Part shown: in pieces, positions 1 through 64,000 of the stretch
How positions within the stretch are numbered: position 1 is the stretch's first letter
How the letters are laid out: each line of letters opens with the position of its first letter
Assembly (NCBI RefSeq): GCF_022436485.1
Contig: NZ_JAKUDO010000001.1
Location: 434,001-498,000, forward strand
Length of the DNA: 64,000 nt
Reading direction: 5' to 3'
Origin: Agrococcus sp. ARC_14
GTDB taxonomy: Bacteria > Actinomycetota > Actinomycetes > Actinomycetales > Microbacteriaceae
The notes under the pieces: model-generated
What the model saw: only the letters and a program-made list of their open reading frames with translations
Database searches by the model: none
Told to the model about the DNA's origin: nothing
Program-made: the position numbers and the translations under genes

Positions 1-282
1 GCCTGGCGCGCTCGGCTCGACCGCACGCATCCGGGGCTCAGCCGCATGATCGGAGCGGTCTCCGTGGTGTTCCTGCTGATCGGGGTCGCTCTGCTGGGGC
101 TGCAGCTGCTCGAGATCATCACCGGGATCCCGCCGATCGCCGAGCGCGTCGGCGTCTTCATCTCTCCCGTGCAGCTGCCGCTGTGGCTCAACGTCGCTCT
201 CACGTTCGGCGCCGCGGTCGCCAGCACGGAACGGGCCCTGCGACTGCGCTACCACTGGCTGCTCGACGCGGCAGGCAACTGA
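1..282 (+). CDS. C-terminal part of a small membrane protein (cut by window edge)
   Basis: The reading frame is open from the first base (AWRARLDRTHPGLSR...), so this is the tail of a gene that starts outside the window. An internal ATG at position 46 would give only 78 residues. The visible part has two hydrophobic segments, roughly GAVSVVFLLIGVALLGLQLL and the stretch around LPLWLNVALTFGAAVA, joined by a short loop. It ends in a basic, hydrophilic tail (ERALRLRYHWLLDAAGN). I do not recognise the family and can only call it an integral membrane protein. Codon use matches the neighbours. Confidence 0.55.
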   Translation, partial: AWRARLDRTHPGLSRMIGAVSVVFLLIGVALLGLQLLEIITGIPPIAERVGVFISPVQLPLWLNVALTFGAAVASTERALRLRYHWLLDAAGN

Positions 283-369
283 CCGCTTGACCCTGTGCTG
301 AGAACACAGGTTCTACTCAGTCACACAGGCGCGAGAACCTCGCGCAACCATGGAGAGGAAGTACAGAGC

Positions 370-921
370 GTGGACCCAATCGAGGAGCTCGTCCGAGGCT
401 TTCAAGACCTCGTCGCTCAGGTGCCGGAGCTGGTGCAGCCGCTGGTCGTGATGCTTGCAGGGACGATCCCCTTCATCGAGGGCGAGGTGGCGGCGATGGT
501 GGGCGTCGTCGGCGGGATGCACCCGATCCTGGCCGGGCTCGCCGCTGCGGTAGGCAACTTCGTCTGCGTCTTCGTCATCGTCCTGCTCACCTCGCGTGCA
601 CGCACGGCCGTGATGGACCGGCGAGCAGCGCGCGTCACCGTGGGCGCCGGTCTGAGCGAACCCGAAGAGGCCCTGGCAACCGAGAAGCCCGAGTCGAAGG
701 GTCGCGCGAAGTTCAAGCGCTGGATCGTGCGTTTCGGTGTGCCGGGGGCCAGCATCCTCGGACCGTTGGCGATCCCGACGCAGTTCACCTCGGCGATCCT
801 CGTCGCTGGTGGCACCCCCCGAGGCTGGGTGCTGCTCTGGCAGGCCATCGCCATCGTCATCTGGACGACGGTCGCGACGGTGTCTGTCTGGGCAGCGCTG
901 ACCTTCGTCGTCGGCGTCTGA
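370..921 (+). CDS. small multidrug export-type integral membrane protein
   Basis: A 183-residue membrane protein resembling the Sm_multidrug_ex group (putative small-molecule exporter, substrate unknown). The early segment LVVMLAGTIPFIEGEVAAMV has the family's helix with an embedded glutamate. It is followed by a second helix (GNFVCVFVIVLLTS), a charged cytoplasmic loop of about 50 residues, and two helices around GPLAIPTQFTSAILVAGG and the C-terminus. I chose the GTG at 370 because GGAGAGGAAG lies just upstream; the frame extends to an ATG at 295, but that adds 25 residues of poor quality. It is convergent with nrdF, with a strong hairpin between them. Transport activity is inferred from family resemblance only. 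Confidence 0.72.
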   Translation: MDPIEELVRGFQDLVAQVPELVQPLVVMLAGTIPFIEGEVAAMVGVVGGMHPILAGLAAAVGNFVCVFVIVLLTSRARTAVMDRRAARVTVGAGLSEPEEALATEKPESKGRAKFKRWIVRFGVPGASILGPLAIPTQFTSAILVAGGTPRGWVLLWQAIAIVIWTTVATVSVWAALTFVVGV

Positions 922-939
922 ACGCGCCCCGCAGCAGAA

Positions 940-973
940 GGCCCGGACCCGCGAGATCTCGCGGGTCCGGGCC
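940..973. terminator. bidirectional hairpin between convergent genes
   Basis: A perfect 34-base palindrome: a 15-bp arm beginning GGCCCGGACCC, the centre GATC, and the exact complement. It lies between the stop of the membrane protein at 921 and the stop of nrdF at 1009, so it probably ends transcription from both sides. There is no clear U-tract, as is common in high-GC actinobacteria. Confidence 0.8.
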
Positions 974-1008
974 TCTGTCCGTGCAGCCGGGGCTTCGGAG
1001 GGTAGGGC

Positions 1009-4299
<3,291 letters not shown>

Positions 4300-4312
<13 letters not shown>

Positions 4313-4725
4313 AGTGCATCCAATCCTTCGTTGACGACGCGCACGTCGTCTGGAGTTCCGAACAGTTCGAAGCGGTAGAGGTGCGGCACTCCGCACTTGC
4401 TGGCGATGACGTCGCCAGCAAGCCCGTAGCCCGCGCCGAAGTTGGTGTTTCCTGCCGAGATCACGCCTCGCAGGTGCGTGCGGTTCTCCTCGTCGTTGAG
4501 GAACCGGATGACCTGCTTCGGCACTGCGCCCTTGCCGTCGCCGCCGCCATACGTCGGCACGATGAGCACGTAGGGCTCACGCTGCTCGAGCGGCGGCTCG
4601 GAGGCGTGGAGCGGGATCCGCGCGGCCGGCCGGCCGAGCTTCTCGACGAATCGGGCGGTGTTGCCCGAGACGCTCGAGAAGTAGACCAGGTCGGCCACAG
4701 CGGTGCCCAGCACGGCCGAATGCAT
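4300..4725 (-). CDS. nrdI: NrdI flavodoxin-like protein
   Basis: A flavodoxin-like FMN protein that supplies the oxidant used to assemble the Mn-tyrosyl radical cofactor of NrdF. The 141-residue protein shows the FMN phosphate loop [12 protein letters not shown] near the N-terminus. It also has the family pattern [15 protein letters not shown] followed by [22 protein letters not shown]. The ATG at 4725 is five bases after the nrdH stop, and the 3' end overlaps the nrdE start, so translation is probably coupled through the operon. Confidence 0.94.
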
Positions 4726-4730
4726 GGCGG

Positions 4731-4958
4731 TCAGGCCGCGAGGATCGCCTTGATGCGGTCGGGCTGGAAGCCCGACCAGTGGTCCTCGTCGGCGATCACG
4801 ACGGGGGCCTGCATGTAGCCGAGGTCCTTGACGGTCTGCAGCGCCTTGTCATCGGCGGTGACGTCGAAGATCTGGTAGTCGATGCCCTGCGCGTCGAGCG
4901 CACGGGTCGTCATCGTGCACTGCACGCAAGCGGGCTTGGAATAGACGGTGACAGTCAT
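4731..4958 (-). CDS. nrdH: NrdH glutaredoxin-like redoxin
   Basis: The dedicated electron donor for class Ib ribonucleotide reductase: glutaredoxin-like in fold and reduced by thioredoxin reductase in known members. Its 75 residues contain the redox motif CVQC at positions 11-14 and the NrdH-specific WSGFQPDRI near the C-terminus. A strong Shine-Dalgarno AAGGAAGG precedes the ATG at 4958. It is the first gene of the operon; the promoter and two NrdR-like boxes lie 60-110 bases upstream. Confidence 0.95.
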
Positions 4959-5354
4959 GTCGGCCTTCCTTGGTGGAGGGTGGTGGTGCTGAACAAGTTG
5001 TGTGGCCGAAGCCGGGCTCCCACTATATGTGGGGTCTGGTGCCGATCAAGGCCACTAGATGGTGTGTTTCTCCACATCTGATGCAACAAGAACTCCACAG
5101 GCGTCATTCCCGCCGCGGAACGACGCGGAAGTTGCTGTGGAGAACGTGTGGAGGCGCCTGTGCAGAGCGCTCGGAGCGACTCACGCGACACGCCGAGCGG
5201 AGTTACAGCGGTGTGGTTCGTCGCGCTCATCAGGTGCCCTCCTGCGTGTCGTGCGGTGCGAGCGCGGCGGCTCGTGCGCCGCGCCGATCGACCTTCCGAC
5301 GCATCCATCACGCTATGCGCGGCCACCCACATCTCGGCTTGCCGGCGCACACTC
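4959..5354. other. gene-free stretch upstream of nrdH
   Basis: These 396 bases hold the nrdH leader and the NrdR-controlled promoter (5020-5067). From about 5068 to 5354 I see no convincing gene: short frames exist on both strands but have shuffled, arginine-rich compositions and no ribosome binding sites. No repeat or RNA structure stands out. Confidence 0.5.
5020..5067 (-). promoter_or_regulatory. nrdHIEF promoter with two NrdR boxes
   Basis: On the minus strand, TTGATC (complement of 5044-5049) and TATAGT (5022-5027) are separated by 16 bases and point at nrdH. Two palindromic boxes fit the NrdR consensus acaCwAtATaTwGtgt: ccaCTATATGTGGggt at 5020-5035, which covers the -10, and the weaker ccaCTAGATGGTGtgt at 5052-5067, just upstream of the -35. 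Their matching bases are 32 bp apart, about three helical turns, the usual arrangement for NrdR repression. The nrdR gene itself is not in the window. Confidence 0.85.
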
Positions 5355-6140
5355 TCAGACGCCGCTGAACGACCCGACGCGCACCGTGGTGAGCATCCCG
5401 ACATCCATCGTCGCCTCGTGCGGGGCGCCGCAGTCGCCGCCGATCATCGTCTCCGCAGCGATGACGGGCGCGACCCGCAGCGGCGCCTGGCCCTGCGCGA
5501 GCTGCACGACCAGCAGTGAGATGTGCTCGTCGTGGGCGCCGGCGAGCGAGCCCGTCCAGGTGATCGGTGCGCTCGCGGCAGCGCCGGGCTCGAGCGACAC
5601 CGGTGTGCCGTCACCCGAGTCGATCGGGCTCTGCTCGCCGAGGATGAGGAACGCGGTGCCCCACTCACCCCGCGCGCCGATGCCCGGGAAGCCCGCGACC
5701 GTGCACGGCGCATCCGACACGTTCGTCACGCGCAGCGTCGAGAACCTGCTGCCGGCTGCCACGTCGTAGCCCCAGAGCTGCGCCTCGACAGCATCGACCG
5801 CGCAGGTCTCCGGGCGCTCGGCCGCGGTGGCCGGCACGCGCAGCAGCGCGGTCAGCTCGTCGTCGGTGAGCGCCTCGTCGGGCGCCGCGGTGGTGTCCGG
5901 CGGGCTGTCGAAGCCCGGCGGCAGCTCGCTCTCGTGCGGCACGGGCGCGGCGGTGGGCCGGCCGTCCTCGGGGACGTTTGCGGATGCGGTGGGCTCGGGC
6001 TCCGGGTCGGGCACCGGCAGGCAGGCCGCCAGCGCCACGACTGCGCCACAGGCGATCGCGAGCATCGCGGCCCGGCGGCGCGACGGCGCAGCAGCGCGGG
6101 CGGGGGCGTCGGCGCGGGTCGGGTCGGGGCGGCTCGGCAT
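5355..6140 (-). CDS. DUF4232-type lipoprotein
   Basis: A 261-residue secreted lipoprotein of unknown function. A basic N-terminus and the hydrophobic run AMLAIACGAVVALAAC end in the lipobox LAAC with Cys40 as the predicted lipidated residue. A Pro/Glu/Thr-rich linker of about 60 residues leads into a C-terminal domain with the DUF4232 pattern (CAVDAVEAQLWGYDVAAG, STLRVTNVSDAPCTVAGFPGIGA, then a proline/glycine beta-rich tail). The start at ATG 6140 gives a normal signal peptide; the frame extends 45 codons further upstream but runs into the neighbouring promoter. The ribosome site is weak. It is divergent from the DJ-1/PfpI gene. Confidence 0.78.
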   Translation of the reverse strand: MPSRPDPTRADAPARAAAPSRRRAAMLAIACGAVVALAACLPVPDPEPEPTASANVPEDGRPTAAPVPHESELPPGFDSPPDTTAAPDEALTDDELTALLRVPATAAERPETCAVDAVEAQLWGYDVAAGSRFSTLRVTNVSDAPCTVAGFPGIGARGEWGTAFLILGEQSPIDSGDGTPVSLEPGAAASAPITWTGSLAGAHDEHISLLVVQLAQGQAPLRVAPVIAAETMIGGDCGAPHEATMDVGMLTTVRVGSFSGV

Positions 6141-6234
6141 GCCGCCGACGCTATCCGGCCGCGCAGGGAGCCGCCTGGCGAGCCACGGCCTCGGGGAGTA
6201 CCGTCGGCCGCGTTTCCGATGCGAAGGAGGAACC

Positions 6235-6774
6235 ATGACCGACATCACCGGCAAGAACGTCGCATTCGTGCTCACGGATGGCTACGAGGATTCCGAGCTC
6301 ACCAGCCCGTGGGAGGCGGTGCAGGGCGCAGGCGGCACGCCGACGCTCCTCTCGCCGAAGGAGGGCTCGGTCGAGGGCAAGAAGGGCCACGTGCAGACGG
6401 TGGATGCCTCCACGACGGGCGCCGACGCATCCGCGTTCGACGCCCTCGTGCTGCCCGGCGGCGTCGTGAACGCCGACCACCTGCGCATGGATGAGGGCGC
6501 TGTCGCGCTCGTGCGCGACTTCGTCGAGTCCGGGAAGCCGATCGGCGTGATCTGCCACGGCGCGTGGATCCTCATCGAGGCGGGCGGCGTCGATGGCCGC
6601 ACGATCACGAGCTACCCGAGCCTGAAGACCGACCTGCGGAATGCCGGCGCGAACTGGGTCGACGAGGAGGTCGCGACCGACAACGGCCTGGTCTCGAGCC
6701 GCACGCCGGATGACCTGCCGGCGTTCAACGCGAAGATCCTGGAGGAGTTCGCCGAGGGCACGCACGCCCGCTGA
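6235..6774 (+). CDS. DJ-1/PfpI family protein (type 1 glutamine amidotransferase-like)
   Basis: A 179-residue single-domain DJ-1/PfpI protein. It shows the conserved glutamate in DGYEDSEL and the nucleophile elbow GVICHGAW, whose cysteine is the catalytic residue in relatives such as YhbO/PfpI. These act as proteases, glyoxalase-type enzymes or deglycases; which applies here cannot be told. The ATG at 6235 follows a perfect GAAGGAGGAA. A GC-rich intergenic region with a long palindrome follows the gene. Confidence 0.88.
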   Translation: MTDITGKNVAFVLTDGYEDSELTSPWEAVQGAGGTPTLLSPKEGSVEGKKGHVQTVDASTTGADASAFDALVLPGGVVNADHLRMDEGAVALVRDFVESGKPIGVICHGAWILIEAGGVDGRTITSYPSLKTDLRNAGANWVDEEVATDNGLVSSRTPDDLPAFNAKILEEFAEGTHAR

Positions 6775-6821
6775 CCTGCTGCCGGCCGCCCGCCTGAGGC
6801 GGCCCGCCGCATCCGCCCTTC

Positions 6822-6881
6822 CGGACCCGTTTCGCCGAACCGGACCTGGTGCACCGGGTCGCGTTCGGCGAAACGGGTCCG
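6822..6881. repeat. long-loop inverted repeat, 19-bp arms
   Basis: A perfect 19-bp inverted repeat: the arm beginning CGGACCCGTTTCGCC at 6822-6840 returns as its complement at 6863-6881, with a 22-base loop. The loop itself contains the small palindrome GGTGCACC. It may act as terminator for the PfpI-like gene, but it has no U-tract and the arms are longer than those of ordinary terminators nearby. Confidence 0.8.
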
Positions 6882-6891
6882 TTTCGCTTGA

Positions 6892-6926
6892 GCGGCGGGC
6901 GGCGGGCGGCGGGCGGCGGGCGGCGG
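6892..6926. repeat. tandem repeat, five copies of GCGGCGG
   Basis: Five perfect consecutive copies of the heptamer GCGGCGG lie between the 19-bp inverted repeat and the DUF1801 gene. No reading frame of quality uses them. It is a candidate variable-number tract. Confidence 0.85.
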
Positions 6927-7050
6927 GCAGGCGCGGGGCGCCGGGGCCGGGCGCGCGAATCGCGCAGGATCGGAGAAGCGCCGATCGACCCGCGCGCGGC
7001 ATGATCGGTGTCAGCGCCGCAGGGCGCACGCGACACGAGAGGACAGGCAG

Positions 7051-7488
7051 ATGGCTGACGACGACGGCAAGCTCTCCGACTTCGAGAAGCAGGCGCTCAA
7101 GGAGCGCACCGCCGAGCTGCGCAAGCAGGCCGGCCGCAAGGGCGGCAGCAAGAAGGAGAAGGACCTGCAGGACGTGCTCGACACGATCGCGGGCCTGCCC
7201 GAGCCCGACAAGCAGATCGCACAGATGATCCACGAGGTGGTCACCGAGGTCGCCCCCGAGCTCGACCCGAAGACCTGGTACGGCTTCCCCGCCTACGCGC
7301 GCGACGGCAAGGTGCTGGTGTTCTACCAGCAGGCCTCGAAGTTCGACGCGCGCTACGGCACGCTCGGCTTCCAGGACATCGCGTCGCTGGACGACGGCGC
7401 GATGTGGCCCGCGTCCTTCGCGGTCGTGGAAGTGACGGATGCGGTGCGGAAGCAGATCGCGCAGCTCGTCACGAAGGCGGTCGGCTGA
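7051..7488 (+). CDS. DUF1801 (YdhG-like) domain protein
   Basis: A 145-residue cytoplasmic protein. The N-terminal 40 residues are highly charged (LSDFEKQALKERTAELRKQ, then a GRKGGSKKEK basic patch). The remainder matches the DUF1801/YdhG fold, with the characteristic WYGFPAYARDGKVLVFYQ and a later GTLGFQDI...MWPASFAV. Relatives are proposed iron-binding or chaperone-like proteins, but the biochemical role is not established. GAGAGG precedes the ATG. It is transcribed alone; a 9-bp stem at 7507-7544 probably terminates it. Confidence 0.82.
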   Translation: MADDDGKLSDFEKQALKERTAELRKQAGRKGGSKKEKDLQDVLDTIAGLPEPDKQIAQMIHEVVTEVAPELDPKTWYGFPAYARDGKVLVFYQQASKFDARYGTLGFQDIASLDDGAMWPASFAVVEVTDAVRKQIAQLVTKAVG

Positions 7489-7506
7489 CGCGCATCGCTC
7501 GCAGAC

Positions 7507-7544
7507 GCGCCCCCGCACCGGCATCGTTCGCCGATCGGGGGCGC
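7507..7544 (+). terminator. hairpin after the DUF1801 gene
   Basis: GCGCCCCCG at 7507-7515 pairs perfectly with CGGGGGCGC at 7536-7544 around a 20-base loop. It lies 18 bases after the DUF1801 stop and upstream of the HAIR-controlled Clp gene, so it separates the two units. Confidence 0.65.
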
Positions 7545-7608
7545 TGCCGTGTCGGAGCATGCTCGCCCGTGGCGAACGGGGAATGCGAACGGGCGTCCCG
7601 TGTTCTAA

Positions 7609-7629
7609 CTTGAGTCAAGCGCACTCAGG
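7609..7629 (+). promoter_or_regulatory. HAIR element (HspR operator)
   Basis: CTTGAGT, seven bases, then ACTCAGG matches the HspR-associated inverted repeat consensus CTTGAGT-N7-ACTCAAG at all but one position. It lies 26 bases before the Clp ATPase start, where bound repressor would block transcription. HspR is the MerR-type repressor of actinobacterial dnaK/clpB-type heat-shock genes; its gene is not in this window. Confidence 0.88.
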
Positions 7630-7655
7630 TTTTTCAACGCACGGAGGGGATGCAC

Positions 7656-10208
<2,553 letters not shown>

Positions 10209-10236
10209 CGGCGAGGGCCGAACCGCGGGGTCGAGC

Positions 10237-10545
10237 TCAGCGGGGGATCGCCGCGAGCTCTGCCGCCCCGGCGGGCACCACGATGTCGGCCCAGTCGTCG
10301 TGCTTCTTCACGTAGGCGCGCACGTAGGGGCAGACGGCCACGATCGAGAGCCCCTCTGCTCGGGTCGCGTCGAGCGCCTCCCGCACCAGCTCGGCAGCGA
10401 GCCCCTGGCCGGCGAACGCGTCGTCGACCTCGGTGTGGAAGAAGACCCGCTTCTGCTGGTCGGTGTCGACGAACTGCGTGAGGCCGGCCTGCTCGCCGTC
10501 GACATCGATCTGGAAGCGGTCGGACTGCTTGGTGACGGTATGCAC
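10237..10545 (-). CDS. GNAT-type N-acetyltransferase (YidJ/CG class)
   Basis: A compact 102-residue acetyltransferase domain. The order GEQAGLTQFVDTD - VFFHTEVDDAFAGQGLAAELVREAL - LSIVAVCPYVRAYVKKHDDWADIV is that of the short GCN5-related family. AGQGLAAELV corresponds to the acetyl-CoA pyrophosphate loop and CPYVRAYVKKH to the conserved C-terminal helix. I use the GTG at 10545 because the frame upstream to 10653 adds low-quality Arg/Pro/Ser sequence. The ribosome site is poor, so the start is uncertain. It converges with the Clp gene 28 bp away. Substrate unknown. Confidence 0.75.
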   Translation of the reverse strand: MHTVTKQSDRFQIDVDGEQAGLTQFVDTDQQKRVFFHTEVDDAFAGQGLAAELVREALDATRAEGLSIVAVCPYVRAYVKKHDDWADIVVPAGAAELAAIPR

Positions 10546-10699
10546 CCTGCCATTGTGCGGAGTCGGGCTGCTGCGTGTCGATGAGCCGTCGGCGCGTCGC
10601 GGCGCTGTGCGCGCCGCCGCCAACCGGCCCCGTGGCACGGTGACCGGATGCATCGGGTCGGACTACCGCGGAACCGGTTGACGACGGCAGACTCGGAGC

Positions 10700-11644
10700 A
10701 TGAGCCACCGGATCGCCGTCGTCGGAGCCGGCGTGATCGGGCTGTCGATCGCGCACGAGCTCGCCGCCGCAGGCAGCGACGTCACCGTGCTGACCGACGC
10801 CGAGCCGCTCGAGACCACCTCCGCGGTCGCCGGCGCCGTCTGGTTCCCCTACGCCGCCGAGCACTCGCCAGCGGTCGACGCCATGCTCGGGGCCTCGCTG
10901 CGCCGCTTCCGTGCCGTGGCCGACGATCCCGACGCGGGCGTCGACATCCGCTCGGGCATCATCATCGAGCGCACACCCACGCCCGATCGCGCATGGACGG
11001 CGTGGGCAGAGGCCTCGCCGGCCGACCCGAGCGAGCTGCCGGCCGGTGCGACCGGCATGCGCACGAGGGTGCCGCTCGCGACCATGTCGCAGTACCTGCC
11101 GTGGCTGCAGGCGCAGTGCGAGGCGCTCGGCGCGCGCATCGAGCGGCGGGTCGTCGACGACGTGGATGCCCTGGCACGAGACTTCGACACGGCCGTCGTG
11201 GCCGCGGGGGCGCGCGGTGGCGAGCTGCTGGGCGACGACGACACGGTGGTGCCGATCCGCGGGCAGGTGGTGCGGGTGGCGAACCCGGGCTTCTGGGAGT
11301 TCCGCATCGACGACGATGCGCCGGGCGGCCTCGCCTACGTGCTGCCGCGCCGCGACTGCCTCGTGCTGGGTGGCACGCACGAGGCGGGCCAGACCTCGCT
11401 CGAGCCCGACCCCGAGATCGAGGCGGCGATCATCGAGCGCTGCACGGCGCTCGTGCCGGCGATCGCCGGCCAGCCGATCCTCTCGCGCGCCGTGGGGCTG
11501 CGTCCGGGCCGTGAGCGGCTGCGCATCGAGGAGGTGCCGGGCCGCGCCCTGCGGGTCATCGCCGCCTACGGGCACGGCGGGTCGGGCATGACGCTGTCCT
11601 GGGGCACCGCCGAGCGCGTCACCTCGCTGGTCTCTCCCCGCTGA
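10700..11644 (+). CDS. FAD-dependent D-amino acid oxidase
   Basis: A 314-residue DAAO-type flavoprotein that would oxidise D-amino acids to 2-oxo acids with release of ammonia and hydrogen peroxide. It has the N-terminal Rossmann FAD motif VVGAGVIGLSIAHEL, the family's SAVAGAVWFPY, PIRGQVVRV, LVLGGTHE and the substrate-carboxylate arginine region GLRPGRERLRIE. It ends with GHGGSGMTLSWGTA, the C-terminal FAD contact. GGAG lies directly before the ATG. It is one base ahead of the P-loop kinase gene, suggesting a two-gene unit. Confidence 0.9.
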   Translation: MSHRIAVVGAGVIGLSIAHELAAAGSDVTVLTDAEPLETTSAVAGAVWFPYAAEHSPAVDAMLGASLRRFRAVADDPDAGVDIRSGIIIERTPTPDRAWTAWAEASPADPSELPAGATGMRTRVPLATMSQYLPWLQAQCEALGARIERRVVDDVDALARDFDTAVVAAGARGGELLGDDDTVVPIRGQVVRVANPGFWEFRIDDDAPGGLAYVLPRRDCLVLGGTHEAGQTSLEPDPEIEAAIIERCTALVPAIAGQPILSRAVGLRPGRERLRIEEVPGRALRVIAAYGHGGSGMTLSWGTAERVTSLVSPR

Positions 11645-11645
11645 C

Positions 11646-12242
11646 ATGCCCGACACCGTCACCAGCCCCGCCGAGCTGGCCCAGCGCATCCGCCGCCTCG
11701 CCGAGCAGCGCGAGGTGGTCATCGTCGGCATCGCGGGCTACGGCGGCTCCGGCAAGTCGACGCTCGCGAGAGCCCTGCAGGCGCTGCTGCCCGACGCCGC
11801 GCGGGTGCGGGGCGACGACTTCCTCGACCCGCTCGGCAGCCGCGACCGCAGCGACGACTGGCTCGCCCTGCACCGCGACGAGCTCGCCGCGGTGCTTGAG
11901 GCGCTGCGTGCGGGGCGCCCGGCGGACTTCCTGCCGGTCGACTGGGCCACGGGCGGCCGGCAGCCAGCACGCGTCGCCTCGGTGGCCGCAGTCCAGCTCG
12001 TCGACGCCGTGGGGCTGCTGCACCCCGAGCTGCTGCCGCTGCTCGACCTCACGGTGTGGGTCGACGTGCCGCTCGAGACGGCGACGGTGCGGGGGATGCG
12101 TCGCGACCGCGAGGCGGGCGACGACCATGACGCGCTGTGGCGCGAGGTGTGGGCGCCGAACGAGCGAGCCTTCGACGCGCGGCACGCGCCGAGAGAGCGT
12201 GCGGACCTGCGCTACGCGCCGCCGGTGCCCGACTCGCCGTAG
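11646..12242 (+). CDS. uridine kinase-like P-loop protein
   Basis: A 198-residue P-loop NTPase with Walker A GYGGSGKST, a DDF motif (VRGDDFLDP) typical of nucleoside/phosphoribulokinase-type enzymes, and DLTVWVDVPLETATVRGMRRDRE as the lid/Walker B region. It resembles small actinobacterial proteins labelled uridine kinase, but the substrate is unproven. It starts one base after the D-amino acid oxidase stop, so it depends on that transcript. Its 3' end overlaps the convergent DUF805 gene by 31 bases. Confidence 0.75.
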   Translation: MPDTVTSPAELAQRIRRLAEQREVVIVGIAGYGGSGKSTLARALQALLPDAARVRGDDFLDPLGSRDRSDDWLALHRDELAAVLEALRAGRPADFLPVDWATGGRQPARVASVAAVQLVDAVGLLHPELLPLLDLTVWVDVPLETATVRGMRRDREAGDDHDALWREVWAPNERAFDARHAPRERADLRYAPPVPDSP

Positions 12243-12934
12243 GCGCCGGCGGAGGGCTGCTCGCCGTACGGCCCCTGCCGTGGGTGCTGCCCGTACGGCT
12301 GCGGCTGCGCGTACGGACCCGACAGCGGCGGCTGCTGCGCGGTCTGCGACGACTGCTGCCCGTAGGGCCCCGACTGCGGCTGGTAGGCCGGCTGCCCATA
12401 TGACTGCTGCCCATACGCGGGCTGCCCGTAGCCGAGCTGCGCTGCGTACTGCGCCCGGTATGCGGGGTCGTAGCGGATGCCCTCCGGCCGGCTGGGCAGG
12501 AAGCACATGATGAGCGGCACGATGCCGAAGCCCACGAGGCTGAGCAGCGCGAAGGCGCCGTGGAAGTTCGCGTCCTGCAGGCGACGCCACATGATGGCGT
12601 AGGTGGGCAGCAGGAGCGGCAGCGAGAGCAGCGTCACCAGCAGCGAGAGCAGCGTCACGCCGCCCAGGCCTGCAGTGGCAGCGGTGATGATCGCCAGCTC
12701 GTCCTGCGATGCCGCAGCGCCGAGCATGGCTGCGGCCATGCCGAACAGCGCGACGAACATCAGCACCATCGGGATGAGCAGGATGACCGTGCAGAACAGC
12801 TGCGCCCACCAGAACTCGCTGCGGCTCGCCCGCCCCTGGAAGACCACGTAGCCCTGGAAGAACCGCTTGACGGCAGTGCCGAACGACGTACCGGGCTGCG
12901 GCTGGCCGACGGGGACGGCGTTCGGGAGGCTCAT
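12212..12934 (-). CDS. DUF805 membrane protein with Gly/Tyr/Gln/Pro-rich tail
   Basis: A 240-residue membrane protein. After a short cytoplasmic lead comes the DUF805 signature YVVFQGRASRSEFWWAQLF and several helices (ILLIPMVLMFVALFGMAAAM; LLSLLVTLLSLPLLL). Then comes the family's RRLQDANFHGAFALLSLVGF. From about residue 160 the tail is a low-complexity array of YGQP/YGQQ-like units (QPAYGQQSYGQPAY). I chose the ATG at 12934; a GTG six codons upstream is possible. Function unknown. Confidence 0.8.
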   Translation of the reverse strand: MSLPNAVPVGQPQPGTSFGTAVKRFFQGYVVFQGRASRSEFWWAQLFCTVILLIPMVLMFVALFGMAAAMLGAAASQDELAIITAATAGLGGVTLLSLLVTLLSLPLLLPTYAIMWRRLQDANFHGAFALLSLVGFGIVPLIMCFLPSRPEGIRYDPAYRAQYAAQLGYGQPAYGQQSYGQPAYQPQSGPYGQQSSQTAQQPPLSGPYAQPQPYGQHPRQGPYGEQPSAGAYGESGTGGA

Positions 12935-13110
12935 GCTCTCATTGTCCCCCACGGCGAGCGGGTTCGAGTGCCGATCCGATGGGCACCTCTGCCCTGCCGC
13001 CAGTGCGTGACCCCACGACTTCCTACACTCATGATTGCGAAGCGCCGGCTTGCTGCGTCCTCTGCGTTGCTCGGCCGGGTGTCTGCTCGCGAGTGCTTGG
13101 AGGTACGGAA

Positions 13111-14109
13111 GTGACGCACAACGATGCGAAGCGCGCGCCGACGGACGATCAAGAGGCGCGGGAGAAGATCGCCGCCCTCTTGCGACGCCCGTGGTACGTC
13201 GTGGCGATCAGCGGCACGGTCGTGCTGGTGTCGATCGTGCTGCTGGTCCTGATGGGCAAGTTCGTCGCCGGACTGGTCATCGCGCTCGTGCCCGCCGCGT
13301 TGATCTTCGCGGTGTGCCTCGGGCAGGCGATCAGCTTCTCGCCGGCCGCAGTTGCCAGGCTGAAGAGTGCTGCGGAGCAGACCGGCGGCCGATTCACGCT
13401 GTGGAAGGCGGGCCCCGGCCCGTACACGGGCGTGCCCTTTGAACATGGCATCGGACACGATCGCTTCGGAGTCCTCGACTATGTCGAGCAGGGTCTTCCC
13501 GTCGAGGTCGGCCATCTGCTGACGACGGTGGACACCCACGGGAAGGGGCTGATGCCGAACGCGAAGCGAACCGCATTCGCCGCCATCCAGCTCCCCGAAC
13601 GCATGGCGCACATGGTGCTCGACTTCGGGCGTCTCTCCCGGTTCCTCGGCGTGCGCATGGCGCCCGAGGCGTGGCATCGATCGCAACTCGTCGACGTGGG
13701 CGGTGGACGCCGGTTCCGACTCTTCGTCGCAGACGGCGAAGAGCAGCTCGCGCGCGCGTTCTTCACCCCCGAACTGGTGCATCTGCTGCAGCAGATCGGG
13801 CGTCGCTACGACGTCGAGATCAAGGATCGCTACCTCTATCTGTTCTCGACCAGATCATTGGGGTCCGGCTCCGATCGGCGTTGGCAGCAGCAGCGCACGC
13901 TCATCGAGGGTCTTGCGCGGTCTGTGGCAGATTCCCCGGTCTGGGATCTCCTGCGTCGCCGGAGCAAGCGGCGCAGTCCCGCCCGTGATGCATTGCGCAG
14001 GGACGACAAGCGCGTCGTCATCATCATCGTGTCCGTAGCCGTCGGCGCCTTCGTCGTGCTCTCGGCCATTGCCATCTACCTGTGGGATCAAGGGCTGCTG
14101 AAGGTGTAG
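13111..14109 (+). CDS. membrane-anchored protein of unknown function
   Basis: A 332-residue protein. GTG at 13111 follows GGAGG at eight bases; the frame runs back to 12979 but without a good site. Two helices near the N-terminus (VVAISGTVVLVSIVLLVLMG and LVIALVPAALIFAVCLG) precede a soluble region of about 215 residues. A single C-terminal helix (VVIIIVSVAVGAFVVLSAIAIY) ends the protein. The soluble part contains paired segments reading like a DUF3137-type domain (FTPELVHLLQQIGRRYDVEIKDRYLYLFS), but I am not sure of the family. Transcribed alone. Confidence 0.72.
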   Translation: MTHNDAKRAPTDDQEAREKIAALLRRPWYVVAISGTVVLVSIVLLVLMGKFVAGLVIALVPAALIFAVCLGQAISFSPAAVARLKSAAEQTGGRFTLWKAGPGPYTGVPFEHGIGHDRFGVLDYVEQGLPVEVGHLLTTVDTHGKGLMPNAKRTAFAAIQLPERMAHMVLDFGRLSRFLGVRMAPEAWHRSQLVDVGGGRRFRLFVADGEEQLARAFFTPELVHLLQQIGRRYDVEIKDRYLYLFSTRSLGSGSDRRWQQQRTLIEGLARSVADSPVWDLLRRRSKRRSPARDALRRDDKRVVIIIVSVAVGAFVVLSAIAIYLWDQGLLKV

Positions 14110-14253
14110 CCCACGTGCTGCATCCGCACCGGGAGCCTGCAGGCGCGTCCGCTGGGTCGACTCCACATCGAGCTCGACGCATGAGCATCCGCCACGGCGC
14201 GGTCTCGATCGCCGAATCCACCCGGCGGAAGAGCCAGCGCTGGGCGGCTCGGC

Positions 14254-15027
14254 TCAGCCGCGCCCGGTGAAGCCCGGCTTCCGCTTCTGCTGGAAGGCCG
14301 CGAAGCCCTCTCGGAAGTCGGCCGTCTGGCTCAGCTCGACCTGCGCCGCGTTCTCGGCCTCGACCGATCGCCACAGCCCCTGGCGCTCGTCGCGCAGCCC
14401 GCGGATGATCTCCTTGGTCGCCAGGAACGCGAGCGTCGGCCCCTGCGCGGCATGCGCCGCAGCTGCCCTCGTCGCCGCGAGCACCTCGTCGTCGGGGAAG
14501 GCCTGCGAGAAGAGCCCGGCGGCGACGGCCTCGGCGCCCGACAGCAGCCGACCCGAGTAGACGAGGTCGAAGGTGCGGTGCGCGCCCAGCCGCTCGAAGA
14601 AGAGCGCGTGCCCGCCGGAGTCGAGCGTGGCGCCGAGCGCCGCGAAGGGGCTGCCGAGCTTGGCCGATTCGGCGACGTAGACCACGTCGGTCGCGATCAG
14701 CAGCCCGAGCCCGATGCCGAGGCAGGCGCCGTGCGCGACGGCGAAGGTGGGCGCGGGGAAGGCCGCCATCTGCTCGAGCAGCGGCTGCAGCGATCCGCGC
14801 ATGAAGCCGGCCGCGTCGTCGGTGCGCGGGTCGACCTGCGCGATGTCGCGACCGGCGCAGAAGGCCTTCCCCTCCCCGCGCAGCACGAGCGCGCGCACGC
14901 CCGCCCGCTCGGCCGCCGTGTACGCATCCGAGATCTCCTGCAGGGCGGATGCGTCGACGGCGTTGCGCTTCTCGGGTGCGTTCAGCACGACCTCGGCGAT
15001 GTCGTCGGTGATGGTGAGCTCGATCAT
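14254..15027 (-). CDS. paaG: enoyl-CoA hydratase/isomerase, PaaG-like
   Basis: A 257-residue crotonase-fold protein, probably the 1,2-epoxyphenylacetyl-CoA isomerase that turns the PaaABCE product into oxepin-CoA. The oxyanion-hole segments are KAFCAGRDI and GACLGIGLGLLIATDV, and the segment LGATLDSGGHALFFERLG resembles PaaG. ATG at 15027 has AAGGAG six bases upstream; the longer frame runs into a repeat. It follows paaE but is separated from it by a hairpin and a palindromic repeat, so it may be transcribed partly on its own. Assignment to PaaG rather than another enoyl-CoA hydratase rests on context. Confidence 0.78.
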   Translation of the reverse strand: MIELTITDDIAEVVLNAPEKRNAVDASALQEISDAYTAAERAGVRALVLRGEGKAFCAGRDIAQVDPRTDDAAGFMRGSLQPLLEQMAAFPAPTFAVAHGACLGIGLGLLIATDVVYVAESAKLGSPFAALGATLDSGGHALFFERLGAHRTFDLVYSGRLLSGAEAVAAGLFSQAFPDDEVLAATRAAAAHAAQGPTLAFLATKEIIRGLRDERQGLWRSVEAENAAQVELSQTADFREGFAAFQQKRKPGFTGRG

Positions 15028-15058
15028 GGGACTCCTTCGTCTCAACTCGGTCATGCGA

Positions 15059-15102
15059 GGTCTCGTGACGCGTGCCGGCTGCGCCGGCGCGCTCCTCGAC
15101 CT
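15059..15102. repeat. extragenic palindromic repeat, class A
   Basis: GGTCTCGTGACGCG, then the hairpin GCCGGC-tgc-GCCGGC, then GCGCTCCTCGACCT. The same frame recurs at 20945-20989 (inverted), 21003-21053, 52165-52205 (inverted) and 52231-52278, with different central hairpins. It sits between paaE and paaG. Confidence 0.85.
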
Positions 15103-15103
15103 T

Positions 15104-15144
15104 GAGTCTTCCGGACTCACCACGAGGGTGAGTCCTGCAGACTC
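15104..15144 (-). terminator. hairpin overlapping the paaE stop
   Basis: Nested stems GAGTC/GACTC (15104-15108 and 15140-15144) and GGACTCAC/GTGAGTCC (15113-15120 and 15128-15135) enclose a seven-base loop. On the minus strand this follows directly on the last codon of paaE, so it may attenuate read-through into paaG. Confidence 0.6.
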
Positions 15145-16279
15145 AAACGTCGTAGTCGACGACGACCGTGTCGGTCTTCGGATGCGACTGGCAGGTGAGC
15201 ACGTAGCCTCGCTCGATCTCGTCGGGCTCGAGGGCGTAGTTCTCGGTCATGTTCACGCTGCCCGAGACGACCTTGGCGCGGCAGGTGCCGCAGACGCCGC
15301 CCGCGCACGCGAAGGGCACGTCGGCGCGCACCCGCAGCGCGGCGTTGAGGATCGACTCCCGCGCCGAGATCGGGCTCTCGACCTGCGACGACTGCCCGTC
15401 GAGCGTGAAGTCGAGCGTCCAGGTGTCCTGGCCGGCCTCGACCTGCACGGGGCGGCCTCGATCGCCGCCGGCGTCGACAGGTCTGCCGGTCGTGAACAGC
15501 TCGAAGCGCACGTGCGCCGGGTCGACCCCTGCGCCGGTCAGCACCTCGCGGCACAGCTGCACGAGCTCGAACGGCCCGCACAGGAACCACTCGTCCACCG
15601 AGTCGGGGCGGATGAGCTCGGCCAGGATGCGCTCGAGGCGCTCCTGGTCGATGCGTCCAGACATGAGCGGCGCGGCGCGCTGCTCGCGAGAGAGCACATG
15701 GTGCAGCGCGAGCCGAGCGGGGTAGCGATCCTTGAGGTCGGCGAGCTCCTCGATGAACATCACGTCGAGCGTCGAGCGGTTGGAGAACAGCAGCGAGAAC
15801 GTCGACGTCTCCGAGCGCGAGAGCACCTCGTGCGCGAGCGCCATCATGGGCGTGATGCCGCTGCCGGCTGCGATGCCGACGACGTGCGCACCGTCGAGCT
15901 GCTCGATCGCCGAGATGAACGTGCCCTGCGGGCTCATCACATCGATGCGGTCGCCCGCCTGCAGCTCGCTGTTGGCCCAGCTCGAGAAGCGGCCGCCGAG
16001 GTCGCGCTTGATGGCGACCGAGATCGAGCCCGCGCTCGGCGGGCGGCAGATGGAATAGGAGCGGCGCATCTCGTGGCCGTCGATGGTGGCGCGCAGCGCC
16101 AGGTGCTGGCCGGCGACGTAGTCGAAGGCGTCCTGCAGCGCGTCGGGCACGGCGAAGGTGACCTCGACCGACTCGGCGGTGAGCGGCCGCACCTGCGATA
16201 CCGCGAGCGCGTGGAACTGCCCGCGCCTGCGCGCCGAGCCGATGCCCAGCCCGGTCGAGCCGAGGTTGACGGCCGCCAT
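15143..16279 (-). CDS. paaE: 1,2-phenylacetyl-CoA epoxidase, reductase subunit
   Basis: A 378-residue NAD(P)H:flavin/iron-sulfur reductase that passes electrons to the PaaA/PaaC oxygenase. The N-terminal ferredoxin-reductase FAD domain contains RRSYSICRPPS, the NAD-binding domain has GIAAGSGITPMMAL, and the C-terminal plant-type 2Fe-2S ferredoxin domain has the cluster cysteines in PFACAGGVCGTCRAKV plus a distal one in YVLTCQSHP. GGGAGC precedes the ATG at 16279, 15 bases after paaD. It is the last subunit gene of the paaABCDE run. Confidence 0.95.
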   Translation of the reverse strand: MAAVNLGSTGLGIGSARRRGQFHALAVSQVRPLTAESVEVTFAVPDALQDAFDYVAGQHLALRATIDGHEMRRSYSICRPPSAGSISVAIKRDLGGRFSSWANSELQAGDRIDVMSPQGTFISAIEQLDGAHVVGIAAGSGITPMMALAHEVLSRSETSTFSLLFSNRSTLDVMFIEELADLKDRYPARLALHHVLSREQRAAPLMSGRIDQERLERILAELIRPDSVDEWFLCGPFELVQLCREVLTGAGVDPAHVRFELFTTGRPVDAGGDRGRPVQVEAGQDTWTLDFTLDGQSSQVESPISARESILNAALRVRADVPFACAGGVCGTCRAKVVSGSVNMTENYALEPDEIERGYVLTCQSHPKTDTVVVDYDV

Positions 16280-16294
16280 CAGCGTGCTCCCATC

Positions 16295-16804
16295 TCAGTG
16301 CACCTTGAAGTGGTCGAAGGGCTCGAGGCACGCGAGGCACTCGAAATGGCTCTTGCAGGCCGTCGAGCCGAAGCGCGACACCTCGCGGGTGCGCAAGGAC
16401 CCGCACCGCGGGCACTTGACGCCGATCATCACCGGGATGGGGCCGGAGCGCTCGCCGGCGCGGTGCGTGGGCGGGGCGATGCCGTAGGCCTCGAGCTTGG
16501 CCTTGCCGGCCTCGCTCATCCAGTCGGTCGTCCATGCGGGGCTGAGCGTGAAGTCGACGGTGACGTCGCGGAAGCCGGCGGCCGTGAGTGTGAGCAGCAC
16601 GTCGTCGCGCATCTGGTCGATCGCCGGGCAGCCGGAGTAGGTGGGGGTGAGCGTGACGCGCACGGCATCGCCATCGAGCTCGACGGCGCGCAGCACGCCG
16701 AGATCCTCGATCGTCAGCACGGGCACCTCGGGGTCGGGGACGGTGGCGGCGAGGCGCCAGGCCTCCTGCTCCCGCGTCTCTCGGTCGTCGAGCAGCCGGG
16801 TCAC
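16295..16804 (-). CDS. paaD: phenylacetyl-CoA epoxidase maturation protein
   Basis: A 169-residue protein of the MIP18/DUF59 type followed by a zinc ribbon. It is thought to help metal-centre maturation of the epoxidase rather than being a catalytic subunit. The DUF59 part reads VPDPEVPVLTIEDLGVL and TPTYSGCPAIDQM. The C-terminal ribbon has two CxxC pairs (CPRCGSL ... CLAC) with an additional Cys-Lys-Ser-His. GTG at 16804 overlaps the paaC stop in the GTGA pattern and has GGGGGC upstream. A much longer open frame upstream is only the shadow of paaC. Confidence 0.94.
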   Translation of the reverse strand: MTRLLDDRETREQEAWRLAATVPDPEVPVLTIEDLGVLRAVELDGDAVRVTLTPTYSGCPAIDQMRDDVLLTLTAAGFRDVTVDFTLSPAWTTDWMSEAGKAKLEAYGIAPPTHRAGERSGPIPVMIGVKCPRCGSLRTREVSRFGSTACKSHFECLACLEPFDHFKVH

Positions 16805-17703
16805 CACGACGCCCCCGGGTGCCGGCGCGCCAGCACCTGCATCTCGGCCAGCAGCGGGCCCAGGTGCGTGGAGTGGTTGCCGAAGCGGCCGCCACCGGAG
16901 GACGCCCCGATCTTCTTGTCGACGAAGTCGGCAGGGGTGATCTCCGCCTCCGCGAGCACCGCATCCCACACCTCGTCGAAGCCGGCGCGCAGACTCGAGG
17001 GCCGCGGCACGATGCCCTCGAGGCGCTCGTGCAGCTCGTCGTCGCGGAACAGCTCGTCGATGTAGACCCAGGTGTCGGTGAGCGCGACGAGCAGGCGCTC
17101 GCGCGACTCGTCGGTGCCGCCGGCGAGGCGCAGGGTCCACTGCACGGCGTGGTCGCGGTGGTAGGCCACCTCCTTGACCGACTTGGCCGCGATGGCCGCC
17201 AGTGATGCATCCGTCGACGTCGACAGCGCGGTGTGGAGCTCCTGCATCCAGATCGCCGCGATGAGGCCGCGCACGATCGTGTGCGCGAAGTCGCCGTTCG
17301 GCTGCTGGAAGAGCCACGCGCAGCGGAACTCGTGCTCGTCGCGCCAGTAGGCGAGGTCGTCCTCGGAGCGGTCGGATGCGGTGCCCGCGTAGTGCAGGAG
17401 GCTGCGGGCGTGCCCGAGCAGGTCGAGGGCGATGTTGCCCAGCGCCATGTCCTCCTCGAGCTCGGGGGCGCGCGAGATCCACCAGCCGAGCCGCTGGGAG
17501 AGGATCAGCGCGTCGTCGCCGAGCCGGAGCGCGTACTCGGCCACGTCGTCGGTGGCCCTCGCCGAGGGCACGCCCGAGAGCTCTGCGGCGAGGTCGAGCT
17601 CGTCGACGGTGACGTCGCCGTGCGCCTCGGCCGCCTCGGCCTCGTAGGCGGCGTTGACGGCGGCGGCGTCGCGACCGGTCGCCGGGGGCTGGGGAGCGTT
17701 CAC
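16801..17703 (-). CDS. paaC: 1,2-phenylacetyl-CoA epoxidase, structural subunit
   Basis: A ferritin-like, catalytically inactive partner of PaaA (300 residues). The helical segments LRLGDDALILSQRLGWWISRAPELEEDMALGNIALDLLGHAR and YHRDHAVQWTLRLAGGTDESRERL are typical of PaaC. The start is the GTG at 17703, overlapping the paaB stop in the GTGA pattern; the frame continues 43 codons upstream but only as paaB shadow. Translation is coupled on both sides. Confidence 0.94.
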   Translation of the reverse strand: MNAPQPPATGRDAAAVNAAYEAEAAEAHGDVTVDELDLAAELSGVPSARATDDVAEYALRLGDDALILSQRLGWWISRAPELEEDMALGNIALDLLGHARSLLHYAGTASDRSEDDLAYWRDEHEFRCAWLFQQPNGDFAHTIVRGLIAAIWMQELHTALSTSTDASLAAIAAKSVKEVAYHRDHAVQWTLRLAGGTDESRERLLVALTDTWVYIDELFRDDELHERLEGIVPRPSSLRAGFDEVWDAVLAEAEITPADFVDKKIGASSGGGRFGNHSTHLGPLLAEMQVLARRHPGASW

Positions 17704-18005
17704 AGGTGCGGCACCTCCGCGCTCTTCTCGTAGTACTTCGCGTGCCGGTAGTTCTTGCCGGCGGGGCTCTCGAAGAACGCACCCTTCTGGTCGGGGTCGC
17801 TCGTGGTGATCGCGCTCGAGCGCACCACCCACACCGAGACACCCTCGTTGCGACGCGTGTAGAGGTCGCGCGCGTTGCGCAGCGCCATGTCGTCGTCGGG
17901 CGCGTGCAGGGAGCCGACGTGCACGTGGCTCAGCCCGCGGTTCGCGCGCACGAACACCTCATACAGCGGCCAGCCCTCGCCGGCGATGTCGCCTGGTGAT
18001 GCCAT
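17700..18005 (-). CDS. paaB: 1,2-phenylacetyl-CoA epoxidase subunit PaaB
   Basis: A 101-residue small subunit that bridges the PaaAC heterodimers in the known complex. It shows the conserved core WPLYEVFVRANRGLSHVHVGSLHAPDDDMALRNARDLYTRR and ends with a KNYRHAKYYEKSAEVPHL-like tail. The ATG at 18005 has AAGGAG six bases upstream. Between it and paaA lies a short class B palindromic repeat. Confidence 0.95.
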   Translation of the reverse strand: MASPGDIAGEGWPLYEVFVRANRGLSHVHVGSLHAPDDDMALRNARDLYTRRNEGVSVWVVRSSAITTSDPDQKGAFFESPAGKNYRHAKYYEKSAEVPHL

Positions 18006-18020
18006 GGGGTCTCCTTCGTC

Positions 18021-18062
18021 GAGTCTCGATACGGCCGCTCCGCGGTCTCCTCGACCAACGGG
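18021..18062. repeat. extragenic palindromic repeat, class B
   Basis: GAGTCTCGATACGG, then a short hairpin (CCGC-tc-CGCGG-like), then TCTCCTCGACCAACGGG. It is related to the copies at 62555-62593 and 62603-62642. It lies in the 65-bp gap between paaA and paaB, inside the operon. Confidence 0.75.
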
Positions 18063-18070
18063 TGCTGGGG

Positions 18071-19054
18071 TCACGCAGCCTGACGCTGCGCAGCCGCCTG
18101 CTTCTGGGCGTAGGCCGCAGCGGCCTCGCGCACCCACGCGCCGTCCTCGTGGGCGTCGCGACGGTGCTGGATGCGCTGCGCGTTGGAGGGGCCGCGACCG
18201 GCGAGCACCTCGTTGAACTCGGTCCAGTCGATCTCGGACATGTCCCAGCTCTTCGTCGTCTCGTTCCAGCGCAGGTTCGGGTCGGGCAGCGTGAGACCGA
18301 GCACCTCGACCTGCGGCACGAGCATGCCGACGAAGCGCTGCCGCAGCTCGTCGTTCGAGAAGCGCTTGATCTTCCAGGCCATCGACTGCGCCGAGTTCGG
18401 CGACTCGTCGTCGGGCGGGCCGAACATCATCAAGGAGGGCCAGTACCAGCGGTCGACGGCCTCCTGCGCCATCCTGTGCTGCGCATCCGTCCCCTGGCTC
18501 AGCTCGAGCAGGATCTCGAAGCCCTGCCGCTGGTGGAACGACTCCTCCTTGCAGATGCGCACCATCGCCCGGCCGTAGGGGCCGTAGGAGGCGCGGCACA
18601 GCGGCACCTGGTTGCAGATCGCGGCGCCGTCGACGAGCCAGCCGATCGCGCCCATGTCTGCCCAGGTGGGCGTCGGGTAGTTGAAGATGGAGGAGTAGCG
18701 GGCGCGCGACTCGATCAGCTGCTCGGTCATCTCGTCACGGCTGATGCCGAGCGTCTGCGCCGCAGAGTAGAGGTAGAGCCCGTGGCCGGCCTCGTCCTGC
18801 ACCTTGGCCATCAGGATGGCCTTGCGCTTGAGGCTCGGTGCGCGCGAGATCCAGTTGCCCTCTGGCTGCATGCCGATGATCTCGGAGTGCGCGTGCTGCG
18901 AGATCTGCCGGATGAGCGTCTTGCGGTAGGCCTCGGGCATCCAGTCGCGCGGCTCGATGCGCTGATCGGCCTCGATGATGGCATCGAAGTGCGCCTGTGC
19001 TTCGGCCTCGTCTGCGACCGACATGGCGGATGCGTCGGGTGCGGTGAGCGTCAT
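18071..19054 (-). CDS. paaA: 1,2-phenylacetyl-CoA epoxidase, catalytic subunit
   Basis: The di-iron oxygenase subunit (327 residues) that inserts oxygen into the ring of phenylacetyl-CoA. Iron-ligand regions can be seen as [13 protein letters not shown]...[13 protein letters not shown] (ExxH) and [16 protein letters not shown] (EExxH). The start ATG at 19054 follows GGAGGAG. It is the first gene of the paaABCDE(G) transcript; its promoter shares the intergenic region with paaI and contains the putative PaaR operator. Confidence 0.96.
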
Positions 19055-19082
19055 CGTCGACTCCTCCTGCGGTTCTGCTCGG

Positions 19083-19111
19083 AATTAGTGACCGAACGTT
19101 CAGTAAGTATA
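19083..19111. promoter_or_regulatory. paaA/paaI divergent promoter with PaaR operator
   Basis: AATTAGTGACCGAACGTTCAG (19083-19103) contains the imperfect palindrome ACCGAACGTTCAGT at 19091-19104. A minus-strand -10 (TATACT, complement of 19106-19111) sits directly upstream, so a bound repressor would cover the paaA start point. A near-identical copy stands before paaJ at 30206-30226. The TetR family product of the gene at 21074 is the obvious ligand-responsive binder, with phenylacetyl-CoA as the likely inducer by analogy with PaaR. Confidence 0.8.
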
Positions 19112-19173
19112 GACTGGCGCGACGCGGGCCTGCAACGGGCCGCGATCCGGGACGCAGACGCAATGGAGCGCGC

Positions 19174-19620
19174 ATGGCACTCGAGACGAGCAGAGACACC
19201 ACCTGGCTGGCCACGATCATGGCCGAGACCGATCGCGCGAAAGAGGCGTTTGGCATCGAGATCGCCGAGCTCGAGCGCGGCCGGGCGGTGCTGACGATGA
19301 CGGTCACCGACGCGATGGTGAACGGCTTCGGCATCACCCACGGCGGGCTGGTGTTCACGCTCGCCGACACCGCCTTCGCCTACGCCTGCAACGAGGACGA
19401 CCACGTGACGGTCGCCTCGGGCGCCGACATCACCTTCGCGAAGGCCACGCACGCCGGCCAGACCCTCACCGCCACGGCCGAGCGGCGCTGGCGCTCTGGC
19501 CGCAACGGCATCTACGACGTCGCGATCGTCGACGAGACCGGCGAGACGGTCGCCGAGTTCCGCGGCCGCTCGTTCACGACGAACCGCACAGCCCCGACCG
19601 GACCGGGAGGACCCGCATGA
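19174..19620 (+). CDS. paaI: PaaI hotdog-fold acyl-CoA thioesterase
   Basis: A 148-residue single hotdog domain that hydrolyses hydroxyphenylacetyl-CoA-type side products to release trapped CoA. It has the PaaI signature VNGFGITHGGLVFTLADTAFAYACN (including the HGG and the conserved Asp) and ASGADITFAKAT. It is divergent from paaA and overlaps paaK in the ATGA pattern. Confidence 0.93.
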   Translation: MALETSRDTTWLATIMAETDRAKEAFGIEIAELERGRAVLTMTVTDAMVNGFGITHGGLVFTLADTAFAYACNEDDHVTVASGADITFAKATHAGQTLTATAERRWRSGRNGIYDVAIVDETGETVAEFRGRSFTTNRTAPTGPGGPA

Positions 19621-20930
19621 CCATCGCATCCGACGACCTTCGCGACGCCGGCGAGCGCCTCTCGCTCGACGAGCTGCGCGCGCTGCAGCTGACGCGCCTG
19701 CAGCAGACCGTGCGCCACGCCTACGCGAACGTGCCGACCTACACGGCGAAGCTCGATGCGGCCGGCGTGCATCCCGACGACATCCGCTCGCTCGACGACC
19801 TCGCGAGGCTGCCGTTCACCACGAAGGAGGATCTGCGCCAGTCGTATCCCTTCGGCATGTTCGCGGTGCCGATGGATGAGGTCGTGCGCATCCACGCCTC
19901 CTCCGGGACCACGGGCCGGCCGACCGTCGTCGGCTACACGCAGGGCGACCTCGACAACTGGGCAGAGGTGGTGGCGCGATCGCTGCGCGCCGCGGGTGTG
20001 CGCCCCGGCATGAAGGTGCACAACGCCTACGGCTACGGGCTGTTCACGGGCGGCCTCGGCGCCCACTCGGGCATCGAGCGACTGGGTGCGACCGTGATCC
20101 CCGTCTCGGGTGGGCAGACCGCCCGGCAGGTGCAGCTCATCCGCGACTTCGAGCCCGACGCGATCATGTGCACGCCGTCCTATCTGCTGACGATCGCGGA
20201 TGCGTTCGAGGCCGCGGGGCTCGACCCGCGCGAGTTGTCGCTGAAGGTCGCGATCTGCGGCGCCGAGCCGTGGACGAACGAGATGCGGCTCGAGCTCGAG
20301 CGTCGGATGGGGCTGGATGCGGTCGACATCTACGGGCTGTCGGAGGTCATGGGGCCGGGCGTCGGCAGCGAGTCGGTCGTCACGAAGGACGGCCCGCACA
20401 TCTGGGAGGACCACTTCCTGCCGGAGGTGATCGACAGCGAGACCGGCGAGGTGCTGCCCGACGGCGAGATGGGCGAGCTGGTCTTCACGTCGCTGACGAA
20501 GACCGCCTTCCCGGTGCTGCGCTACCGCACGCGGGATCTCACCCGGCTGCTGCCCGGCACCGCGCATCCCACGATGCGGCGCATCGAGAAGATCACCGGG
20601 CGCAACGACGACATGATCATCCTGCGCGGCGTGAACCTCTTCCCGACGCAGATCGAGGAGATCGCGCTCGAGATCGAGCACCTCACGCCGCACTTCGTGC
20701 TCGAGCTCGTCAAGCGGGGGCGGATGGACGGGCTGGTCGTGAAGATCGAGTGCACGCCGGGCGTGAAGCCGGTCGTGTCGACGGCGGCCGCCGAGATCCT
20801 GAAGCTGCGCGTGAAGGAGCGGATCGGCACGTCGGTCGACGTGGAGATCGTGCCGGCCGGTTCGCTGCCGCGCAGCGAGGGCAAGTACAAGCGTGTCTAC
20901 GATTTGCGCGCGGAGGGCTCACGACCGTGA
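19617..20930 (+). CDS. paaK: phenylacetate-CoA ligase
   Basis: A 437-residue adenylate-forming enzyme that activates phenylacetate with ATP and CoA, the entry step of the pathway. The P-loop HASSGTTGRPTVVGYT, the VDIYGLSEVMGPGVG motif and the hinge/C-terminal GRNDDMIILRGVNLFPTQIE are those of PaaK. A C-terminal lysine in RSEGKYKRV is the expected catalytic lysine. Start and paaI stop overlap (ATGA). Confidence 0.95.
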   Translation: MTIASDDLRDAGERLSLDELRALQLTRLQQTVRHAYANVPTYTAKLDAAGVHPDDIRSLDDLARLPFTTKEDLRQSYPFGMFAVPMDEVVRIHASSGTTGRPTVVGYTQGDLDNWAEVVARSLRAAGVRPGMKVHNAYGYGLFTGGLGAHSGIERLGATVIPVSGGQTARQVQLIRDFEPDAIMCTPSYLLTIADAFEAAGLDPRELSLKVAICGAEPWTNEMRLELERRMGLDAVDIYGLSEVMGPGVGSESVVTKDGPHIWEDHFLPEVIDSETGEVLPDGEMGELVFTSLTKTAFPVLRYRTRDLTRLLPGTAHPTMRRIEKITGRNDDMIILRGVNLFPTQIEEIALEIEHLTPHFVLELVKRGRMDGLVVKIECTPGVKPVVSTAAAEILKLRVKERIGTSVDVEIVPAGSLPRSEGKYKRVYDLRAEGSRP

Positions 20931-20944
20931 GCCCGGAGCGCGCA

Positions 20945-21053
20945 AGGTCGAGGAGCGCGCCGGCGAAGCCGGCACGCGTCGCGAGACCCTGGCGCTGCCT
21001 GCGGTCTCGTGACGGCGGCGACCCTGCGGGTCGCGGCCTCCTCGACCTGCGGG
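20945..21053. repeat. two class A palindromic repeats in opposite orientation
   Basis: An inverted copy (20945-20989, beginning AGGTCGAGGAGCGCG) and a direct copy (21003-21053, GGTCTCGTGACGGCG...CTCCTCGACCTGCGGG) face each other between paaK and paaR. The central hairpins differ (GCCGGC-gaa-GCCGGC versus CGACCC-tg-CGGGTCG). Confidence 0.85.
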
Positions 21054-21073
21054 TGCACTGAGATGATGCTCTG

Positions 21074-21694
21074 ATGACCACCACCGAGCCCGTCGCTTCG
21101 GCCGCCCGCCGCGGCCGCCCCGGCTACGACCGCGATTCCATGCTCGAGGTGGTCGTCGAGGCGTTCAACGAGCGCGGCTACGACGCCACCTCGCTCGGCG
21201 TCCTGGCCGAGCGGCTGGGGCTGTCGAAGTCTGCGATCTACCACCACTTCGCCTCCAAGGAACAGATGCTCGAGGTCGCGCTCGCGCAGGCGCTCGACGC
21301 TCTCGAAGCCGTGTTCGACGCGCCCGAGGCGACGTCCGGACCGGTCGTCGACCGCATCCGCTTCGTGATCCGCGGCGCCGTGCTCGTGCTCTGCGAGCGC
21401 AAGCCCTACGTGACGCTGCTGCTGCGGCTGCGCGGCAACACACCGATCGAGCTCGAGGCGATGCGGCGGCGGCGCGCGATCGACCGCAAGCTGCGCGGGC
21501 TCTTCGAGGCGTCGCGCGACGAGGGCACGCTGCGACCCGACATGGAGCCGCGCATCGCCGAGCGGCTGACCTTCGGCATGGTCAACTCGATCGTCGAGTG
21601 GTACCGGCCGGATGGGCCCATCTCGCCCGAGCAGCTGGCCGATTCGGTGCTGCAGCTCGTGCGCACCGGCCTGCGCGAGCCGTCCTCGCTGTAG
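21074..21694 (+). CDS. paaR: TetR family regulator of phenylacetate catabolism (PaaR-like)
   Basis: A 206-residue repressor with an N-terminal TetR HTH: GYDATSLGVLAERLGLSKSAIYHHFASKEQML. The C-terminal helical ligand domain resembles TetR_C regulators of aromatic acyl-CoA pathways. It follows paaK, separated by two palindromic repeats, in the same direction. The two near-identical operators before paaA and paaJ are its predicted targets. No operator is seen directly before this gene, so it may not be strongly autoregulated. The symbol is assigned by context. Confidence 0.85.
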   Translation: MTTTEPVASAARRGRPGYDRDSMLEVVVEAFNERGYDATSLGVLAERLGLSKSAIYHHFASKEQMLEVALAQALDALEAVFDAPEATSGPVVDRIRFVIRGAVLVLCERKPYVTLLLRLRGNTPIELEAMRRRRAIDRKLRGLFEASRDEGTLRPDMEPRIAERLTFGMVNSIVEWYRPDGPISPEQLADSVLQLVRTGLREPSSL

Positions 21695-22703
<1,009 letters not shown>

Positions 22704-22715
22704 TCCGCTCCACAG

Positions 22716-22767
22716 ACCGGTACCGAATGGTCGCCACAGAAGCTCATGGCGGCCATTCGGTACCGGT
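22716..22767. repeat. long inverted repeat between convergent genes
   Basis: ACCGGTACCGAATGG (22716-22730) returns as CCATTCGGTACCGGT (22753-22767). With one mismatch the arms extend to 20 bp, leaving a 13-base loop. It lies just after the rpf stop and is followed by a weaker GC-rich stem near 22774-22801, so it probably works as a bidirectional terminator between rpf and the NAD(P)-binding protein gene. Confidence 0.8.
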
Positions 22768-22807
22768 TTGTCGTGCCCACGCGCCGCTTTGGTCGCGCGG
22801 GCAGCTC

Positions 22808-23440
22808 CTAGCCGACGCCGAACGCGCGGCGCCGGGTGTCGACGTCATCGATGACGTCCAGCGCTGCTCGCGCGAGATCCCCGCGGGCCATGCGCATGCT
22901 CCGCACGTTCGCCGCCTCGCGCATCCGGTACGAGCCGAGTCCGGGGCCGTCGGTGAGCGCGGGCGGCCGGAGCACGGTCCAGTCGCGGTCGCTGCGGGCC
23001 AGCGTCTGCTCCATCTCGCCGAGGTCGGCGTAGACGTTGCGGTACACGACTCGAACGAGCGGCAGCACGCTCGCGCGGAACCACCACGGTTCGCCGGACG
23101 CCCCGCGCAGCACTGGCTGCGCGCTCAGGGCCACCACGCGCATCACGCCGGTGTCGGCCATCGTCCGGAGGATGCTGCGCGTCGCGGGCGCGCAGATCGC
23201 GGCGGTCCGGTCGCGGCCGGTCGGGCCGAGCGCCGACACCACGGCGTCTGCCCCGGAGATGGAAGGCTCGAGCGTCGTCGGGTCGTTGAGGTCGCCGACC
23301 TCGACACGAAGGTTCGCGCGCGCGGGATCGAATCGGACCGGCTGGCGAACGACGGCGGTCACGTCGTGACCGCGGTCGAGCGCCTGGCGCACGATGAGGC
23401 GACCGGTTCTTCCGGATGCGCCGAAGATCGTGATCCTCAC
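22808..23440 (-). CDS. NAD(P)-binding oxidoreductase (NmrA/atypical SDR type)
   Basis: A 210-residue Rossmann protein. GTG at 23440 overlaps the upstream stop in the GTGA pattern, and the protein begins directly with the dinucleotide motif VRITIFGASGRTGRLIVRQAL. Then come VEVGDLNDPTTLEPSISGADAVVSALGP and WTVLRPPALTDGPG, typical of atypical short-chain dehydrogenases such as the NAD(P)H-binding/BVR-B type. Substrate unknown. It is translationally coupled to the membrane protein gene upstream and divergent from the XRE regulator. Confidence 0.83.
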   Translation of the reverse strand: MRITIFGASGRTGRLIVRQALDRGHDVTAVVRQPVRFDPARANLRVEVGDLNDPTTLEPSISGADAVVSALGPTGRDRTAAICAPATRSILRTMADTGVMRVVALSAQPVLRGASGEPWWFRASVLPLVRVVYRNVYADLGEMEQTLARSDRDWTVLRPPALTDGPGLGSYRMREAANVRSMRMARGDLARAALDVIDDVDTRRRAFGVG

Positions 23441-23907
23441 CGAGTGCCGCCTGCCGGCGCAACGAGCGGCGCCTCGGGGGCGATCCGGCGCAGGCCCACC
23501 AGCTCGACCGTCGCGAAGACGGCCACGAGCGCCGCGCCGAAGAGGAGGAAGCCCACTCCTGCCGCGGTGAGGGGGATCCATCCGCTCACGGTCAACAGCG
23601 CAAGCCCGATCGCGCTGAGGCCGTTGACCGTCGCGATGACGGCGGCCGCGCGTCGCGTGATCACCGGGTAGCCGGCGGTGAGCAGCACGCATGCTCCTCC
23701 GCCGATCATCGCGACGCCGAACGGGATCGACCAGCTCGTCGGAAAGCCGAGCGGGGCGGCCAGGGCGCCCGAGGTGGCGAGCAGCACGACGCCGAACACC
23801 GCGGTGCTCCATCCGTCGATGCGCAGAGACCTGCGGAGGCGATGCTGCGAGTGAGGCGGGCTCGATGCTGCGGAGTGATGGTCCATGGGACTGGTCGATG
23901 TGGTCAT
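23437..23907 (-). CDS. four-helix membrane protein of unknown function
   Basis: A 156-residue protein: a hydrophilic, His/Ser-rich N-terminus of about 35 residues, then four helices (TAVFGVVLLATSGALAAPLG; IPFGVAMIGGGACVLLTAGY; AAVIATVNGLSAIGLALLTV; AAGVGFLLFGAALVAVFATVELVGL). I do not recognise the family beyond a general four-TM integral membrane protein. A second possible start lies seven codons in. It overlaps the NAD(P)-binding gene and faces the XRE regulator across an inverted repeat. Confidence 0.75.
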   Translation of the reverse strand: MTTSTSPMDHHSAASSPPHSQHRLRRSLRIDGWSTAVFGVVLLATSGALAAPLGFPTSWSIPFGVAMIGGGACVLLTAGYPVITRRAAAVIATVNGLSAIGLALLTVSGWIPLTAAGVGFLLFGAALVAVFATVELVGLRRIAPEAPLVAPAGGTR

Positions 23908-23926
23908 GAGTCCACCCTCGACGCCG

Positions 23927-23949
23927 GAGGTTAGCGAATCAATAACCTC
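23927..23949. promoter_or_regulatory. inverted repeat operator, GAGGTTA-N9-TAACCTC
   Basis: A perfect 7-bp inverted repeat with a nine-base spacer lies midway between the divergent membrane protein gene (start 23907) and the XRE regulator (start 23992). The spacer is AT-rich compared with the surroundings. It is a natural candidate operator for the XRE protein, controlling both directions. Confidence 0.65.
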
Positions 23950-23991
23950 ACAGGTCATGGTCTCGACGTGCCGTCCGGCTAGCGTGGGACG

Positions 23992-24870
23992 ATGCCGAAT
24001 CGAGCAGCACGTGCAGGGGCGGATGCGTCTACCGTCGGCGAGCTCCTGCGTGCGGCGCGCTCCCGTCGCCGCCTGAGCCAGCTCGACCTCGCGAGCACTG
24101 CCGACGTCTCGACCCGGCATCTGTCCTATCTCGAGACCGGCCGCGCGCAGCCGAGTCGCGAGATGCTCGCGCGGCTCGCCGAGGTGCTCGAGCTGACGCT
24201 GCGTGAGCGGAATCGGATGCTGATCGCCGCCGGCTACGCGCCGGCCTACCGCGAGACGCCGTTGTCCGAGCCGAGCATGTCTGCCATTCGGGAGGCCGTG
24301 GACGTCATGCTCACGGCCCACGAGCCGTTTCCCGCCGTCGCGATCGACCGTTCGTGGAACATCGTCGCCGCCAACCGGGGCATGCGGGTGCTGATGTCGG
24401 ACAGCCCGCCTGCGCTGAGCTCGCCCGTGCCGAACGTGTTCCGTCTCGTGCTCCACCCCGACGGGCTGCTCCCATCGCTGACGAACGCCGACCAGGTGCG
24501 AGCTGCCATGCTCGACCAGCTTCGACGCCAGCTCGAGGCCACCGACGACGAGGAGCTGCGGCGCATCTACGAAGAGGTCGAGGCATACCCTGCGCCGGCA
24601 CGGGGCATGCAGGAATCCGAGCATCTGCCCGAGAGCCCGATCCAGGTGCCGCTCCGGATCCGCACGCCGCACGGAGATCTGACCCTGTTCAGCACGATGA
24701 CGACCTTCGGAACTCCCGCCGACGTGACCGTCGCCGAGCTCGCGCTCGAGTTCTTCTACCCGCTCGACGCATCCAGCGACCGGATCCTTCGGGGGCTCGC
24801 CGACGCTGCACCTGCGGGCGACGACATCGTGCCCGACCCTGCGGACGCGCGGACTACGAGCAGGAAGTAG
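23992..24870 (+). CDS. XRE family regulator with MmyB-like ligand domain
   Basis: A 292-residue transcription factor. The N-terminal HTH is of the XRE type: LRAARSRRRLSQLDLASTADVSTRHLSYLETGRAQPSREML. From about residue 105 the MmyB-like PAS-related domain begins (PFPAVAIDRSWNIVAANRGMRVL ... NVFRLVLHPDGLLP). It ends with TPHGDLTLFSTMTTFGTPADVTVAELALEFFYPLD. Such domains bind small hydrophobic ligands, often fatty acids, in characterised relatives. It is divergent from a membrane protein/NAD(P)-binding oxidoreductase pair, which it probably controls. Confidence 0.88.
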   Translation: MPNRAARAGADASTVGELLRAARSRRRLSQLDLASTADVSTRHLSYLETGRAQPSREMLARLAEVLELTLRERNRMLIAAGYAPAYRETPLSEPSMSAIREAVDVMLTAHEPFPAVAIDRSWNIVAANRGMRVLMSDSPPALSSPVPNVFRLVLHPDGLLPSLTNADQVRAAMLDQLRRQLEATDDEELRRIYEEVEAYPAPARGMQESEHLPESPIQVPLRIRTPHGDLTLFSTMTTFGTPADVTVAELALEFFYPLDASSDRILRGLADAAPAGDDIVPDPADARTTSRK

Positions 24871-24970
24871 TGCTTTGAGCACGACCCCCGAAGCGCCCGC
24901 GCACTGCTCGGTCGCGTAGGCACGTGCGCTGTCGTTCTGCTCCGTGCTTCGCCGCGCCTGAGAAGCCGGG

Positions 24971-27034
24971 TCAGGCCGCCTGCGTCTTCGCGACGTAGGT
25001 CAGCAGGTCGTACTGCGCGACCGTCTCGTCGCGCTGGTTCGTGAGCACCGCATCCCACCGCACCTCGCCGTACTCGTCGGTCTCGCGCGGCGTGATCTGC
25101 TTGGCCGTGAGCGTGACCCGCAGGCTGTCGCCGGGGGAGACCGGCGTCATGAAGCGCAGGTTGTCGAGGCCGGTGTTCGCCAGCACGGGGCCCGGCGCCG
25201 GCTCGACGAACAGCCCCGCCGCGAACGACAGCAGCAGGTAGCCGTGCGCGACGCGCCCCGGGAAGAACGGGTTCGCCTCGGCCGCCGCCTGATCCATGTG
25301 GGCATAGAAGGTGTCGCCGGTGAACTCGGCGAAGTGCTCGATGTCGTCGAGGGTGATCTCGCGCCGCTCCGAGACCACCCGATCACCGATCTGCAGCTCG
25401 GCCAAGGACTTCCGGAACGGATGCGGGGGCTCGGTCGACGCCGGAGCCCCGGTGTGCCACACCCCGGTGACCGCCGTCAGCATCGCGGGCGATCCCTGCA
25501 CGGCCGTGCGCTGCATGTGGTGCAGCACCGAGCGGATGCCGCCCAGCTCCTCGCCGCCCCCGGCGCGACCGGGGCCGCCGTGCACGAGCATCGGCAGCGG
25601 CGAGCCGTGACCGGTGGAGGCGCGCGCGTCGTCGCGGTCGAGCAGCAGGATGCGGCCGTTGTGCGGCGCGATGCGGCGCGTGAGCTCTGCCACGAAGGCC
25701 GCGTCGTGCGAGGCGACCGAGGTGACGAGGGATCCGCCGCCACGAGCGACGAGCTCGGCGGCCTGCTCGGGCGAGCCGTACTCGACCAGCGACGAGACCG
25801 GGCCGAACGCCTCGATCGTGTGCAGCGCATCCGCCTCTGGATCCTTGAACGCCAGCAGCGTCGGCGCCAGGAAGGCACCGTCCTCTGCCAGCCCCATCGA
25901 GCCGTCGGCCAGCCGCACCTCGCCGGCGTCGCCGCCGACCACGATCTGCCCGCCGCCCTCGCGCAGCTTCATGACCTGCTGCAGCACCTCGTCGCGCTGC
26001 TCGGTGGAGGCGAGCGGCCCCATCGTGACGCCCTCGCCCCGCGGGTCGCCGACGACCACCTTCGCGGCGATGCGCTCGCGCACGGCCGTTGCCACCGCAT
26101 CCGTCATGCCCGTCGGCACGATCGCGCGCCGGATCGCGGTGCACTTCTGGCCGGCCTTCGAGGTCATCTCGGTGACGAGGCCGCGCACGAAGGCGTCGAA
26201 CTCGGGGGTGCCTTCGGTCGCGTCGGGGCCGAGCACGGAAGCGTTGATCGAGTCGGTCTCGGCGGTGAAGCGCACGCCGCGGGCCTGCACCGCGTCGTGG
26301 CGGCGCAGCGAGTCGGCGGTGGAGGCGCTGCCGGTGAAGCCGACCGTGTCGCCGAGCCGCAGGTGGTCCATCAGGTCGCGGGCGGAGCCGTTGACGATCT
26401 GGATCGCGCCAGCGGGCAGCAGGCCGGACTCGGCGAGGATGCGCACCATGTGCTCGGCGACGAAGCCGGTGGGTGTCGCGGGCTTGATGAGCGTGGGCAT
26501 GCCGGCGAGGAACGCCGGCGCGAGCTTCTCGAGCGAGCCCCAGACCGGGAAGTTGAAGGCGTTGATCTGCACCGCGACGCCCGGCAGGGTCGTGCAGATG
26601 TGGCGGGCGAGGAAGGAGCCGTCCTTTGACAGGACTTCGACCGCGCCGTCGAGGTAGATCGTCGACTGGGGCATCTCGCGCCGGCCCTTCGACGAGTAGG
26701 TGAAGAGCACGCCGATGCCGCCGTCGATGTCGACCCAGGCGTCGTTCGCGGTGGCGCCGGCCTGGAAGCTGAGGCCGTAGAGCTCCTGCTTGCGCTCGGT
26801 GAGCGCGAGCGCGAACTGCTTCAGCAGGATCGCGCGCTCGTGGAAGGTGAGGGGCGCCAGGCTGTGCTGGCCGACGATGCGGGCGTGGTCGAGCGCGGCG
26901 GCGGTGTCGAGACCGGTGGCGCTGACGCGCACGACCTCATCACCCGTGGATGCGTCGCGTACGACGGTCGCGTCGGTCGCGTCGGTGGGCTCCCACCAGG
27001 AGTCCTGGATGTAGCTGGGCAGCAGTCGGGTCAT
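24971..27034 (-). CDS. paaZ: bifunctional oxepin-CoA hydrolase / semialdehyde dehydrogenase
   Basis: The ring-opening enzyme of phenylacetate breakdown (687 residues). Residues 1 to about 515 are an aldehyde dehydrogenase domain with FTAETDSINASVLGPD and the cysteine segment SKAGQKCTAIRRAIV. From about 545 an R-specific enoyl-CoA hydratase (MaoC) domain follows, with FTGDTFYAHMDQAAAEANPFFPGRVAHGYLLLSFAAGLF carrying the Asp/His pair. ATG at 27034 has GAGGAG eight bases upstream. It is the last gene of paaJFHZ, separated from paaH by 136 bp with a long inverted repeat. Confidence 0.95.
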   Translation of the reverse strand: MTRLLPSYIQDSWWEPTDATDATVVRDASTGDEVVRVSATGLDTAAALDHARIVGQHSLAPLTFHERAILLKQFALALTERKQELYGLSFQAGATANDAWVDIDGGIGVLFTYSSKGRREMPQSTIYLDGAVEVLSKDGSFLARHICTTLPGVAVQINAFNFPVWGSLEKLAPAFLAGMPTLIKPATPTGFVAEHMVRILAESGLLPAGAIQIVNGSARDLMDHLRLGDTVGFTGSASTADSLRRHDAVQARGVRFTAETDSINASVLGPDATEGTPEFDAFVRGLVTEMTSKAGQKCTAIRRAIVPTGMTDAVATAVRERIAAKVVVGDPRGEGVTMGPLASTEQRDEVLQQVMKLREGGGQIVVGGDAGEVRLADGSMGLAEDGAFLAPTLLAFKDPEADALHTIEAFGPVSSLVEYGSPEQAAELVARGGGSLVTSVASHDAAFVAELTRRIAPHNGRILLLDRDDARASTGHGSPLPMLVHGGPGRAGGGEELGGIRSVLHHMQRTAVQGSPAMLTAVTGVWHTGAPASTEPPHPFRKSLAELQIGDRVVSERREITLDDIEHFAEFTGDTFYAHMDQAAAEANPFFPGRVAHGYLLLSFAAGLFVEPAPGPVLANTGLDNLRFMTPVSPGDSLRVTLTAKQITPRETDEYGEVRWDAVLTNQRDETVAQYDLLTYVAKTQAA

Positions 27035-27064
27035 CGTCGGCTCCTCGTCTCGGCGGACCCCGAT

Positions 27065-27156
27065 GCACAACGCAAGCCGGATCGGCTCGAACCGGGGCGG
27101 AACTCGCCGATCGCCCCGCGGGGGCGCGACACGGCGGATGCGGGCTTGCGTTGTGC
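27065..27156. repeat. long-loop inverted repeat inside the paaJFHZ operon
   Basis: GCACAACGCAAGCC (27065-27078) returns perfectly as GGCTTGCGTTGTGC (27143-27156). The 64-base loop holds a second stem, GGGGCG...CGCCCC. The element fills the paaH-paaZ gap. The arms are unrelated in sequence to the other long dyads of this window. Confidence 0.82.
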
Positions 27157-27170
27157 GGGGCGGGGGTGGG

Positions 27171-28064
27171 TCACGGTGCAGTCCAGTCGTAGAAGCCGCG
27201 GCCGGCCTTCTTGCCGAGGCGGCCCTCGGCGACCATGTCGCGCAGCAGCTGCGGGGGTGCGAAGCGCTCGCCCAGATCGCGGTGCAGCTGCTCGGCGATG
27301 CCGAGCCGCACGTCGAGCCCCACGATGTCGGTGGTGCGCAGCGGCCCGGCCGGGTGCTTGTAGCCGAGCTCCATGGCCGCGTCGATGTCGCCGGGGCTCG
27401 CCACGCCCTCCTCGACCATGCGGATCGCCTCCAGGCCCAGCGCGACACCGAGTCGTGAGCTCGCGAAGCCCGGCGCATCGTGCACGGTCACGGGCGTCTT
27501 GCCGAGCGCCTCCACCCAGGCACGCGCGTCGTTCGCGAGCGCCGGGGCGGAGGCGTCGCCCAGCACGATCTCCACCAGCGCGGATGCGGGCACCGGGTTG
27601 AAGAAGTGCAGCCCTAGGAAGCGCTCGGGGCGGGTCAGCCTCGCCGCCAGCCGATCGATGGAGATGGAGGAGGTGTTGCTCGCCAGCGCCGCGCGGTCGG
27701 CCAGGACCGCCTCGACGCGCGCCAGCGCATCCGCCTTCAGCCCCTCATCCTCGGGCACGGCCTCGATCACGAGGCCGCTGTCGGTGAAGGCGTCGACGTC
27801 GAGGGCGACCGTGATGCGGCCCTCGAGCTCGACCAGCGGCTCGGACCAGCCGCGCTCGACGCTCGCGCGCAGGCTCTCGGTCACGCGGCCGCGGGCGGCG
27901 TCGGCCGCGGCGGCGTCGCGCTCGACGATGATCACCTGGCTGCCGGCCAGCACGAAGGCGTGCGCGATGCCGGCACCCATGCGGCCGCCGCCCAACACCC
28001 CGACGCGCTCGGGCGCGCCTGCGCCGACCACGGCATCCGTGTCGTCGATCTGCTGCTCGGTCAT
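27171..28064 (-). CDS. paaH: 3-hydroxyacyl-CoA (3-hydroxyadipyl-CoA) dehydrogenase
   Basis: A 297-residue NAD-dependent dehydrogenase for the beta-oxidation part of the pathway. The N-terminal Rossmann motif is VGVLGGGRMGAGIAHAFVLAG. The catalytic region is LASNTSSISIDRLA and RFLGLHFFNPVPASALVEIV (His of the His/Glu pair). The C-terminal dimer domain contains MELGYKHPAGPLRTTDIVGLD and GRKAGRGFYDW-like GKKAGRGFYDW. ATG at 28064 overlaps the paaF stop (ATGA). The long upstream open frame is paaF shadow. Confidence 0.93.
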   Translation of the reverse strand: MTEQQIDDTDAVVGAGAPERVGVLGGGRMGAGIAHAFVLAGSQVIIVERDAAAADAARGRVTESLRASVERGWSEPLVELEGRITVALDVDAFTDSGLVIEAVPEDEGLKADALARVEAVLADRAALASNTSSISIDRLAARLTRPERFLGLHFFNPVPASALVEIVLGDASAPALANDARAWVEALGKTPVTVHDAPGFASSRLGVALGLEAIRMVEEGVASPGDIDAAMELGYKHPAGPLRTTDIVGLDVRLGIAEQLHRDLGERFAPPQLLRDMVAEGRLGKKAGRGFYDWTAP

Positions 28065-28834
28065 CGCCGCGCCTTCCCCTCGGTGGCGGCCCCGGTCGAT
28101 CGGCTGCGCCGCTCGAGGAACGCCGTCATGCGGCGCTGCTTCTCGTCGCTCTCGAACAGCACGGCCTGCTCCTGCAGCTCGATGGCGGGATGCGCGCTCG
28201 CGGGGGCGAGCAGCGTGCGCTTCGTCGCCTGCGTAGCGGCGGGGTCGAGCTTCGCGATGCGCTCGGCGATCTCGGTGGCGCGGGCGAGCGCGGCCTCGGG
28301 TTCGAGCACAGCGCTCACGAGGCCCGCGGTGAGCGCCTCGCCGGCGCTGAGCAGCCGGCCGGTCAGGAGCATCTCGCTCGCGACCGCGTCGCCGACGATC
28401 TGCGGCAGCCGCCAGGTGGCGCCGGCGGCGGCGATGATGCCGAGGCCCGTCTCGGGGTTGCCGATCTGCAGCGTCGGCGTGCCGATGCGGATGTCGGCGG
28501 CGTAGGCGAGCTCTGCGCCGCCGCCGAGCGCGTAGCCCTCGAGCACGGCGATCACCGGCATCGGCAGGGCGCGGATGCGCTGGAAGCAGCGGGTGTTGAT
28601 GCCCGCGAGCGCGTCGGGGGCGCGGCGCTCGCGCAGCTGCGCGATGTCGGCGCCGGCCGCGAAGTCGCCGCCGCTGCCGGCGAGCACGAGCGTGCGCCGC
28701 TCGACCTCGAGCCGGGCGCAGAGCGCGTGCAGCGCGTCGACGAGCTCCTGGTCGATGGCGTTGCGCTTCTCGGGTCGGTCGAGGGTGGCGAGCAGGTGGC
28801 TGCCGCGATCCTCGATGCGGAGGCTGGTGCTCAT
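28061..28834 (-). CDS. paaF: enoyl-CoA hydratase of phenylacetate pathway
   Basis: A 257-residue crotonase. The oxyanion-hole segment FAAGADIAQL and the second segment GYALGGGAELAYAADIRIG with NPETGLGIIAAAGATWRLPQIVG (catalytic Glu) are those of PaaF-type 2,3-dehydroadipyl-CoA hydratases. ATG 28834 was chosen over a frame extending to 28873. Coupled by ATGA overlap to paaH. A 130-bp gap containing an inverted repeat separates it from paaJ. Confidence 0.9.
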   Translation of the reverse strand: MSTSLRIEDRGSHLLATLDRPEKRNAIDQELVDALHALCARLEVERRTLVLAGSGGDFAAGADIAQLRERRAPDALAGINTRCFQRIRALPMPVIAVLEGYALGGGAELAYAADIRIGTPTLQIGNPETGLGIIAAAGATWRLPQIVGDAVASEMLLTGRLLSAGEALTAGLVSAVLEPEAALARATEIAERIAKLDPAATQATKRTLLAPASAHPAIELQEQAVLFESDEKQRRMTAFLERRSRSTGAATEGKARR

Positions 28835-28873
28835 GCGGCGCCCTCGGCCGACTGTCCCGGCAAGGCCGGCCAC

Positions 28874-28934
28874 TCAACCGGTGCAGATCGGCGACGACGC
28901 GATAATCCCGTCGCGTGCGCTCTACACCGGTTGA
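28874..28934. repeat. long-loop inverted repeat between paaJ and paaF
   Basis: TCAACCGGTGCAGA (28874-28887) and TCTACACCGGTTGA (28921-28934) match in 13 of 14 positions. The 33-base loop carries a further GCGACG/CGTCGC-type stem. It occupies the intergenic gap inside the operon, like the element at 27065. Confidence 0.8.
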
Positions 28935-28964
28935 CGGACCGGGCCGTCGTGGCGGTGCGCATGG

Positions 28965-30149
28965 TCACACCCGCTCCAGGATGATCGCGGTGCCCTGGCC
29001 GACGCCGACGCACATGGTGGCGAGGCCTCGGTCGGCGCCCTCGCGCTCCATCCGGCCGAGCAGCGTCACGACCAGCCGCGAGCCCGACGAGCCCAACGGG
29101 TGGCCGAGCGCGATCGCACCGCCGTCGGCGTTCACGATGCTGTCGTCGAGCCCCAGCCGCCGGATCGTGCCGATCGACTGCGTCGCGAAGGCCTCGTTCA
29201 GCTCGACGGCGCCCAGGTCGCCGATCGACAGCCCCGTGCGGGCGAGCAGCTTCTCGGTCGCGGGCACGGGCCCGAGCCCCATGATCTCTGGCGCGATGCC
29301 CGCGCTCGCGCCGCCCACCACGCGAGCGCGCGCGGCAAGGCCCAGCCGCTCGACCGCTGCATCAGAGGCGACGACGATCGCCGACGCACCGTCGTTGAGG
29401 CTGGACGCGTTGCCTGCGGTGACCACGGAGCCACCGGTGACGACGGGCCTCAGGCGCGCCAGCGCATCCTTCGTCGTCTCCCGTCGCGGCCCCTCGTCGA
29501 CCGTCACGTCGCCGGCCTTCGTCGGCACCGCCACGATCTCGTCGGCGAAGCGGCCGGCGTCGATCGCGGCGATGGCGCGCTCGTGGGAGCAGAGCGCGAA
29601 GGCGTCGGCCTGCTCGCGCGTGATGCCGTCGACGCGAGCGACCTCCTCGGCCGTCTCGGGCATCGAGAAGGTGGCCTTGTCGCGGGCCGCGAGCCGCGGG
29701 TTCGTGAAGCGCCAGCCGATCGAGGTGTCGAAGGCCTCGCCGGGCTTGGCCCACGGGCGCTCGGGCTTGGCCTGCACCCAGGGCGCGCGCGTCATCGACT
29801 CGACGCCGCCGGCGATCACGATGTCGGCGTCGCCGGCGCGGATCATCTGCGAGGCCATGATGATCGCCGACATGCCGGAGGAGCACAGGCGGTTGACGGT
29901 CATGCCCGGGATCTCATCGGGCAGCCCCGCCAGCAGCGTGGCCATGCGGGCGACGTTGCGGTTGTCCTCACCGGCCTGGTTGGCGCCGCCGAGGATCACC
30001 TCGTCGATCGTCGCCGGGTCGAGGCCGGCGCGACGCACCGCCTCGCCGACCACGAGCGCAGCCAGGTCGTCGGGGCGGATGCTCGCGAGCGCGCCGCCGT
30101 AGCGGCCGACGGGAGTGCGCACACCTCCGACGAGAAGGGCCTCGGGCAT
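28965..30149 (-). CDS. paaJ: 3-oxoadipyl-CoA / 3-oxo-5,6-dehydrosuberyl-CoA thiolase
   Basis: A 394-residue thiolase that removes acetyl-CoA at the end of the pathway. Key motifs are NRLCSSGMSAI (nucleophile Cys), VIAGGVESMTRAPWV, NEAFATQ and GGAIALGHPLGSSGSR (His). A C-terminal LATMCVGVGQGTAIILE carries the second catalytic Cys. ATG at 30149 has AGGAG six bases upstream. It is the first gene of paaJFHZ, preceded by the second PaaR-type operator. Confidence 0.94.
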   Translation of the reverse strand: MPEALLVGGVRTPVGRYGGALASIRPDDLAALVVGEAVRRAGLDPATIDEVILGGANQAGEDNRNVARMATLLAGLPDEIPGMTVNRLCSSGMSAIIMASQMIRAGDADIVIAGGVESMTRAPWVQAKPERPWAKPGEAFDTSIGWRFTNPRLAARDKATFSMPETAEEVARVDGITREQADAFALCSHERAIAAIDAGRFADEIVAVPTKAGDVTVDEGPRRETTKDALARLRPVVTGGSVVTAGNASSLNDGASAIVVASDAAVERLGLAARARVVGGASAGIAPEIMGLGPVPATEKLLARTGLSIGDLGAVELNEAFATQSIGTIRRLGLDDSIVNADGGAIALGHPLGSSGSRLVVTLLGRMEREGADRGLATMCVGVGQGTAIILERV

Positions 30150-30205
30150 GGGACTCCTGACTCCATCGTCGTGATCACCGAGCGGGCGATGCGCACCGCT
30201 CCACG

Positions 30206-30236
30206 AATTAGTGACCGATCGTTCAGGAATACAGTA
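30206..30236 (-). promoter_or_regulatory. paaJ promoter with PaaR operator
   Basis: AATTAGTGACCGATCGTTCAG (30206-30226) differs from the paaA operator by one base (A to T at the centre, which makes the CGATCG core fully symmetric). On the minus strand a -10-like TACTGTATT lies directly upstream. This links paaJFHZ to the same regulator as paaABCDE. Confidence 0.78.
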
Positions 30237-30279
30237 TGCCCCGCCGGATGCGCTCGCAAGCGCGGGCCCACGGTCTGCG

Positions 30280-30420
30280 TCAGCGCGCGCGGCGGCGGTT
30301 GCCCGCGAAGGAGGCGGTGCCGACGATGAGGCCGCCGATGGCGACCACCGTGATGGTGGCGATGCCGAGCGCCACGAGCGCGGCCTCGGCGGCGGTGAAG
30401 AGCAGTGAGAACATCTCCAT
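30280..30420 (-). CDS. 46-residue single-helix membrane protein
   Basis: A short frame with a plausible ribosome site (AAAGGA about nine bases before ATG 30420). The sequence begins MEMFSLLFTAAEAALVALG, continues as one long hydrophobic helix, and ends in a positively charged tail NRRRAR, which would sit in the cytoplasm. I do not recognise it. It lies alone between the paaJ promoter and a DinB gene. Shortness makes it a moderate call. Confidence 0.55.
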   Translation of the reverse strand: MEMFSLLFTAAEAALVALGIATITVVAIGGLIVGTASFAGNRRRAR

Positions 30421-30537
30421 GATGCGGTTCCTTTCGTCTGCTTCGACGGTAGGAAGAAGGAGTGCCGTGCCGCGTCCCTCCTGGGTCTCGGCGGCCTCAT
30501 CCTCCGGGATGATGTCTGGCGATGGCATGCTGGCTGC

Positions 30538-31059
30538 ATGCCGATCGAGCCCGACACCAAGGACTGGACCTGGGTCCTCCACGAGCGCTGCGCCGAGTGC
30601 GGGTTCGACCCGCTGGCGGTCGACCGCGACGACCTCGGCCGACGCATCCGCCATGCCGCCGCCGCGATGCACCAGCGGCTCCACGGCGATGCGGTGAGCG
30701 AGCGCCCCGACGACGCGACCTGGTCGCCGCTGGAGTACGCGGCGCACGTGCGCGACGTCTGCGGCGTCATGCAGACGCGCCTCGAGCAGCTGCTGGGAGC
30801 GCCCGACCCCGAGTTCGCCAACTGGGATCAGGATCAGGCGGCGATCGACGGCGACTACGCGAGCCTCGAGCCCGAGCACGTGGCCGCCGAGCTCGACCTG
30901 GCTGCCGCGTCGCTCGCAGGCGCGGCGGATGGGGTGCCGTCAGACGCGTGGGAGCGGCCCGGCAGGCGCTCCAACGGCTCGGTCTTCACCGTCGAGACGC
31001 TGCTCGTCTACGCGCTGCACGACCTCGAGCACCACGCGGTCGACGTGACTCGGGCCTGA
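30538..31059 (+). CDS. DinB superfamily protein
   Basis: A 173-residue helical-bundle protein of the DinB/DUF664 superfamily, which includes metal-dependent thiol transferases (bacillithiol/mycothiol S-transferase types). The N-terminus has HERCAECGFDP. The three metal-ligand histidines could be AAAAMHQRL/EYAAHVRDV and ALHDLEHHAVDV. Which small thiol or substrate it uses is unknown. Transcribed alone; it converges with the SDR gene, 15 bases apart. Confidence 0.8.
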   Translation: MPIEPDTKDWTWVLHERCAECGFDPLAVDRDDLGRRIRHAAAAMHQRLHGDAVSERPDDATWSPLEYAAHVRDVCGVMQTRLEQLLGAPDPEFANWDQDQAAIDGDYASLEPEHVAAELDLAAASLAGAADGVPSDAWERPGRRSNGSVFTVETLLVYALHDLEHHAVDVTRA

Positions 31060-31074
31060 TCCGGCGTCCGCCGG

Positions 31075-31830
31075 TCAGTGGACGGTATAGCCGCCGTCGG
31101 CGACGAGCGTGTGACCGGTGATGAGGGAGGCGGCGTCGCTGAGCAAGAAGGCGACCGCATCGGCGACCTCGTCAGCCGTGCCGAATCGGCCCAGCGGTAT
31201 GCGGGCGAGCAGGCGCTCGGCGACCACCGGTTCGGAGAGCGTCGATGCGGTCAGCTCCGTCGGCACGAAGGTCGGTGCCACGGCGTTCACGCGAATGCCG
31301 TGCTGCCCCCATTCGAAGGCGAGCTGGCGCGTGAGCTGAGCGATCGCCGCCTTGCTGGAACCATATGCGGCGCGATCCTCGATCGCGACGATCCCCGCCT
31401 GCGATCCGATCGTCACCACCGCGCCTGGCGCGCCACGCGAGACCCAGTGGCGCGCGAGCGCCTGCGTGACGAAGAAGGTGCCCTTCACGTTGACGTCGTG
31501 CACCGCATCCCAGTCGTCCTCTCGCAGCTGCAGCGCGGGGACAGGCACGTTGACGCCGGCGTTGTTGACGAGCAGATCGATGCCGCCCGCAGCGTCGGTC
31601 GCGTGCTGGATCGCTGGCTCGATCGACGCGATCTCCGTGAGGTCGAGCACACAGGGGCGGGTGCCGTAGCGGTCGCCGATGCGCTGCGCCTCCTCTGTTG
31701 AGCGGCTGGTGCCGAGCACCGTCGCGCCACCGGCTGCGAGCCGATCGGCGATCGCTGCGCCAAGGCCCCTGCCGGCGCCTGTGACCAACGCAACACGCCC
31801 CTGGAAGCGACCCGAAGCATCCGTCTGCAT
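31075..31830 (-). CDS. short-chain dehydrogenase/reductase
   Basis: A 251-residue classical SDR with the NAD(P) motif VTGAGRGLGAAI, the NNAG motif and the catalytic tetrad in VVTIGSQAGIVAIEDRAAYGSSKAAI (S, YxxxK). The C-terminus ITGHTLVADGGYTVH is standard. Arg at LGTSRS after beta-2 may favour NADP, but this is weak. ATG 31830 has GAGAGG upstream. It follows the HisD-like gene with 56 bp between them, so the two probably oxidise successive or stereoisomeric positions of one polyol or sulfonate. Confidence 0.85.
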   Translation of the reverse strand: MQTDASGRFQGRVALVTGAGRGLGAAIADRLAAGGATVLGTSRSTEEAQRIGDRYGTRPCVLDLTEIASIEPAIQHATDAAGGIDLLVNNAGVNVPVPALQLREDDWDAVHDVNVKGTFFVTQALARHWVSRGAPGAVVTIGSQAGIVAIEDRAAYGSSKAAIAQLTRQLAFEWGQHGIRVNAVAPTFVPTELTASTLSEPVVAERLLARIPLGRFGTADEVADAVAFLLSDAASLITGHTLVADGGYTVH

Positions 31831-31886
31831 GATGCGTGCCTCTCGCTCTGGCAGCAGCCGACCCGAGGGCCGGCCGCCGCAGCCAC

Positions 31887-33227
31887 TCACCGCTGGAACG
31901 TGTGCTCGGTCCAGGGCAGCTCGGCACCGCCGTACTTCGCAGCGCGGATGTCGCCTGAACGGGCGTGACCCTCGAAGCGTTCGACGCGTGCCGCGCGACC
32001 GCACAGCTCGCCCAGGAACGCGCTCGACTCCTCGTTGACGACCTCCTGGTACGTGACGGTGCGCAGATACTTGCCGACCCACAAGCCACCCGTGTAGCGA
32101 GCGGCGCCGCGGGTGGGGAGCACGTGGTTGGTGCCGATGACCTTGTCGCCGTATGAGACGCAGGTGCCCTCGCCGAGGAAGAGCGCGCCGTAGTCGTGCA
32201 TCTTCTCGAGCGCCTCGCGCGGCTGCTGCGTGAGGATCTGGACGTGCTCGGATGCGTAGCGGTCGGCGAGCGCGTAGGCGTCGTCGAGCGTCGTCACGAC
32301 ATGCACGGCGCCCCAGTCGCGCCACGCGGCCTCGGCGAAGTCGCGCGTCGACATGCCCGGCAGGAGCGCATCGATGTGCTCGATGACCGTGCGGCCGAGG
32401 TCCTCGCTGGTCGTGATGAGGATCGCGGGCGAGTCGGGCCCGTGCTCGGCCTGCGAGAGCAGATCGACCGCGACGACGAACGGGTCGGCGTGCTCATCGG
32501 CGACGATGAGCACTTCGGTGGGGCCCGCGAACAGGTCGATGCCGACCTCGCCGAAGAGCTGCCGCTTCGCCTCGGCCACGAAGGCGTTGCCGGGGCCGGC
32601 CAGCATGTTCACGGGAGCGATGGTCTCGGTGCCGACGGCCATGGCGGCGACAGCCTGGATGCCGCCGAGCAGGTAGATCTCGTCTGCACCTGCCAAACGC
32701 ATGGCGGCGACGGTCGCGTCGGGCACCTCGCCCTTGATCAGCGGCGTGCAGGCCGCGACGCGCTCGACGCCGGCGACCTTGGCGGTGACGATCGTCATGT
32801 GGGCGCTGGCGAGCAACGGGTACTTGCCGCCGGGGACGTAGGCGCCTGCGGCCTGGATCGGCACGTGCTTCTGCCCTAGCAGCACCCCTGGCAGGGTCTC
32901 GATCTCGAAGTCGCTCAGCGACTCGAGCTGCTTCTGCGCCATGTGGCGCACCTGCTCCTGCACGAAGCGGATGTCCTCGAGCACCTGCTCGGGAACTCGC
33001 GCGACGATCTCGTCGAGCTGCTCCTCCGAGAGCAGGAAGGAGTCGGGCGCGTAGTCGTCGAACTTCTTCGAGTACTCGCGCACGGCTTCGTCGCCCCGCT
33101 CGCGGATGTCGGAGATGACGCCCTCCACGATCTGACGGACGTCGGCGGTGCTGCCGCGCTCTGCGGCGTCGCCCGAGGGCAGCTTGAGGTCGATCGTCGA
33201 GATCGGCTGGTCGGTCACGATGGTCAT
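31887..33227 (-). CDS. HisD-family alcohol dehydrogenase (catabolic, sulfopropanediol dehydrogenase-like)
   Basis: A 446-residue member of the histidinol dehydrogenase family. Conserved features: YVPGGKYPLLASAHMT, NMLAGPGNAFVAEAKRQLFG, metal ligands in LLSQAEHGPDSP (Gln, His), the base YASEHVQI and the C-terminal FEGHARSGDIR. It sits with a LacI regulator, an MHS transporter and an SDR instead of his genes. HisD homologues in such settings include HpsN, the 2,3-dihydroxypropane-1-sulfonate 3-dehydrogenase, so a catabolic polyol or sulfo-polyol substrate is more likely than histidinol. No sulfonate-cleaving enzyme is in the window, so the substrate stays open. Confidence 0.75.
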   Translation of the reverse strand: MTIVTDQPISTIDLKLPSGDAAERGSTADVRQIVEGVISDIRERGDEAVREYSKKFDDYAPDSFLLSEEQLDEIVARVPEQVLEDIRFVQEQVRHMAQKQLESLSDFEIETLPGVLLGQKHVPIQAAGAYVPGGKYPLLASAHMTIVTAKVAGVERVAACTPLIKGEVPDATVAAMRLAGADEIYLLGGIQAVAAMAVGTETIAPVNMLAGPGNAFVAEAKRQLFGEVGIDLFAGPTEVLIVADEHADPFVVAVDLLSQAEHGPDSPAILITTSEDLGRTVIEHIDALLPGMSTRDFAEAAWRDWGAVHVVTTLDDAYALADRYASEHVQILTQQPREALEKMHDYGALFLGEGTCVSYGDKVIGTNHVLPTRGAARYTGGLWVGKYLRTVTYQEVVNEESSAFLGELCGRAARVERFEGHARSGDIRAAKYGGAELPWTEHTFQR

Positions 33228-33254
33228 GATGGTTCTCCTTCGCGGTTGGTGGGT

Positions 33255-34619
33255 TCAGACTGCGGCGGGCACGCGCCCGGCGTCCGCCCGGTCGGCGGGC
33301 AGCTGACCGATCTCGTTCAGCTCGAGGTGACGGTTGTCCGGTGCGAACCAGACGGCGACCGCGGCGATCAGGGTGCAGACGATCGCGAACGCGATCACCG
33401 GCCAGATCGAACCGTCGCTCCACAGCACCATCGCGCTGGCGAGCGCGGGGGTGAAGCTCGCGAGCAGGATCGAGGCCATCTGGTAGCCGACGGAGATGCC
33501 GGAGTAGCGGACCTTCGTGGGGAACAGCTCGCAGTACAGCGCAGGCATCGGGGCGTAGACCATGCCGTGGCCGAGCCCGAGGAACAGCAGCACGCCGAGG
33601 ATGATCGCCCAGGCCTCCCCGCTCTGCACGAGCAGGAATGTCGGTGCCGACACCGCGATGATGAGCGCGGCACCGATCAAGAAGGTGCGCCGCCGGCCGA
33701 TGCGATCAGAGAGTGCGCCGTAGATCGGGATCATCACGATGTTGGCGGCCGCGCCCACCATGGAGGCGGTCAGACCGACCCAGCTGTCGACGCCGAGGTT
33801 CACCGCGACGTAGCTGAGCACGAAGGTCGTGAAGAGGTAGTAGTTGCCCGCCTCGGCGAAGCGACCGAAGATCGCGATCAGCAGCGAGCGACGGTGGTGC
33901 TTGAAGAGCACGGGCAGCGGCGCCTTCTGCTCCTCCTGCTCGGCCTCCATGCGCGCCTTCTCCTCGAGGAACGCGGGGCTCTCGGTCGCCCGCAGGCGAA
34001 TGTAGAAGCCGACCGCGGCGAGGAGGATGCTGAGCAGGAACGGCACGCGCCATCCCCACTCGGCGAAGGCATCGCCGGAGACCCAGGCGACGAGGCTCAC
34101 CACGGCCGTGCCGAGCAGCAGCCCGGCGGAGACGCCGATCTGCGGCCAGGAGCCGAAGAAGCCGCGGCGTTCGCGCGGCGCGTTCTCGACCGCGATGATC
34201 GCTGCGCCGCCCCACTCTCCGCCGACCGCGAACCCCTGCGCGAGGCGCAGCACGCACAGCAGCAGGGGTGCAGCGATGCCGATCTGCGCGTGCCCGGGCA
34301 ACAGGCCGATCGCTGCGGTCGAGACCGTCATGATCGAGAACGTCAGGATCAGCGTCGACTTGCGACCGATCACGTCACCGAGGTGACCGGCGACGAAGGC
34401 GCCGATCGGGCGGGCGAGGAAGCCGACGCCGAACGTCGCGAGCGAGACGATCTGACCGATCGCGGGTTCGAGATCCGGAAAGAAGACGTGGCCGAACACG
34501 AGGGCTGAGGCCAGGCCGTAGATCGTGTACTCGTACCACTCGACGATGGCGCCGATGGTGCCGGACTGGAGCGAGAGCCGGGCGCTCTTGCGGCGGGCTG
34601 ATGCAGTGTCGTTGCTCAT
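33255..34619 (-). CDS. MFS transporter, metabolite:H+ symporter type
   Basis: A 454-residue twelve-helix transporter of the MHS (sugar porter-like) branch. Markers are EWYEYTIYGLASALVF at helix 1, GHLGDVIGRKSTLILT (loop 2-3), RLAQGFAVGGEWGGAAIIAVENAPRERRG, and a second-half repeat YGALSDRIGRRR. A charged central loop lies near KARMEAEQEEQKAPLP. ATG 34619 follows AAGGAGA. It is the first gene of the SDR/HisD unit, with a palindromic site just upstream, and is presumed to import that unit's organic-acid, polyol or sulfonate substrate. Confidence 0.88.
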   Translation of the reverse strand: MSNDTASARRKSARLSLQSGTIGAIVEWYEYTIYGLASALVFGHVFFPDLEPAIGQIVSLATFGVGFLARPIGAFVAGHLGDVIGRKSTLILTFSIMTVSTAAIGLLPGHAQIGIAAPLLLCVLRLAQGFAVGGEWGGAAIIAVENAPRERRGFFGSWPQIGVSAGLLLGTAVVSLVAWVSGDAFAEWGWRVPFLLSILLAAVGFYIRLRATESPAFLEEKARMEAEQEEQKAPLPVLFKHHRRSLLIAIFGRFAEAGNYYLFTTFVLSYVAVNLGVDSWVGLTASMVGAAANIVMIPIYGALSDRIGRRRTFLIGAALIIAVSAPTFLLVQSGEAWAIILGVLLFLGLGHGMVYAPMPALYCELFPTKVRYSGISVGYQMASILLASFTPALASAMVLWSDGSIWPVIAFAIVCTLIAAVAVWFAPDNRHLELNEIGQLPADRADAGRVPAAV

Positions 34620-34657
34620 GAGATGTCTCCTTTGACAGACAAGGAGAGCCTGCTGTG

Positions 34658-34667
34658 CATACGTATG
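34658..34667. promoter_or_regulatory. palindrome CATACGTATG, probable LacI operator
   Basis: A perfect 10-bp palindrome with a central CG, as in LacI/GalR operators, lies in the 52-bp gap between the LacI gene and the MHS transporter, about 40 bases before the transporter start. Flanks (GTG...AAAC) are not symmetric. Confidence 0.55.
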
Positions 34668-34671
34668 AAAC

Positions 34672-35685
34672 TCAACGCACGACGGCTGCCTTCGCTGCAG
34701 CGTGCGTCTGACGGGCGACGACCTCGACCTCGATCGTGCGCGACCCATCGACGGTGAGCCCTCGAACGAGGCGTGTGAGCATGTCGACGGCCTCTGCGGC
34801 GAGCGCCTCGAGATCGCATCGCACCGTGGTGAGCGCGAAGCGATCCCAGCCCGCGATCGCGATGTCGTCGAATCCGACGACCGACACGTCGCCCGGGACG
34901 TCCAGCTCGAGCGATGTGGCAGCGTTCAAGGCACCGAGCGCGAGCACATCGTTGAGGCAGAAGAGCACGCTGGCGCGCTGTGGCTGCGCCAACAGCTCGA
35001 GCGCTGCACGGTGTCCGCTGTCGGCGCCGAACTCGACGTGCTTCGTGCGGCGGTCTGGGATCCACAGCCCGGCCTCGTCGAGCGCCGTTCGCAGCCCGCG
35101 TTCGCGACGCGCGCTCGTGGAGTACTGCTCAGGGCCGGCGATGAGGGCGAAGTCGGTGTGGCCGAGCTCGATGAGCAAGCCGGCCAGTCGTGCGGCGCCG
35201 GCCTCGTCGTCGAACGTGCATGACAGCTCATCGGGGTCGTCGGTCATGCGATTGACGAGCACGCACGGCAGGCCCGCTTCGGCCATGGCGCGAGGCAGTC
35301 GAGATGTGCGGCTCGCGGTCGTGTCGATGACGCCGTCGTACGAGCCATCGGAGAGCGCCGCGACGGTCAGCGCGTCGTCCTCGTGATCGCCGATGAGCAC
35401 CGTCTGGTAGCCCTGATCGGCAAGACGTTGGCGAAGTGGCTCCAGCAGCTGCGGGTAGAACGGATTCGTGAGCGCCTCCGAGACGACCGCGATGCGGCCG
35501 GTGATCCGCGTGGAGAGCGAGCGACCAGACTGCAGCGGCACATAGCGCAGCTCTGTCGCGGCCCGCGCGACCTTCGCTCGCGTGGCGGGCGTGATGTTGG
35601 GCAGGTTGCGGAGCGCGCGGGAGACGGTGGACTGCGAGACGCCGGCCAGGCGGGCGACGTCGAAGCTGGTGACTCGGCGGGTCAT
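34672..35685 (-). CDS. LacI family transcriptional regulator
   Basis: A 337-residue regulator. The N-terminal HTH is SFDVARLAGVSQSTVSRALRN with the hinge helix LRYVPLQSGRSL. A periplasmic-binding-type ligand domain follows (GRIAVVSEALTNPFYPQLLEPL; LGHTDFALIAG; ASVLFCLNDVLALGALNA; VSVVGFDDIAIAGWD). ATG 35685 has AGAGG six bases upstream; the frame open to 36573 is shadow of the HAD gene. It is in line with the MHS-HisD-SDR genes and probably represses them. Confidence 0.9.
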   Translation of the reverse strand: MTRRVTSFDVARLAGVSQSTVSRALRNLPNITPATRAKVARAATELRYVPLQSGRSLSTRITGRIAVVSEALTNPFYPQLLEPLRQRLADQGYQTVLIGDHEDDALTVAALSDGSYDGVIDTTASRTSRLPRAMAEAGLPCVLVNRMTDDPDELSCTFDDEAGAARLAGLLIELGHTDFALIAGPEQYSTSARRERGLRTALDEAGLWIPDRRTKHVEFGADSGHRAALELLAQPQRASVLFCLNDVLALGALNAATSLELDVPGDVSVVGFDDIAIAGWDRFALTTVRCDLEALAAEAVDMLTRLVRGLTVDGSRTIEVEVVARQTHAAAKAAVVR

Positions 35686-35706
35686 GCCTCTAGCGTCTCG
35701 CGCTTC

Positions 35707-35718
35707 GCATGCGCATGC
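35707..35718. promoter_or_regulatory. 12-bp palindrome GCATGCGCATGC
   Basis: A perfect palindrome between the divergent LacI gene (start 35685) and the HAD phosphatase (start 35755). Its position suits an autoregulatory operator, though its sequence differs from the CATACGTATG site. Confidence 0.45.
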
Positions 35719-35754
35719 AGCGCAGAAGTCGTCACGCTCTGCGACGATGGTGCT

Positions 35755-36597
35755 GTGAAGACTGCACCCGACCTCGCTGCCGACGTGCCGCCGTTCGACG
35801 TTCCCGCTGATCTCGACATCCGTCTCGTGGTGTGCGACATGGACGGCACGCTGCTCGACGCCGACGGCCGCGTGCCCGACGCGTTCTGGCCGTTGCTGAC
35901 GCGCATGCAGGCAGCCGGCATCGCCTTCGCGCCCGCGAGCGGCCGCCAGCTGGCCACCCTCGAGCACCTCTTCGCGCGAGCCGGCACATTCTCGTGCATC
36001 GCTGAGAACGGCGCCATCGCCACCCACGACGGCGAAGTCATCGGCACCACGACGGTCGACCCGGATGCGGTGCGGCAGATCGTGCACACGGTGCGGGAGT
36101 CGGACGGTGAGCTGGACCTCGTCGCGAGCCGCCGCGAGATCGCCTCGATCGAGTCGACCGACCCCGTCTTCGTCGCGGAGGCGCAGCAGTATCACGTGGC
36201 GTTCGAGGTGGTTGAGGATCTGCTCGACCGCACCGACGACGTGCTGAAGCTCGCGGTGTATGCGGCGAGCGGCTCTGCGGCCGCCGCCGAGCGGTGGCTC
36301 ACGCCCGGGCCCGCGGGGCACCGCGTCATGATCGGCTCGCCGAACTGGGCCGACGTCATCCACGACAGCGTCGACAAGCGGCTCGGCGTCGAGGCGCTGC
36401 AGCGCGAGCTGGGCGTGACCCCGGCGCAGACGGTGGTCTTCGGCGACTATCTCAACGATCTCGGCATGCTCGCCGACGCCGACTGGACCTTCGCGATGGC
36501 GAACGCCCATCCCGACGTGCTCGCGACGGCCCGCTACCGCGCCCCGAGCAACGTCGAGCACGGCGTGGTGCAAGTGCTGGAGCGGCTGCTGGTCTGA
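35755..36597 (+). CDS. Cof-type HAD phosphatase
   Basis: A 280-residue HAD-superfamily hydrolase of the Cof/YbjI class, acting on sugar phosphates or similar in known members. Motif I is VVCDMDGTLLDADG, motif II lies in FAPASGRQLATL, motif III is the lysine in VDKRLGVEAL, and motif IV is VVFGDYLNDLGML. GTG at 35755 is the nearest start upstream of motif I; there is no strong ribosome site, so a slightly different start is possible. It is divergent from the LacI gene and convergent with vapC. Confidence 0.85.
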   Translation: MKTAPDLAADVPPFDVPADLDIRLVVCDMDGTLLDADGRVPDAFWPLLTRMQAAGIAFAPASGRQLATLEHLFARAGTFSCIAENGAIATHDGEVIGTTTVDPDAVRQIVHTVRESDGELDLVASRREIASIESTDPVFVAEAQQYHVAFEVVEDLLDRTDDVLKLAVYAASGSAAAAERWLTPGPAGHRVMIGSPNWADVIHDSVDKRLGVEALQRELGVTPAQTVVFGDYLNDLGMLADADWTFAMANAHPDVLATARYRAPSNVEHGVVQVLERLLV

Positions 36598-36624
36598 GGC
36601 GGGATCGGTCGGCTGCCCCGCCTC
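36596..36624. terminator. hairpin between HAD gene and vapC
   Basis: GAGGCGGG (36596-36603) pairs perfectly with CCCGCCTC (36617-36624) around a 13-base loop. It starts on the stop codon of the HAD gene and separates it from the convergent vapBC pair. Confidence 0.65.
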
Positions 36625-36640
36625 ACCCTGCTGCGGCCGA

Positions 36641-37045
36641 TCACGGCCAGGTCTCTATGACGGCTGCCTGCTCCGGGCCACCGGCGAACTTCCGGTCATC
36701 CGTGAGCAGCGGCATCCCGAGCGACTCTGCGAGGGCGACGTACAACGCGTCGTAGGCGGTGAAGTTGTGTCGCAGCGCCAAGACTCGCCGCTGGAAGGGT
36801 TGCATCGGGTAGCGCACGAGCGGCAGATCCGCGAAGTCGTCGAGCATCTGCTGCGCGCGCTCTTGGGTGATCTGGATGGCGGGCTTCGAGGTCAGCAACA
36901 GCCCGCGGATCGCTGACGCGACCTCTGCTGCGATGAGCTCCGGTGCATGGAACTCGCGTTGTCGACCGAAGCGCTCGCGAAGCGCTGCGTCGCCGCGGCG
37001 GTTCTGCAGCAGTCGCACGACGATCGACGCATCGACGACGGTCAT
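36641..37045 (-). CDS. vapC: VapC-type PIN domain toxin
   Basis: A 134-residue PIN-domain ribonuclease. Acidic residues expected at the active site are seen in MTVVDASIVVRLL (Asp5), ELIAAEVASAI (Glu), TAYDALYVALAESLG (Asp) and LLTDDRKF (Asp). ATG at 37045 follows the antitoxin stop by one base, giving tight coupling. In characterised pairs the toxin cleaves tRNA or rRNA when the antitoxin is degraded. Confidence 0.88.
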   Translation of the reverse strand: MTVVDASIVVRLLQNRRGDAALRERFGRQREFHAPELIAAEVASAIRGLLLTSKPAIQITQERAQQMLDDFADLPLVRYPMQPFQRRVLALRHNFTAYDALYVALAESLGMPLLTDDRKFAGGPEQAAVIETWP

Positions 37046-37046
37046 C

Positions 37047-37277
37047 TCAACGTCGATCGGCGTCGATGAACGACTGGATCTCTGCGGCACCGGCCTCGAT
37101 GCTGTCGCGCGAAGCGATGCGCGCCACGACGTCTGCCATCAGGGGGCGAGACGCGTCGTCGTGGATGAGCTCGCGGAGATAGCTGGACAACGACATGTTC
37201 CGTGCGCGTGCGCGTGCGCGCAGGGCTCGCGCATCCTCGGAGGGGACGTCGCGGACCTGGATGATCTCGCTGCTCAT
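37047..37277 (-). CDS. vapB: VapB/FitA-type ribbon-helix-helix antitoxin
   Basis: A 76-residue antitoxin. The N-terminus IIQVRDVPSEDARALRARARARNMSLSSYLRELI is the RHH fold with the FitA-like phrase IQVRDVP. The C-terminal half should wrap the VapC active site. It comes first in the operon, with an imperfect inverted repeat in its promoter that probably serves autorepression. Confidence 0.87.
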   Translation of the reverse strand: MSSEIIQVRDVPSEDARALRARARARNMSLSSYLRELIHDDASRPLMADVVARIASRDSIEAGAAEIQSFIDADRR

Positions 37278-37288
37278 GGTCCGAGTCT

Positions 37289-37322
37289 ATTGCAGCTGCA
37301 TGAAACCTGCATGCAGGCAATT
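37289..37322 (-). promoter_or_regulatory. vapBC promoter inverted repeat
   Basis: ATTGC-AG-CTGCATG on one side and CTGCATG...GCAAT on the other form an imperfect dyad around AAAC; the inner CCTGCATGCAGG is itself a 12-bp palindrome. The region is the only AT-richer part upstream of vapB and likely holds both promoter and VapBC binding sites. Confidence 0.6.
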
Positions 37323-37365
37323 GTGCTCCGCGCGCTTGCTCGATCTGCGCGAGAGGCCGGGAACG

Positions 37366-38523
37366 TCACCCCCGGAACGCCGCTAGCCCCGTTAGCGCCT
37401 GCCCGATCACGAGCGTGTGCACCTCGTCGGTGCCTTCGTAGGTGCGCACGCTCTCGAGGTTCGCCGCGTGCCGCATGGGCGAGTGCTCGAGCGAGATGCC
37501 GTTGCCGCCCAGCAGCGCCCGCGCCTCACGGCAGATCGTGATCGCCGTGCGGCAGGAGGCGAGCTTGCCCATCGAGATCTCGTGCGGGCGCAGCAGGCCG
37601 GCGTCCTTGCGGCGCCCCAGGTGCAGCGCCAGCAGCTGCGCCTGCTGCAGCGAGAGCACCATCTCGGCCAGCCGCGCCTGCGTCAGCTGCATGCCGGCGA
37701 GCGGTCGCCCGAACACCTCGCGCTCGCCCGCGTAGGCGAGCGCGGTCTCGAGTGCATCCCGCCCAGCGCCCAGCGCCCCCCACGCGATGCCGAAGCGCGC
37801 CTCGTTGAGGCACTCGAACGGCCCGCGCAGTCCGCGCGCCCCGGGGAGTCGAGCAGACTCCGGCACCCGCACACCCTCGAGCGCGATGTCGCACTGGATC
37901 GACGCCCGCATCGACAGCTTCGGCTCGATCGCGGTCGCCGTGAAGCCCGGCGTCGAGGTCTCCACCAGGAACCCGCGCACGCCCTCCTCGGTCTGCGCCC
38001 AGATGACCGCCACATCCGCGATCGACGCGAGCCCGATCCAGCGCTTGGCGCCGTCGATCACCCAGTCGTCGCCGTCGCGCCGCGCGAAGGTCTGCATCGC
38101 GCCCGGGTCGCTGCCCGCGTTCGGCTCCGTCAGCCCGAAGCATCCGATCGCCTCGCCCGCGGCCATCCGCGGGAGCCACGCCTGCTTCTGCTCCTCCGAG
38201 CCGTGCTTCGCGATCGCCGACATCGCGAGCGAGCCCTGCACCGACACGAAGGTGCGGATGCCGCTGTCGCCCGCCTCGAGCTCCTGCATCGCGATGCCGT
38301 ACTCCACGGCCGAGCGCCCCGCGCATCCGTAGCCCGTGATGTGCATGCCCAGCAGCCCCTCGGCGGCGAGCTTCGGCACGAGATCGAGCGGGAAGTGCGC
38401 GCGCTCGAACCAGTCGGCGATGTGCGGCCGGATCTCGCGGTCGACGAGCGCCCGCACCCGCGCCCGCACCGCGCGCTCCTCGTCGGTCAGCAGCGACTCG
38501 AGATCGAGCAGGTCGGTGGTCAT
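37366..38523 (-). CDS. gcdH: glutaryl-CoA dehydrogenase-type acyl-CoA dehydrogenase
   Basis: A 385-residue flavoprotein. FGLTEPNAGSDPGAMQT and WIGLASIADVAVIWAQ are the FAD-contact strands. The C-terminal MRHAANLESVRTYEGTDEVHTLVIGQALTG has the catalytic Glu in TYEGT and closely follows the GcdH pattern, where the enzyme oxidises and decarboxylates glutaryl-CoA to crotonyl-CoA. The start ATG overlaps the stop of the upstream CoA-transferase (ATGA), which fits activation of glutarate followed by its oxidation. Confidence 0.85.
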   Translation of the reverse strand: MTTDLLDLESLLTDEERAVRARVRALVDREIRPHIADWFERAHFPLDLVPKLAAEGLLGMHITGYGCAGRSAVEYGIAMQELEAGDSGIRTFVSVQGSLAMSAIAKHGSEEQKQAWLPRMAAGEAIGCFGLTEPNAGSDPGAMQTFARRDGDDWVIDGAKRWIGLASIADVAVIWAQTEEGVRGFLVETSTPGFTATAIEPKLSMRASIQCDIALEGVRVPESARLPGARGLRGPFECLNEARFGIAWGALGAGRDALETALAYAGEREVFGRPLAGMQLTQARLAEMVLSLQQAQLLALHLGRRKDAGLLRPHEISMGKLASCRTAITICREARALLGGNGISLEHSPMRHAANLESVRTYEGTDEVHTLVIGQALTGLAAFRG

Positions 38524-39779
38524 GGGGCTCCTCGGTGGGGTGCGCGTGCGGCGGATGCGGGTGCAGGGGATGCGGTGGGTGGCGGCTGCGAGAGCCAGGC
38601 TCGCACGGAAGCGTCGTGCTCGCCGAGCAGGGGAGGCGCGGTCGAGGCCGTGCGGGCGTCGCGATCGATGCGGATCGGCGACGCCAGCTGGCGGCCGACG
38701 CCGGCTGCGCCGCGCACCTCACGGAAGGGGTCGAGCCCGACCGCCGCCGCGAGCTCGAGGCCCTCGCCGATGGTGCGCACGCGGCTGGCGACGAGGCCGG
38801 CGGCGAGCATCCGCTCCTCCCAGGCAACCGCGCCGTCGGCGGCGAGCGCGGTCTCGAGCAGCGGCACGAGCGCCTCGCGATGCGCGACGCGCTGCCGGTT
38901 GGTGGCGAAGCGGGGGTCGTCGGCGAGTGTCGGCACGCCCAGCAGCGCGGCGAAGGCGCGGAACTGCCCGTCGGTGCCGACCGCGACCGCGAGCGGCCCG
39001 TCGGCGGTGGCGAGCAGCTGGTAGGGCACGATCGACGGATGCGCGCTGCCGGCACGGCGGGGCTCGGCGGCGTCGGCGTTCGGGGGAGTGCCCTCTGGGG
39101 TGATCGGCCCGAGCACCGCCTGCAGCTGGTTGACGAGCGCCGCTTGGATGCTCGAGAGCAGCGCCACCTCGACCAGCCCGCCGCGGCCGGTGCGGCCGCG
39201 GCGCAGCAGCGCGGCCAGGATGCCTGCGAGCGCATCCTTGGCGGTGAGCACGTCGACGAGCGCGACGCCCGCCTTCGTCGGCGGTCCGTCGGCGTCGCCG
39301 GTGATGTGCATGAGGCCGCTGGCTGCCTGCAGCACGAAGTCGTAGCCCGCGCGATCGGCCCCGCCCGCCTGCGTGCCGTAGCCGGTGATCGAGCACCAGA
39401 CGAGGCCGGGGTGCTCGGCGAGCAGCGCATCGCGGTCGAGCCCGAGCCTCGTGGCTGCGCCCGGGCGGAAGTTCTCGATCACGACATCGGCTCGCGCGAC
39501 GAGCTCGCGAGCGAGAACGAGATCGGCGGGCTCGGCCAGGTCGAGCACCACCGATTCCTTGCCGCGATTGGCGCTGTCGAAGTAGGTCGAGCCGGTGGCG
39601 GATGCCGGAGGAGACCATGCGCGGGTGCCGTCGCCGGTGCCAGGCTGCTCGACCTTGATGACCCGTGCGCCGAGGTCGGCGAGCGTTGCCCCGACGAGCG
39701 GCCCGGCCAGCACGCGCGAGAGGTCGGCGACGACGAGGCCGCTCAGCGTGGCGTCGTCGGCGGCTGCTCCTGGCTGCAT
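38520..39779 (-). CDS. type III (CaiB/BaiF) CoA-transferase
   Basis: A 419-residue family III CoA-transferase. The N-terminus LSGLVVADLSRVLAGPLVGATLADLGARVIKVEQPGTGD, the segment NRGKESVVLDL and GYDFVLQAASGLMHITG (catalytic Asp) are standard for the family. Coupled to gcdH by ATGA overlap, it probably makes glutaryl-CoA from glutarate with succinyl-CoA or a similar donor, as SUGCT-type enzymes do. ATG 39779 is preferred to the longer frame from 39992, which overlaps the GntR gene. A CGGATCGTTCCG site lies 14 bases upstream. Confidence 0.85.
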   Translation of the reverse strand: MQPGAAADDATLSGLVVADLSRVLAGPLVGATLADLGARVIKVEQPGTGDGTRAWSPPASATGSTYFDSANRGKESVVLDLAEPADLVLARELVARADVVIENFRPGAATRLGLDRDALLAEHPGLVWCSITGYGTQAGGADRAGYDFVLQAASGLMHITGDADGPPTKAGVALVDVLTAKDALAGILAALLRRGRTGRGGLVEVALLSSIQAALVNQLQAVLGPITPEGTPPNADAAEPRRAGSAHPSIVPYQLLATADGPLAVAVGTDGQFRAFAALLGVPTLADDPRFATNRQRVAHREALVPLLETALAADGAVAWEERMLAAGLVASRVRTIGEGLELAAAVGLDPFREVRGAAGVGRQLASPIRIDRDARTASTAPPLLGEHDASVRAWLSQPPPTASPAPASAARAPHRGAP

Positions 39780-39792
39780 TGCACCAGCATGC

Positions 39793-39804
39793 CGGATCGT
39801 TCCG
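39793..39804. promoter_or_regulatory. CGGATCGTTCCG operator-like site (1 of 3 loci)
   Basis: The dyad CGGA-TCGT-TCCG lies directly upstream of the CoA-transferase start. The 15-base string CCGGATCGTTCCGTC is identical to that at 50704-50718 before the aldehyde dehydrogenase, and the following CATCGGGCAATCC resembles ACGCGGGAATCC there. Related copies occur before the ABC operon. Confidence 0.6.
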
Positions 39805-39849
39805 TCATCGGGCAATCCCTGGCCGCAGAGACCCAGTGAGCGACGCCCG

Positions 39850-40530
39850 TCACAACGGGTGCACAGAGCGCGCTGGTTGCATCCCGAACACGTGGTCCTC
39901 CCACGCGCGGATGAGGCGGTGCATGTCGCCGCCATCCATGGCTCGCCGCAGCTCGTCCATGAGCCGCGTGTGGTTGGTGAGCAGGCGAGCATCCCGCCCC
40001 CACGTCTCCATCTCGCTCGCGAGCAGCATCAGTCGAATCTGGTCGACGAGCCCTGAGTAGCGTTCGACGAGGCGAGGGAAGCCCGCGAGGCGGACGACCG
40101 CGGCGTGGAACGCCGCATCGGCGGCCGCGCCCTTCGCCGGATCGGCTCCCGCGTCGTCGATCTCTTGGATCGCGGCCTCGAGAGAGTCGAGCGGAAGGCG
40201 CTGCGAGACGATGACTCGGATCGCGAGCACCTCGTCTGCTGCGCGCAAGGCGGCCAGCTCTTCGAAGTCCTCGGCGGCAAAGGTTGGAATCCTGTACGAG
40301 CGGTTGGCCGTCTTCTCGACGAGGCCGGACTGTTCGAGGAGGCGAAGCGCTTCTCGAACCGGAGAGCGGCTGATGCCCATCTGCTCGGCGAGCACCGAAT
40401 CCTTGAGGCGCTCTCCCGGTCGGATGCTGCCGGCCAGTATGCTCCGCCGAATCTGACGCCGCGCTTCGTTGACGAGCGACCCCGCCTCGATGCGCTCGAA
40501 CTGCATCGCGTCAGTCGTTGTCTGGGCCAT
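39850..40530 (-). CDS. GntR family regulator, FCD domain
   Basis: A 226-residue regulator. The winged HTH is ARRQIRRSILAGSIRPGERLKDSVLAEQMGISRSPVREALRLLEQSGLVEKTANRSYRIP. A C-terminal FCD ligand domain follows (FHAAVVRLAGFPRLVERY; NHTRLMDELRRAMDGGDMHRLIRAWEDHV), with its metal-binding histidines partly present. It is divergent from the MHS transporter-aldolase-dehydrogenase operon and most likely represses it through the dyad at 40550. Confidence 0.9.
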   Translation of the reverse strand: MAQTTTDAMQFERIEAGSLVNEARRQIRRSILAGSIRPGERLKDSVLAEQMGISRSPVREALRLLEQSGLVEKTANRSYRIPTFAAEDFEELAALRAADEVLAIRVIVSQRLPLDSLEAAIQEIDDAGADPAKGAAADAAFHAAVVRLAGFPRLVERYSGLVDQIRLMLLASEMETWGRDARLLTNHTRLMDELRRAMDGGDMHRLIRAWEDHVFGMQPARSVHPL

Positions 40531-40549
40531 GGACCGACTCTATCACTTT

Positions 40550-40576
40550 GCATTCTGTGGATTGTCGACAGAATGC
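40550..40576. promoter_or_regulatory. GCATTCTGT-N9-ACAGAATGC dyad, probable GntR operator
   Basis: A perfect 9-bp inverted repeat lies between the divergent GntR gene (start 40530) and the transporter gene (start 40658). The region is markedly more AT-rich than its surroundings, as expected for overlapping promoters. Confidence 0.7.
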
Positions 40577-40657
40577 GAAATGCTTGCTAGCGTTGCGCTC
40601 GACCTCGGCCACGGGCGCCGAAGGCCGTCCACCGCACATCGAGCAAAGGAGCTCACC

Positions 40658-42079
40658 GTGACCACCACCGCATCTGGAGCCGCCGCGACAGACCCCGACA
40701 CCGACGGCAAGCCGGCCGCCGAAGGTGTCGTGCAGCCCACGACGCGGCAGGCTGCCCGCGCCGCCGTCGCAGCCGGCATCGGGACCGCGATCGAGTGGTA
40801 CGAGTACGGCCTCTACGGCATCGTCGCCGGCCTTGTCATCGCACCCCTGTTCTTCCCGGATGCGACCGGTGCCGTCGGTGTCCTTGCGACGTTCGCGACC
40901 TTCGCGGTCGGCTTCGTGGCCCGCCCCATCGGAGGCATCGTGCTGGGCGCCGCGAGCGACCGCTTCGGCCGTCGCCCCGTGCTCGTCTTCTCGTTGCTGC
41001 TCATCGGCGTCGCCACGACCGGGATCGGCCTCCTGCCCGGCTACGCGCAGATCGGCATCTGGGCACCCATCCTGCTCGTCGTCCTGCGCCTCGCGCAGGG
41101 GTTCGGGGCCGGCGCAGAGCTCGCGGGTGCCATCACGATCATCAACGAGTCGGCGACCCGCAAGCACAAGGCTGCCTTCTCCGCCCTCGCCATGGCGGGC
41201 GGCGGCATCGGAGGCATCGCAGCATCGCTCCTGTTCACGCTCATCAGCGCCACCGTCTCGGGCGACGCGTTCCTCGAGTGGGGCTGGCGCATCCCCTTCC
41301 TGCTCGGCGCCGTCTTCACCGTCATCGGCCTGATCTTGCGTCGCAGGATGCACGAATCGCCCGAGTTCGAGAAGGTCAAGGCCGAGCGTGCCGTCGGTGA
41401 GATCTCCGCGGCCCGCCGCAACCCGTTCGCGGCCATGGCGGAGGCCATCAAGGCCAGTCCTCGCAACTGGATCGCGGGCTTCCTCGTGCCCTCCAGCCTC
41501 AACACCACCGGCTTCGTCGTCACCGCGTTCGGCATCAGCTACCTGGCGGGTGAGCTCGGCCTTGAGCGCAACGAAACCCTCGTGATGTCGCTGGCCGTCA
41601 CCGTCTGCATGGTCGTCGCACTCGTGTTCTTCGGTCGACTCGGCGACCGCATCGGGTCGAAGAGGGTCATGTGGATCGGCATCATCGGCGGCGCGCTCTT
41701 CGCCTTCCCCTACGTCGCGATCCTCACGACAGCGCAGATCGTCCCGATCGTCTTCGCGAGCGTTGTGATGGTCATCCTCGGTTGGAGCGCAGCCTCGGCA
41801 GCCCACACGGTCGTCATGCCCGCGCTCTTCAAGGCGGAGTACCGCTCGTCGGGGCTCTTCTCCTCGCGAGAGCTGCAAGGTGCGCTGGTCGCCGGCCCCG
41901 CCCCGCTGATCGCCACGGCGCTCGTCGCGGCATCTGGTGGATCCCCGTGGCTGGTCGGCGTGCTGCTCGTCGTCACCCACGTCATGACCCTCGTCGGCGT
42001 CGTGATCGCCCGCCCATTCCTCACGGAGGAAGAGCTCGACACCACGCCTGCCCTGCGCGGCTGGCAGCCCCGCGACTGA
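40658..42079 (+). CDS. MFS transporter, metabolite:H+ symporter type
   Basis: A 473-residue MHS transporter: AIEWYEYGLYGIVAGLVIAPLFF at helix 1, GAASDRFGRRPVLVFS loop, and RLAQGFGAGAELAGAITIINESATRKHKA at helix 4, where the family's GGEWGG is replaced by GAGAELAG. The half-repeat is FGRLGDRIGSKR. GTG 40658 has AAAGGAG upstream, and an Ala/Thr-rich cytoplasmic N-terminus of about 35 residues follows. It leads an operon with an aldolase and a hydroxyacid dehydrogenase, so a hydroxy-dicarboxylate or similar acid is a reasonable substrate guess. Confidence 0.88.
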   Translation: MTTTASGAAATDPDTDGKPAAEGVVQPTTRQAARAAVAAGIGTAIEWYEYGLYGIVAGLVIAPLFFPDATGAVGVLATFATFAVGFVARPIGGIVLGAASDRFGRRPVLVFSLLLIGVATTGIGLLPGYAQIGIWAPILLVVLRLAQGFGAGAELAGAITIINESATRKHKAAFSALAMAGGGIGGIAASLLFTLISATVSGDAFLEWGWRIPFLLGAVFTVIGLILRRRMHESPEFEKVKAERAVGEISAARRNPFAAMAEAIKASPRNWIAGFLVPSSLNTTGFVVTAFGISYLAGELGLERNETLVMSLAVTVCMVVALVFFGRLGDRIGSKRVMWIGIIGGALFAFPYVAILTTAQIVPIVFASVVMVILGWSAASAAHTVVMPALFKAEYRSSGLFSSRELQGALVAGPAPLIATALVAASGGSPWLVGVLLVVTHVMTLVGVVIARPFLTEEELDTTPALRGWQPRD

Positions 42080-42121
42080 CGCACGCCCGCACACCATCTG
42101 AAACCGAGTAGGAGCACATCC

Positions 42122-42910
42122 ATGCCATTCCACGGACTCCGCGATCGCGTTCGCGACGACGTCGTCGTCGCCACGTGCGCCATGATCCCCTCGCCGACCG
42201 TCATCGAGGCGCTGAGCCATACCGGCTTCCACGCCGTGCTCATCGATGCGGAGCACTCGCCGATCGCGATCGACACCCTCGAGCACCTGGTGCGAGCCGC
42301 CGATGTCGCGCCGATCCCCGCGATCGTGCGCGTGCCCGAAGTCGGCTCGTACATCGCTCGTGCGCTCGACCTCGGCGCTGCGGGCCTCATCGTGCCGCGC
42401 ATCGAGACCGTCGAGGAGGCGCGCGAGGTCGTCGACCGTGCCCGCTATGCCCCCGAGGGTCGCCGGGGCACGGGGCCCGGTCGCGGCTCGGCCTATGGCG
42501 CCGCGATGGTCGATCACGTCGCACGCGCCAACGGGGAGATCCTCGTCGGCATCCAGATCGAGACCGCGCTCGGGCTCGCGAACGCCGACGACATCCTTGC
42601 GGTGCCCGGCATCGACGTCGTCGTGATCGGGCCCTTCGACCTTGCGACGTCGCTCGGTGTCGCGATGGGCTCGCCAGAGCACCTCGCCGCGATCGGCACG
42701 ATCCGTGACACCGCACGGCGCCACGGCGTCGCCTACGGGGCGTTCACGATCGCCGACTCGGAGGTCGAGGGCTACCTCGCCGACGGCGCGACGCTGCTCA
42801 TGGTCGGCGCCGACATCATGTCTGTCGTCGGAGGAGCGCAGCAGGCCTGGGCGGGCGTCGCCGCGCAGCTCGACGCGCGTGCCACGCGCGAGGACGTGGT
42901 TGCCCGATGA
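42122..42910 (+). CDS. HpcH/HpaI family aldolase
   Basis: A 262-residue class II pyruvate-dependent aldolase. Family markers are HAVLIDAEHSPI, VRVPEVGSYIARALDLGAAGLIVPRIET (metal-ligand Glu region), the arginine motif GRRGTGPGRGSAYG and VGIQIETALGLAN, followed by VVVIGPFDLATSLG. Such enzymes cleave 4-hydroxy-2-oxo acids into pyruvate and an aldehyde. The stop overlaps the next start (ATGA). Confidence 0.9.
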   Translation: MPFHGLRDRVRDDVVVATCAMIPSPTVIEALSHTGFHAVLIDAEHSPIAIDTLEHLVRAADVAPIPAIVRVPEVGSYIARALDLGAAGLIVPRIETVEEAREVVDRARYAPEGRRGTGPGRGSAYGAAMVDHVARANGEILVGIQIETALGLANADDILAVPGIDVVVIGPFDLATSLGVAMGSPEHLAAIGTIRDTARRHGVAYGAFTIADSEVEGYLADGATLLMVGADIMSVVGGAQQAWAGVAAQLDARATREDVVAR

Positions 42911-43875
42911 AGATCGTCGCCACCAACACCATGATCCCGCTGCGCGCCGAGGTGCTCGATGCATTCGGGCCCGACGTCGAGTACGTGGAGATCGATGGCA
43001 GCTCCGAGGAGGCGCTGCTGGCGGGCACTGCCGACGCGGATGCGCTGCTGGTCCTTGGCGAGCACATCACGCGCCGTGTCGTCGAGGGCCTCACGCGCTG
43101 CCGCTCGATCGTGCGGTTCGGCATCGGGTACGACACCCTGGACGTCGCCGCCGCGACCGAGCACGGCATCTGGGTCTCGAACGTGCCCGACGCGAACTTC
43201 CGCGAGGTCGCCGTGCACGCAATCGCCCTCGCCCTCGCCGTGCAGCGCAGACTGCCGGCATTGGATGCGGGCATGCGGGCGGACGGTTGGGCCTCATCAT
43301 TCGCCCCGGGAGTGCACCGCCCCGACGACCAGGTGTTCGGCCTGTGGGGCATCGGTCGCATCGGCCGTCGCGTCGCCGTCATGGCGAAGGCCATCGGCTA
43401 TCACGTGATCGCCCACGACCCCGCGCTCACGACCGCGATCGCCGAGGAGCTCGGCGTCGAGTCGGTCGACCGCGATGCGCTGCTCGCCCGCTCGGACATC
43501 CTGTCGCTGCACGTGCCGCTGCTGGAATCGACCAAGGGCATCTTGGACAGCGATTCGATCGCGGCGATGAAGCCAGGCTCGATCCTCGTCAATGTGTCCC
43601 GCGGCGGCCTGATCGATGAGCACGCGCTCGCCGAGGCGCTGCAGTCGGGCCACCTCTTCGGTGCCGGCATCGACGCGTTCCTGCACGAGCCGACCGAGCC
43701 AGGCAACCCCCTGCTCGCCTGTGAGACTGCGATCCTCACCCCGCACGCGGCGCACTGGAGCGAGGAATCGCTCGCCGAGACGAAGCGCAAGGTCGTCGAG
43801 GAAGCCGCTCGCATCCTCCGCGGTGAGGCTCCGCGCAGTGCGGTGAACCACGTCGAACGGCATCGCGCGGCGTAG
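42907..43875 (+). CDS. D-isomer-specific 2-hydroxyacid dehydrogenase
   Basis: A 322-residue NAD-dependent dehydrogenase of the D-2-hydroxyacid class (C-terminal-binding/PGDH-like). The dinucleotide motif is LWGIGRIGRRVAVMAKA. The catalytic Arg is in LVNVSRGGLIDEHAL, the Glu in IDAFLHEPTEPGNPL, and the His in TPHAAHWSEES. Together with the aldolase it could interconvert a hydroxy acid and the oxo acid that is cleaved. It is the last gene of the operon and converges with the PucR gene. Confidence 0.9.
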   Translation: MKIVATNTMIPLRAEVLDAFGPDVEYVEIDGSSEEALLAGTADADALLVLGEHITRRVVEGLTRCRSIVRFGIGYDTLDVAAATEHGIWVSNVPDANFREVAVHAIALALAVQRRLPALDAGMRADGWASSFAPGVHRPDDQVFGLWGIGRIGRRVAVMAKAIGYHVIAHDPALTTAIAEELGVESVDRDALLARSDILSLHVPLLESTKGILDSDSIAAMKPGSILVNVSRGGLIDEHALAEALQSGHLFGAGIDAFLHEPTEPGNPLLACETAILTPHAAHWSEESLAETKRKVVEEAARILRGEAPRSAVNHVERHRAA

Positions 43876-43908
43876 GCACGGGGTGGTCGCGCGGCGCTCG
43901 CCAGCCAG

Positions 43909-45048
43909 TCAGCGCTCTGGCCGGCGAGCGCCCCCGATGCCGAGCAGCGCGATCGCCGCCTGCGCAGGCACCGAGACGTCGAGGCCGGTCGCGGCACGGA
44001 ACGCGGCCACCCGGTTCACGATCGTGTTGCGGTGCACGAACTGCGCGGCCGCGGTCTCCTTGACCGATCCCGTCGCGCACAGGCTGCGCACGGTGGCGAT
44101 GACGCGCTCGCGCTCGCCGGCCGGCAGCGCCTCGAGCGCGGTGCGCACGCCCGCGACGCTCGGCAGCACCGGCGCGAGCCGGGTGTGGGCGATCGCGAGC
44201 CAGGTGTCCTGCTCGGTCGCCAGGCCGCTCGCCGCTCCCGCATGGGCTGCGATCTCGCGCGCGAGCTCTGCTGCCGCGGGCACTCCCGCGAGCGAGCGCA
44301 CCCCCGGCACGTGCCCGCCCGGGATCCCCTCGAGCGCGGCAGCGAGCGCGCCGCCCGTTCCCTCGCGCACGACCACGACGCCCGCGTCGGCATCCCAGGT
44401 GATGGTCGCGGCGCCGCCCGCTCGCGCGATCGACCGCCGAGCTCGTTCGGCGGCGGCCGCCAGCACGAAGGCGACCTCGAAGGTGCCGTCGAGCGGCAGC
44501 TGCAGCCGCGCCGCCTCCGCGTCGGCGACCTGCGGCGCCGCTGCCCCCGCGCCCAGCAGCCGGCCGAGCGCCCTCGCTCGATCGATGCGGGTGTCCTGCG
44601 CGAGCGCTGACTGCTCGTCGAGGAACGCGACCTGCACGTCGCCGATGTAGCGCTCGACGACCTCGAGCACCTCCTCCGCGTGCAGCACGAGCAGGTCTGC
44701 CGGCGCATCGCCGAGGGCCCGCAGCAGGCCAGACCAGAGCACCCGGAAGTCGAGGCGCACGGCCTCCAGCAGGCTCTCTCGATCCACGCCCTGGCGGGCA
44801 CGGCGGGCGCCGAGTCGCGCCGGGAGCGCCCGCAGCTCCTCGCTGAGCGGGGCACCCGCGAGCCGCGCGATGAGCATGTCCATCGTCTCGCCGGCCGTGC
44901 GGCGCAGGTCGTCCTCCGAGACCAGGCGCGCGTCGTAGCTGCCGAGCCCGCGCAGTCGTTCGATGAAGTCGTCGACGAGCGCGTCGTGGTCGAGCGCGAG
45001 GCGCTCGAGCAGCCGACCCCATGCCGCCGTGGTCTCCAGCCGCTCCAT
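43909..45048 (-). CDS. PucR-type helix-turn-helix regulator
   Basis: A 379-residue regulator. The C-terminal HTH_30 domain reads VRSLCATGSVKETAAAQFVHRNTIVNRVAAFRAATGLDVSVPAQAAIALLG, the hallmark of PucR/CdaR proteins. The middle is a GGDEF-derived-like region (FEVAFVLAAAAE...AGVVVVREGTGG) and the N-terminus a helical sensor domain. ATG 45048 has GAGGAGG eight bases upstream. It is divergent from the MHS-RidA-RraA operon. PucR-family activators often respond to purine breakdown products or other nitrogen compounds, consistent with the amidohydrolase encoded there. Confidence 0.88.
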   Translation of the reverse strand: MERLETTAAWGRLLERLALDHDALVDDFIERLRGLGSYDARLVSEDDLRRTAGETMDMLIARLAGAPLSEELRALPARLGARRARQGVDRESLLEAVRLDFRVLWSGLLRALGDAPADLLVLHAEEVLEVVERYIGDVQVAFLDEQSALAQDTRIDRARALGRLLGAGAAAPQVADAEAARLQLPLDGTFEVAFVLAAAAERARRSIARAGGAATITWDADAGVVVVREGTGGALAAALEGIPGGHVPGVRSLAGVPAAAELAREIAAHAGAASGLATEQDTWLAIAHTRLAPVLPSVAGVRTALEALPAGERERVIATVRSLCATGSVKETAAAQFVHRNTIVNRVAAFRAATGLDVSVPAQAAIALLGIGGARRPER

Positions 45049-45102
45049 CGCATCCTCCTCGTCTGGACGTCTGCACAGGCTATCGCCGTGCCCGCGGGTG
45101 CG

Positions 45103-45209
45103 GATGGGAACTGCGATGCCGCAGGTCACCTATGTTTCGCGCGGGTTACGGGCGGGTTCCCATCGCTCGCGTCCGCGCTTCGACAGCCCTGAAATTGTGC
45201 ATACGCACA
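45103..45209. promoter_or_regulatory. PucR/MFS intergenic dyads
   Basis: Two dyads lie in the 258-bp divergent region: GATGGGAAC at 45103-45111 with GTTCCCATC at 45156-45164 (44-base spacing), and the compact TGTGC-ATAC-GCACA at 45196-45209. The second, about 100 bases before the transporter start, is the better operator candidate for the PucR protein. Confidence 0.5.
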
Positions 45210-45306
45210 GAATCCGGCGCCAGGCGTGGGCGATTGACGCTTGCCGCAGCGCGCGCTCGGGGCGCAGGCTGTTCACCAATCCGACCCAGCAGCAGGGAGC
45301 ACGACT

Positions 45307-46701
45307 ATGGCAGTCACTGATCCGTCGACGACCGCGTCAGCGCGACTCGACCGCACCAAGATGCGGAAGATCGCCACGGCGAGCGTCATCGGCACCACCG
45401 TCGAGTGGTACGACCTCTTCCTGTTCGGCACCGCATCCGCACTCGTCTTCAACGAGATCTTCTTCCCCGACGTGCCGCCCGCGCTCGGCACGATCCTGGC
45501 GTTCCTGACGTTCGCCTCCGCCTACCTCGCCCGCATCATCGGCGCCGTCGCCTTCGGTCACTTCGGCGACAGGATCGGCCGCAAGTCGATGCTGCTGATC
45601 TCCCTCATCACGATGGGCGCAGCAACGCTCGGCATCGGCCTGATCCCGGACGCGAACACGATCGGCATCGCCGCGCCGTTCCTGCTGCTGACGCTGCGCG
45701 TCATCCAGGGCCTCGCGCTCGGCGGCGAGTGGGGCGGCGCCGTGCTCATGACCGTCGAGCACGCTCCCGCGCACCGCCGCGGCTGGTACGGATCGCTCGT
45801 GCAGGTGGGCGTGCCCGCCGGCACGCTGATCGCCAACCTCGTCTTCCTGGTCGTCGTCTCGTCGATCGACCGCGAGGCATTGCTCACGTGGGGCTGGCGC
45901 GTGCCCTTCATCGCATCGATCGTGCTCGTCGCCGTCGGCATCTACATCCGCCTGAACATCGAGGAGACCCCCTCGTTCCAGCAGGTGCGCGAGCAGGGCG
46001 CCAAGGCGAAGATCCCCTTCGCCTACCTGATGAAGAAGTACTGGAAGCAGGTCATCCTCGGCGGCGTGGCGACGCTCTCGACCGGCTCCACCTTCACGCT
46101 GCTGGTCGCCTCCGGTGTCTCCTACGGCACCTCCGAGCAAGGGCACTCCGACTCCGTGATGCTCTGGGCGGTGCTTGTCGCCTGCCTCGTCGCGCTCGTC
46201 GGCATCCCGTTCTTCGGCCGCCTCTCCGATCGCATCGGCCGCAAGAAGATCATCGCCGCAGGCATCGCGGGCGAGGTGCTGCTGGCCTTCCCGTTCTTCT
46301 GGCTGATGGACACCGGCACCGTCTGGGGCGTCTTCGTCGCCTACTCGCTGATGATGCTCGCGTTCTCGGCCAACTACGGCCCCATCGCGACCTTCCTGGC
46401 AGAGCTCTTCGGCAGCAAGATCCGCTACTCGGGCCTCTCGGTCGCCTACATGCTCTCCGGCCTGCTGGGCTCGGCCATCACGCCGGCCATCACCGTCTGG
46501 CTGCTCGACCTCACCGGTCAGTCGTCGTCGATCGCCTGGTACGTGGGCATCGCCGCCCTGCTCTCGCTCGTCGCGCTGTGGCTGCTGGCCGAGAACAGGC
46601 TCGCGAGCATCGACACGGTGGATGCGCGGCAGGTCGATCCCGAGGCGGATGGCGCGGTGCCGGATGCGCAGGCTCGCGTCGAGCAGGCGGGCCAGGCGTG
46701 A
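45307..46701 (+). CDS. MFS transporter, metabolite:H+ symporter type
   Basis: A 464-residue MHS transporter with canonical motifs: TTVEWYDLFLFGTASALVF, GHFGDRIGRKSMLLIS, RVIQGLALGGEWGGAVLMTVEHAPAHRRGWYGS, and FGRLSDRIGRKK in the second half. ATG 45307 follows AGGGAG. Its stop overlaps the RidA start (GTGA). As the first gene of a PucR-associated operon with RidA, RraA, a TPP enzyme and an amidohydrolase, it presumably imports that pathway's nitrogenous substrate. Confidence 0.9.
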   Translation: MAVTDPSTTASARLDRTKMRKIATASVIGTTVEWYDLFLFGTASALVFNEIFFPDVPPALGTILAFLTFASAYLARIIGAVAFGHFGDRIGRKSMLLISLITMGAATLGIGLIPDANTIGIAAPFLLLTLRVIQGLALGGEWGGAVLMTVEHAPAHRRGWYGSLVQVGVPAGTLIANLVFLVVVSSIDREALLTWGWRVPFIASIVLVAVGIYIRLNIEETPSFQQVREQGAKAKIPFAYLMKKYWKQVILGGVATLSTGSTFTLLVASGVSYGTSEQGHSDSVMLWAVLVACLVALVGIPFFGRLSDRIGRKKIIAAGIAGEVLLAFPFFWLMDTGTVWGVFVAYSLMMLAFSANYGPIATFLAELFGSKIRYSGLSVAYMLSGLLGSAITPAITVWLLDLTGQSSSIAWYVGIAALLSLVALWLLAENRLASIDTVDARQVDPEADGAVPDAQARVEQAGQA

Positions 46702-47084
46702 CGATCCGACGCATCGGGACGGTCGACGGGCTCGCTGCGCCCGTCGGCCCGTTCTCGCACGCCGTGGTCGCCGATGGCCTCGTCTTCACGAGCGGTCAGC
46801 TGCCCGTCGACGCCGACGGCACCCAGCCGCAGGGTTTCGAGGAGCAGGTGCAGGCGGCCATCGACAATCTGCGCCGCGTGCTCGAGGAGGCCGGCAGCGG
46901 CATCGAGCAGGTGCTGAGCGTGCGCACCTTCCTCACCGATCCCGCGCAGCTCGAGCCCTACAACCGCGTCTACCAGCGCACCTTCGGCGAGCATCCGCCC
47001 ACCCGCACCACGGTGTGCGCCACGCTCTGGGGCGTCTCGCTCGAGATCGACTGCATCGCGCGCGTGCGCGGCGAGGTGCGCTGA
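46698..47084 (+). CDS. RidA family enamine/imine deaminase
   Basis: A 128-residue YjgF/YER057c/UK114 protein. The core reads PVGPFSHAVVADGLVFTSGQLPVDADG, followed by EEQVQAAIDNLRRVLEEAGSG and PPTRTTVCATLWGVSLEIDCIA, in which the Arg of PTRTTV is the substrate-carboxylate residue of RidA. GTG 46698 overlaps the transporter stop; its own stop overlaps the RraA start (TGATG). In catabolic operons RidA proteins hydrolyse reactive imines or aminoacrylate-type intermediates. Confidence 0.92.
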   Translation: MTIRRIGTVDGLAAPVGPFSHAVVADGLVFTSGQLPVDADGTQPQGFEEQVQAAIDNLRRVLEEAGSGIEQVLSVRTFLTDPAQLEPYNRVYQRTFGEHPPTRTTVCATLWGVSLEIDCIARVRGEVR

Positions 47085-47716
47085 TGGAGGCCGCAGCGCT
47101 GGTGGCGGCGCTCGCGCACGTCGAGCTGCCCACCCTCGGCCACACGCTCGAGGAGGGCTTCTGCGGCCCGGGCGTCCGCCCCGTCGGCGAGGTGCGCCGC
47201 ACGGCGGGCATCGCCCGCACCCTCGACCTCGTGGAGCCGGATGCGCTCGCGGTCAACGAGGCGCTGCTCGCGCTGCAGCCCGGCGAGATGCTCGTCATCG
47301 CCGTCGGCTCCGGCGTGCACGCGCCGGTCGGGGCGGTCACATCCGCCGCGGCCCGCGCCCGCGGCGCCGCTGGCATCGTGGTCGGCGGGCCGGTGACCGA
47401 TGTGCGTGCGCTCGCCGAGGCATCCGCCGACCTGCCCGTCTGGTCGACCGGCGCGACCGCCCGCACCACCAAGCGACTGGGCGCGCCCGTGCGGCTCGAT
47501 GTGCCAGTGCGGATCGGCGACGCCGAGGTGCATCCCGGCGACGTCGTCGCGGGCGACGAGCACGGCGTGCTCGTGCTGCGACCGGCCGCGATCGAGCAGC
47601 GACTCCTCGACGACGCCCGCGCCTCCGACGAGGCGGAGCCCGCCCTGCTCGCATCGCTCGCCGCTGGTGAGCCGCTCGAGAACCTGCTCGCCCGCGCTCC
47701 CCAGGAGGAAGCATGA
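47084..47716 (+). CDS. RraA-like (HMG/oxaloacetate aldolase-type) protein
   Basis: A 210-residue RraA-fold protein. Family markers are LQPGEMLVIAVGSGVHAPVGAVTSAAARARGAAGIVVGGPVTDVRALAEASADLPVWSTGATART (Gly-rich loop with Asp and Arg) and IGDAEVHPGDVVAGDEHGVLVL. Enzymatic members cleave 4-hydroxy-4-methyl-2-oxoglutarate or decarboxylate oxaloacetate; others bind RNase E. Its place in this catabolic operon argues for an aldolase/decarboxylase role. It overlaps the next gene (ATGA). Confidence 0.85.
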   Translation: MEAAALVAALAHVELPTLGHTLEEGFCGPGVRPVGEVRRTAGIARTLDLVEPDALAVNEALLALQPGEMLVIAVGSGVHAPVGAVTSAAARARGAAGIVVGGPVTDVRALAEASADLPVWSTGATARTTKRLGAPVRLDVPVRIGDAEVHPGDVVAGDEHGVLVLRPAAIEQRLLDDARASDEAEPALLASLAAGEPLENLLARAPQEEA

Positions 47717-49337
47717 CCGACACCGACCGATCCGCCGGCCACCTCGTGGTCGCCCAGCTCGAGCGCGAGGGCGTCGAGCGCGTCTACTGCGTGCCGGGCG
47801 AGTCCTACCTCGATGTGCTCGACGGCCTCCACGACTCCTCGATCGACACGATCGTCACGCGCCACGAGGGCGGTGCCGGCTTCATGGCGCTCGCCGAGGG
47901 CCGCCTCACCGGCCGGGCCGGCGTGGCGCTCGTCACCCGCGGGCCCGGCGCAGCCAACGCATTCATCGCGGTGCACACCGCGCACCAGGACGCCACGCCG
48001 CTCGTGCTGCTGATCGGCCTCATCCCGATCGCCGATCGCGGCAGGGAGTCCTTCCAGGAGTTCGACATCACCGGCTGGTTCGGCAGGACCGCCAAGCAGG
48101 TCGTGACGCTCGACGACCCCACCGCTGCGGCGAGAGTGGTGGCGGATGCGATGCGCATCGCCGCGAGCGGACGTCCCGGTCCCGTCGTCATCGGCCTGCC
48201 GGAGGACGTCATCCGCGCTCGGCCGAGGGCGCCGACGTGCTCGAGCCGCGTCCTGCCGCAGCCGTCGAGCCCTCGGCGAGCGCGATGGCCGAGCTCGACG
48301 AGCGCCTCGGGCGCGCCGAGCGGCCGCTCGTGGTCGTGGGCGGCGAGGGCTGGACGGCCGAGGCCGGCCGCGCGCTGGTCGACTGGGCAGCGGCGCAGGG
48401 CGTGCCGGTCGCCGCGGACTTCCGGGCCTGGGACGCGGTGCCGCACGACAGCGCCGCCTACGTCGGCGCACTCGGCTACGGGCGCGCCGATGCGCTCGCC
48501 GCCCTCGTCGAGGACGCCGACCTGATCGTGCACATCGGCGCCCCGCGCACGGACGTGCTGAGCGACGGCTACCGGCTGGCGCAGCAGACCGAGACCGTCG
48601 TGATCATGACGGGCGAGCCGCTCGGGCACTCCGGCAGGCTCGACCAGCTCGTGGAGGCGGATCCTCGTGGCCTCGCCCGTGCGCTGCCCGACCCCCGTCA
48701 TGGCTTCGATCCCGCCCGGCTGCAGGCGGCGCGCGAGGCGCAGCTGCGCTTCTCGACACCGGTCGCGAGCGCCGAGGAGGGCGAGTACGTCGATTTGACG
48801 GCCGTCATGGCGGTGCTGCGCGAAGAGCTGACCGAGGATGCCGTGGTCACCTTCGGCGCCGGCAATCACGCCATCTGGCCCGCCCGCTACCTGCCGCACC
48901 ACGTGCCGGGCACGCTGCTCGCGCCCCGCAACGGCGCGATGGGGATGGGCATCCCCGCGGCCGTCGCCGCCGCACTGGTCGACCGCGAGCGCGAGGTCGT
49001 CTCGGTCGCCGGCGACGGCTGCTTCCTGATGAACGGCCAGGAGATCGCCACCGCCGTCGGCACGGGCGCCCGCTTCGTCGCGATCGTCGTCGACAACGGC
49101 GTCTACGCGACCATCCGCGAGCATCAGGAGCACCAGTACCCGGGGCGGCCATCCGGCACCCAGCTGACGAACCCCGACTTCGCGGCCTTCGCGCGCGCGT
49201 TCGGGGGCTTCGGCGCCACCGTCACCAACGCGGACGGCTTCCGCGAGGCCTACCGCGCCGCGCGGGCGAGCGGGCTGCCCGCCGTCCTGCACCTGCGCCA
49301 GGACCCATCCGTCCGCGCCCCGCGGACCGACGCGTGA
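47713..49337 (+). pseudogene. thiamine-pyrophosphate enzyme (acetolactate synthase-like), frameshifted
   Basis: A full-length TPP enzyme split by a frameshift. The first part, in the frame of ATG 47713, carries the PYR domain with the catalytic Glu in IVTRHEGGAGFMALAEG and runs to GPVVIGLPEDVIRA near 48219. The rest (AEGADVLEP... to the stop at 49337) continues in the -1 frame with the central domain and the PP domain GDGCFLMNGQEIATAVGTG...VVDNGVYATI. One missing base at about 48211-48222 would restore a single 541-residue protein. No slippery heptamer is visible, so this is either a recent mutation or a sequence error. In the intact form it would condense or decarboxylate 2-oxo acids. Confidence 0.82.
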
Positions 49338-49362
49338 ACCGATCGAACACCGAGGAGACGAG

Positions 49363-50658
49363 ATGACCACGCAGGATGCTCGCCCATCGAACGCACCGGG
49401 GCACGGGCTCGACGCCGGTCGGGCCGAGGCGTTCCTCGCCGACTTCGCCACCATGAGCGCGTTCGGCGCCACCGGCAACGGCGGCGTCGACCGGCAGGCC
49501 GCGACGCCGGCCGACATCGAGCAGCGCCGCTGGCTGCAGTCGTTGCTCGAGCAGCACGGCCTGCGCGTGGAGTACGACCGCATCGGCAACCAGTTCGGCC
49601 TGCTCGAGCTCGTGCCGGGCGCGCCCTACGTCGTCGTCGGCTCGCACATGGACTCCCAGCCGACCGCCGGCCGCTACGACGGCGCCTACGGTGTGCTCGC
49701 CGCGACGCACGCGATCGTCCGCATCGCCGAAGAGCTGCGCGAGACCGGCGAGCTGCCGCAGCACAACCTCGCGGTCGTCAACTGGTTCAACGAGGAGGGC
49801 TCGCGCTTCGTGCCCTCGATGATGGGTTCCTCGGTGTACACGGGCCTCATGCCGCTCGAGGCGGCGCTCGCGGTCACCGATCACGACGGCGTGAGCGTGC
49901 AGCAGGCGCTCGAGCCGACCGGATTCCTCGGCGACGGCGACGGCCCGGTCGCCGCCTGCTGCGCAGAGATCCACATCGAGCAGGGTCGCCTGCTCGAGGA
50001 TTCCGGCACGACCATCGGGCTCGTCACCGCCAGCTGGGCGGCGAGCAAGTACGTCGTCACGGTCGAGGGCGAGCAGTCGCACTCGGGGGCGACGGTCATG
50101 CCCGATCGCCGCGACGCGCTGCTGGGCGCCTCGATGCTCGTGGTGTTCGCGCGCGAGCTGGCCGATCGCTTCCCGGGCGTGCTGCACACCGCGGTCGGGC
50201 AGCTCGACGTCTATCCGAACTCACCCGTCGTCGTCGCCTCGCGCGTGCGGCTGCTGCTCGACCTGCGCTGCGCCGACGAGGCGGTGCTGGCCGAGGCGAA
50301 CGAGCTGCTGGCCGCCGAGATCGCACGCATCGAGGAGCGCGCCTCGGTGCGCCTCGAGCTGGAGCGCTCGCACGAGTGGGGCATCAACCCCTACCAGCCG
50401 GAGGGCGTCGCGCTCGCGCGCTCGATCGCCGAGCAGCTCGGCTACCCGCACGACGAGATCCTCACGGTGGCGGGCCACGACTCCATCAACATGAAGGAGA
50501 TCGTGCCGACCGTCATGCTCTTCGTGCCCTCCATCCAGGGCATCTCGCACAACGAGGGCGAGGAGACGCGCGACGACGATGCGCTCGCGGGGCTCGACGT
50601 GCTCACCGGCGTCGTGCGCCAGCTGGCGATGGGCGGGCTCGGCGCGAGCACCCGGTAG
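49363..50658 (+). CDS. M20 family amidohydrolase (N-carbamoylase/hydantoinase type)
   Basis: A 431-residue Zn-dependent hydrolase of the carbamoylase/allantoate amidohydrolase group. Metal and catalytic motifs are GSHMDSQPTAGRYDGAYGVLA (His, Asp), VNWFNEEGSRFVPSMMGS (Glu pair), AEIHIEQGRLLED and the C-terminal GHDSINMKEIVPTVMLFVPSIQGISHNEGE. It would hydrolyse a carbamoyl or ureido group or a linear amide, releasing ammonia and CO2 or an amino acid. GAGGAGACGAG precedes the ATG. It ends the operon; a strong 13-bp stem follows. Confidence 0.88.
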   Translation: MTTQDARPSNAPGHGLDAGRAEAFLADFATMSAFGATGNGGVDRQAATPADIEQRRWLQSLLEQHGLRVEYDRIGNQFGLLELVPGAPYVVVGSHMDSQPTAGRYDGAYGVLAATHAIVRIAEELRETGELPQHNLAVVNWFNEEGSRFVPSMMGSSVYTGLMPLEAALAVTDHDGVSVQQALEPTGFLGDGDGPVAACCAEIHIEQGRLLEDSGTTIGLVTASWAASKYVVTVEGEQSHSGATVMPDRRDALLGASMLVVFARELADRFPGVLHTAVGQLDVYPNSPVVVASRVRLLLDLRCADEAVLAEANELLAAEIARIEERASVRLELERSHEWGINPYQPEGVALARSIAEQLGYPHDEILTVAGHDSINMKEIVPTVMLFVPSIQGISHNEGEETRDDDALAGLDVLTGVVRQLAMGGLGASTR

Positions 50659-50662
50659 CCGG

Positions 50663-50697
50663 GCGGCCGCCGCGGAGCCCCACCCCGCGGCGGCCGC
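50663..50697 (+). terminator. 13-bp GC stem after the amidohydrolase
   Basis: GCGGCCGCCGCGG (50663-50675) pairs perfectly with CCGCGGCGGCCGC (50685-50697) around a nine-base loop, just after the stop at 50658. It closes the transporter-to-amidohydrolase operon. Confidence 0.75.
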
Positions 50698-50703
50698 TGC
50701 CCG

Positions 50704-50740
50704 CCGGATCGTTCCGTCACGCGGGAATCCGGCGTATCGT
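50704..50740 (+). promoter_or_regulatory. CGGATCGTTCCG operator-like site before the aldehyde dehydrogenase
   Basis: CGGATCGTTCCG at 50705-50716 is a 4-bp inverted repeat with a four-base centre, followed at 50731-50745 by the half-like GGCGTATCGTTCCCT. The site is identical over 15 bases to the one at 39792-39806. Further on, the 13-mer TAGCCCCCGTCCG occurs twice in tandem (50753-50778). Confidence 0.6.
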
Positions 50741-50797
50741 TCCCTCCGTCCCTAGCCCCCGTCCGTAGCCCCCGTCCGCAGACCTCCGAGGAGACCC

Positions 50798-52165
50798 ATG
50801 GCCTACCGCTCCATCGACCCCAGCACGGGCGAGCTCATCGCCGAGCACGCCGACGCGACCGACGCCGAGATCGAGACCGTCCTGCAGGCCGCCGCCGACG
50901 CATCCGCCGCCCTGCCGAGCCTCGAGCAGCGCATTGCGGCGATGCGCGCGATCGCGCAGGCGTTCCGCGATCGCGAGGCCGAGCTGGCCGAGACGATCGC
51001 CCGCGAGATGGGCAAGCCGCTGCCCGAGGGTGTCGGCGAGGTGCGGCTGTCGGCGGCGATCTGGGAGTGGTACGCCGACCGGCCGGAGCTGCTCGGAAGC
51101 CGCGACATCGAGACCACCTGGCGCGGCCGCGAGGCACGTGTCGAGCTGCGCCCGATCGGGCCGCTCATCGGGGTCATGCCCTGGAACTTCCCGTACTACC
51201 AGGTGGCCCGCCTCGCGGCACCCAACCTGCTGCTCGGCAACCCCGTGATCATCAAGCACGCCGGCAGCTGCACGGGCGCGGCGCTCGCGATGCAGGAGAT
51301 CGCGGATGCGGCTGGCCTGCAGGCGGGTGTCTACCAGACGGTGCTGGCCACCAACGAGCAGATCGCGGGCATGATCGAGGATCCGCGGGTGCAGGGCGTC
51401 TCGCTCACCGGCAGCGAGCGGGCCGGTGCGGCCGTCGCGGAGGTCGCCGGCCGCGCGCTCAAGCGCTGCGTGCTCGAGCTGGGTGGCTCCGACCCCTTCA
51501 TCGTGCTCGGCACCGACGACCTCGACACACTCGTCGCGACGGCCATCGCGGCCCGCACCCGCAACGCCGGTCAGGCGTGCACCGCAGCCAAGCGCTTCAT
51601 CGTGCACGAGTCGCTGCACGACGCCTTCGTCGAGAAGCTCGTCGTCGGCATGGCGGCGCTGCGCATCGGCTCGCCCCTCGAGGAGGGCGTCGAGATGGGC
51701 CCGCTCTCGAGCGAGGCCGCCGCGGCACAGCTCGTCGGCCAGGTCGAGTCGGCCGTCGCCGAGGGCGCGACGCTCGTGGCGGGCGGGCGTCGCATCGACC
51801 GGCCGGGCGCGTTCGTCGAGCCCGGCGTGCTGACGGGCGTCGACCGGCGGATGCGCGTCTGGCACGAGGAGCTCTTCGGTCCGGTCGCGATCGTGGTGCC
51901 GGTGCGCGACGCGGCGGAGGCGGTCGAGGTGGCGAACGACTCGCCCTTCGGGCTGGGCGCGAACGTGTTCGACACCGATGAGGCGCAAGCCGAATGGGTG
52001 GCGCAGCGGCTCGAGGTCGGGATGGTCTCGATCGGCGCATTCGGCGTCTCGCGGCCCGAGCTGCCGTTCGGCGGCGTGAAGCGCAGCGGCTTCGGCCGCG
52101 AGCTCGGCCCCGACGCGGTGCTGGAGTTCGCGAACCGTCGGCTGGTGACGCAGCCGACCTCGTAG
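50798..52165 (+). CDS. NAD(P)+-dependent aldehyde dehydrogenase (succinate-semialdehyde type)
   Basis: A 455-residue ALDH. The coenzyme-binding strand PLIGVMPWNFPYYQVARLAAPNLLLGN, ELGGSDPFIVL (general-base Glu) and RNAGQACTAAKRFIV (nucleophilic Cys) are in order. The C-terminal FGVSRPELPFGGVKRSGFGRELG resembles the short succinate-semialdehyde dehydrogenases (GabD1/Sad class). GAGGAG lies six bases before the ATG. The gene stands alone between a terminator and two repeats, with an operator-like site upstream. Confidence 0.87.
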   Translation: MAYRSIDPSTGELIAEHADATDAEIETVLQAAADASAALPSLEQRIAAMRAIAQAFRDREAELAETIAREMGKPLPEGVGEVRLSAAIWEWYADRPELLGSRDIETTWRGREARVELRPIGPLIGVMPWNFPYYQVARLAAPNLLLGNPVIIKHAGSCTGAALAMQEIADAAGLQAGVYQTVLATNEQIAGMIEDPRVQGVSLTGSERAGAAVAEVAGRALKRCVLELGGSDPFIVLGTDDLDTLVATAIAARTRNAGQACTAAKRFIVHESLHDAFVEKLVVGMAALRIGSPLEEGVEMGPLSSEAAAAQLVGQVESAVAEGATLVAGGRRIDRPGAFVEPGVLTGVDRRMRVWHEELFGPVAIVVPVRDAAEAVEVANDSPFGLGANVFDTDEAQAEWVAQRLEVGMVSIGAFGVSRPELPFGGVKRSGFGRELGPDAVLEFANRRLVTQPTS

Positions 52166-52278
52166 ATCGAGGAGCGCGCGGCGAAGCCGCTCGCGTCACG
52201 AGATCGGAGGGGCGAAGCGCTGACGCCTGCGGTCTCGTGACGCGCGCGTGCTGCGCACGCGCGCTCCTCGACCTACGG
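52165..52278. repeat. two class A palindromic repeats in opposite orientation
   Basis: An inverted copy (52165-52205; ATCGAGGAGCGCG, hairpin GCGGC-gaa-GCCGC, ACGAGATC) and a direct copy (52231-52278; GGTCTCGTGACGCG, hairpin GCGTGC-tgc-GCACGC, GCGCTCCTCGACCTACGGGG) face each other between the convergent aldehyde dehydrogenase and LacI genes. The first starts on the last base of the dehydrogenase stop codon. Confidence 0.85.
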
Positions 52279-52286
52279 GGCGAGGC

Positions 52287-53279
52287 TCACCGCCCGAGCG
52301 TCGACGCCCGGTAGCGCACCTCGATCGGCAGCGGCACGGATGCGTTCGGCTCGGCCTCGCCGCGGATGATCTGCACGAGCAGCTGCACGCACAGCGCCCC
52401 GGCCGCGCGCGGCGCGAGGTCGACTGCCGTCACCGGCGGGTCGGTGTAGGCGAGCGCCGGGCTGTCGACCATCGCGGCCACGAGCACGTCGTCGCCGACG
52501 ACGCGCCCGGCATCCTGCAGCACGTCGGCCACCACGATGGCCGAGCCGTCCGGGCCGCACAGGAAGGCATCCGTCTCCGGCCGCGCCGTGAGCACCTCGC
52601 GCGCCGCCTCGGCGTAGGCCGCGGAGTCGGAGCCGAAGGGCCGCTCCACGAGGGTCGGCGCGATCCCGTGCTCGCCGCACCACGCGCGGTAGACCTCCTG
52701 CGCGCGGGTGCCCCAGTCGGTGACGGCGGGGGAGGCGAGGAAGGCCGGCGCGGTGCTGCCGCGTGCGGCGAGGTGATCGAGCAGCGCGCGGATCGCGCCC
52801 TCGTGGTCGGCCGAGACGACACCGGTCGCCGCATCCCCGAGCGCCCGCTCGAGCGTGACGATCGGCAGGTCGAGCGCGAGCAGCCGGGTCGCCACCGGAT
52901 CGTCGGCCAGCGGGTCGAGCAGGATCACGCCGTCGACGCTCGGCGGCGCCTGATCGCCTGCGAGCCGTCGTGAGGTGATGACGGTCACGTCGACCTCGTC
53001 GAAGCCGGCCTGCTCGAGCGCGCCGTAGACGGTCTGCAGGTAGTAGTCGATGCGCGTCATGGCCTCCGGCAGGTGGAGACCGATCGTGCCGGTGGTCGCC
53101 GCCCGCAGCGATCGCGCCGCGGAGTTCGGGCGATAGCCGAGCTCGGCCGCGGCCTGCTCGACGGCCACGCGCGTGACCTCCGAGACCCGCCCGTGCCCGC
53201 GCAGCGCATCCGACGCCGTGGTGCGCGCCACGCCCGCGCGCTTGGCGACGTCGACGATGGTCGCGGCTCTCCTGCTCAT
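52287..53279 (-). CDS. LacI family transcriptional regulator
   Basis: A 330-residue regulator with HTH TIVDVAKRAGVARTTASDALRGHGRVSEVTR and hinge LGYRPNSAARSLRA. The ligand domain includes GTIGLHLPEAMTRIDYYLQTVYGAL, VDGVILLDPLADDPVATRLL, TDAFLCGPDGSAIVVADVL and PPVTAVDLAPRAAGALCVQLLVQII. It is divergent from the peptide ABC operon and next to the aldehyde dehydrogenase. Three CGGAWCGWTCCG-type loci in the window are plausible targets. Confidence 0.9.
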   Translation of the reverse strand: MSRRAATIVDVAKRAGVARTTASDALRGHGRVSEVTRVAVEQAAAELGYRPNSAARSLRAATTGTIGLHLPEAMTRIDYYLQTVYGALEQAGFDEVDVTVITSRRLAGDQAPPSVDGVILLDPLADDPVATRLLALDLPIVTLERALGDAATGVVSADHEGAIRALLDHLAARGSTAPAFLASPAVTDWGTRAQEVYRAWCGEHGIAPTLVERPFGSDSAAYAEAAREVLTARPETDAFLCGPDGSAIVVADVLQDAGRVVGDDVLVAAMVDSPALAYTDPPVTAVDLAPRAAGALCVQLLVQIIRGEAEPNASVPLPIEVRYRASTLGR

Positions 53280-53347
53280 CCCCGTTGTCTACCACGCCGC
53301 GCCCTGCATGGGCGGATCGATCCGGCATCCCTGCCCGCGCGGAATGT

Positions 53348-53449
53348 CACGATCGTGTGAAGTTCGGGCGGATGCGCGCCGTCGGCCTTGACCCGGATGC
53401 TCGGGCCGCGTAGATTCCGGGACATGCCGGAACGATCCGGCACGATCCG
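53348..53449. promoter_or_regulatory. operator cluster between LacI and the ABC operon
   Basis: CACGATCGTG at 53348-53357 is a perfect palindrome. At 53428-53439 CGGAACGATCCG and at 53438-53449 CGGCACGATCCG overlap by two bases, giving a tandem pair of the CGGA-N4-TCCG dyad about 50-70 bases before the substrate-binding protein start (53499). Confidence 0.65.
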
Positions 53450-53498
53450 GAGATCGATGAGGCTCGACGGATCAGACCGAGACGCAGGAGGCATCCCC

Positions 53499-55121
53499 GT
53501 GCGCACCACCTCAAGGATCACCGTCGCGGCCGCTGCCATCGCGGCGCTCGCCCTCACCGCCTGCACCGGGCCAGGATCGCCCGGAGGCACCGGGCAGCCC
53601 GAGGACCCGGGTCTGCCGGAGGGCTTCGCGGCGGTCGCCGACGAGTCGGTCGAGAGCGCGGGGGGCCCGCTGCACGTGCAGGTCGACTACGACACCGCAG
53701 AGGCGCAGGGGCTCGACCCCGCGTTCGCCGAGATCGCGCGCTCGTGGTCGATCATGGGACTCGTGGTCGAGTCGCTCGTCTCCGTCGGCCCAGGCTTCGA
53801 GATCGAGCCGGAGCTGGCCGCCTCGTGGGAGCAGCCCGACGACACCACCTACGTCTTCGACCTGCAGCCCGACGCAGTCTTCTCGAACGGCCGTGCCGTG
53901 TCGGCCGCCGACGTCGTCGGCTCGCTCAACCGTCTCAGGGAGTCGGGCTCGGTGTGGTCCGGCCAGCTGGGCCCGATCGCCGAGATCGCCGACACCTCCT
54001 CCGGCGACGCGCAGCAGGTCACCATCACGCTCGAGAGCCCGTTCACCCCGCTGCTCGCGGCGCTCGCCAACACGCCAGCCGGCATCCTGCCGATGCAGGA
54101 GATCGAGGCGGGCGAGCTCGATCCGACCGCAGAGCTGCTGGGCTCCGGCGCCTTCATCGTCGCCGATCACCGGCAGGACGAGTCGTGGTCGTTCGAGGCC
54201 AATCCCGAGTGGTGGAACGCCGAGCAGCTGGGCATCGACTCGCTCGAGCTGACGATCGCCGGCGACGACCAGACGCGCCTCGCGGGGCTCCGCGACGGCT
54301 CGACGCAGCTGGCGAACTTCTCCAACCCCGACGCGCTCGCCCTGCTCGGCAGCGCCCAGGGCGTGACGGCCGTGAGCCAGACGCAGAGCGACTTCTTCTA
54401 CGCGATGCTCAACTCCGTCAACCCCGACTCGCCCTTCGTCGACGAGGAGCTGCGCCAGACGGTGAACGCGGTGCTCGACCGCCAGGGGATCGTCGATCTC
54501 GCCCTCGCCGGCGCGGCGATGCCGACCGCGGTCACGCCCGCCAACCTGCCAGACGCGTGCACCGCCGACTCCGTGCCCTCCGCATCCGCGACGCCCGCGG
54601 CCGACGCGCTCGCGGGCCAGAGCATCTCGCTGCTGATCTACAACGACGACCCCTCGCTCACCGCGCTCGCGCAGGTCGTGCAGCAGCAGCTGCAGGGCGC
54701 AGGCGCTGAGGTCACGCTCGACAGCGTCGACTACGGCACCTACGCCGAGCGCGTCTACGTGGCGCAGCCGGGCGACTTCCAGATGGCGCTCGGCTGGTTC
54801 GCCGGCTACGGCGACCCCTCGATGGTGACGAACTGGTGGAACCCCGAGACCGCGTTCTTCAACGTGGGCTTCGTGCAGCCGCACGAGGATCTCTCTGCCG
54901 CCATCGCCGAGGCGCAGACGATGCCGGCGGGCGCCGAGCGCGCTGAGGCGCTGCAGACGGTCTGCGATCTCGCGGACACCTACTCCGAGATGGTGCCGCT
55001 CGCGACCCGCCCGCAGGTCGTCGGCATCCGCAGCGACCAGCTCTCGGCGTCGGTGCTCTCGGATGAGGGCTACGGCGACTTCCTGCGGCTGATCGCCGAG
55101 TTCAAGACGATCGAGGGCTGA
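53499..55121 (+). CDS. peptide-type ABC importer, substrate-binding lipoprotein (family 5)
   Basis: A 540-residue solute-binding lipoprotein. The signal peptide VRTTSRITVAAAAIAALALTAC ends in the lipobox with Cys22. A Gly/Pro linker follows, then the SBP_bac_5 fold: LVVESLVSVGPGFEIEPELAASWEQPDDTTYVFDLQPDAVFSNGRAVSAADVVGSLNRL is the family signature. A second lobe ends near PLATRPQVVGIRSDQLSAS. GTG 53499 has AGGAGG eight bases upstream; the frame to 53388 crosses the operators. It would capture peptides or other amides outside the membrane. Confidence 0.9.
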   Translation: MRTTSRITVAAAAIAALALTACTGPGSPGGTGQPEDPGLPEGFAAVADESVESAGGPLHVQVDYDTAEAQGLDPAFAEIARSWSIMGLVVESLVSVGPGFEIEPELAASWEQPDDTTYVFDLQPDAVFSNGRAVSAADVVGSLNRLRESGSVWSGQLGPIAEIADTSSGDAQQVTITLESPFTPLLAALANTPAGILPMQEIEAGELDPTAELLGSGAFIVADHRQDESWSFEANPEWWNAEQLGIDSLELTIAGDDQTRLAGLRDGSTQLANFSNPDALALLGSAQGVTAVSQTQSDFFYAMLNSVNPDSPFVDEELRQTVNAVLDRQGIVDLALAGAAMPTAVTPANLPDACTADSVPSASATPAADALAGQSISLLIYNDDPSLTALAQVVQQQLQGAGAEVTLDSVDYGTYAERVYVAQPGDFQMALGWFAGYGDPSMVTNWWNPETAFFNVGFVQPHEDLSAAIAEAQTMPAGAERAEALQTVCDLADTYSEMVPLATRPQVVGIRSDQLSASVLSDEGYGDFLRLIAEFKTIEG

Positions 55122-56086
55122 TGCTGACGCTGCGGTGGGTGGGCCGCCGGCTCCTGACGGGGCTGGTGACGCTCCTCGGCATCGCGCTGCTCGTCTTCTT
55201 CGCGGCGCGGCTGGTGCCGGGGCAGGCTGCCTCGGTGCTGCTGGGCCCGTTGGCGACCCAGGAGCAGCGCGATGCGCTCACCGCAGAGCTCGGCCTCGAT
55301 CGCGACCTGTTCACGCAGTTCGGGATCTGGATGGGCCAGATCGTCACCGGCGACTTCGGCGACTCGATCATCTCGGGCCAGCCGGTGCTCGACGAGATCG
55401 CGCTGCGGCTGCCGGTCACGGCGACCGTGGCGCTGCTGGCGCTCGGCATCGCGCTGCTGGTCGGCGTGCCGCTCGGCATCCTGCAGGCCGTGCGGTCGCG
55501 CCGACGCGGCGGTGCCGTGGTCTCGCGCATGATCAGCGGGCTCGGCATCTCGGTGCCGGAGTTCGTGCTCGGCGCGCTCGTGGTGCTGCTGTTCTCGACG
55601 GTGCCGCTCGGCATCACGATCGGCGCGTTCACGGCCGTCACCGACGACGTGTGGCTCGGGCTCGTCTCGAGCCTGCTGCCGGCGCTCGTGCTGTCGGTCT
55701 TCTGCGCCGCGGCGACCGCGCGCACCACCCGCGACGCCGTGCTCGGCGTGCTGGTCGAGCCGTGGATACAGGCGGCGGTCGGCCGGGGTGAGCGGCCGTG
55801 GTCGATCGTGCGGCACCACGTGCTGCGCAACGCATCCATCCCCATCCTCACGCTCGCGGCGACCCTGCTCGCCTACCTGCTGGGCGGCGCGGTGATCGTG
55901 GAGGGGCTCTTCAACGTGCCGGGCGTCGGTTCCTACATGCTGCTGGCGATGGATCGCCGCGACTACGCCGTGATCCAGGCGGCCGTCATGCTCGCCGCGG
56001 TGGTCTTCGTGGTGATGAGCGTGCTCGTCGAGCTCGCCTCCAGCCTCGTCGACCCGCGCGTCTCGACGATCGGAGCGACGCGGTGA
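55121..56086 (+). CDS. peptide-type ABC permease (DppB class)
   Basis: A 321-residue inner-membrane permease with the DppB N-terminus RRLLTGLVTLLGIALLVFFAARLVPGQ, the large periplasmic loop containing LGLDRDLFTQFGIWMGQIVTGDFGDSI, and the EAA-type loop around RHHVLRNASIPILTLAATLLAYLLGGAVIVEGLFNVPGVG. The ATG shares a base with the preceding stop. It forms the pore with the next gene product. Confidence 0.93.
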   Translation: MLTLRWVGRRLLTGLVTLLGIALLVFFAARLVPGQAASVLLGPLATQEQRDALTAELGLDRDLFTQFGIWMGQIVTGDFGDSIISGQPVLDEIALRLPVTATVALLALGIALLVGVPLGILQAVRSRRRGGAVVSRMISGLGISVPEFVLGALVVLLFSTVPLGITIGAFTAVTDDVWLGLVSSLLPALVLSVFCAAATARTTRDAVLGVLVEPWIQAAVGRGERPWSIVRHHVLRNASIPILTLAATLLAYLLGGAVIVEGLFNVPGVGSYMLLAMDRRDYAVIQAAVMLAAVVFVVMSVLVELASSLVDPRVSTIGATR

Positions 56087-56955
56087 CCGGCACCGCCGCC
56101 GCGCTCGCCGGCACGCCGGGCCGGCTTCGCAGCCTCCGCACGAGCGACCCCGTCATGACGATCGCGATCGTCATCCTCGGTCTGCTCGTGGCCGCGAGCC
56201 TCGCCGGGCGGCTCATCCCCGGCCTCAACGACGGCACCTCCACGGTCGGCGGCCGCTTCGAGGCGCCGAGCCTCGCGCATCCGCTCGGCACCGACAGCCT
56301 CGGCCGCAGCCTGCTCGCTCGACTGCTCGAGGGCATCGGCACGACCTTCCTGCTCTCGGCGGTCGCGGTGCTCTGCACCGCCGTCATCGCCACGGCGCTC
56401 GGCATCGTCGCCGCCTATGCCGGCGGCTGGGTGCGCGAGCTCGTGCAGCGGCTCGGCGACGTGCTCTACGCCTTCCCCGCCATCCTGCTGGCGCTGCTGG
56501 TCGCGGCCGCGATCGGCCCCGGCAGCACGGCGGCGCTCGCGAGCATCGTGCTCGTCACGGTGCCGCTCATGACCCGCATGGTGACCGCCGCGGCCGCCGA
56601 CGTCGCTCGCCGCGACTTCGTCACGAGCGCCAGGATCTCGGGCGTCGCCGCGCCCGTCATCATGGTGCGGCACCTGCTCACCTGTGTGAGCGGCACCGTG
56701 GTGGTGCAGGGCACGTACGCGCTCTCGGTCGCGATCCTGGTCGAGGGCGGGCTCTCCTTCCTCGGCTACGGCGTGCAGCTGCCCGCCTCCTCGCTCGGGC
56801 TGCTCGTGAGCGAGGGCAACGTCTACCTGCTCACCGCACCCTGGATCCTCATCGCCGCGGGCAGCACGATGGTGCTCGCCATCCTTGCGGTGACCCTCGT
56901 CGGCGACGCCCTGCGCGACCGGCTCGAGCCCAGAGAGGCGGTGGATCTCACGTGA
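56083..56955 (+). CDS. peptide-type ABC permease (DppC class)
   Basis: A 290-residue permease of the DppC type. The N-terminal helix VMTIAIVILGLLVAASLAG, then HPLGTDSLGRSLLARLLEGIGTTFLLS (family signature) and the EAA loop RRDFVTSARISGVAAPVIMVRHLL are clear. It ends in SLGLLVSEGNVYLLTAPWILIAAG. GTG 56083 overlaps the upstream stop (GTGA), and its own stop overlaps the next GTG. Confidence 0.93.
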   Translation: MTGTAAALAGTPGRLRSLRTSDPVMTIAIVILGLLVAASLAGRLIPGLNDGTSTVGGRFEAPSLAHPLGTDSLGRSLLARLLEGIGTTFLLSAVAVLCTAVIATALGIVAAYAGGWVRELVQRLGDVLYAFPAILLALLVAAAIGPGSTAALASIVLVTVPLMTRMVTAAAADVARRDFVTSARISGVAAPVIMVRHLLTCVSGTVVVQGTYALSVAILVEGGLSFLGYGVQLPASSLGLLVSEGNVYLLTAPWILIAAGSTMVLAILAVTLVGDALRDRLEPREAVDLT

Positions 56956-57812
56956 GCCTCATCGAGATCGACCGGCTGGTGGTCGAGTTCCGCACGCCGC
57001 GCGGGATCGTGCGCGCGCTCGACGGCGCGAGCCTGACCGCCGAGGCGGGCGAGCGCCTCGCCATCGTCGGCGAGTCCGGCAGCGGCAAGTCGACCGTGGG
57101 CGCCGCGATCGGCGCGCTGCTGCCCGCCAACGGCCGGTTCGGCGACGGCACCGTGCGCGTCGACGGCGTCGACGTCGGCGCCCTCGACCGGCCGGGACTG
57201 CGCAGGCTGCGCCGCGAGACGCTCGGCTTCATCCCGCAGGATCCGATCGCGACGCTCAACCCCACGATGCGCGTCGGCAGGCAGCTCGCGCTCGTCGTGC
57301 GCGATCTCGGCGGCGACACCTCCGGCGCGGCGCTCGCGCAGCTGCTCGAAGAGGTGCAGATCACCGATCCCGCCGACGTGCTGCGCCGCTTCCCGCACCA
57401 GCTCTCCGGCGGCATGGCGCAGCGCGTCGCGATCGCCATCGCGATGGTCCGCCGCCCGCGCATCCTCATCGCCGACGAGCCCACCGCGGCCCTCGACGCC
57501 AACGTGCGCCGCGAGGTGCTGAAGCTCGTCTTCGAGGCCGCGGAGCACAGCGGCGCCACCGTCGTCTGGCTCAGTCATGACCTGGATGCGGTGGCCAAGT
57601 GGTGCACGCGGGTCGCCGTGATGTATCGCGGCCAGATCGTCGAGGACGGACCGACGGCCGACGTGCTCGAGGACCCGACCCATCCGTACACCCGGTCGCT
57701 GCTCGCGGCGATGCCCTCGCGGCTGCAGCGCGGCGTCGAGGTGCGCACCTACACCGAGCTGCTCGCCGCGCAGCAGGTCGGCCGCGCGGCAGACGAGGAG
57801 TCGATCGCATGA
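56952..57812 (+). CDS. peptide-type ABC ATPase (DppD class)
   Basis: A 286-residue ATP-binding protein. Walker A is VGESGSGKST, Q-loop FIPQDPIATLNP, signature LSGGMAQR, Walker B ILIADEPTAALD, and H-loop WLSHDLDAVAKWC. The C-terminal DPTHPYTRSLLAAMPS is the oligopeptide-ATPase extension. GTG start overlapping the DppC stop. Confidence 0.94.
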   Translation: MSLIEIDRLVVEFRTPRGIVRALDGASLTAEAGERLAIVGESGSGKSTVGAAIGALLPANGRFGDGTVRVDGVDVGALDRPGLRRLRRETLGFIPQDPIATLNPTMRVGRQLALVVRDLGGDTSGAALAQLLEEVQITDPADVLRRFPHQLSGGMAQRVAIAIAMVRRPRILIADEPTAALDANVRREVLKLVFEAAEHSGATVVWLSHDLDAVAKWCTRVAVMYRGQIVEDGPTADVLEDPTHPYTRSLLAAMPSRLQRGVEVRTYTELLAAQQVGRAADEESIA

Positions 57813-58540
57813 GCCTGCTCGAGCTCGACGCCGTCACGGTGCGCTTCGGCCACGGCGCCCGCACCGTGCACGCCCTGCGCGAGGTGAGCCTCGCGGTCGA
57901 GGAGGGGCAGACGCTCGGCCTGGTCGGGGAGTCCGGCTCCGGCAAGTCGACCGCCGCCGCGGTCGCCCTGGGCCTGCGCGCGCCCGACGGCGGCGAGGTG
58001 CGCTTCGCCGGCGAGCCGCTGCGCCGTCGCCGCACCGCCGGCGAGATGCAGGCGGTGCTGCAGCACCCCATGTGGGCGCTGAACCCCCGCATGACGGTCG
58101 CGGCCTCCATCGCCGAGCCGCTCGCCGTGCGCACCCGGGATCGCACGGAGGTGCGCCGACGGGTCGCCGAGCTGCTCGAGCAGGTCTCGCTCGAGCCGGC
58201 CATCGCCGATCGCCGCCCGCACGAGCTCTCCGGCGGGCAGCGACAGCGCGTCGCCATCGCCCGCGCGCTCATCACGAGGCCGCGCTTCATCGTCTTCGAC
58301 GAGGCGGTCAGCGCGCTCGACGTCTCGGTGCAGGCGCAGGTGCTGCAGCTCGTGCGACGGCTGCAGGCCGAGCACGGCTTCGGCGCCCTCTTCATCTCGC
58401 ACGACCTCGCCGTCGTCCGCTACGTCGCCGACCGCATCTGCGTGATGCGGGCTGGCGAGGTGGTGGAGGACGCCCCGACCGACGCCTTCGTGGCCGGCCC
58501 CGCGCATCCGTACTCCCGATCCCTCTTGGAGGAGCTATGA
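57809..58540 (+). CDS. peptide-type ABC ATPase (DppF class)
   Basis: A 243-residue second ATPase: Walker A VGESGSGKST, Q-loop VLQHPMWALNPRM, signature ELSGGQRQRV, Walker B FIVFDEAVSALDVS, H-loop ISHDLAVVRYVADR. The end AGPAHPYSRSLLEEL lacks the usual long DppF tail. Start and stop overlap neighbouring genes by four bases, so the importer and the hydrolase genes that follow form one coupled operon. Confidence 0.93.
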   Translation: MSLLELDAVTVRFGHGARTVHALREVSLAVEEGQTLGLVGESGSGKSTAAAVALGLRAPDGGEVRFAGEPLRRRRTAGEMQAVLQHPMWALNPRMTVAASIAEPLAVRTRDRTEVRRRVAELLEQVSLEPAIADRRPHELSGGQRQRVAIARALITRPRFIVFDEAVSALDVSVQAQVLQLVRRLQAEHGFGALFISHDLAVVRYVADRICVMRAGEVVEDAPTDAFVAGPAHPYSRSLLEEL

Positions 58541-59583
58541 CCGCCTTCGCACCGCAGACGACCTGGGACGCCGAGCCGCGCCGCACGCCGCGCTCGAGCT
58601 TCGCCGGGCTGGCCGTCAACGCCGACGCGCCGCTGGAGCCCGTGCCGGGCACGGCCCGCGCGCAGGTCGCGTTCGACTTCCCGGGCGTCACGATCGGCAC
58701 CGCCGAGTATGCCGAGGGGCCGACGGGCGTCACCGTCATCGAGGTCGCGGGCGGCGCCCGCACGGCGATCGACGACCGCGGCGGCGCCGTCGGCATCGTC
58801 GGGCGCTACCCCTTCAACCACGCGATCGCGCTCGCGGGCGGCTCGGTGCACGGGCTCGCCGCCGCGAGCGGCGTGACGGATGCGCTCATGGAGCGCGAGG
58901 GCCGCAAGACCGGCTTCGCCGATCTGCAGGTCGTCTCGGGCGCCTGCATCTACGACTTCGCGGTGCGCGACAACGCGATCACGCCCGACAACGCGCTCGG
59001 CCGCGCCGCGCTGGCGGCCGCGGTCACCGGCACCGCCCCCGTCGGCCGGGTCGGCGCCGGCGTGGGCGGCAGCTGCGGCAAGACGCGCCCCGACGCCACC
59101 GAGTGGGCGGGGCAGGGCGTCGCCTTCCGGCAGGTGGGCGAGCTCAAGGTGCTCGCGCTCGTGGTCGTCAACGCGGTCGGCGCCGTCTTCGACCGCGACG
59201 GCAGCGTGCTGCGCGGCAACCTGCAGACCGACGGCACCCGACGGCATCCGGTCATCGACGGCGACGAGGCCTTCGGCGCGGCCGGGGGTGCCGAGCAGCC
59301 GGGCCCGGCCAAGGGCAACACCACGCTCTCGGTCGTGGTCACGAACGCGAGGCTGGCAGAGATCGACCTGCAGCAGCTGGCGACGCAGATCCACTCGTCG
59401 ATGCACCGCGGCATCCAGCCCTTCCACACCTCGCTCGACGGCGACACGCTCTTCCTGCTCACCACCGACGAGGTCGACCTGCCGGTCTACGACCCGCGCC
59501 AGGGGCTCGGCCCGAGCATCGCATCGTTCGGCGCGATCGCCTCCGAGACGATGTGGGACGCCATCATCGAGAGCGTGCGCTGA
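58537..59583 (+). CDS. P1 family (S58/DmpA, NylC-like) autoprocessing hydrolase
   Basis: A 348-residue N-terminal-nucleophile hydrolase. Motifs are YPFNHAIALAGGSVHGLAAASGVTDAL, GACIYDFAVRDNAITPDNALGRAAL, VGAGVGGSCGKTRPDA and, after an acidic Gly/Pro loop, KGNTTLSVVVTNARL. By analogy with NylC (6-aminohexanoate-oligomer hydrolase), self-cleavage is expected between Asn261 and Thr262, freeing Thr262 as nucleophile. Family members release N-terminal residues from small peptides, beta-amides or nylon oligomers. It is the first enzyme gene behind the importer, with start overlapping the ATPase stop (ATGA). Confidence 0.9.
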   Translation: MTAFAPQTTWDAEPRRTPRSSFAGLAVNADAPLEPVPGTARAQVAFDFPGVTIGTAEYAEGPTGVTVIEVAGGARTAIDDRGGAVGIVGRYPFNHAIALAGGSVHGLAAASGVTDALMEREGRKTGFADLQVVSGACIYDFAVRDNAITPDNALGRAALAAAVTGTAPVGRVGAGVGGSCGKTRPDATEWAGQGVAFRQVGELKVLALVVVNAVGAVFDRDGSVLRGNLQTDGTRRHPVIDGDEAFGAAGGAEQPGPAKGNTTLSVVVTNARLAEIDLQQLATQIHSSMHRGIQPFHTSLDGDTLFLLTTDEVDLPVYDPRQGLGPSIASFGAIASETMWDAIIESVR

Positions 59584-59584
59584 G

Positions 59585-60289
59585 GTGCACACCTATCCCA
59601 GCTATCACGCGCCGGACGGCCGGGCGATCGTCGACTTCGTCGCGCGCACGCCGTTCGCGCTGGCCGTGACCTCGCAGGCAGGCGCGCCGATCGCGACGCA
59701 CGTGCCGGTGGTGATCCCGCCGGCGCTCGACACCGCATCCGTCGACACCCTCGTCGGCACCACGCTCTGGTCGCACATGGGGCACGCCAACCGCCACTGG
59801 CGGCTGATGGAGGAGCAGCCGGAGGTGCTGCTCATCCACACCTCCTCGCACGGCTACGTCTCGCCGACGCTCTACCGCAAGGACCCATCGGTGCCGACGG
59901 TCGACTACACCGCCGTGCACCTCACGGGCACCGTGCGCCTCATGGACACCGACGACGAGGCGCTCGGGGTGGTCGAGCAGACCGTCCGCCAGCTCGAGGC
60001 CACGCGCGACCCGCAGTGGCAGATGGCGACCTCGCGCGAGGTCTTCCGCGCGATCATCCGCGGCGTCACCGCCTTCGCGATCGACATCACCAGCGAGCAG
60101 GCCGTCTTCAAGCTCAGCCAGGACAAGCCCGCCGACATCCGCGCCCGCGTCCGCGACGAGTTCGCGGGGGAGTCGTCGGCCGCCGGTGCGATCGGCGGCT
60201 GCCCGCATGCCGACCTGGCAGAGATCATGGATGCACTGCCCGTCGATCACGTGCGGCGTGGCCACTACCCACCGCTGGAGGATGCATGA
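59585..60289 (+). CDS. PaiB-like FMN-binding protein
   Basis: A 234-residue split-barrel FMN-binding protein of the PaiB family. The N-terminus VHTYPSYHAPDGRAIVDFVARTPFALAV, THVPVVIPP, TLWSHMGHANRHWR and VLLIHTSSHGYVSPTLY...VPTVDYTAVHLTGTVRLM are the PaiB sequence blocks. An uncommon Gly-Cys-Pro-His segment lies near the C-terminus. Annotated relatives are called negative regulators, but an oxidoreductase role is equally possible. GTG 59585 is one base after the P1 hydrolase stop; the stop overlaps the next ATG. Confidence 0.82.
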   Translation: MHTYPSYHAPDGRAIVDFVARTPFALAVTSQAGAPIATHVPVVIPPALDTASVDTLVGTTLWSHMGHANRHWRLMEEQPEVLLIHTSSHGYVSPTLYRKDPSVPTVDYTAVHLTGTVRLMDTDDEALGVVEQTVRQLEATRDPQWQMATSREVFRAIIRGVTAFAIDITSEQAVFKLSQDKPADIRARVRDEFAGESSAAGAIGGCPHADLAEIMDALPVDHVRRGHYPPLEDA

Positions 60290-61392
60290 GAGTCACAGAG
60301 CTGCGACTGACGGATGCCTCGGCGCACGCCCGCGGCGTCGCCTACGGCGCCGCGCTCGGCGGCGAGGTGCGGCACACGATCGGCCTCTACCGCGAGGCCT
60401 ACGAGCTGATGGGGGTGCCCGCCGACGTGATCGACGAGGTCGTCGCCGGCTCGCTCGATGCCGTGCGCGACTGGGCACCGACGCAGTGGGAGGAGCTCAC
60501 CGGGCTCGCGGAGGGCACCGGCGTGCGCCTCGACGAGCTGATGCTGCTGACCGCCCGCACCGAGATCCTGGCCCACGCGCCCGTCGACGTGCTCGAGTGC
60601 TCGACGGTGGTGGCGCTGCACGAGGATCGTCGCCCGCAGACGATGCAGACCTGGGACTGGCACGGCGAGCTGGCACCCACCGGCGTGCTGCTCGAGCTGC
60701 ACCTGCCGGGGGCCGATGGTGCCGGCCGGGTCGTGCGCACCTTCGCCGAGACCGGCATGGTCGGCAAGATCGGCGTGACCGCTGGCGCCGACGGCTCCGG
60801 CGGCCTGGGCGTGCACTTCAACATCCTCCATCACGCCTCCGACCGCACCGCGGTCGGTGTGCCCGTGCACGTCGTGATGCGGCGCATCCTCGACGAGGCA
60901 AGCAGCGTCGACGGAGCGATCGCGCTCGCCCGCTCGGCGACCGTCGGCGCCTCCACCGTGCTCACCGTCGTGCAGGGCGCGAGCGCGGGCGCCCCTGCGC
61001 GTGCCGCGAGCCTCGAGCTGGCACCGGCAGGCGTCGCCGTGGTCGAGGCGAAGGAGGGCTTCCTCGCCCACACGAACCACTTCCTCGACCCGCAGCTGGC
61101 CGAGGGCGAGGCCACGCTCGACTCCTCGACCACCGGCCCGCGCTTCGAGCACACGGTCGCGCAGCGTGCGTCGATCGAGGGCGCCACCGACGCGGTCTCC
61201 ATGGCGGCGGCGATGTGCGGCGAAGCGGGGGCGGATGCGCCGGTGTGTGTGCGCGTGCGGCCGGCGGCCTCGCTCGCGGAGCGCTGGGAGACGCTGCTCA
61301 CCGCGTCGCTCGACGTCGAGGCGGCCGCGATCGACTGGTTCGCCGGGCCGCCGAGCGGGCTCGACGCGAGCACCGTGCGCCGGTTCGGCTGA
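60286..61392 (+). CDS. C45 family amidase/acyltransferase, first copy
   Basis: A 368-residue protein of the acyl-CoA:6-aminopenicillanic-acid acyltransferase-like (C45, Ntn) family. The predicted nucleophile is Cys105 in DVLECSTVVA, followed by the family motif TWDWHGEL. A second block reads GLGVHFNILHH and the C-terminal block ends with FLAHTNHFLDP. Self-cleavage before the Cys would give alpha and beta chains. Members hydrolyse amide bonds of penicillins, ceramide-like compounds or acylated amino acids. It overlaps the PaiB-like gene (ATGA). Confidence 0.85.
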   Translation: MRVTELRLTDASAHARGVAYGAALGGEVRHTIGLYREAYELMGVPADVIDEVVAGSLDAVRDWAPTQWEELTGLAEGTGVRLDELMLLTARTEILAHAPVDVLECSTVVALHEDRRPQTMQTWDWHGELAPTGVLLELHLPGADGAGRVVRTFAETGMVGKIGVTAGADGSGGLGVHFNILHHASDRTAVGVPVHVVMRRILDEASSVDGAIALARSATVGASTVLTVVQGASAGAPARAASLELAPAGVAVVEAKEGFLAHTNHFLDPQLAEGEATLDSSTTGPRFEHTVAQRASIEGATDAVSMAAAMCGEAGADAPVCVRVRPAASLAERWETLLTASLDVEAAAIDWFAGPPSGLDASTVRRFG

Positions 61393-61420
61393 GGCGGCCG
61401 CTCATGGACCGGCTCGACTG

Positions 61421-62518
61421 ATGCGGGTGCTCGAGATCGCCGGCGCGACGCCGCGCGATCGCGGCATCGATCGCGGCAGGCAGGTGGCCGCGGTCGTGCG
61501 CGAGCACTGGCCCGTGCACCTCGGGCTGTTCGCGCTCGCGGGCTGGAGCGAGCAGGAGGTGCGCGAGCATGCACTGGCCTCGCTCGACGCGCTCGGTGCT
61601 TGGTGGCCCGATGGCCGCGACGAGATCCTGGGCGTCGCGGAGGGCGCAGGCGTCGAGCCCTGGATCGCCGCCGCCCTCGGCGCGCGCACCGAGCTGCTGG
61701 TGGCGAAGGGCGGTCCCGACGCGCACGCCGCCCGCGAGTGCACGATCCTGGCGACCGTCGCGCCCGCCGCTGCCGCGCAGGTGTGGGACTGGCATCGCGA
61801 GCTCGCCGACGCCTGGCACGCGCAGCAGGTGCGCGGTGGGCCGCTGGCGTTCGCTGGCATCACCGAGCACGGCATCGGCGCCAAGGTCGGCATGAACGAG
61901 GCGGGCGTCGGCGTGCTGCTGGCGATCCTGTCGCACACCGACGACCGACCGGGCGGCGTGCCCGTGCACTCGGTGCTGCACCGGGTGCTTGCGGAGGCGG
62001 AGACGGCGGATGCGGCGGTCGCGATCGCGGCGTCGGCGCCGGTGACGTCGTCGAGCGTGCTGACGATCGTGGGGCCGACGGCCGCCGGCGGCCGCACGGT
62101 CGTCGCGATCGAGCTGAGCCCCGCGGGCAGCGAGCGGGTGTCGCCAGAGCCCGACCGCGCCGGGCAGCAGTGGCTCCCGCGCACGAACCACTTCCTCTCG
62201 GAGCGGCTGGCTGCGGGTTCGCGCACCTTCCGCGGCGACCCCGACTCCGACGACCGGCTGCGGCTGCTGCGGGAACGCATCGACGCCCGTGCGGGCCTCG
62301 ATCCGGTGCGTGCCGCATCCGACCTCGTGCCGATGCTGCGCACCGCGCCCGGCGCCGAGCTCGGCGACATCTGCTGCGTCGCCCGCCCCGAGCAGCCCTT
62401 CGGACGCGCGTGGCAGACGCTCGCGACCGTCGCGATCGACGAGCGCGGCCTCACGATCACCGAGGGCTCGCCGCTGGAGCGCCCGCGCCCCGCGCTGCAC
62501 GTGCCCCTGCCGCGCTGA
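61421..62518 (+). CDS. C45 family amidase/acyltransferase, second copy
   Basis: A 365-residue paralogue of the preceding gene, 28 bases downstream. Matching blocks are AARECTILATVAP (nucleophile Cys), VWDWHREL, AKVGMNEAGVGVLLAILSH, GGVPVHSVLHRVLAEA, SSVLTIVG and WLPRTNHFLSE. The two differ widely outside these blocks, so the duplication is old or they came separately. The nucleophile is preceded by Glu in both copies. Its stop codon runs into a palindromic repeat; it ends the operon. Confidence 0.85.
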   Translation: MRVLEIAGATPRDRGIDRGRQVAAVVREHWPVHLGLFALAGWSEQEVREHALASLDALGAWWPDGRDEILGVAEGAGVEPWIAAALGARTELLVAKGGPDAHAARECTILATVAPAAAAQVWDWHRELADAWHAQQVRGGPLAFAGITEHGIGAKVGMNEAGVGVLLAILSHTDDRPGGVPVHSVLHRVLAEAETADAAVAIAASAPVTSSSVLTIVGPTAAGGRTVVAIELSPAGSERVSPEPDRAGQQWLPRTNHFLSERLAAGSRTFRGDPDSDDRLRLLRERIDARAGLDPVRAASDLVPMLRTAPGAELGDICCVARPEQPFGRAWQTLATVAIDERGLTITEGSPLERPRPALHVPLPR

Positions 62519-62668
62519 TCGAGTAGGCGGCGCAGCCGCCCCCTCCCGCTCGCTGATCGAGTAGGCGGCGCAGCCGCCGTATCGAGATCCGCCCCGGTCG
62601 TCGTCTCGATACGGCCCTGCGGGCCTGCTCGACTACCAAGGGGGCGCGCGCTCCTCGACCTACGGGGC
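62517..62668. repeat. cluster of class B palindromic repeats
   Basis: A truncated inverted copy (62517-62545, GATCGAGTAGGCGGCGCAGCC) is followed by a full inverted copy (62555-62593, ending CCGTATCGAGATCCGCC). A direct copy (62603-62642, GTCTCGATACGG...CTGCTCGACTACC) and a lone right half of class A (62644-62668, GCGCTCCTCGACCTACGGG) complete the cluster. Both flanking stop codons lie inside it. Confidence 0.82.
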
Positions 62669-64000
62669 CGGGCTCAGATCGCCGATCGCTTTGTCGGGGC
62701 GCAAGCCCCGCCAGACCGGGTGCCGCAGCGCACCCGACGCCGTCTGCTCCGTGTGCTCCACCTCGGCGACGGCCGCCCGCACCCAGTGCGCCGCATCCGC
62801 CACGTCTGCCGGCAGCTCGTCGACCGTCGGCGCCGTCTTCCGCGGGCGCAGCTCGTCGCGCAGCCGATCGCGCTGCGCATCCGTGAAGCCCGTGCCCACC
62901 CGACCCGCGTAGCGCATCCGGCCGCCCTCCCCGGGCAGCGCCAGCACGAGCGAGCCGACCGTGCCGGCCAACGCGCCCTTGCCCTCGAGCCAGCCGATCA
63001 CCACGACCTCGCGCGTGAGCACGTGCTTGAGCTTCAACCAGTCGGTCGAGCGCGCGCCCGAGCGATAGCGACCGTCGATGCGCTTGGCCATCACCCCTTC
63101 CAGGCCGCGCTCGGCGGTCGCCTCGAGGATGTGCTCGAGCTCTCCGTGCAGCGGCTTCGACAGCTGCACGCGCGCGCTCTGCTGCACCAGCGTGGCCAGC
63201 TGCGCCTGCCGCTCGTCGAGCCGCAGGTCGACCAGTCGCCGGCCGTCGACCTCGAGCGCGTCGAACAGCATGAGCGTCGCAGGTGCCCGCTCCGCCGCCT
63301 TCGCCGCCGGTCGCCCGTCGAGCCCGCCGCGATCCTGCAGCGCCGCGAAGCTCGCCGTGCCGGCCGCGGAACCCGAGCGCCTCAGCACCACGATCTCGCC
63401 GTCGAGCACCGCCTCCTCCGCGTCGATCGCGGCCGGCACCGCCGCGACCAGCTCCGGGAACGCATCCGTGTACTCCTTGCCGTTCCTGCTGATGAGCCGC
63501 ACCTCGTCGCCGCTCACCTGCACGATCGCCCGCCAGCCATCCCACTTCAGCTCGAACGACCACTCGTCGCGCTCGTCGATGTCGGATGCGCTGCCGGCCG
63601 TCGCGAGCATCGGCCGCAGCGTCGTCTTCGGCTCGGCCGGTGCCCGAGAGCCGCGGGCGCGCGCTCCGGCGGCCCGCCCGGCCGACGCGCTGCCCTCGAC
63701 TGGCACCGCCGCGCGGGCGGCCGGCGGCGCATAGCCCTTCTTGCGGGCATCGCGCACCGGATCCTGCTCCTTCATCCGGTGCAGCAGCCACTGGCGCGCG
63801 TCGGCATCGGTGCGGATGAGCGCGAAGCGGTAGGGCTCGCCGCCCAGACCACCGTCGGGGCGGCCGCGCAGCGTGCCGATCACCTCGTCGTCACGGAACT
63901 TCTCGAGCTCGACCTCGCCGGCATCCCAGATGGCGATCTTCCCGGCGCCGTACTCGCCCTTCGGGATGGTGCCCTCGAAGCCGCCGTATTCCAGCGGGTG
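62660..64000 (-). CDS. ligD: ATP-dependent DNA ligase, LigD type (N-terminus outside window)
   Basis: The frame is open to the window end, so the N-terminal part is missing. The visible 446 residues begin within a 3'-phosphoesterase domain (HPLEYGGFEGTIPKGEYGAG, IAIWDAGEVELEKF). A basic, Ala-rich linker (about 70 residues) follows, then the ligase domain with motif I FELKWDGWRAIV (adenylated Lys), RNGKEYTDAFPEL, VLDGEIVVL, GLEGVMAKRIDGRYRSGARSTDWLKLKH and a C-terminal OB-fold part. LigD works with Ku in non-homologous end joining; whether a polymerase domain is fused cannot be seen here. The last codons and stop lie within a repeat. Confidence 0.9.
   Translation of the reverse strand, partial: HPLEYGGFEGTIPKGEYGAGKIAIWDAGEVELEKFRDDEVIGTLRGRPDGGLGGEPYRFALIRTDADARQWLLHRMKEQDPVRDARKKGYAPPAARAAVPVEGSASAGRAAGARARGSRAPAEPKTTLRPMLATAGSASDIDERDEWSFELKWDGWRAIVQVSGDEVRLISRNGKEYTDAFPELVAAVPAAIDAEEAVLDGEIVVLRRSGSAAGTASFAALQDRGGLDGRPAAKAAERAPATLMLFDALEVDGRRLVDLRLDERQAQLATLVQQSARVQLSKPLHGELEHILEATAERGLEGVMAKRIDGRYRSGARSTDWLKLKHVLTREVVVIGWLEGKGALAGTVGSLVLALPGEGGRMRYAGRVGTGFTDAQRDRLRDELRPRKTAPTVDELPADVADAAHWVRAAVAEVEHTEQTASGALRHPVWRGLRPDKAIGDLSPAP

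Follow-up and report, generated by a model that had tools for sequence, protein, structure and literature searches.

Architecture of the operon

What might an enzyme resembling a nylon-oligomer hydrolase be doing in an operon that begins with an ABC importer? The question is raised by a locus of Agrococcus sp. ARC_14, which we analysed within a 64-kb stretch of DNA (hereafter the window; NZ_JAKUDO010000001.1, assembly GCF_022436485.1, contig positions 434,001-498,000). An earlier note on this DNA had read nine same-strand genes, for an importer, a P1 hydrolase, a PaiB-like protein and two C45 enzymes, and Pfam and NCBIfam bore this out; the nine-gene operon (53499-62518, all nine genes on the + strand) is confirmed. 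It opens with a family-5 solute-binding lipoprotein (53499..55121, +; SBP_bac_5, 184 bits), whose GTG start is preceded by AGGAGG. Four genes assigned with Pfam and NCBIfam follow, namely ABC permease 1 (OppB/NikB type; 55121..56086, +), permease 2 (OppC/NikC type; 56083..56955, +), ATPase 1 (OppD type; 56952..57812, +) and ATPase 2 (OppF/NikE type; 57809..58540, +). The remaining genes encode a P1/S58 hydrolase of the NylC type (58537..59583, +), a PaiB-like FMN-binding split-barrel protein (59585..60289, +; Pfam FMN_bind_2, 127 bits) and two C45 Ntn amidases/acyltransferases, C45a (60286..61392, +; NF040521, 196 bits, cut-off 85) and C45b (61421..62518, +; 173 bits, cut-off 85). Six of the eight junctions overlap by 1 or 4 nt and the P1/PaiB gap is 1 nt, as expected from the description "overlapping or nearly so", which was slightly generous for the 28 nt between C45a and C45b. 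The interval 53499-62518 leaves out functional-looking parts upstream: a divergent LacI-family regulator (52287..53279, -; Pfam and NCBIfam), relatives of which adjoin the operon elsewhere, predicted operators, and units encoding an aldehyde dehydrogenase (ALDH) and a CaiB-GCDH pair.

The label "peptide-type importer" held for the class, which is Opp/Dpp/Nik-like with SBP_bac_5, and not for a substrate name. The binding protein scored 103 bits against an NCBIfam cut-off of 600 for a named substrate, and the permeases and ATPases reached the cut-off of none of the NCBIfam models listed, which for each ATPase were the best 25 of 186-187. A ligand name for the binding protein was considered and dropped, the NCBIfam and PDB matches being too weak.

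Predicted amide hydrolases of the operon

The P1 protein matched Peptidase_S58 with 73.5 bits (Pfam cut-off 23.9), and its highest-scoring solved relative was NylC (5xyg; 365 bits, 171/309 alignment columns identical), an aliphatic polyamide hydrolase. Residues Y139, K182, N212, N261, T262, D301 and D303 of P1 align with the same residues in NylC, of which we take K189, N219, D306, D308 and Y146 to be catalytic. The predicted self-cleavage site Asn261/Thr262 aligned with NylC Asn266/Thr267, in agreement with the earlier proposal. In the excerpted text of PMC6021441, NylC is described as a 6-aminohexanoate oligomer endohydrolase with N266/T267 as its self-cleavage site.

The two C45 proteins are 33% identical to each other, and their predicted nucleophiles, Cys105 in C45a and Cys107 in C45b, fall in the alignment column of IAT Cys103, presumably the nucleophile of that enzyme. 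In both, Glu precedes the Cys, whereas the C45 family relative 2x1d has Gly. The reading frame of C45a in genome G049 is open. By family, then, the three hydrolases belong to two unrelated Ntn folds, as had been noted. Our literature search found no paper on C45 operons, and, judged by titles and the opening lines of abstracts, none of the hits for Agrococcus and nylon dealt with these enzymes.

Conservation among actinobacteria

We compared 32 actinobacterial P1 loci, the window included, from five actinobacterial families (f1, f24, f27, f42 and f61) and two named records. Neighbours were counted at up to 12 kb from P1 within the fetched stretch, which often covered 9-10 kb per side and less at contig ends (L102, L125), and neighbour families were checked on single members. 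A gene order unique to one genome, which the earlier note had set as grounds for abandoning its proposal, was not what we found: a family-5 ABC importer is present in 27/32 loci (none of the 27 from f42) and a C45 gene in 23/32, two of the nine loci without C45 being cut by contig ends. This conservation beside family-5 importers in other actinobacteria supports a dedicated system for importing and dismantling an amide compound.

Other neighbours recur less often. Copper amine oxidase genes occur in 12/32 loci, three of the 12 also with a GABA-transaminase-like gene, while CaiB occurs in 8/32 and GCDH in 6/32; a GABA-transaminase-like gene and GCDH adjoin the operon in L088, L089 and L092. For the transaminase, six loci matched and three were counted; L107, L108 and L128 were excluded (31-32% identical, L107 scoring as PRK06149), and these carry a kinase-like gene with another class-III aminotransferase, which may indicate an amino-alcohol substrate. 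Iron-siderophore uptake genes stand beside P1 in 5/32 loci and MOSC-ferredoxin-reductase fusions in 4/32. PaiB was found in 0/4 MOSC loci versus 17/28 other P1 loci, a pattern confounded by kinship among the loci; a plasmid search with the MOSC fusion had no hit at E 1e-40. In both L068 and L069 the gene after C45a encodes a StyA-like monooxygenase, which matches Pfam Smoa_sbd but scores under the NCBIfam cut-off for StyA; L068 also has a flavin reductase nearby.

A predicted operator upstream of catabolic genes

Next to the divergent lacI stands a palindrome, TGCCGGAWCGWTCCGGCA, which we met again upstream of the operon in loci from four families. We drew a pattern from the perfect copy in the operon promoter region (53425..53442), and the scan revealed a second site just upstream of lacI (53310..53327, two mismatches), a third 78 bp before an aldehyde dehydrogenase gene (50702..50719, two mismatches) and a fourth at a distance of 10 bp from the start called for CaiB, on its upstream side (39790..39807, one mismatch). 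At up to three mismatches the window holds four sites, one of them (53425) present by construction of the pattern, versus 0.15 expected, and 0/100 shuffles reached four. The whole 3.27-Mb genome contains five sites at up to two mismatches: two at the operon promoter, one before the CaiB/GCDH-like pair, one before the semialdehyde-type dehydrogenase, and a fifth inside an unrelated predicted gene. Among the P1 loci, the operator at up to one mismatch is present in 20/32 and absent from 12/32; it was found in 18/27 P1 carriers versus 0/3 of the non-carriers tested. In L003, L149 and L150 a single operator lies between CaiB and ALDH. The sites themselves are observed and their binding by LacI is predicted: from these sequences, the palindrome is a predicted LacI operator that would join the operon to ALDH and CaiB-GCDH as one regulon. 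Two-mismatch matches elsewhere in larger genomes are probably due to chance, and a one-mismatch match in G028, between convergent reading frames, was set aside. No amine oxidase or transaminase was found at the operator sites in Agrococcus.

The predicted regulon members are an aldehyde dehydrogenase of the semialdehyde-dehydrogenase type (50798..52165, +), which has its counterpart beside CaiB-GCDH and an operator in L149 and L150, a CaiB-type CoA-transferase (38520..39779, -) and a glutaryl-CoA-dehydrogenase-like acyl-CoA dehydrogenase (37366..38523, -). All three score well below the NCBIfam equivalog cut-offs. The best model for CaiB is succinate-glutarate CoA-transferase (NF052585; 296 bits, cut-off 750), and for the GCDH-like protein the glutaryl-CoA dehydrogenase model ranks third (173 bits, cut-off 470), the best two being other models. 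These proteins are 49% (CaiB) and 60% (GCDH) identical to their counterparts in L087, where GCDH has the solved glutaryl-CoA dehydrogenase 3sf6 as its best solved match (632 bits). Moreover, the window protein shares with L087 and L092 the Arg in DSG(I/L)R and the Glu in YEGT, which we take to be the carboxylate-binding and catalytic residues of glutaryl-CoA dehydrogenase. With the operon-adjacent ALDHs of L087 and L092 the window ALDH shares just 36% and 26% identity, indicating that they are not orthologues. GCDH relatives occur in 24/24 genus genomes (in two only at 42% identity), and of the 10 genomes in which P1 was looked for too, 7 lack it, so that GCDH alone is not specific.

Candidate substrates

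Taken together, the genes and sites read here probably form a catabolic regulon, under LacI control, that serves an imported oligoamide with a five-carbon amine part of the cadaverine or 5-aminovalerate type. Given a predicted regulon with CaiB-GCDH and ALDH, and the amine oxidase and GABA transaminase of some relatives, the product that the amide most likely yields is a C5 amine or amino acid, which would proceed to glutaryl-CoA. From the gene families and their conservation, which are observed, we infer the substrate and the order of steps. The lipoprotein and ABC transporter would import the intact compound. Internal aliphatic amides would then be cut in the cytoplasm by the NylC-like enzyme, itself first cleaved at the predicted Asn261/Thr262 site, and the other acyl-N bonds by the two Cys-Ntn enzymes of family C45. 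The PaiB-like flavoprotein would perform some redox step; four other loci have the MOSC-ferredoxin-reductase fusion and no PaiB. The freed amine would be oxidised, in relatives by copper amine oxidase with or without GABA transaminase, and the semialdehyde-type dehydrogenase, CoA-transferase and glutaryl-CoA-dehydrogenase-like enzyme would take the C5 acid towards crotonyl-CoA. Among the substrates listed earlier, a nylon-type oligomer comes nearest in its chemistry, as the same genes point to a C5 diamine or omega-amino-acid backbone, while beta-lactams, D-peptides and generic beta-peptides had no support from the neighbours read.

Desferrioxamines are siderophores of N-hydroxycadaverine and succinate, chemically near N-hydroxylated nylon 5,4. 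We tentatively propose a desferrioxamine-type siderophore as the most likely natural substrate; NylC-kind hydrolases (with NylB relatives, as in L109) might, on a guess of similar modesty, be natural siderophore-dismantling enzymes, in an operon importing desferrioxamine-type hydroxamates. In that case the Thr-Ntn enzyme would cut secondary amides, and the Cys-Ntn enzymes would act on hydroxamate bonds or on terminal acyl bonds; the N-hydroxyl would be removed by a flavoprotein or a MOSC-type reductase, and cadaverine burned via glutaryl-CoA. Hints in this direction are the MOSC-reductase fusions, a cluster in which NylB, NylC-like and C45 genes adjoin a FecCD importer, and, in G028, a PepSY_TM gene that has a perfect operator; relatives of its protein (n=66), where named, are PepSY, hypothetical or iron-regulated membrane proteins. 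No siderophore genes were found at the window's four operator sites, and among the five iron-siderophore loci only L109 has operator-like sites (two and three mismatches). We also scanned 14 sequences for IdeR-type boxes (at least 15 of 19 matches to the IdeR consensus). None was detected in the window or in the eight importer-type loci tested (L066, L068, L070, L073, L086, L087, L092 and L093). The P1 operon therefore seems to be under the control of LacI and not of iron, a point that tells somewhat against a siderophore. Boxes with 17 of 19 matches were found near siderophore genes in L091, L124, L125 and L126; in L109, boxes with 18 and 16 matches lie a long way from P1. The former four loci come from one genus and have P1 opposite a LacI gene of their own, with no copy of the operator palindrome; their siderophore neighbours are weak evidence. 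According to the excerpts of PMC11800396 and PMC12364333, amide hydrolysis lets bacteria use desferrioxamine B as a carbon (and nitrogen) source; this catabolism is reported for the apo form, is described as intracellular, and is cited for a Spirillum-like bacterium and Azospirillum irakense, and these excerpts give no gene names for it. If a siderophore is the substrate, the genes of the operon become candidates for desferrioxamine catabolism, and nylonases gain a natural substrate.

An alternative, to be proposed no less cautiously, is a compound that has no N-hydroxyl, simply an acylated C5 diamine or omega-amino acid (N-acyl-cadaverine, a plant phenolamide, a lysine-derived oligomer or a nylon-like oligomer), degraded by the same enzymes and route, with iron uninvolved. 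Neither the regulon genes (ALDH, CaiB, GCDH) nor the amine oxidase presuppose a hydroxamate. Plasmid matches to C45 comprised 38 records, and of three further ones examined among these 38, two have C45 near amine genes: a primary-amine oxidase in Agrobacterium, and agmatinase-like and PotF-like genes in Burkholderia (read by eye); the third, from Streptomyces, has no amine gene nearby. Among 67 records of NylB relatives, two from Shinella have agmatinase or arginase-family genes within about 10 kb. However, a plain C5 compound leaves the MOSC fusions, the iron-siderophore uptake genes and the PepSY_TM gene of G028 unexplained.

The L087 amine oxidase is nearest to phenylethylamine oxidase (798 bits), making an aromatic amine possible. 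N-acylated aromatic or heterocyclic amines (phenylethylamine, tyramine or histamine type), oxidised by copper amine oxidase to an aryl aldehyde with the glutarate genes incidental or serving another product, would also suit the StyA-like monooxygenase of L068 and L069. We nevertheless consider such substrates unlikely, since CaiB-GCDH and a semialdehyde-type ALDH share the operator with the window's operon, since L088, L089 and L092 have GCDH and a GABA-transaminase-like gene beside theirs, and since the top solved P1 relative acts on aliphatic polyamides. Dismantling of beta-lactam-like, D- or beta-peptide compounds, suggested by the name of PF03417 (acyl-CoA:6-APA acyltransferase) with its weak 2x1d matches and by ThnT in the P1 family, is very improbable and was dropped, as scores are low (45 and 42 bits to 2x1d, 48 bits to ThnT) and no genes for beta-lactams or peptide catabolism were noticed at operator sites or among labelled neighbours, where amine oxidase and glutarate genes stand instead.

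Comparison with known systems

Like Opp/Dpp/Nik importers, the operon pairs SBP_bac_5 with two permeases and two ATPases, but it stays below every listed NCBIfam cut-off. Both C45 proteins belong with the acyl-CoA:6-APA acyltransferase family (2x1d) in exceeding the NF040521 cut-off, and differ from 2x1d in their low overall similarity and in being two different tandem copies. With desferrioxamine B catabolism, as far as the excerpts describe it, the operon would share amide hydrolysis for carbon (and nitrogen) use; those degraders lie outside the actinobacteria, whereas the operon lies within them. Neither Azospirillum irakense nor the Spirillum-like bacterium is an actinobacterium.

The route from cadaverine or 5-aminovalerate to glutarate uses GabT, a semialdehyde dehydrogenase, a CoA-transferase and glutaryl-CoA dehydrogenase. 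All four enzyme families adjoin the operon in L088, L089 and L092, and three of the four stand at the window's operator sites; here, unlike in that route, a predicted operator joins them to an amide importer and Ntn hydrolases, and the different lineages have ALDHs that are not orthologous.

NylC-type enzymes have been studied for polyamide recycling, and the portions of literature examined gave no natural role for them. The predicted regulon, carried by a soil actinobacterium, is the new element and hints at what nylon-type enzymes do in nature: by joining a NylC-type hydrolase, an importer and C5-acid catabolism it would narrow the substrate to one chemical class, and some thirty loci give NylC relatives a physiological setting with an operator. 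The operon P1 keeps the Asn/Thr cleavage site and the Y, K, N, D and D residues of NylC (5xyg, 3axg); whereas NylC is known from nylon-oligomer breakdown, P1 is the sixth gene of an ABC-importer operon and lies within a predicted LacI regulon with glutarate-type genes.

An importer operon with three hydrolases

The operon at 53499..62518 (forward strand) had been suggested in the earlier note to be a system for importing and dismantling an amide compound, which is right in outline. All nine genes were found, and their families agree with Pfam and NCBIfam: a family-5 substrate-binding protein, two permeases, two ATPases, a NylC-like P1 hydrolase, a PaiB-like protein with an FMN_bind_2 match (Pfam), and two C45 hydrolases, C45a and C45b. 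Six of the eight junctions, all of which had been called tight, overlap and one has a 1-nt gap, but the last has a gap of 28 nt. The P1 protein scored 365 bits against NylC (5xyg), and 171 of 309 columns in the alignment are identical. Its Asn261/Thr262, Lys182, Asn212, Asp301, Asp303 and Tyr139 align with the cleavage site (Asn266/Thr267) and catalytic residues of NylC. Judged from its sequence, P1 is a close NylC relative. C45a and C45b, which share 33% identity, both scored above the NCBIfam C45 cut-off, carry a Cys in the alignment column of the acyl-CoA:6-APA acyltransferase nucleophile, and are the only 2 matches to PF03417 in the window's own genome (3.27 Mb, 5 contigs). Since no signal peptide was seen by eye in P1, C45a or C45b, the three enzymes would be expected to be cytoplasmic and to act once the substrate has been imported.

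The gene set recurs in a patchy distribution

P1 relatives were found in 9 of 398 genomes of the window's family (E at most 1e-20) and, in a class sample, in 8 of 394 genomes, the window's own counted (1e-40). At 1e-60, P1 was found in 10 of 200 genomes of one further actinobacterial family (f24; two already found) and in 4 of 22 of another (f27; none new); with other P1 queries, 7 of 120 genomes related to G854 (one new) and 5 of 101 related to G491 (four new) were positive. Together with A. baldri (locus L003) and Nonomuraea gerenzanensis (L093), the 30 loci from searches make 32 actinobacterial P1 loci, apart from which stand L004 (same contig as L066), the proteobacterial L094 and L095, and C45-only loci. 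Neighbour counts cover genes up to 12 kb from P1, as far as the fetched stretch extended. The distribution is patchy: of the 10 genus genomes within the family sample of 398, 3 have P1.

The earlier note had named a gene order unique to one genome as grounds for rejecting its reading; the arrangement is shared by other genomes, since a family-5 ABC importer (27/32) and C45 (23/32) recur beside P1 across loci. C45 adjoins P1 in all nine P1 genomes of the window's family (the window and L066-L073). PaiB was present at 17 of the 32 loci, copper amine oxidase at 12, CaiB at 8, glutaryl-CoA dehydrogenase (GCDH) at 6, iron-siderophore uptake genes at 5 and a MOSC fusion at 4.

Several variants were also observed. 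An importer lies near P1 in L094 and not in L095; L094 (3546-12499, a Variovorax boronicumulans plasmid) reads P1, ABC importer, P1 and M81 metallopeptidase, which makes it a proteobacterial form of the pairing of importer and P1. A second importer-C45 arrangement is that of L077-L082 and L084, from the window's family, which carry LacI, a more distant family-5 ABC importer and one C45b-like gene without P1. In two Agrococcus genomes with no P1 match, the C45a gene adjoins a GCDH relative, at about 0.1 kb (L076 in G049, where the C45a frame is open) and 0.8 kb (L075 in G223). In L128 (G794), P1 and several importer genes match in shifted frames, so this operon looks broken, or the assembly contains errors.

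A predicted operator links the operon to C5-acid genes

The palindrome TGCCGGAACGATCCGGCA lies at 53425-53442, between the operon and a divergent lacI gene (52287-53279, reverse strand). Allowing either A or T at two of its inner positions and no more than one mismatch, it stands upstream of the operon in 20 of 32 loci. When 30 genomes were scanned, such a site was present in 18 of 27 P1 carriers and in none of three non-carriers, and a reversed-pattern control gave 0/30. As a background rate, 12 of 288 genomes related to G028 had a site at up to one mismatch, against 1 of 288 for the reversed pattern; the only genomes among them with perfect sites were G028 and G100, which both carry P1.

The window's own genome contains five sites with at most 2 mismatches. 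Two are in the operon promoter region, one is at 39790, 10 bp before the called start of CaiB (38520-39779, reverse strand), one is at 50702, 78 bp before an aldehyde dehydrogenase (ALDH) gene (50798-52165, forward strand), and the fifth is inside an unrelated predicted gene. With up to 3 mismatches, the window holds 4 sites, one of them present by construction of the pattern, against 0.15 expected, and none of 100 shuffles reached 4. In L003, L149 (G384) and L150 (G332), one operator lies between divergent CaiB and ALDH genes. These are 10.9 kb apart in the window (39823-50702), and an operator stretch of about 29 bp was found at both ends of this interval, indicating that each half keeps a site. 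The shared sites would thus join importer, hydrolases and C5-acid genes in one predicted regulon. This link, seen in the window's own genome, is what chiefly supports the C5 reading.

Relative to those three loci, about 10.9 kb is inserted at 39823-50702. By eye it encodes GntR, MFS, an HpcH-like aldolase, a dehydrogenase, RidA, an RraA-like protein and a TPP-dependent enzyme, and it also holds an M20 amidohydrolase (Pfam). An apparent frameshift splits the TPP-dependent enzyme (47713-49337) into two frames that overlap, 47713-48525 and 48285-49337.

Catabolic genes in relatives suggest a C5 substrate

A primary-amine oxidase heads the operon in 11 loci and is divergent in a twelfth, L106. In L087, the one checked, it matched PF01179 (526 bits) and passed an NCBIfam subfamily cut-off. 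Six amine-oxidase loci also carry GCDH, CaiB transferase and ALDH alongside. The L087 GCDH scored 632 bits against the solved 3sf6, and the best model for its CaiB was succinate-glutarate CoA-transferase, below cut-off. A class-III aminotransferase is additionally present in L088, L089 and L092; that of L092 scored above the GABA-transaminase cut-off (596 vs 506.65), and the truncated L088 call scored below it (482). Taken together, these enzymes cover the route that leads to glutaryl-CoA from cadaverine or 5-aminovalerate. The window's GCDH-like protein (37366-38523, reverse strand) is 60% identical to the L087 GCDH and its CaiB 49% to the L087 CaiB, but its ALDH only 36%. We consider that the substrate is probably a C5 amine or amino-acid amide.

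Counting against this reading, a GCDH relative occurs in 24 of 24 genus genomes. No amine-removing enzyme was found tied to the predicted regulon in Agrococcus. The amine oxidase family, whose L087 member is nearest to phenylethylamine oxidase, suggests aromatic amines. Moreover, C45 is missing from L107, L108 and L128, where an APH-like gene and a different class-III aminotransferase (PRK06149 type in L107, 799 bits vs 973) are found, and L068 and L069 carry a StyA-like monooxygenase; given these differing neighbours, the substrate may vary between lineages.

Desferrioxamine-type compounds as a bolder reading

The boldest form of the C5 reading, which we put forward tentatively and think somewhat doubtful, is that the substrates are desferrioxamine-type compounds, which are oligoamides of N-hydroxycadaverine and succinate. 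A fused MOSC-ferredoxin-reductase is divergent from the operon in L070, L073 (by similarity only) and L090, and mARC/YcbX-type MOSC proteins act as reductases of N-hydroxylated compounds. In L109, one strand encodes a MOSC fusion, LacI, a relative of NylB that scored 199 bits against 6-aminohexanoate-dimer hydrolase, C45 and P1. A divergent group comprises two FecCD-like permeases (35 and 44% to those of L091, which match PF01032), an ATPase, an iron-compound-binding protein whose best solved match is 4hmo (PiaA, a ferrichrome binder), and another NylB relative (161 bits). The stretch separating these groups contains operator-like sites with 2 and 3 mismatches. P1 is also beside siderophore genes in L091, L124, L125 and L126, all of one genus.

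In one genome, G028, a PepSY_TM gene some 43 kb away from the operon follows a perfect operator and a site with 2 mismatches. The PepSY_TM protein FoxB is reported as a ferrioxamine reductase (PMC10866019, PMC12424826); this hint is not decisive, because another PepSY_TM protein is reported to serve copper enzymes (PMC13038864), and because it comes from one genome. Against the siderophore reading, a search for IdeR-type boxes in the window and eight other importer-type loci gave none. In four of five further plasmid records, all four proteobacterial, C45 or NylB relatives lie near amine or polyamine genes, which is in line with amine release and not with a siderophore; the fifth, from Streptomyces, is without such genes. 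L164 (2081-10068, Agrobacterium fabrum pAtl-11a) has APC permease, primary-amine oxidase and MFS-C45 genes within 8 kb.

In an open-access library, the one paper retrieved for NylC together with siderophores is a plastics review, judging by its title and abstract opening, and other titles and abstract openings gave nothing joining nylon hydrolases to siderophores. Bacteria that hydrolyse the amide bonds of desferrioxamine, gaining carbon (and nitrogen), are described in PMC11800396 and PMC12364333; one of these papers adds that ferric desferrioxamine is not attacked, and the other describes the processes as intracellular.
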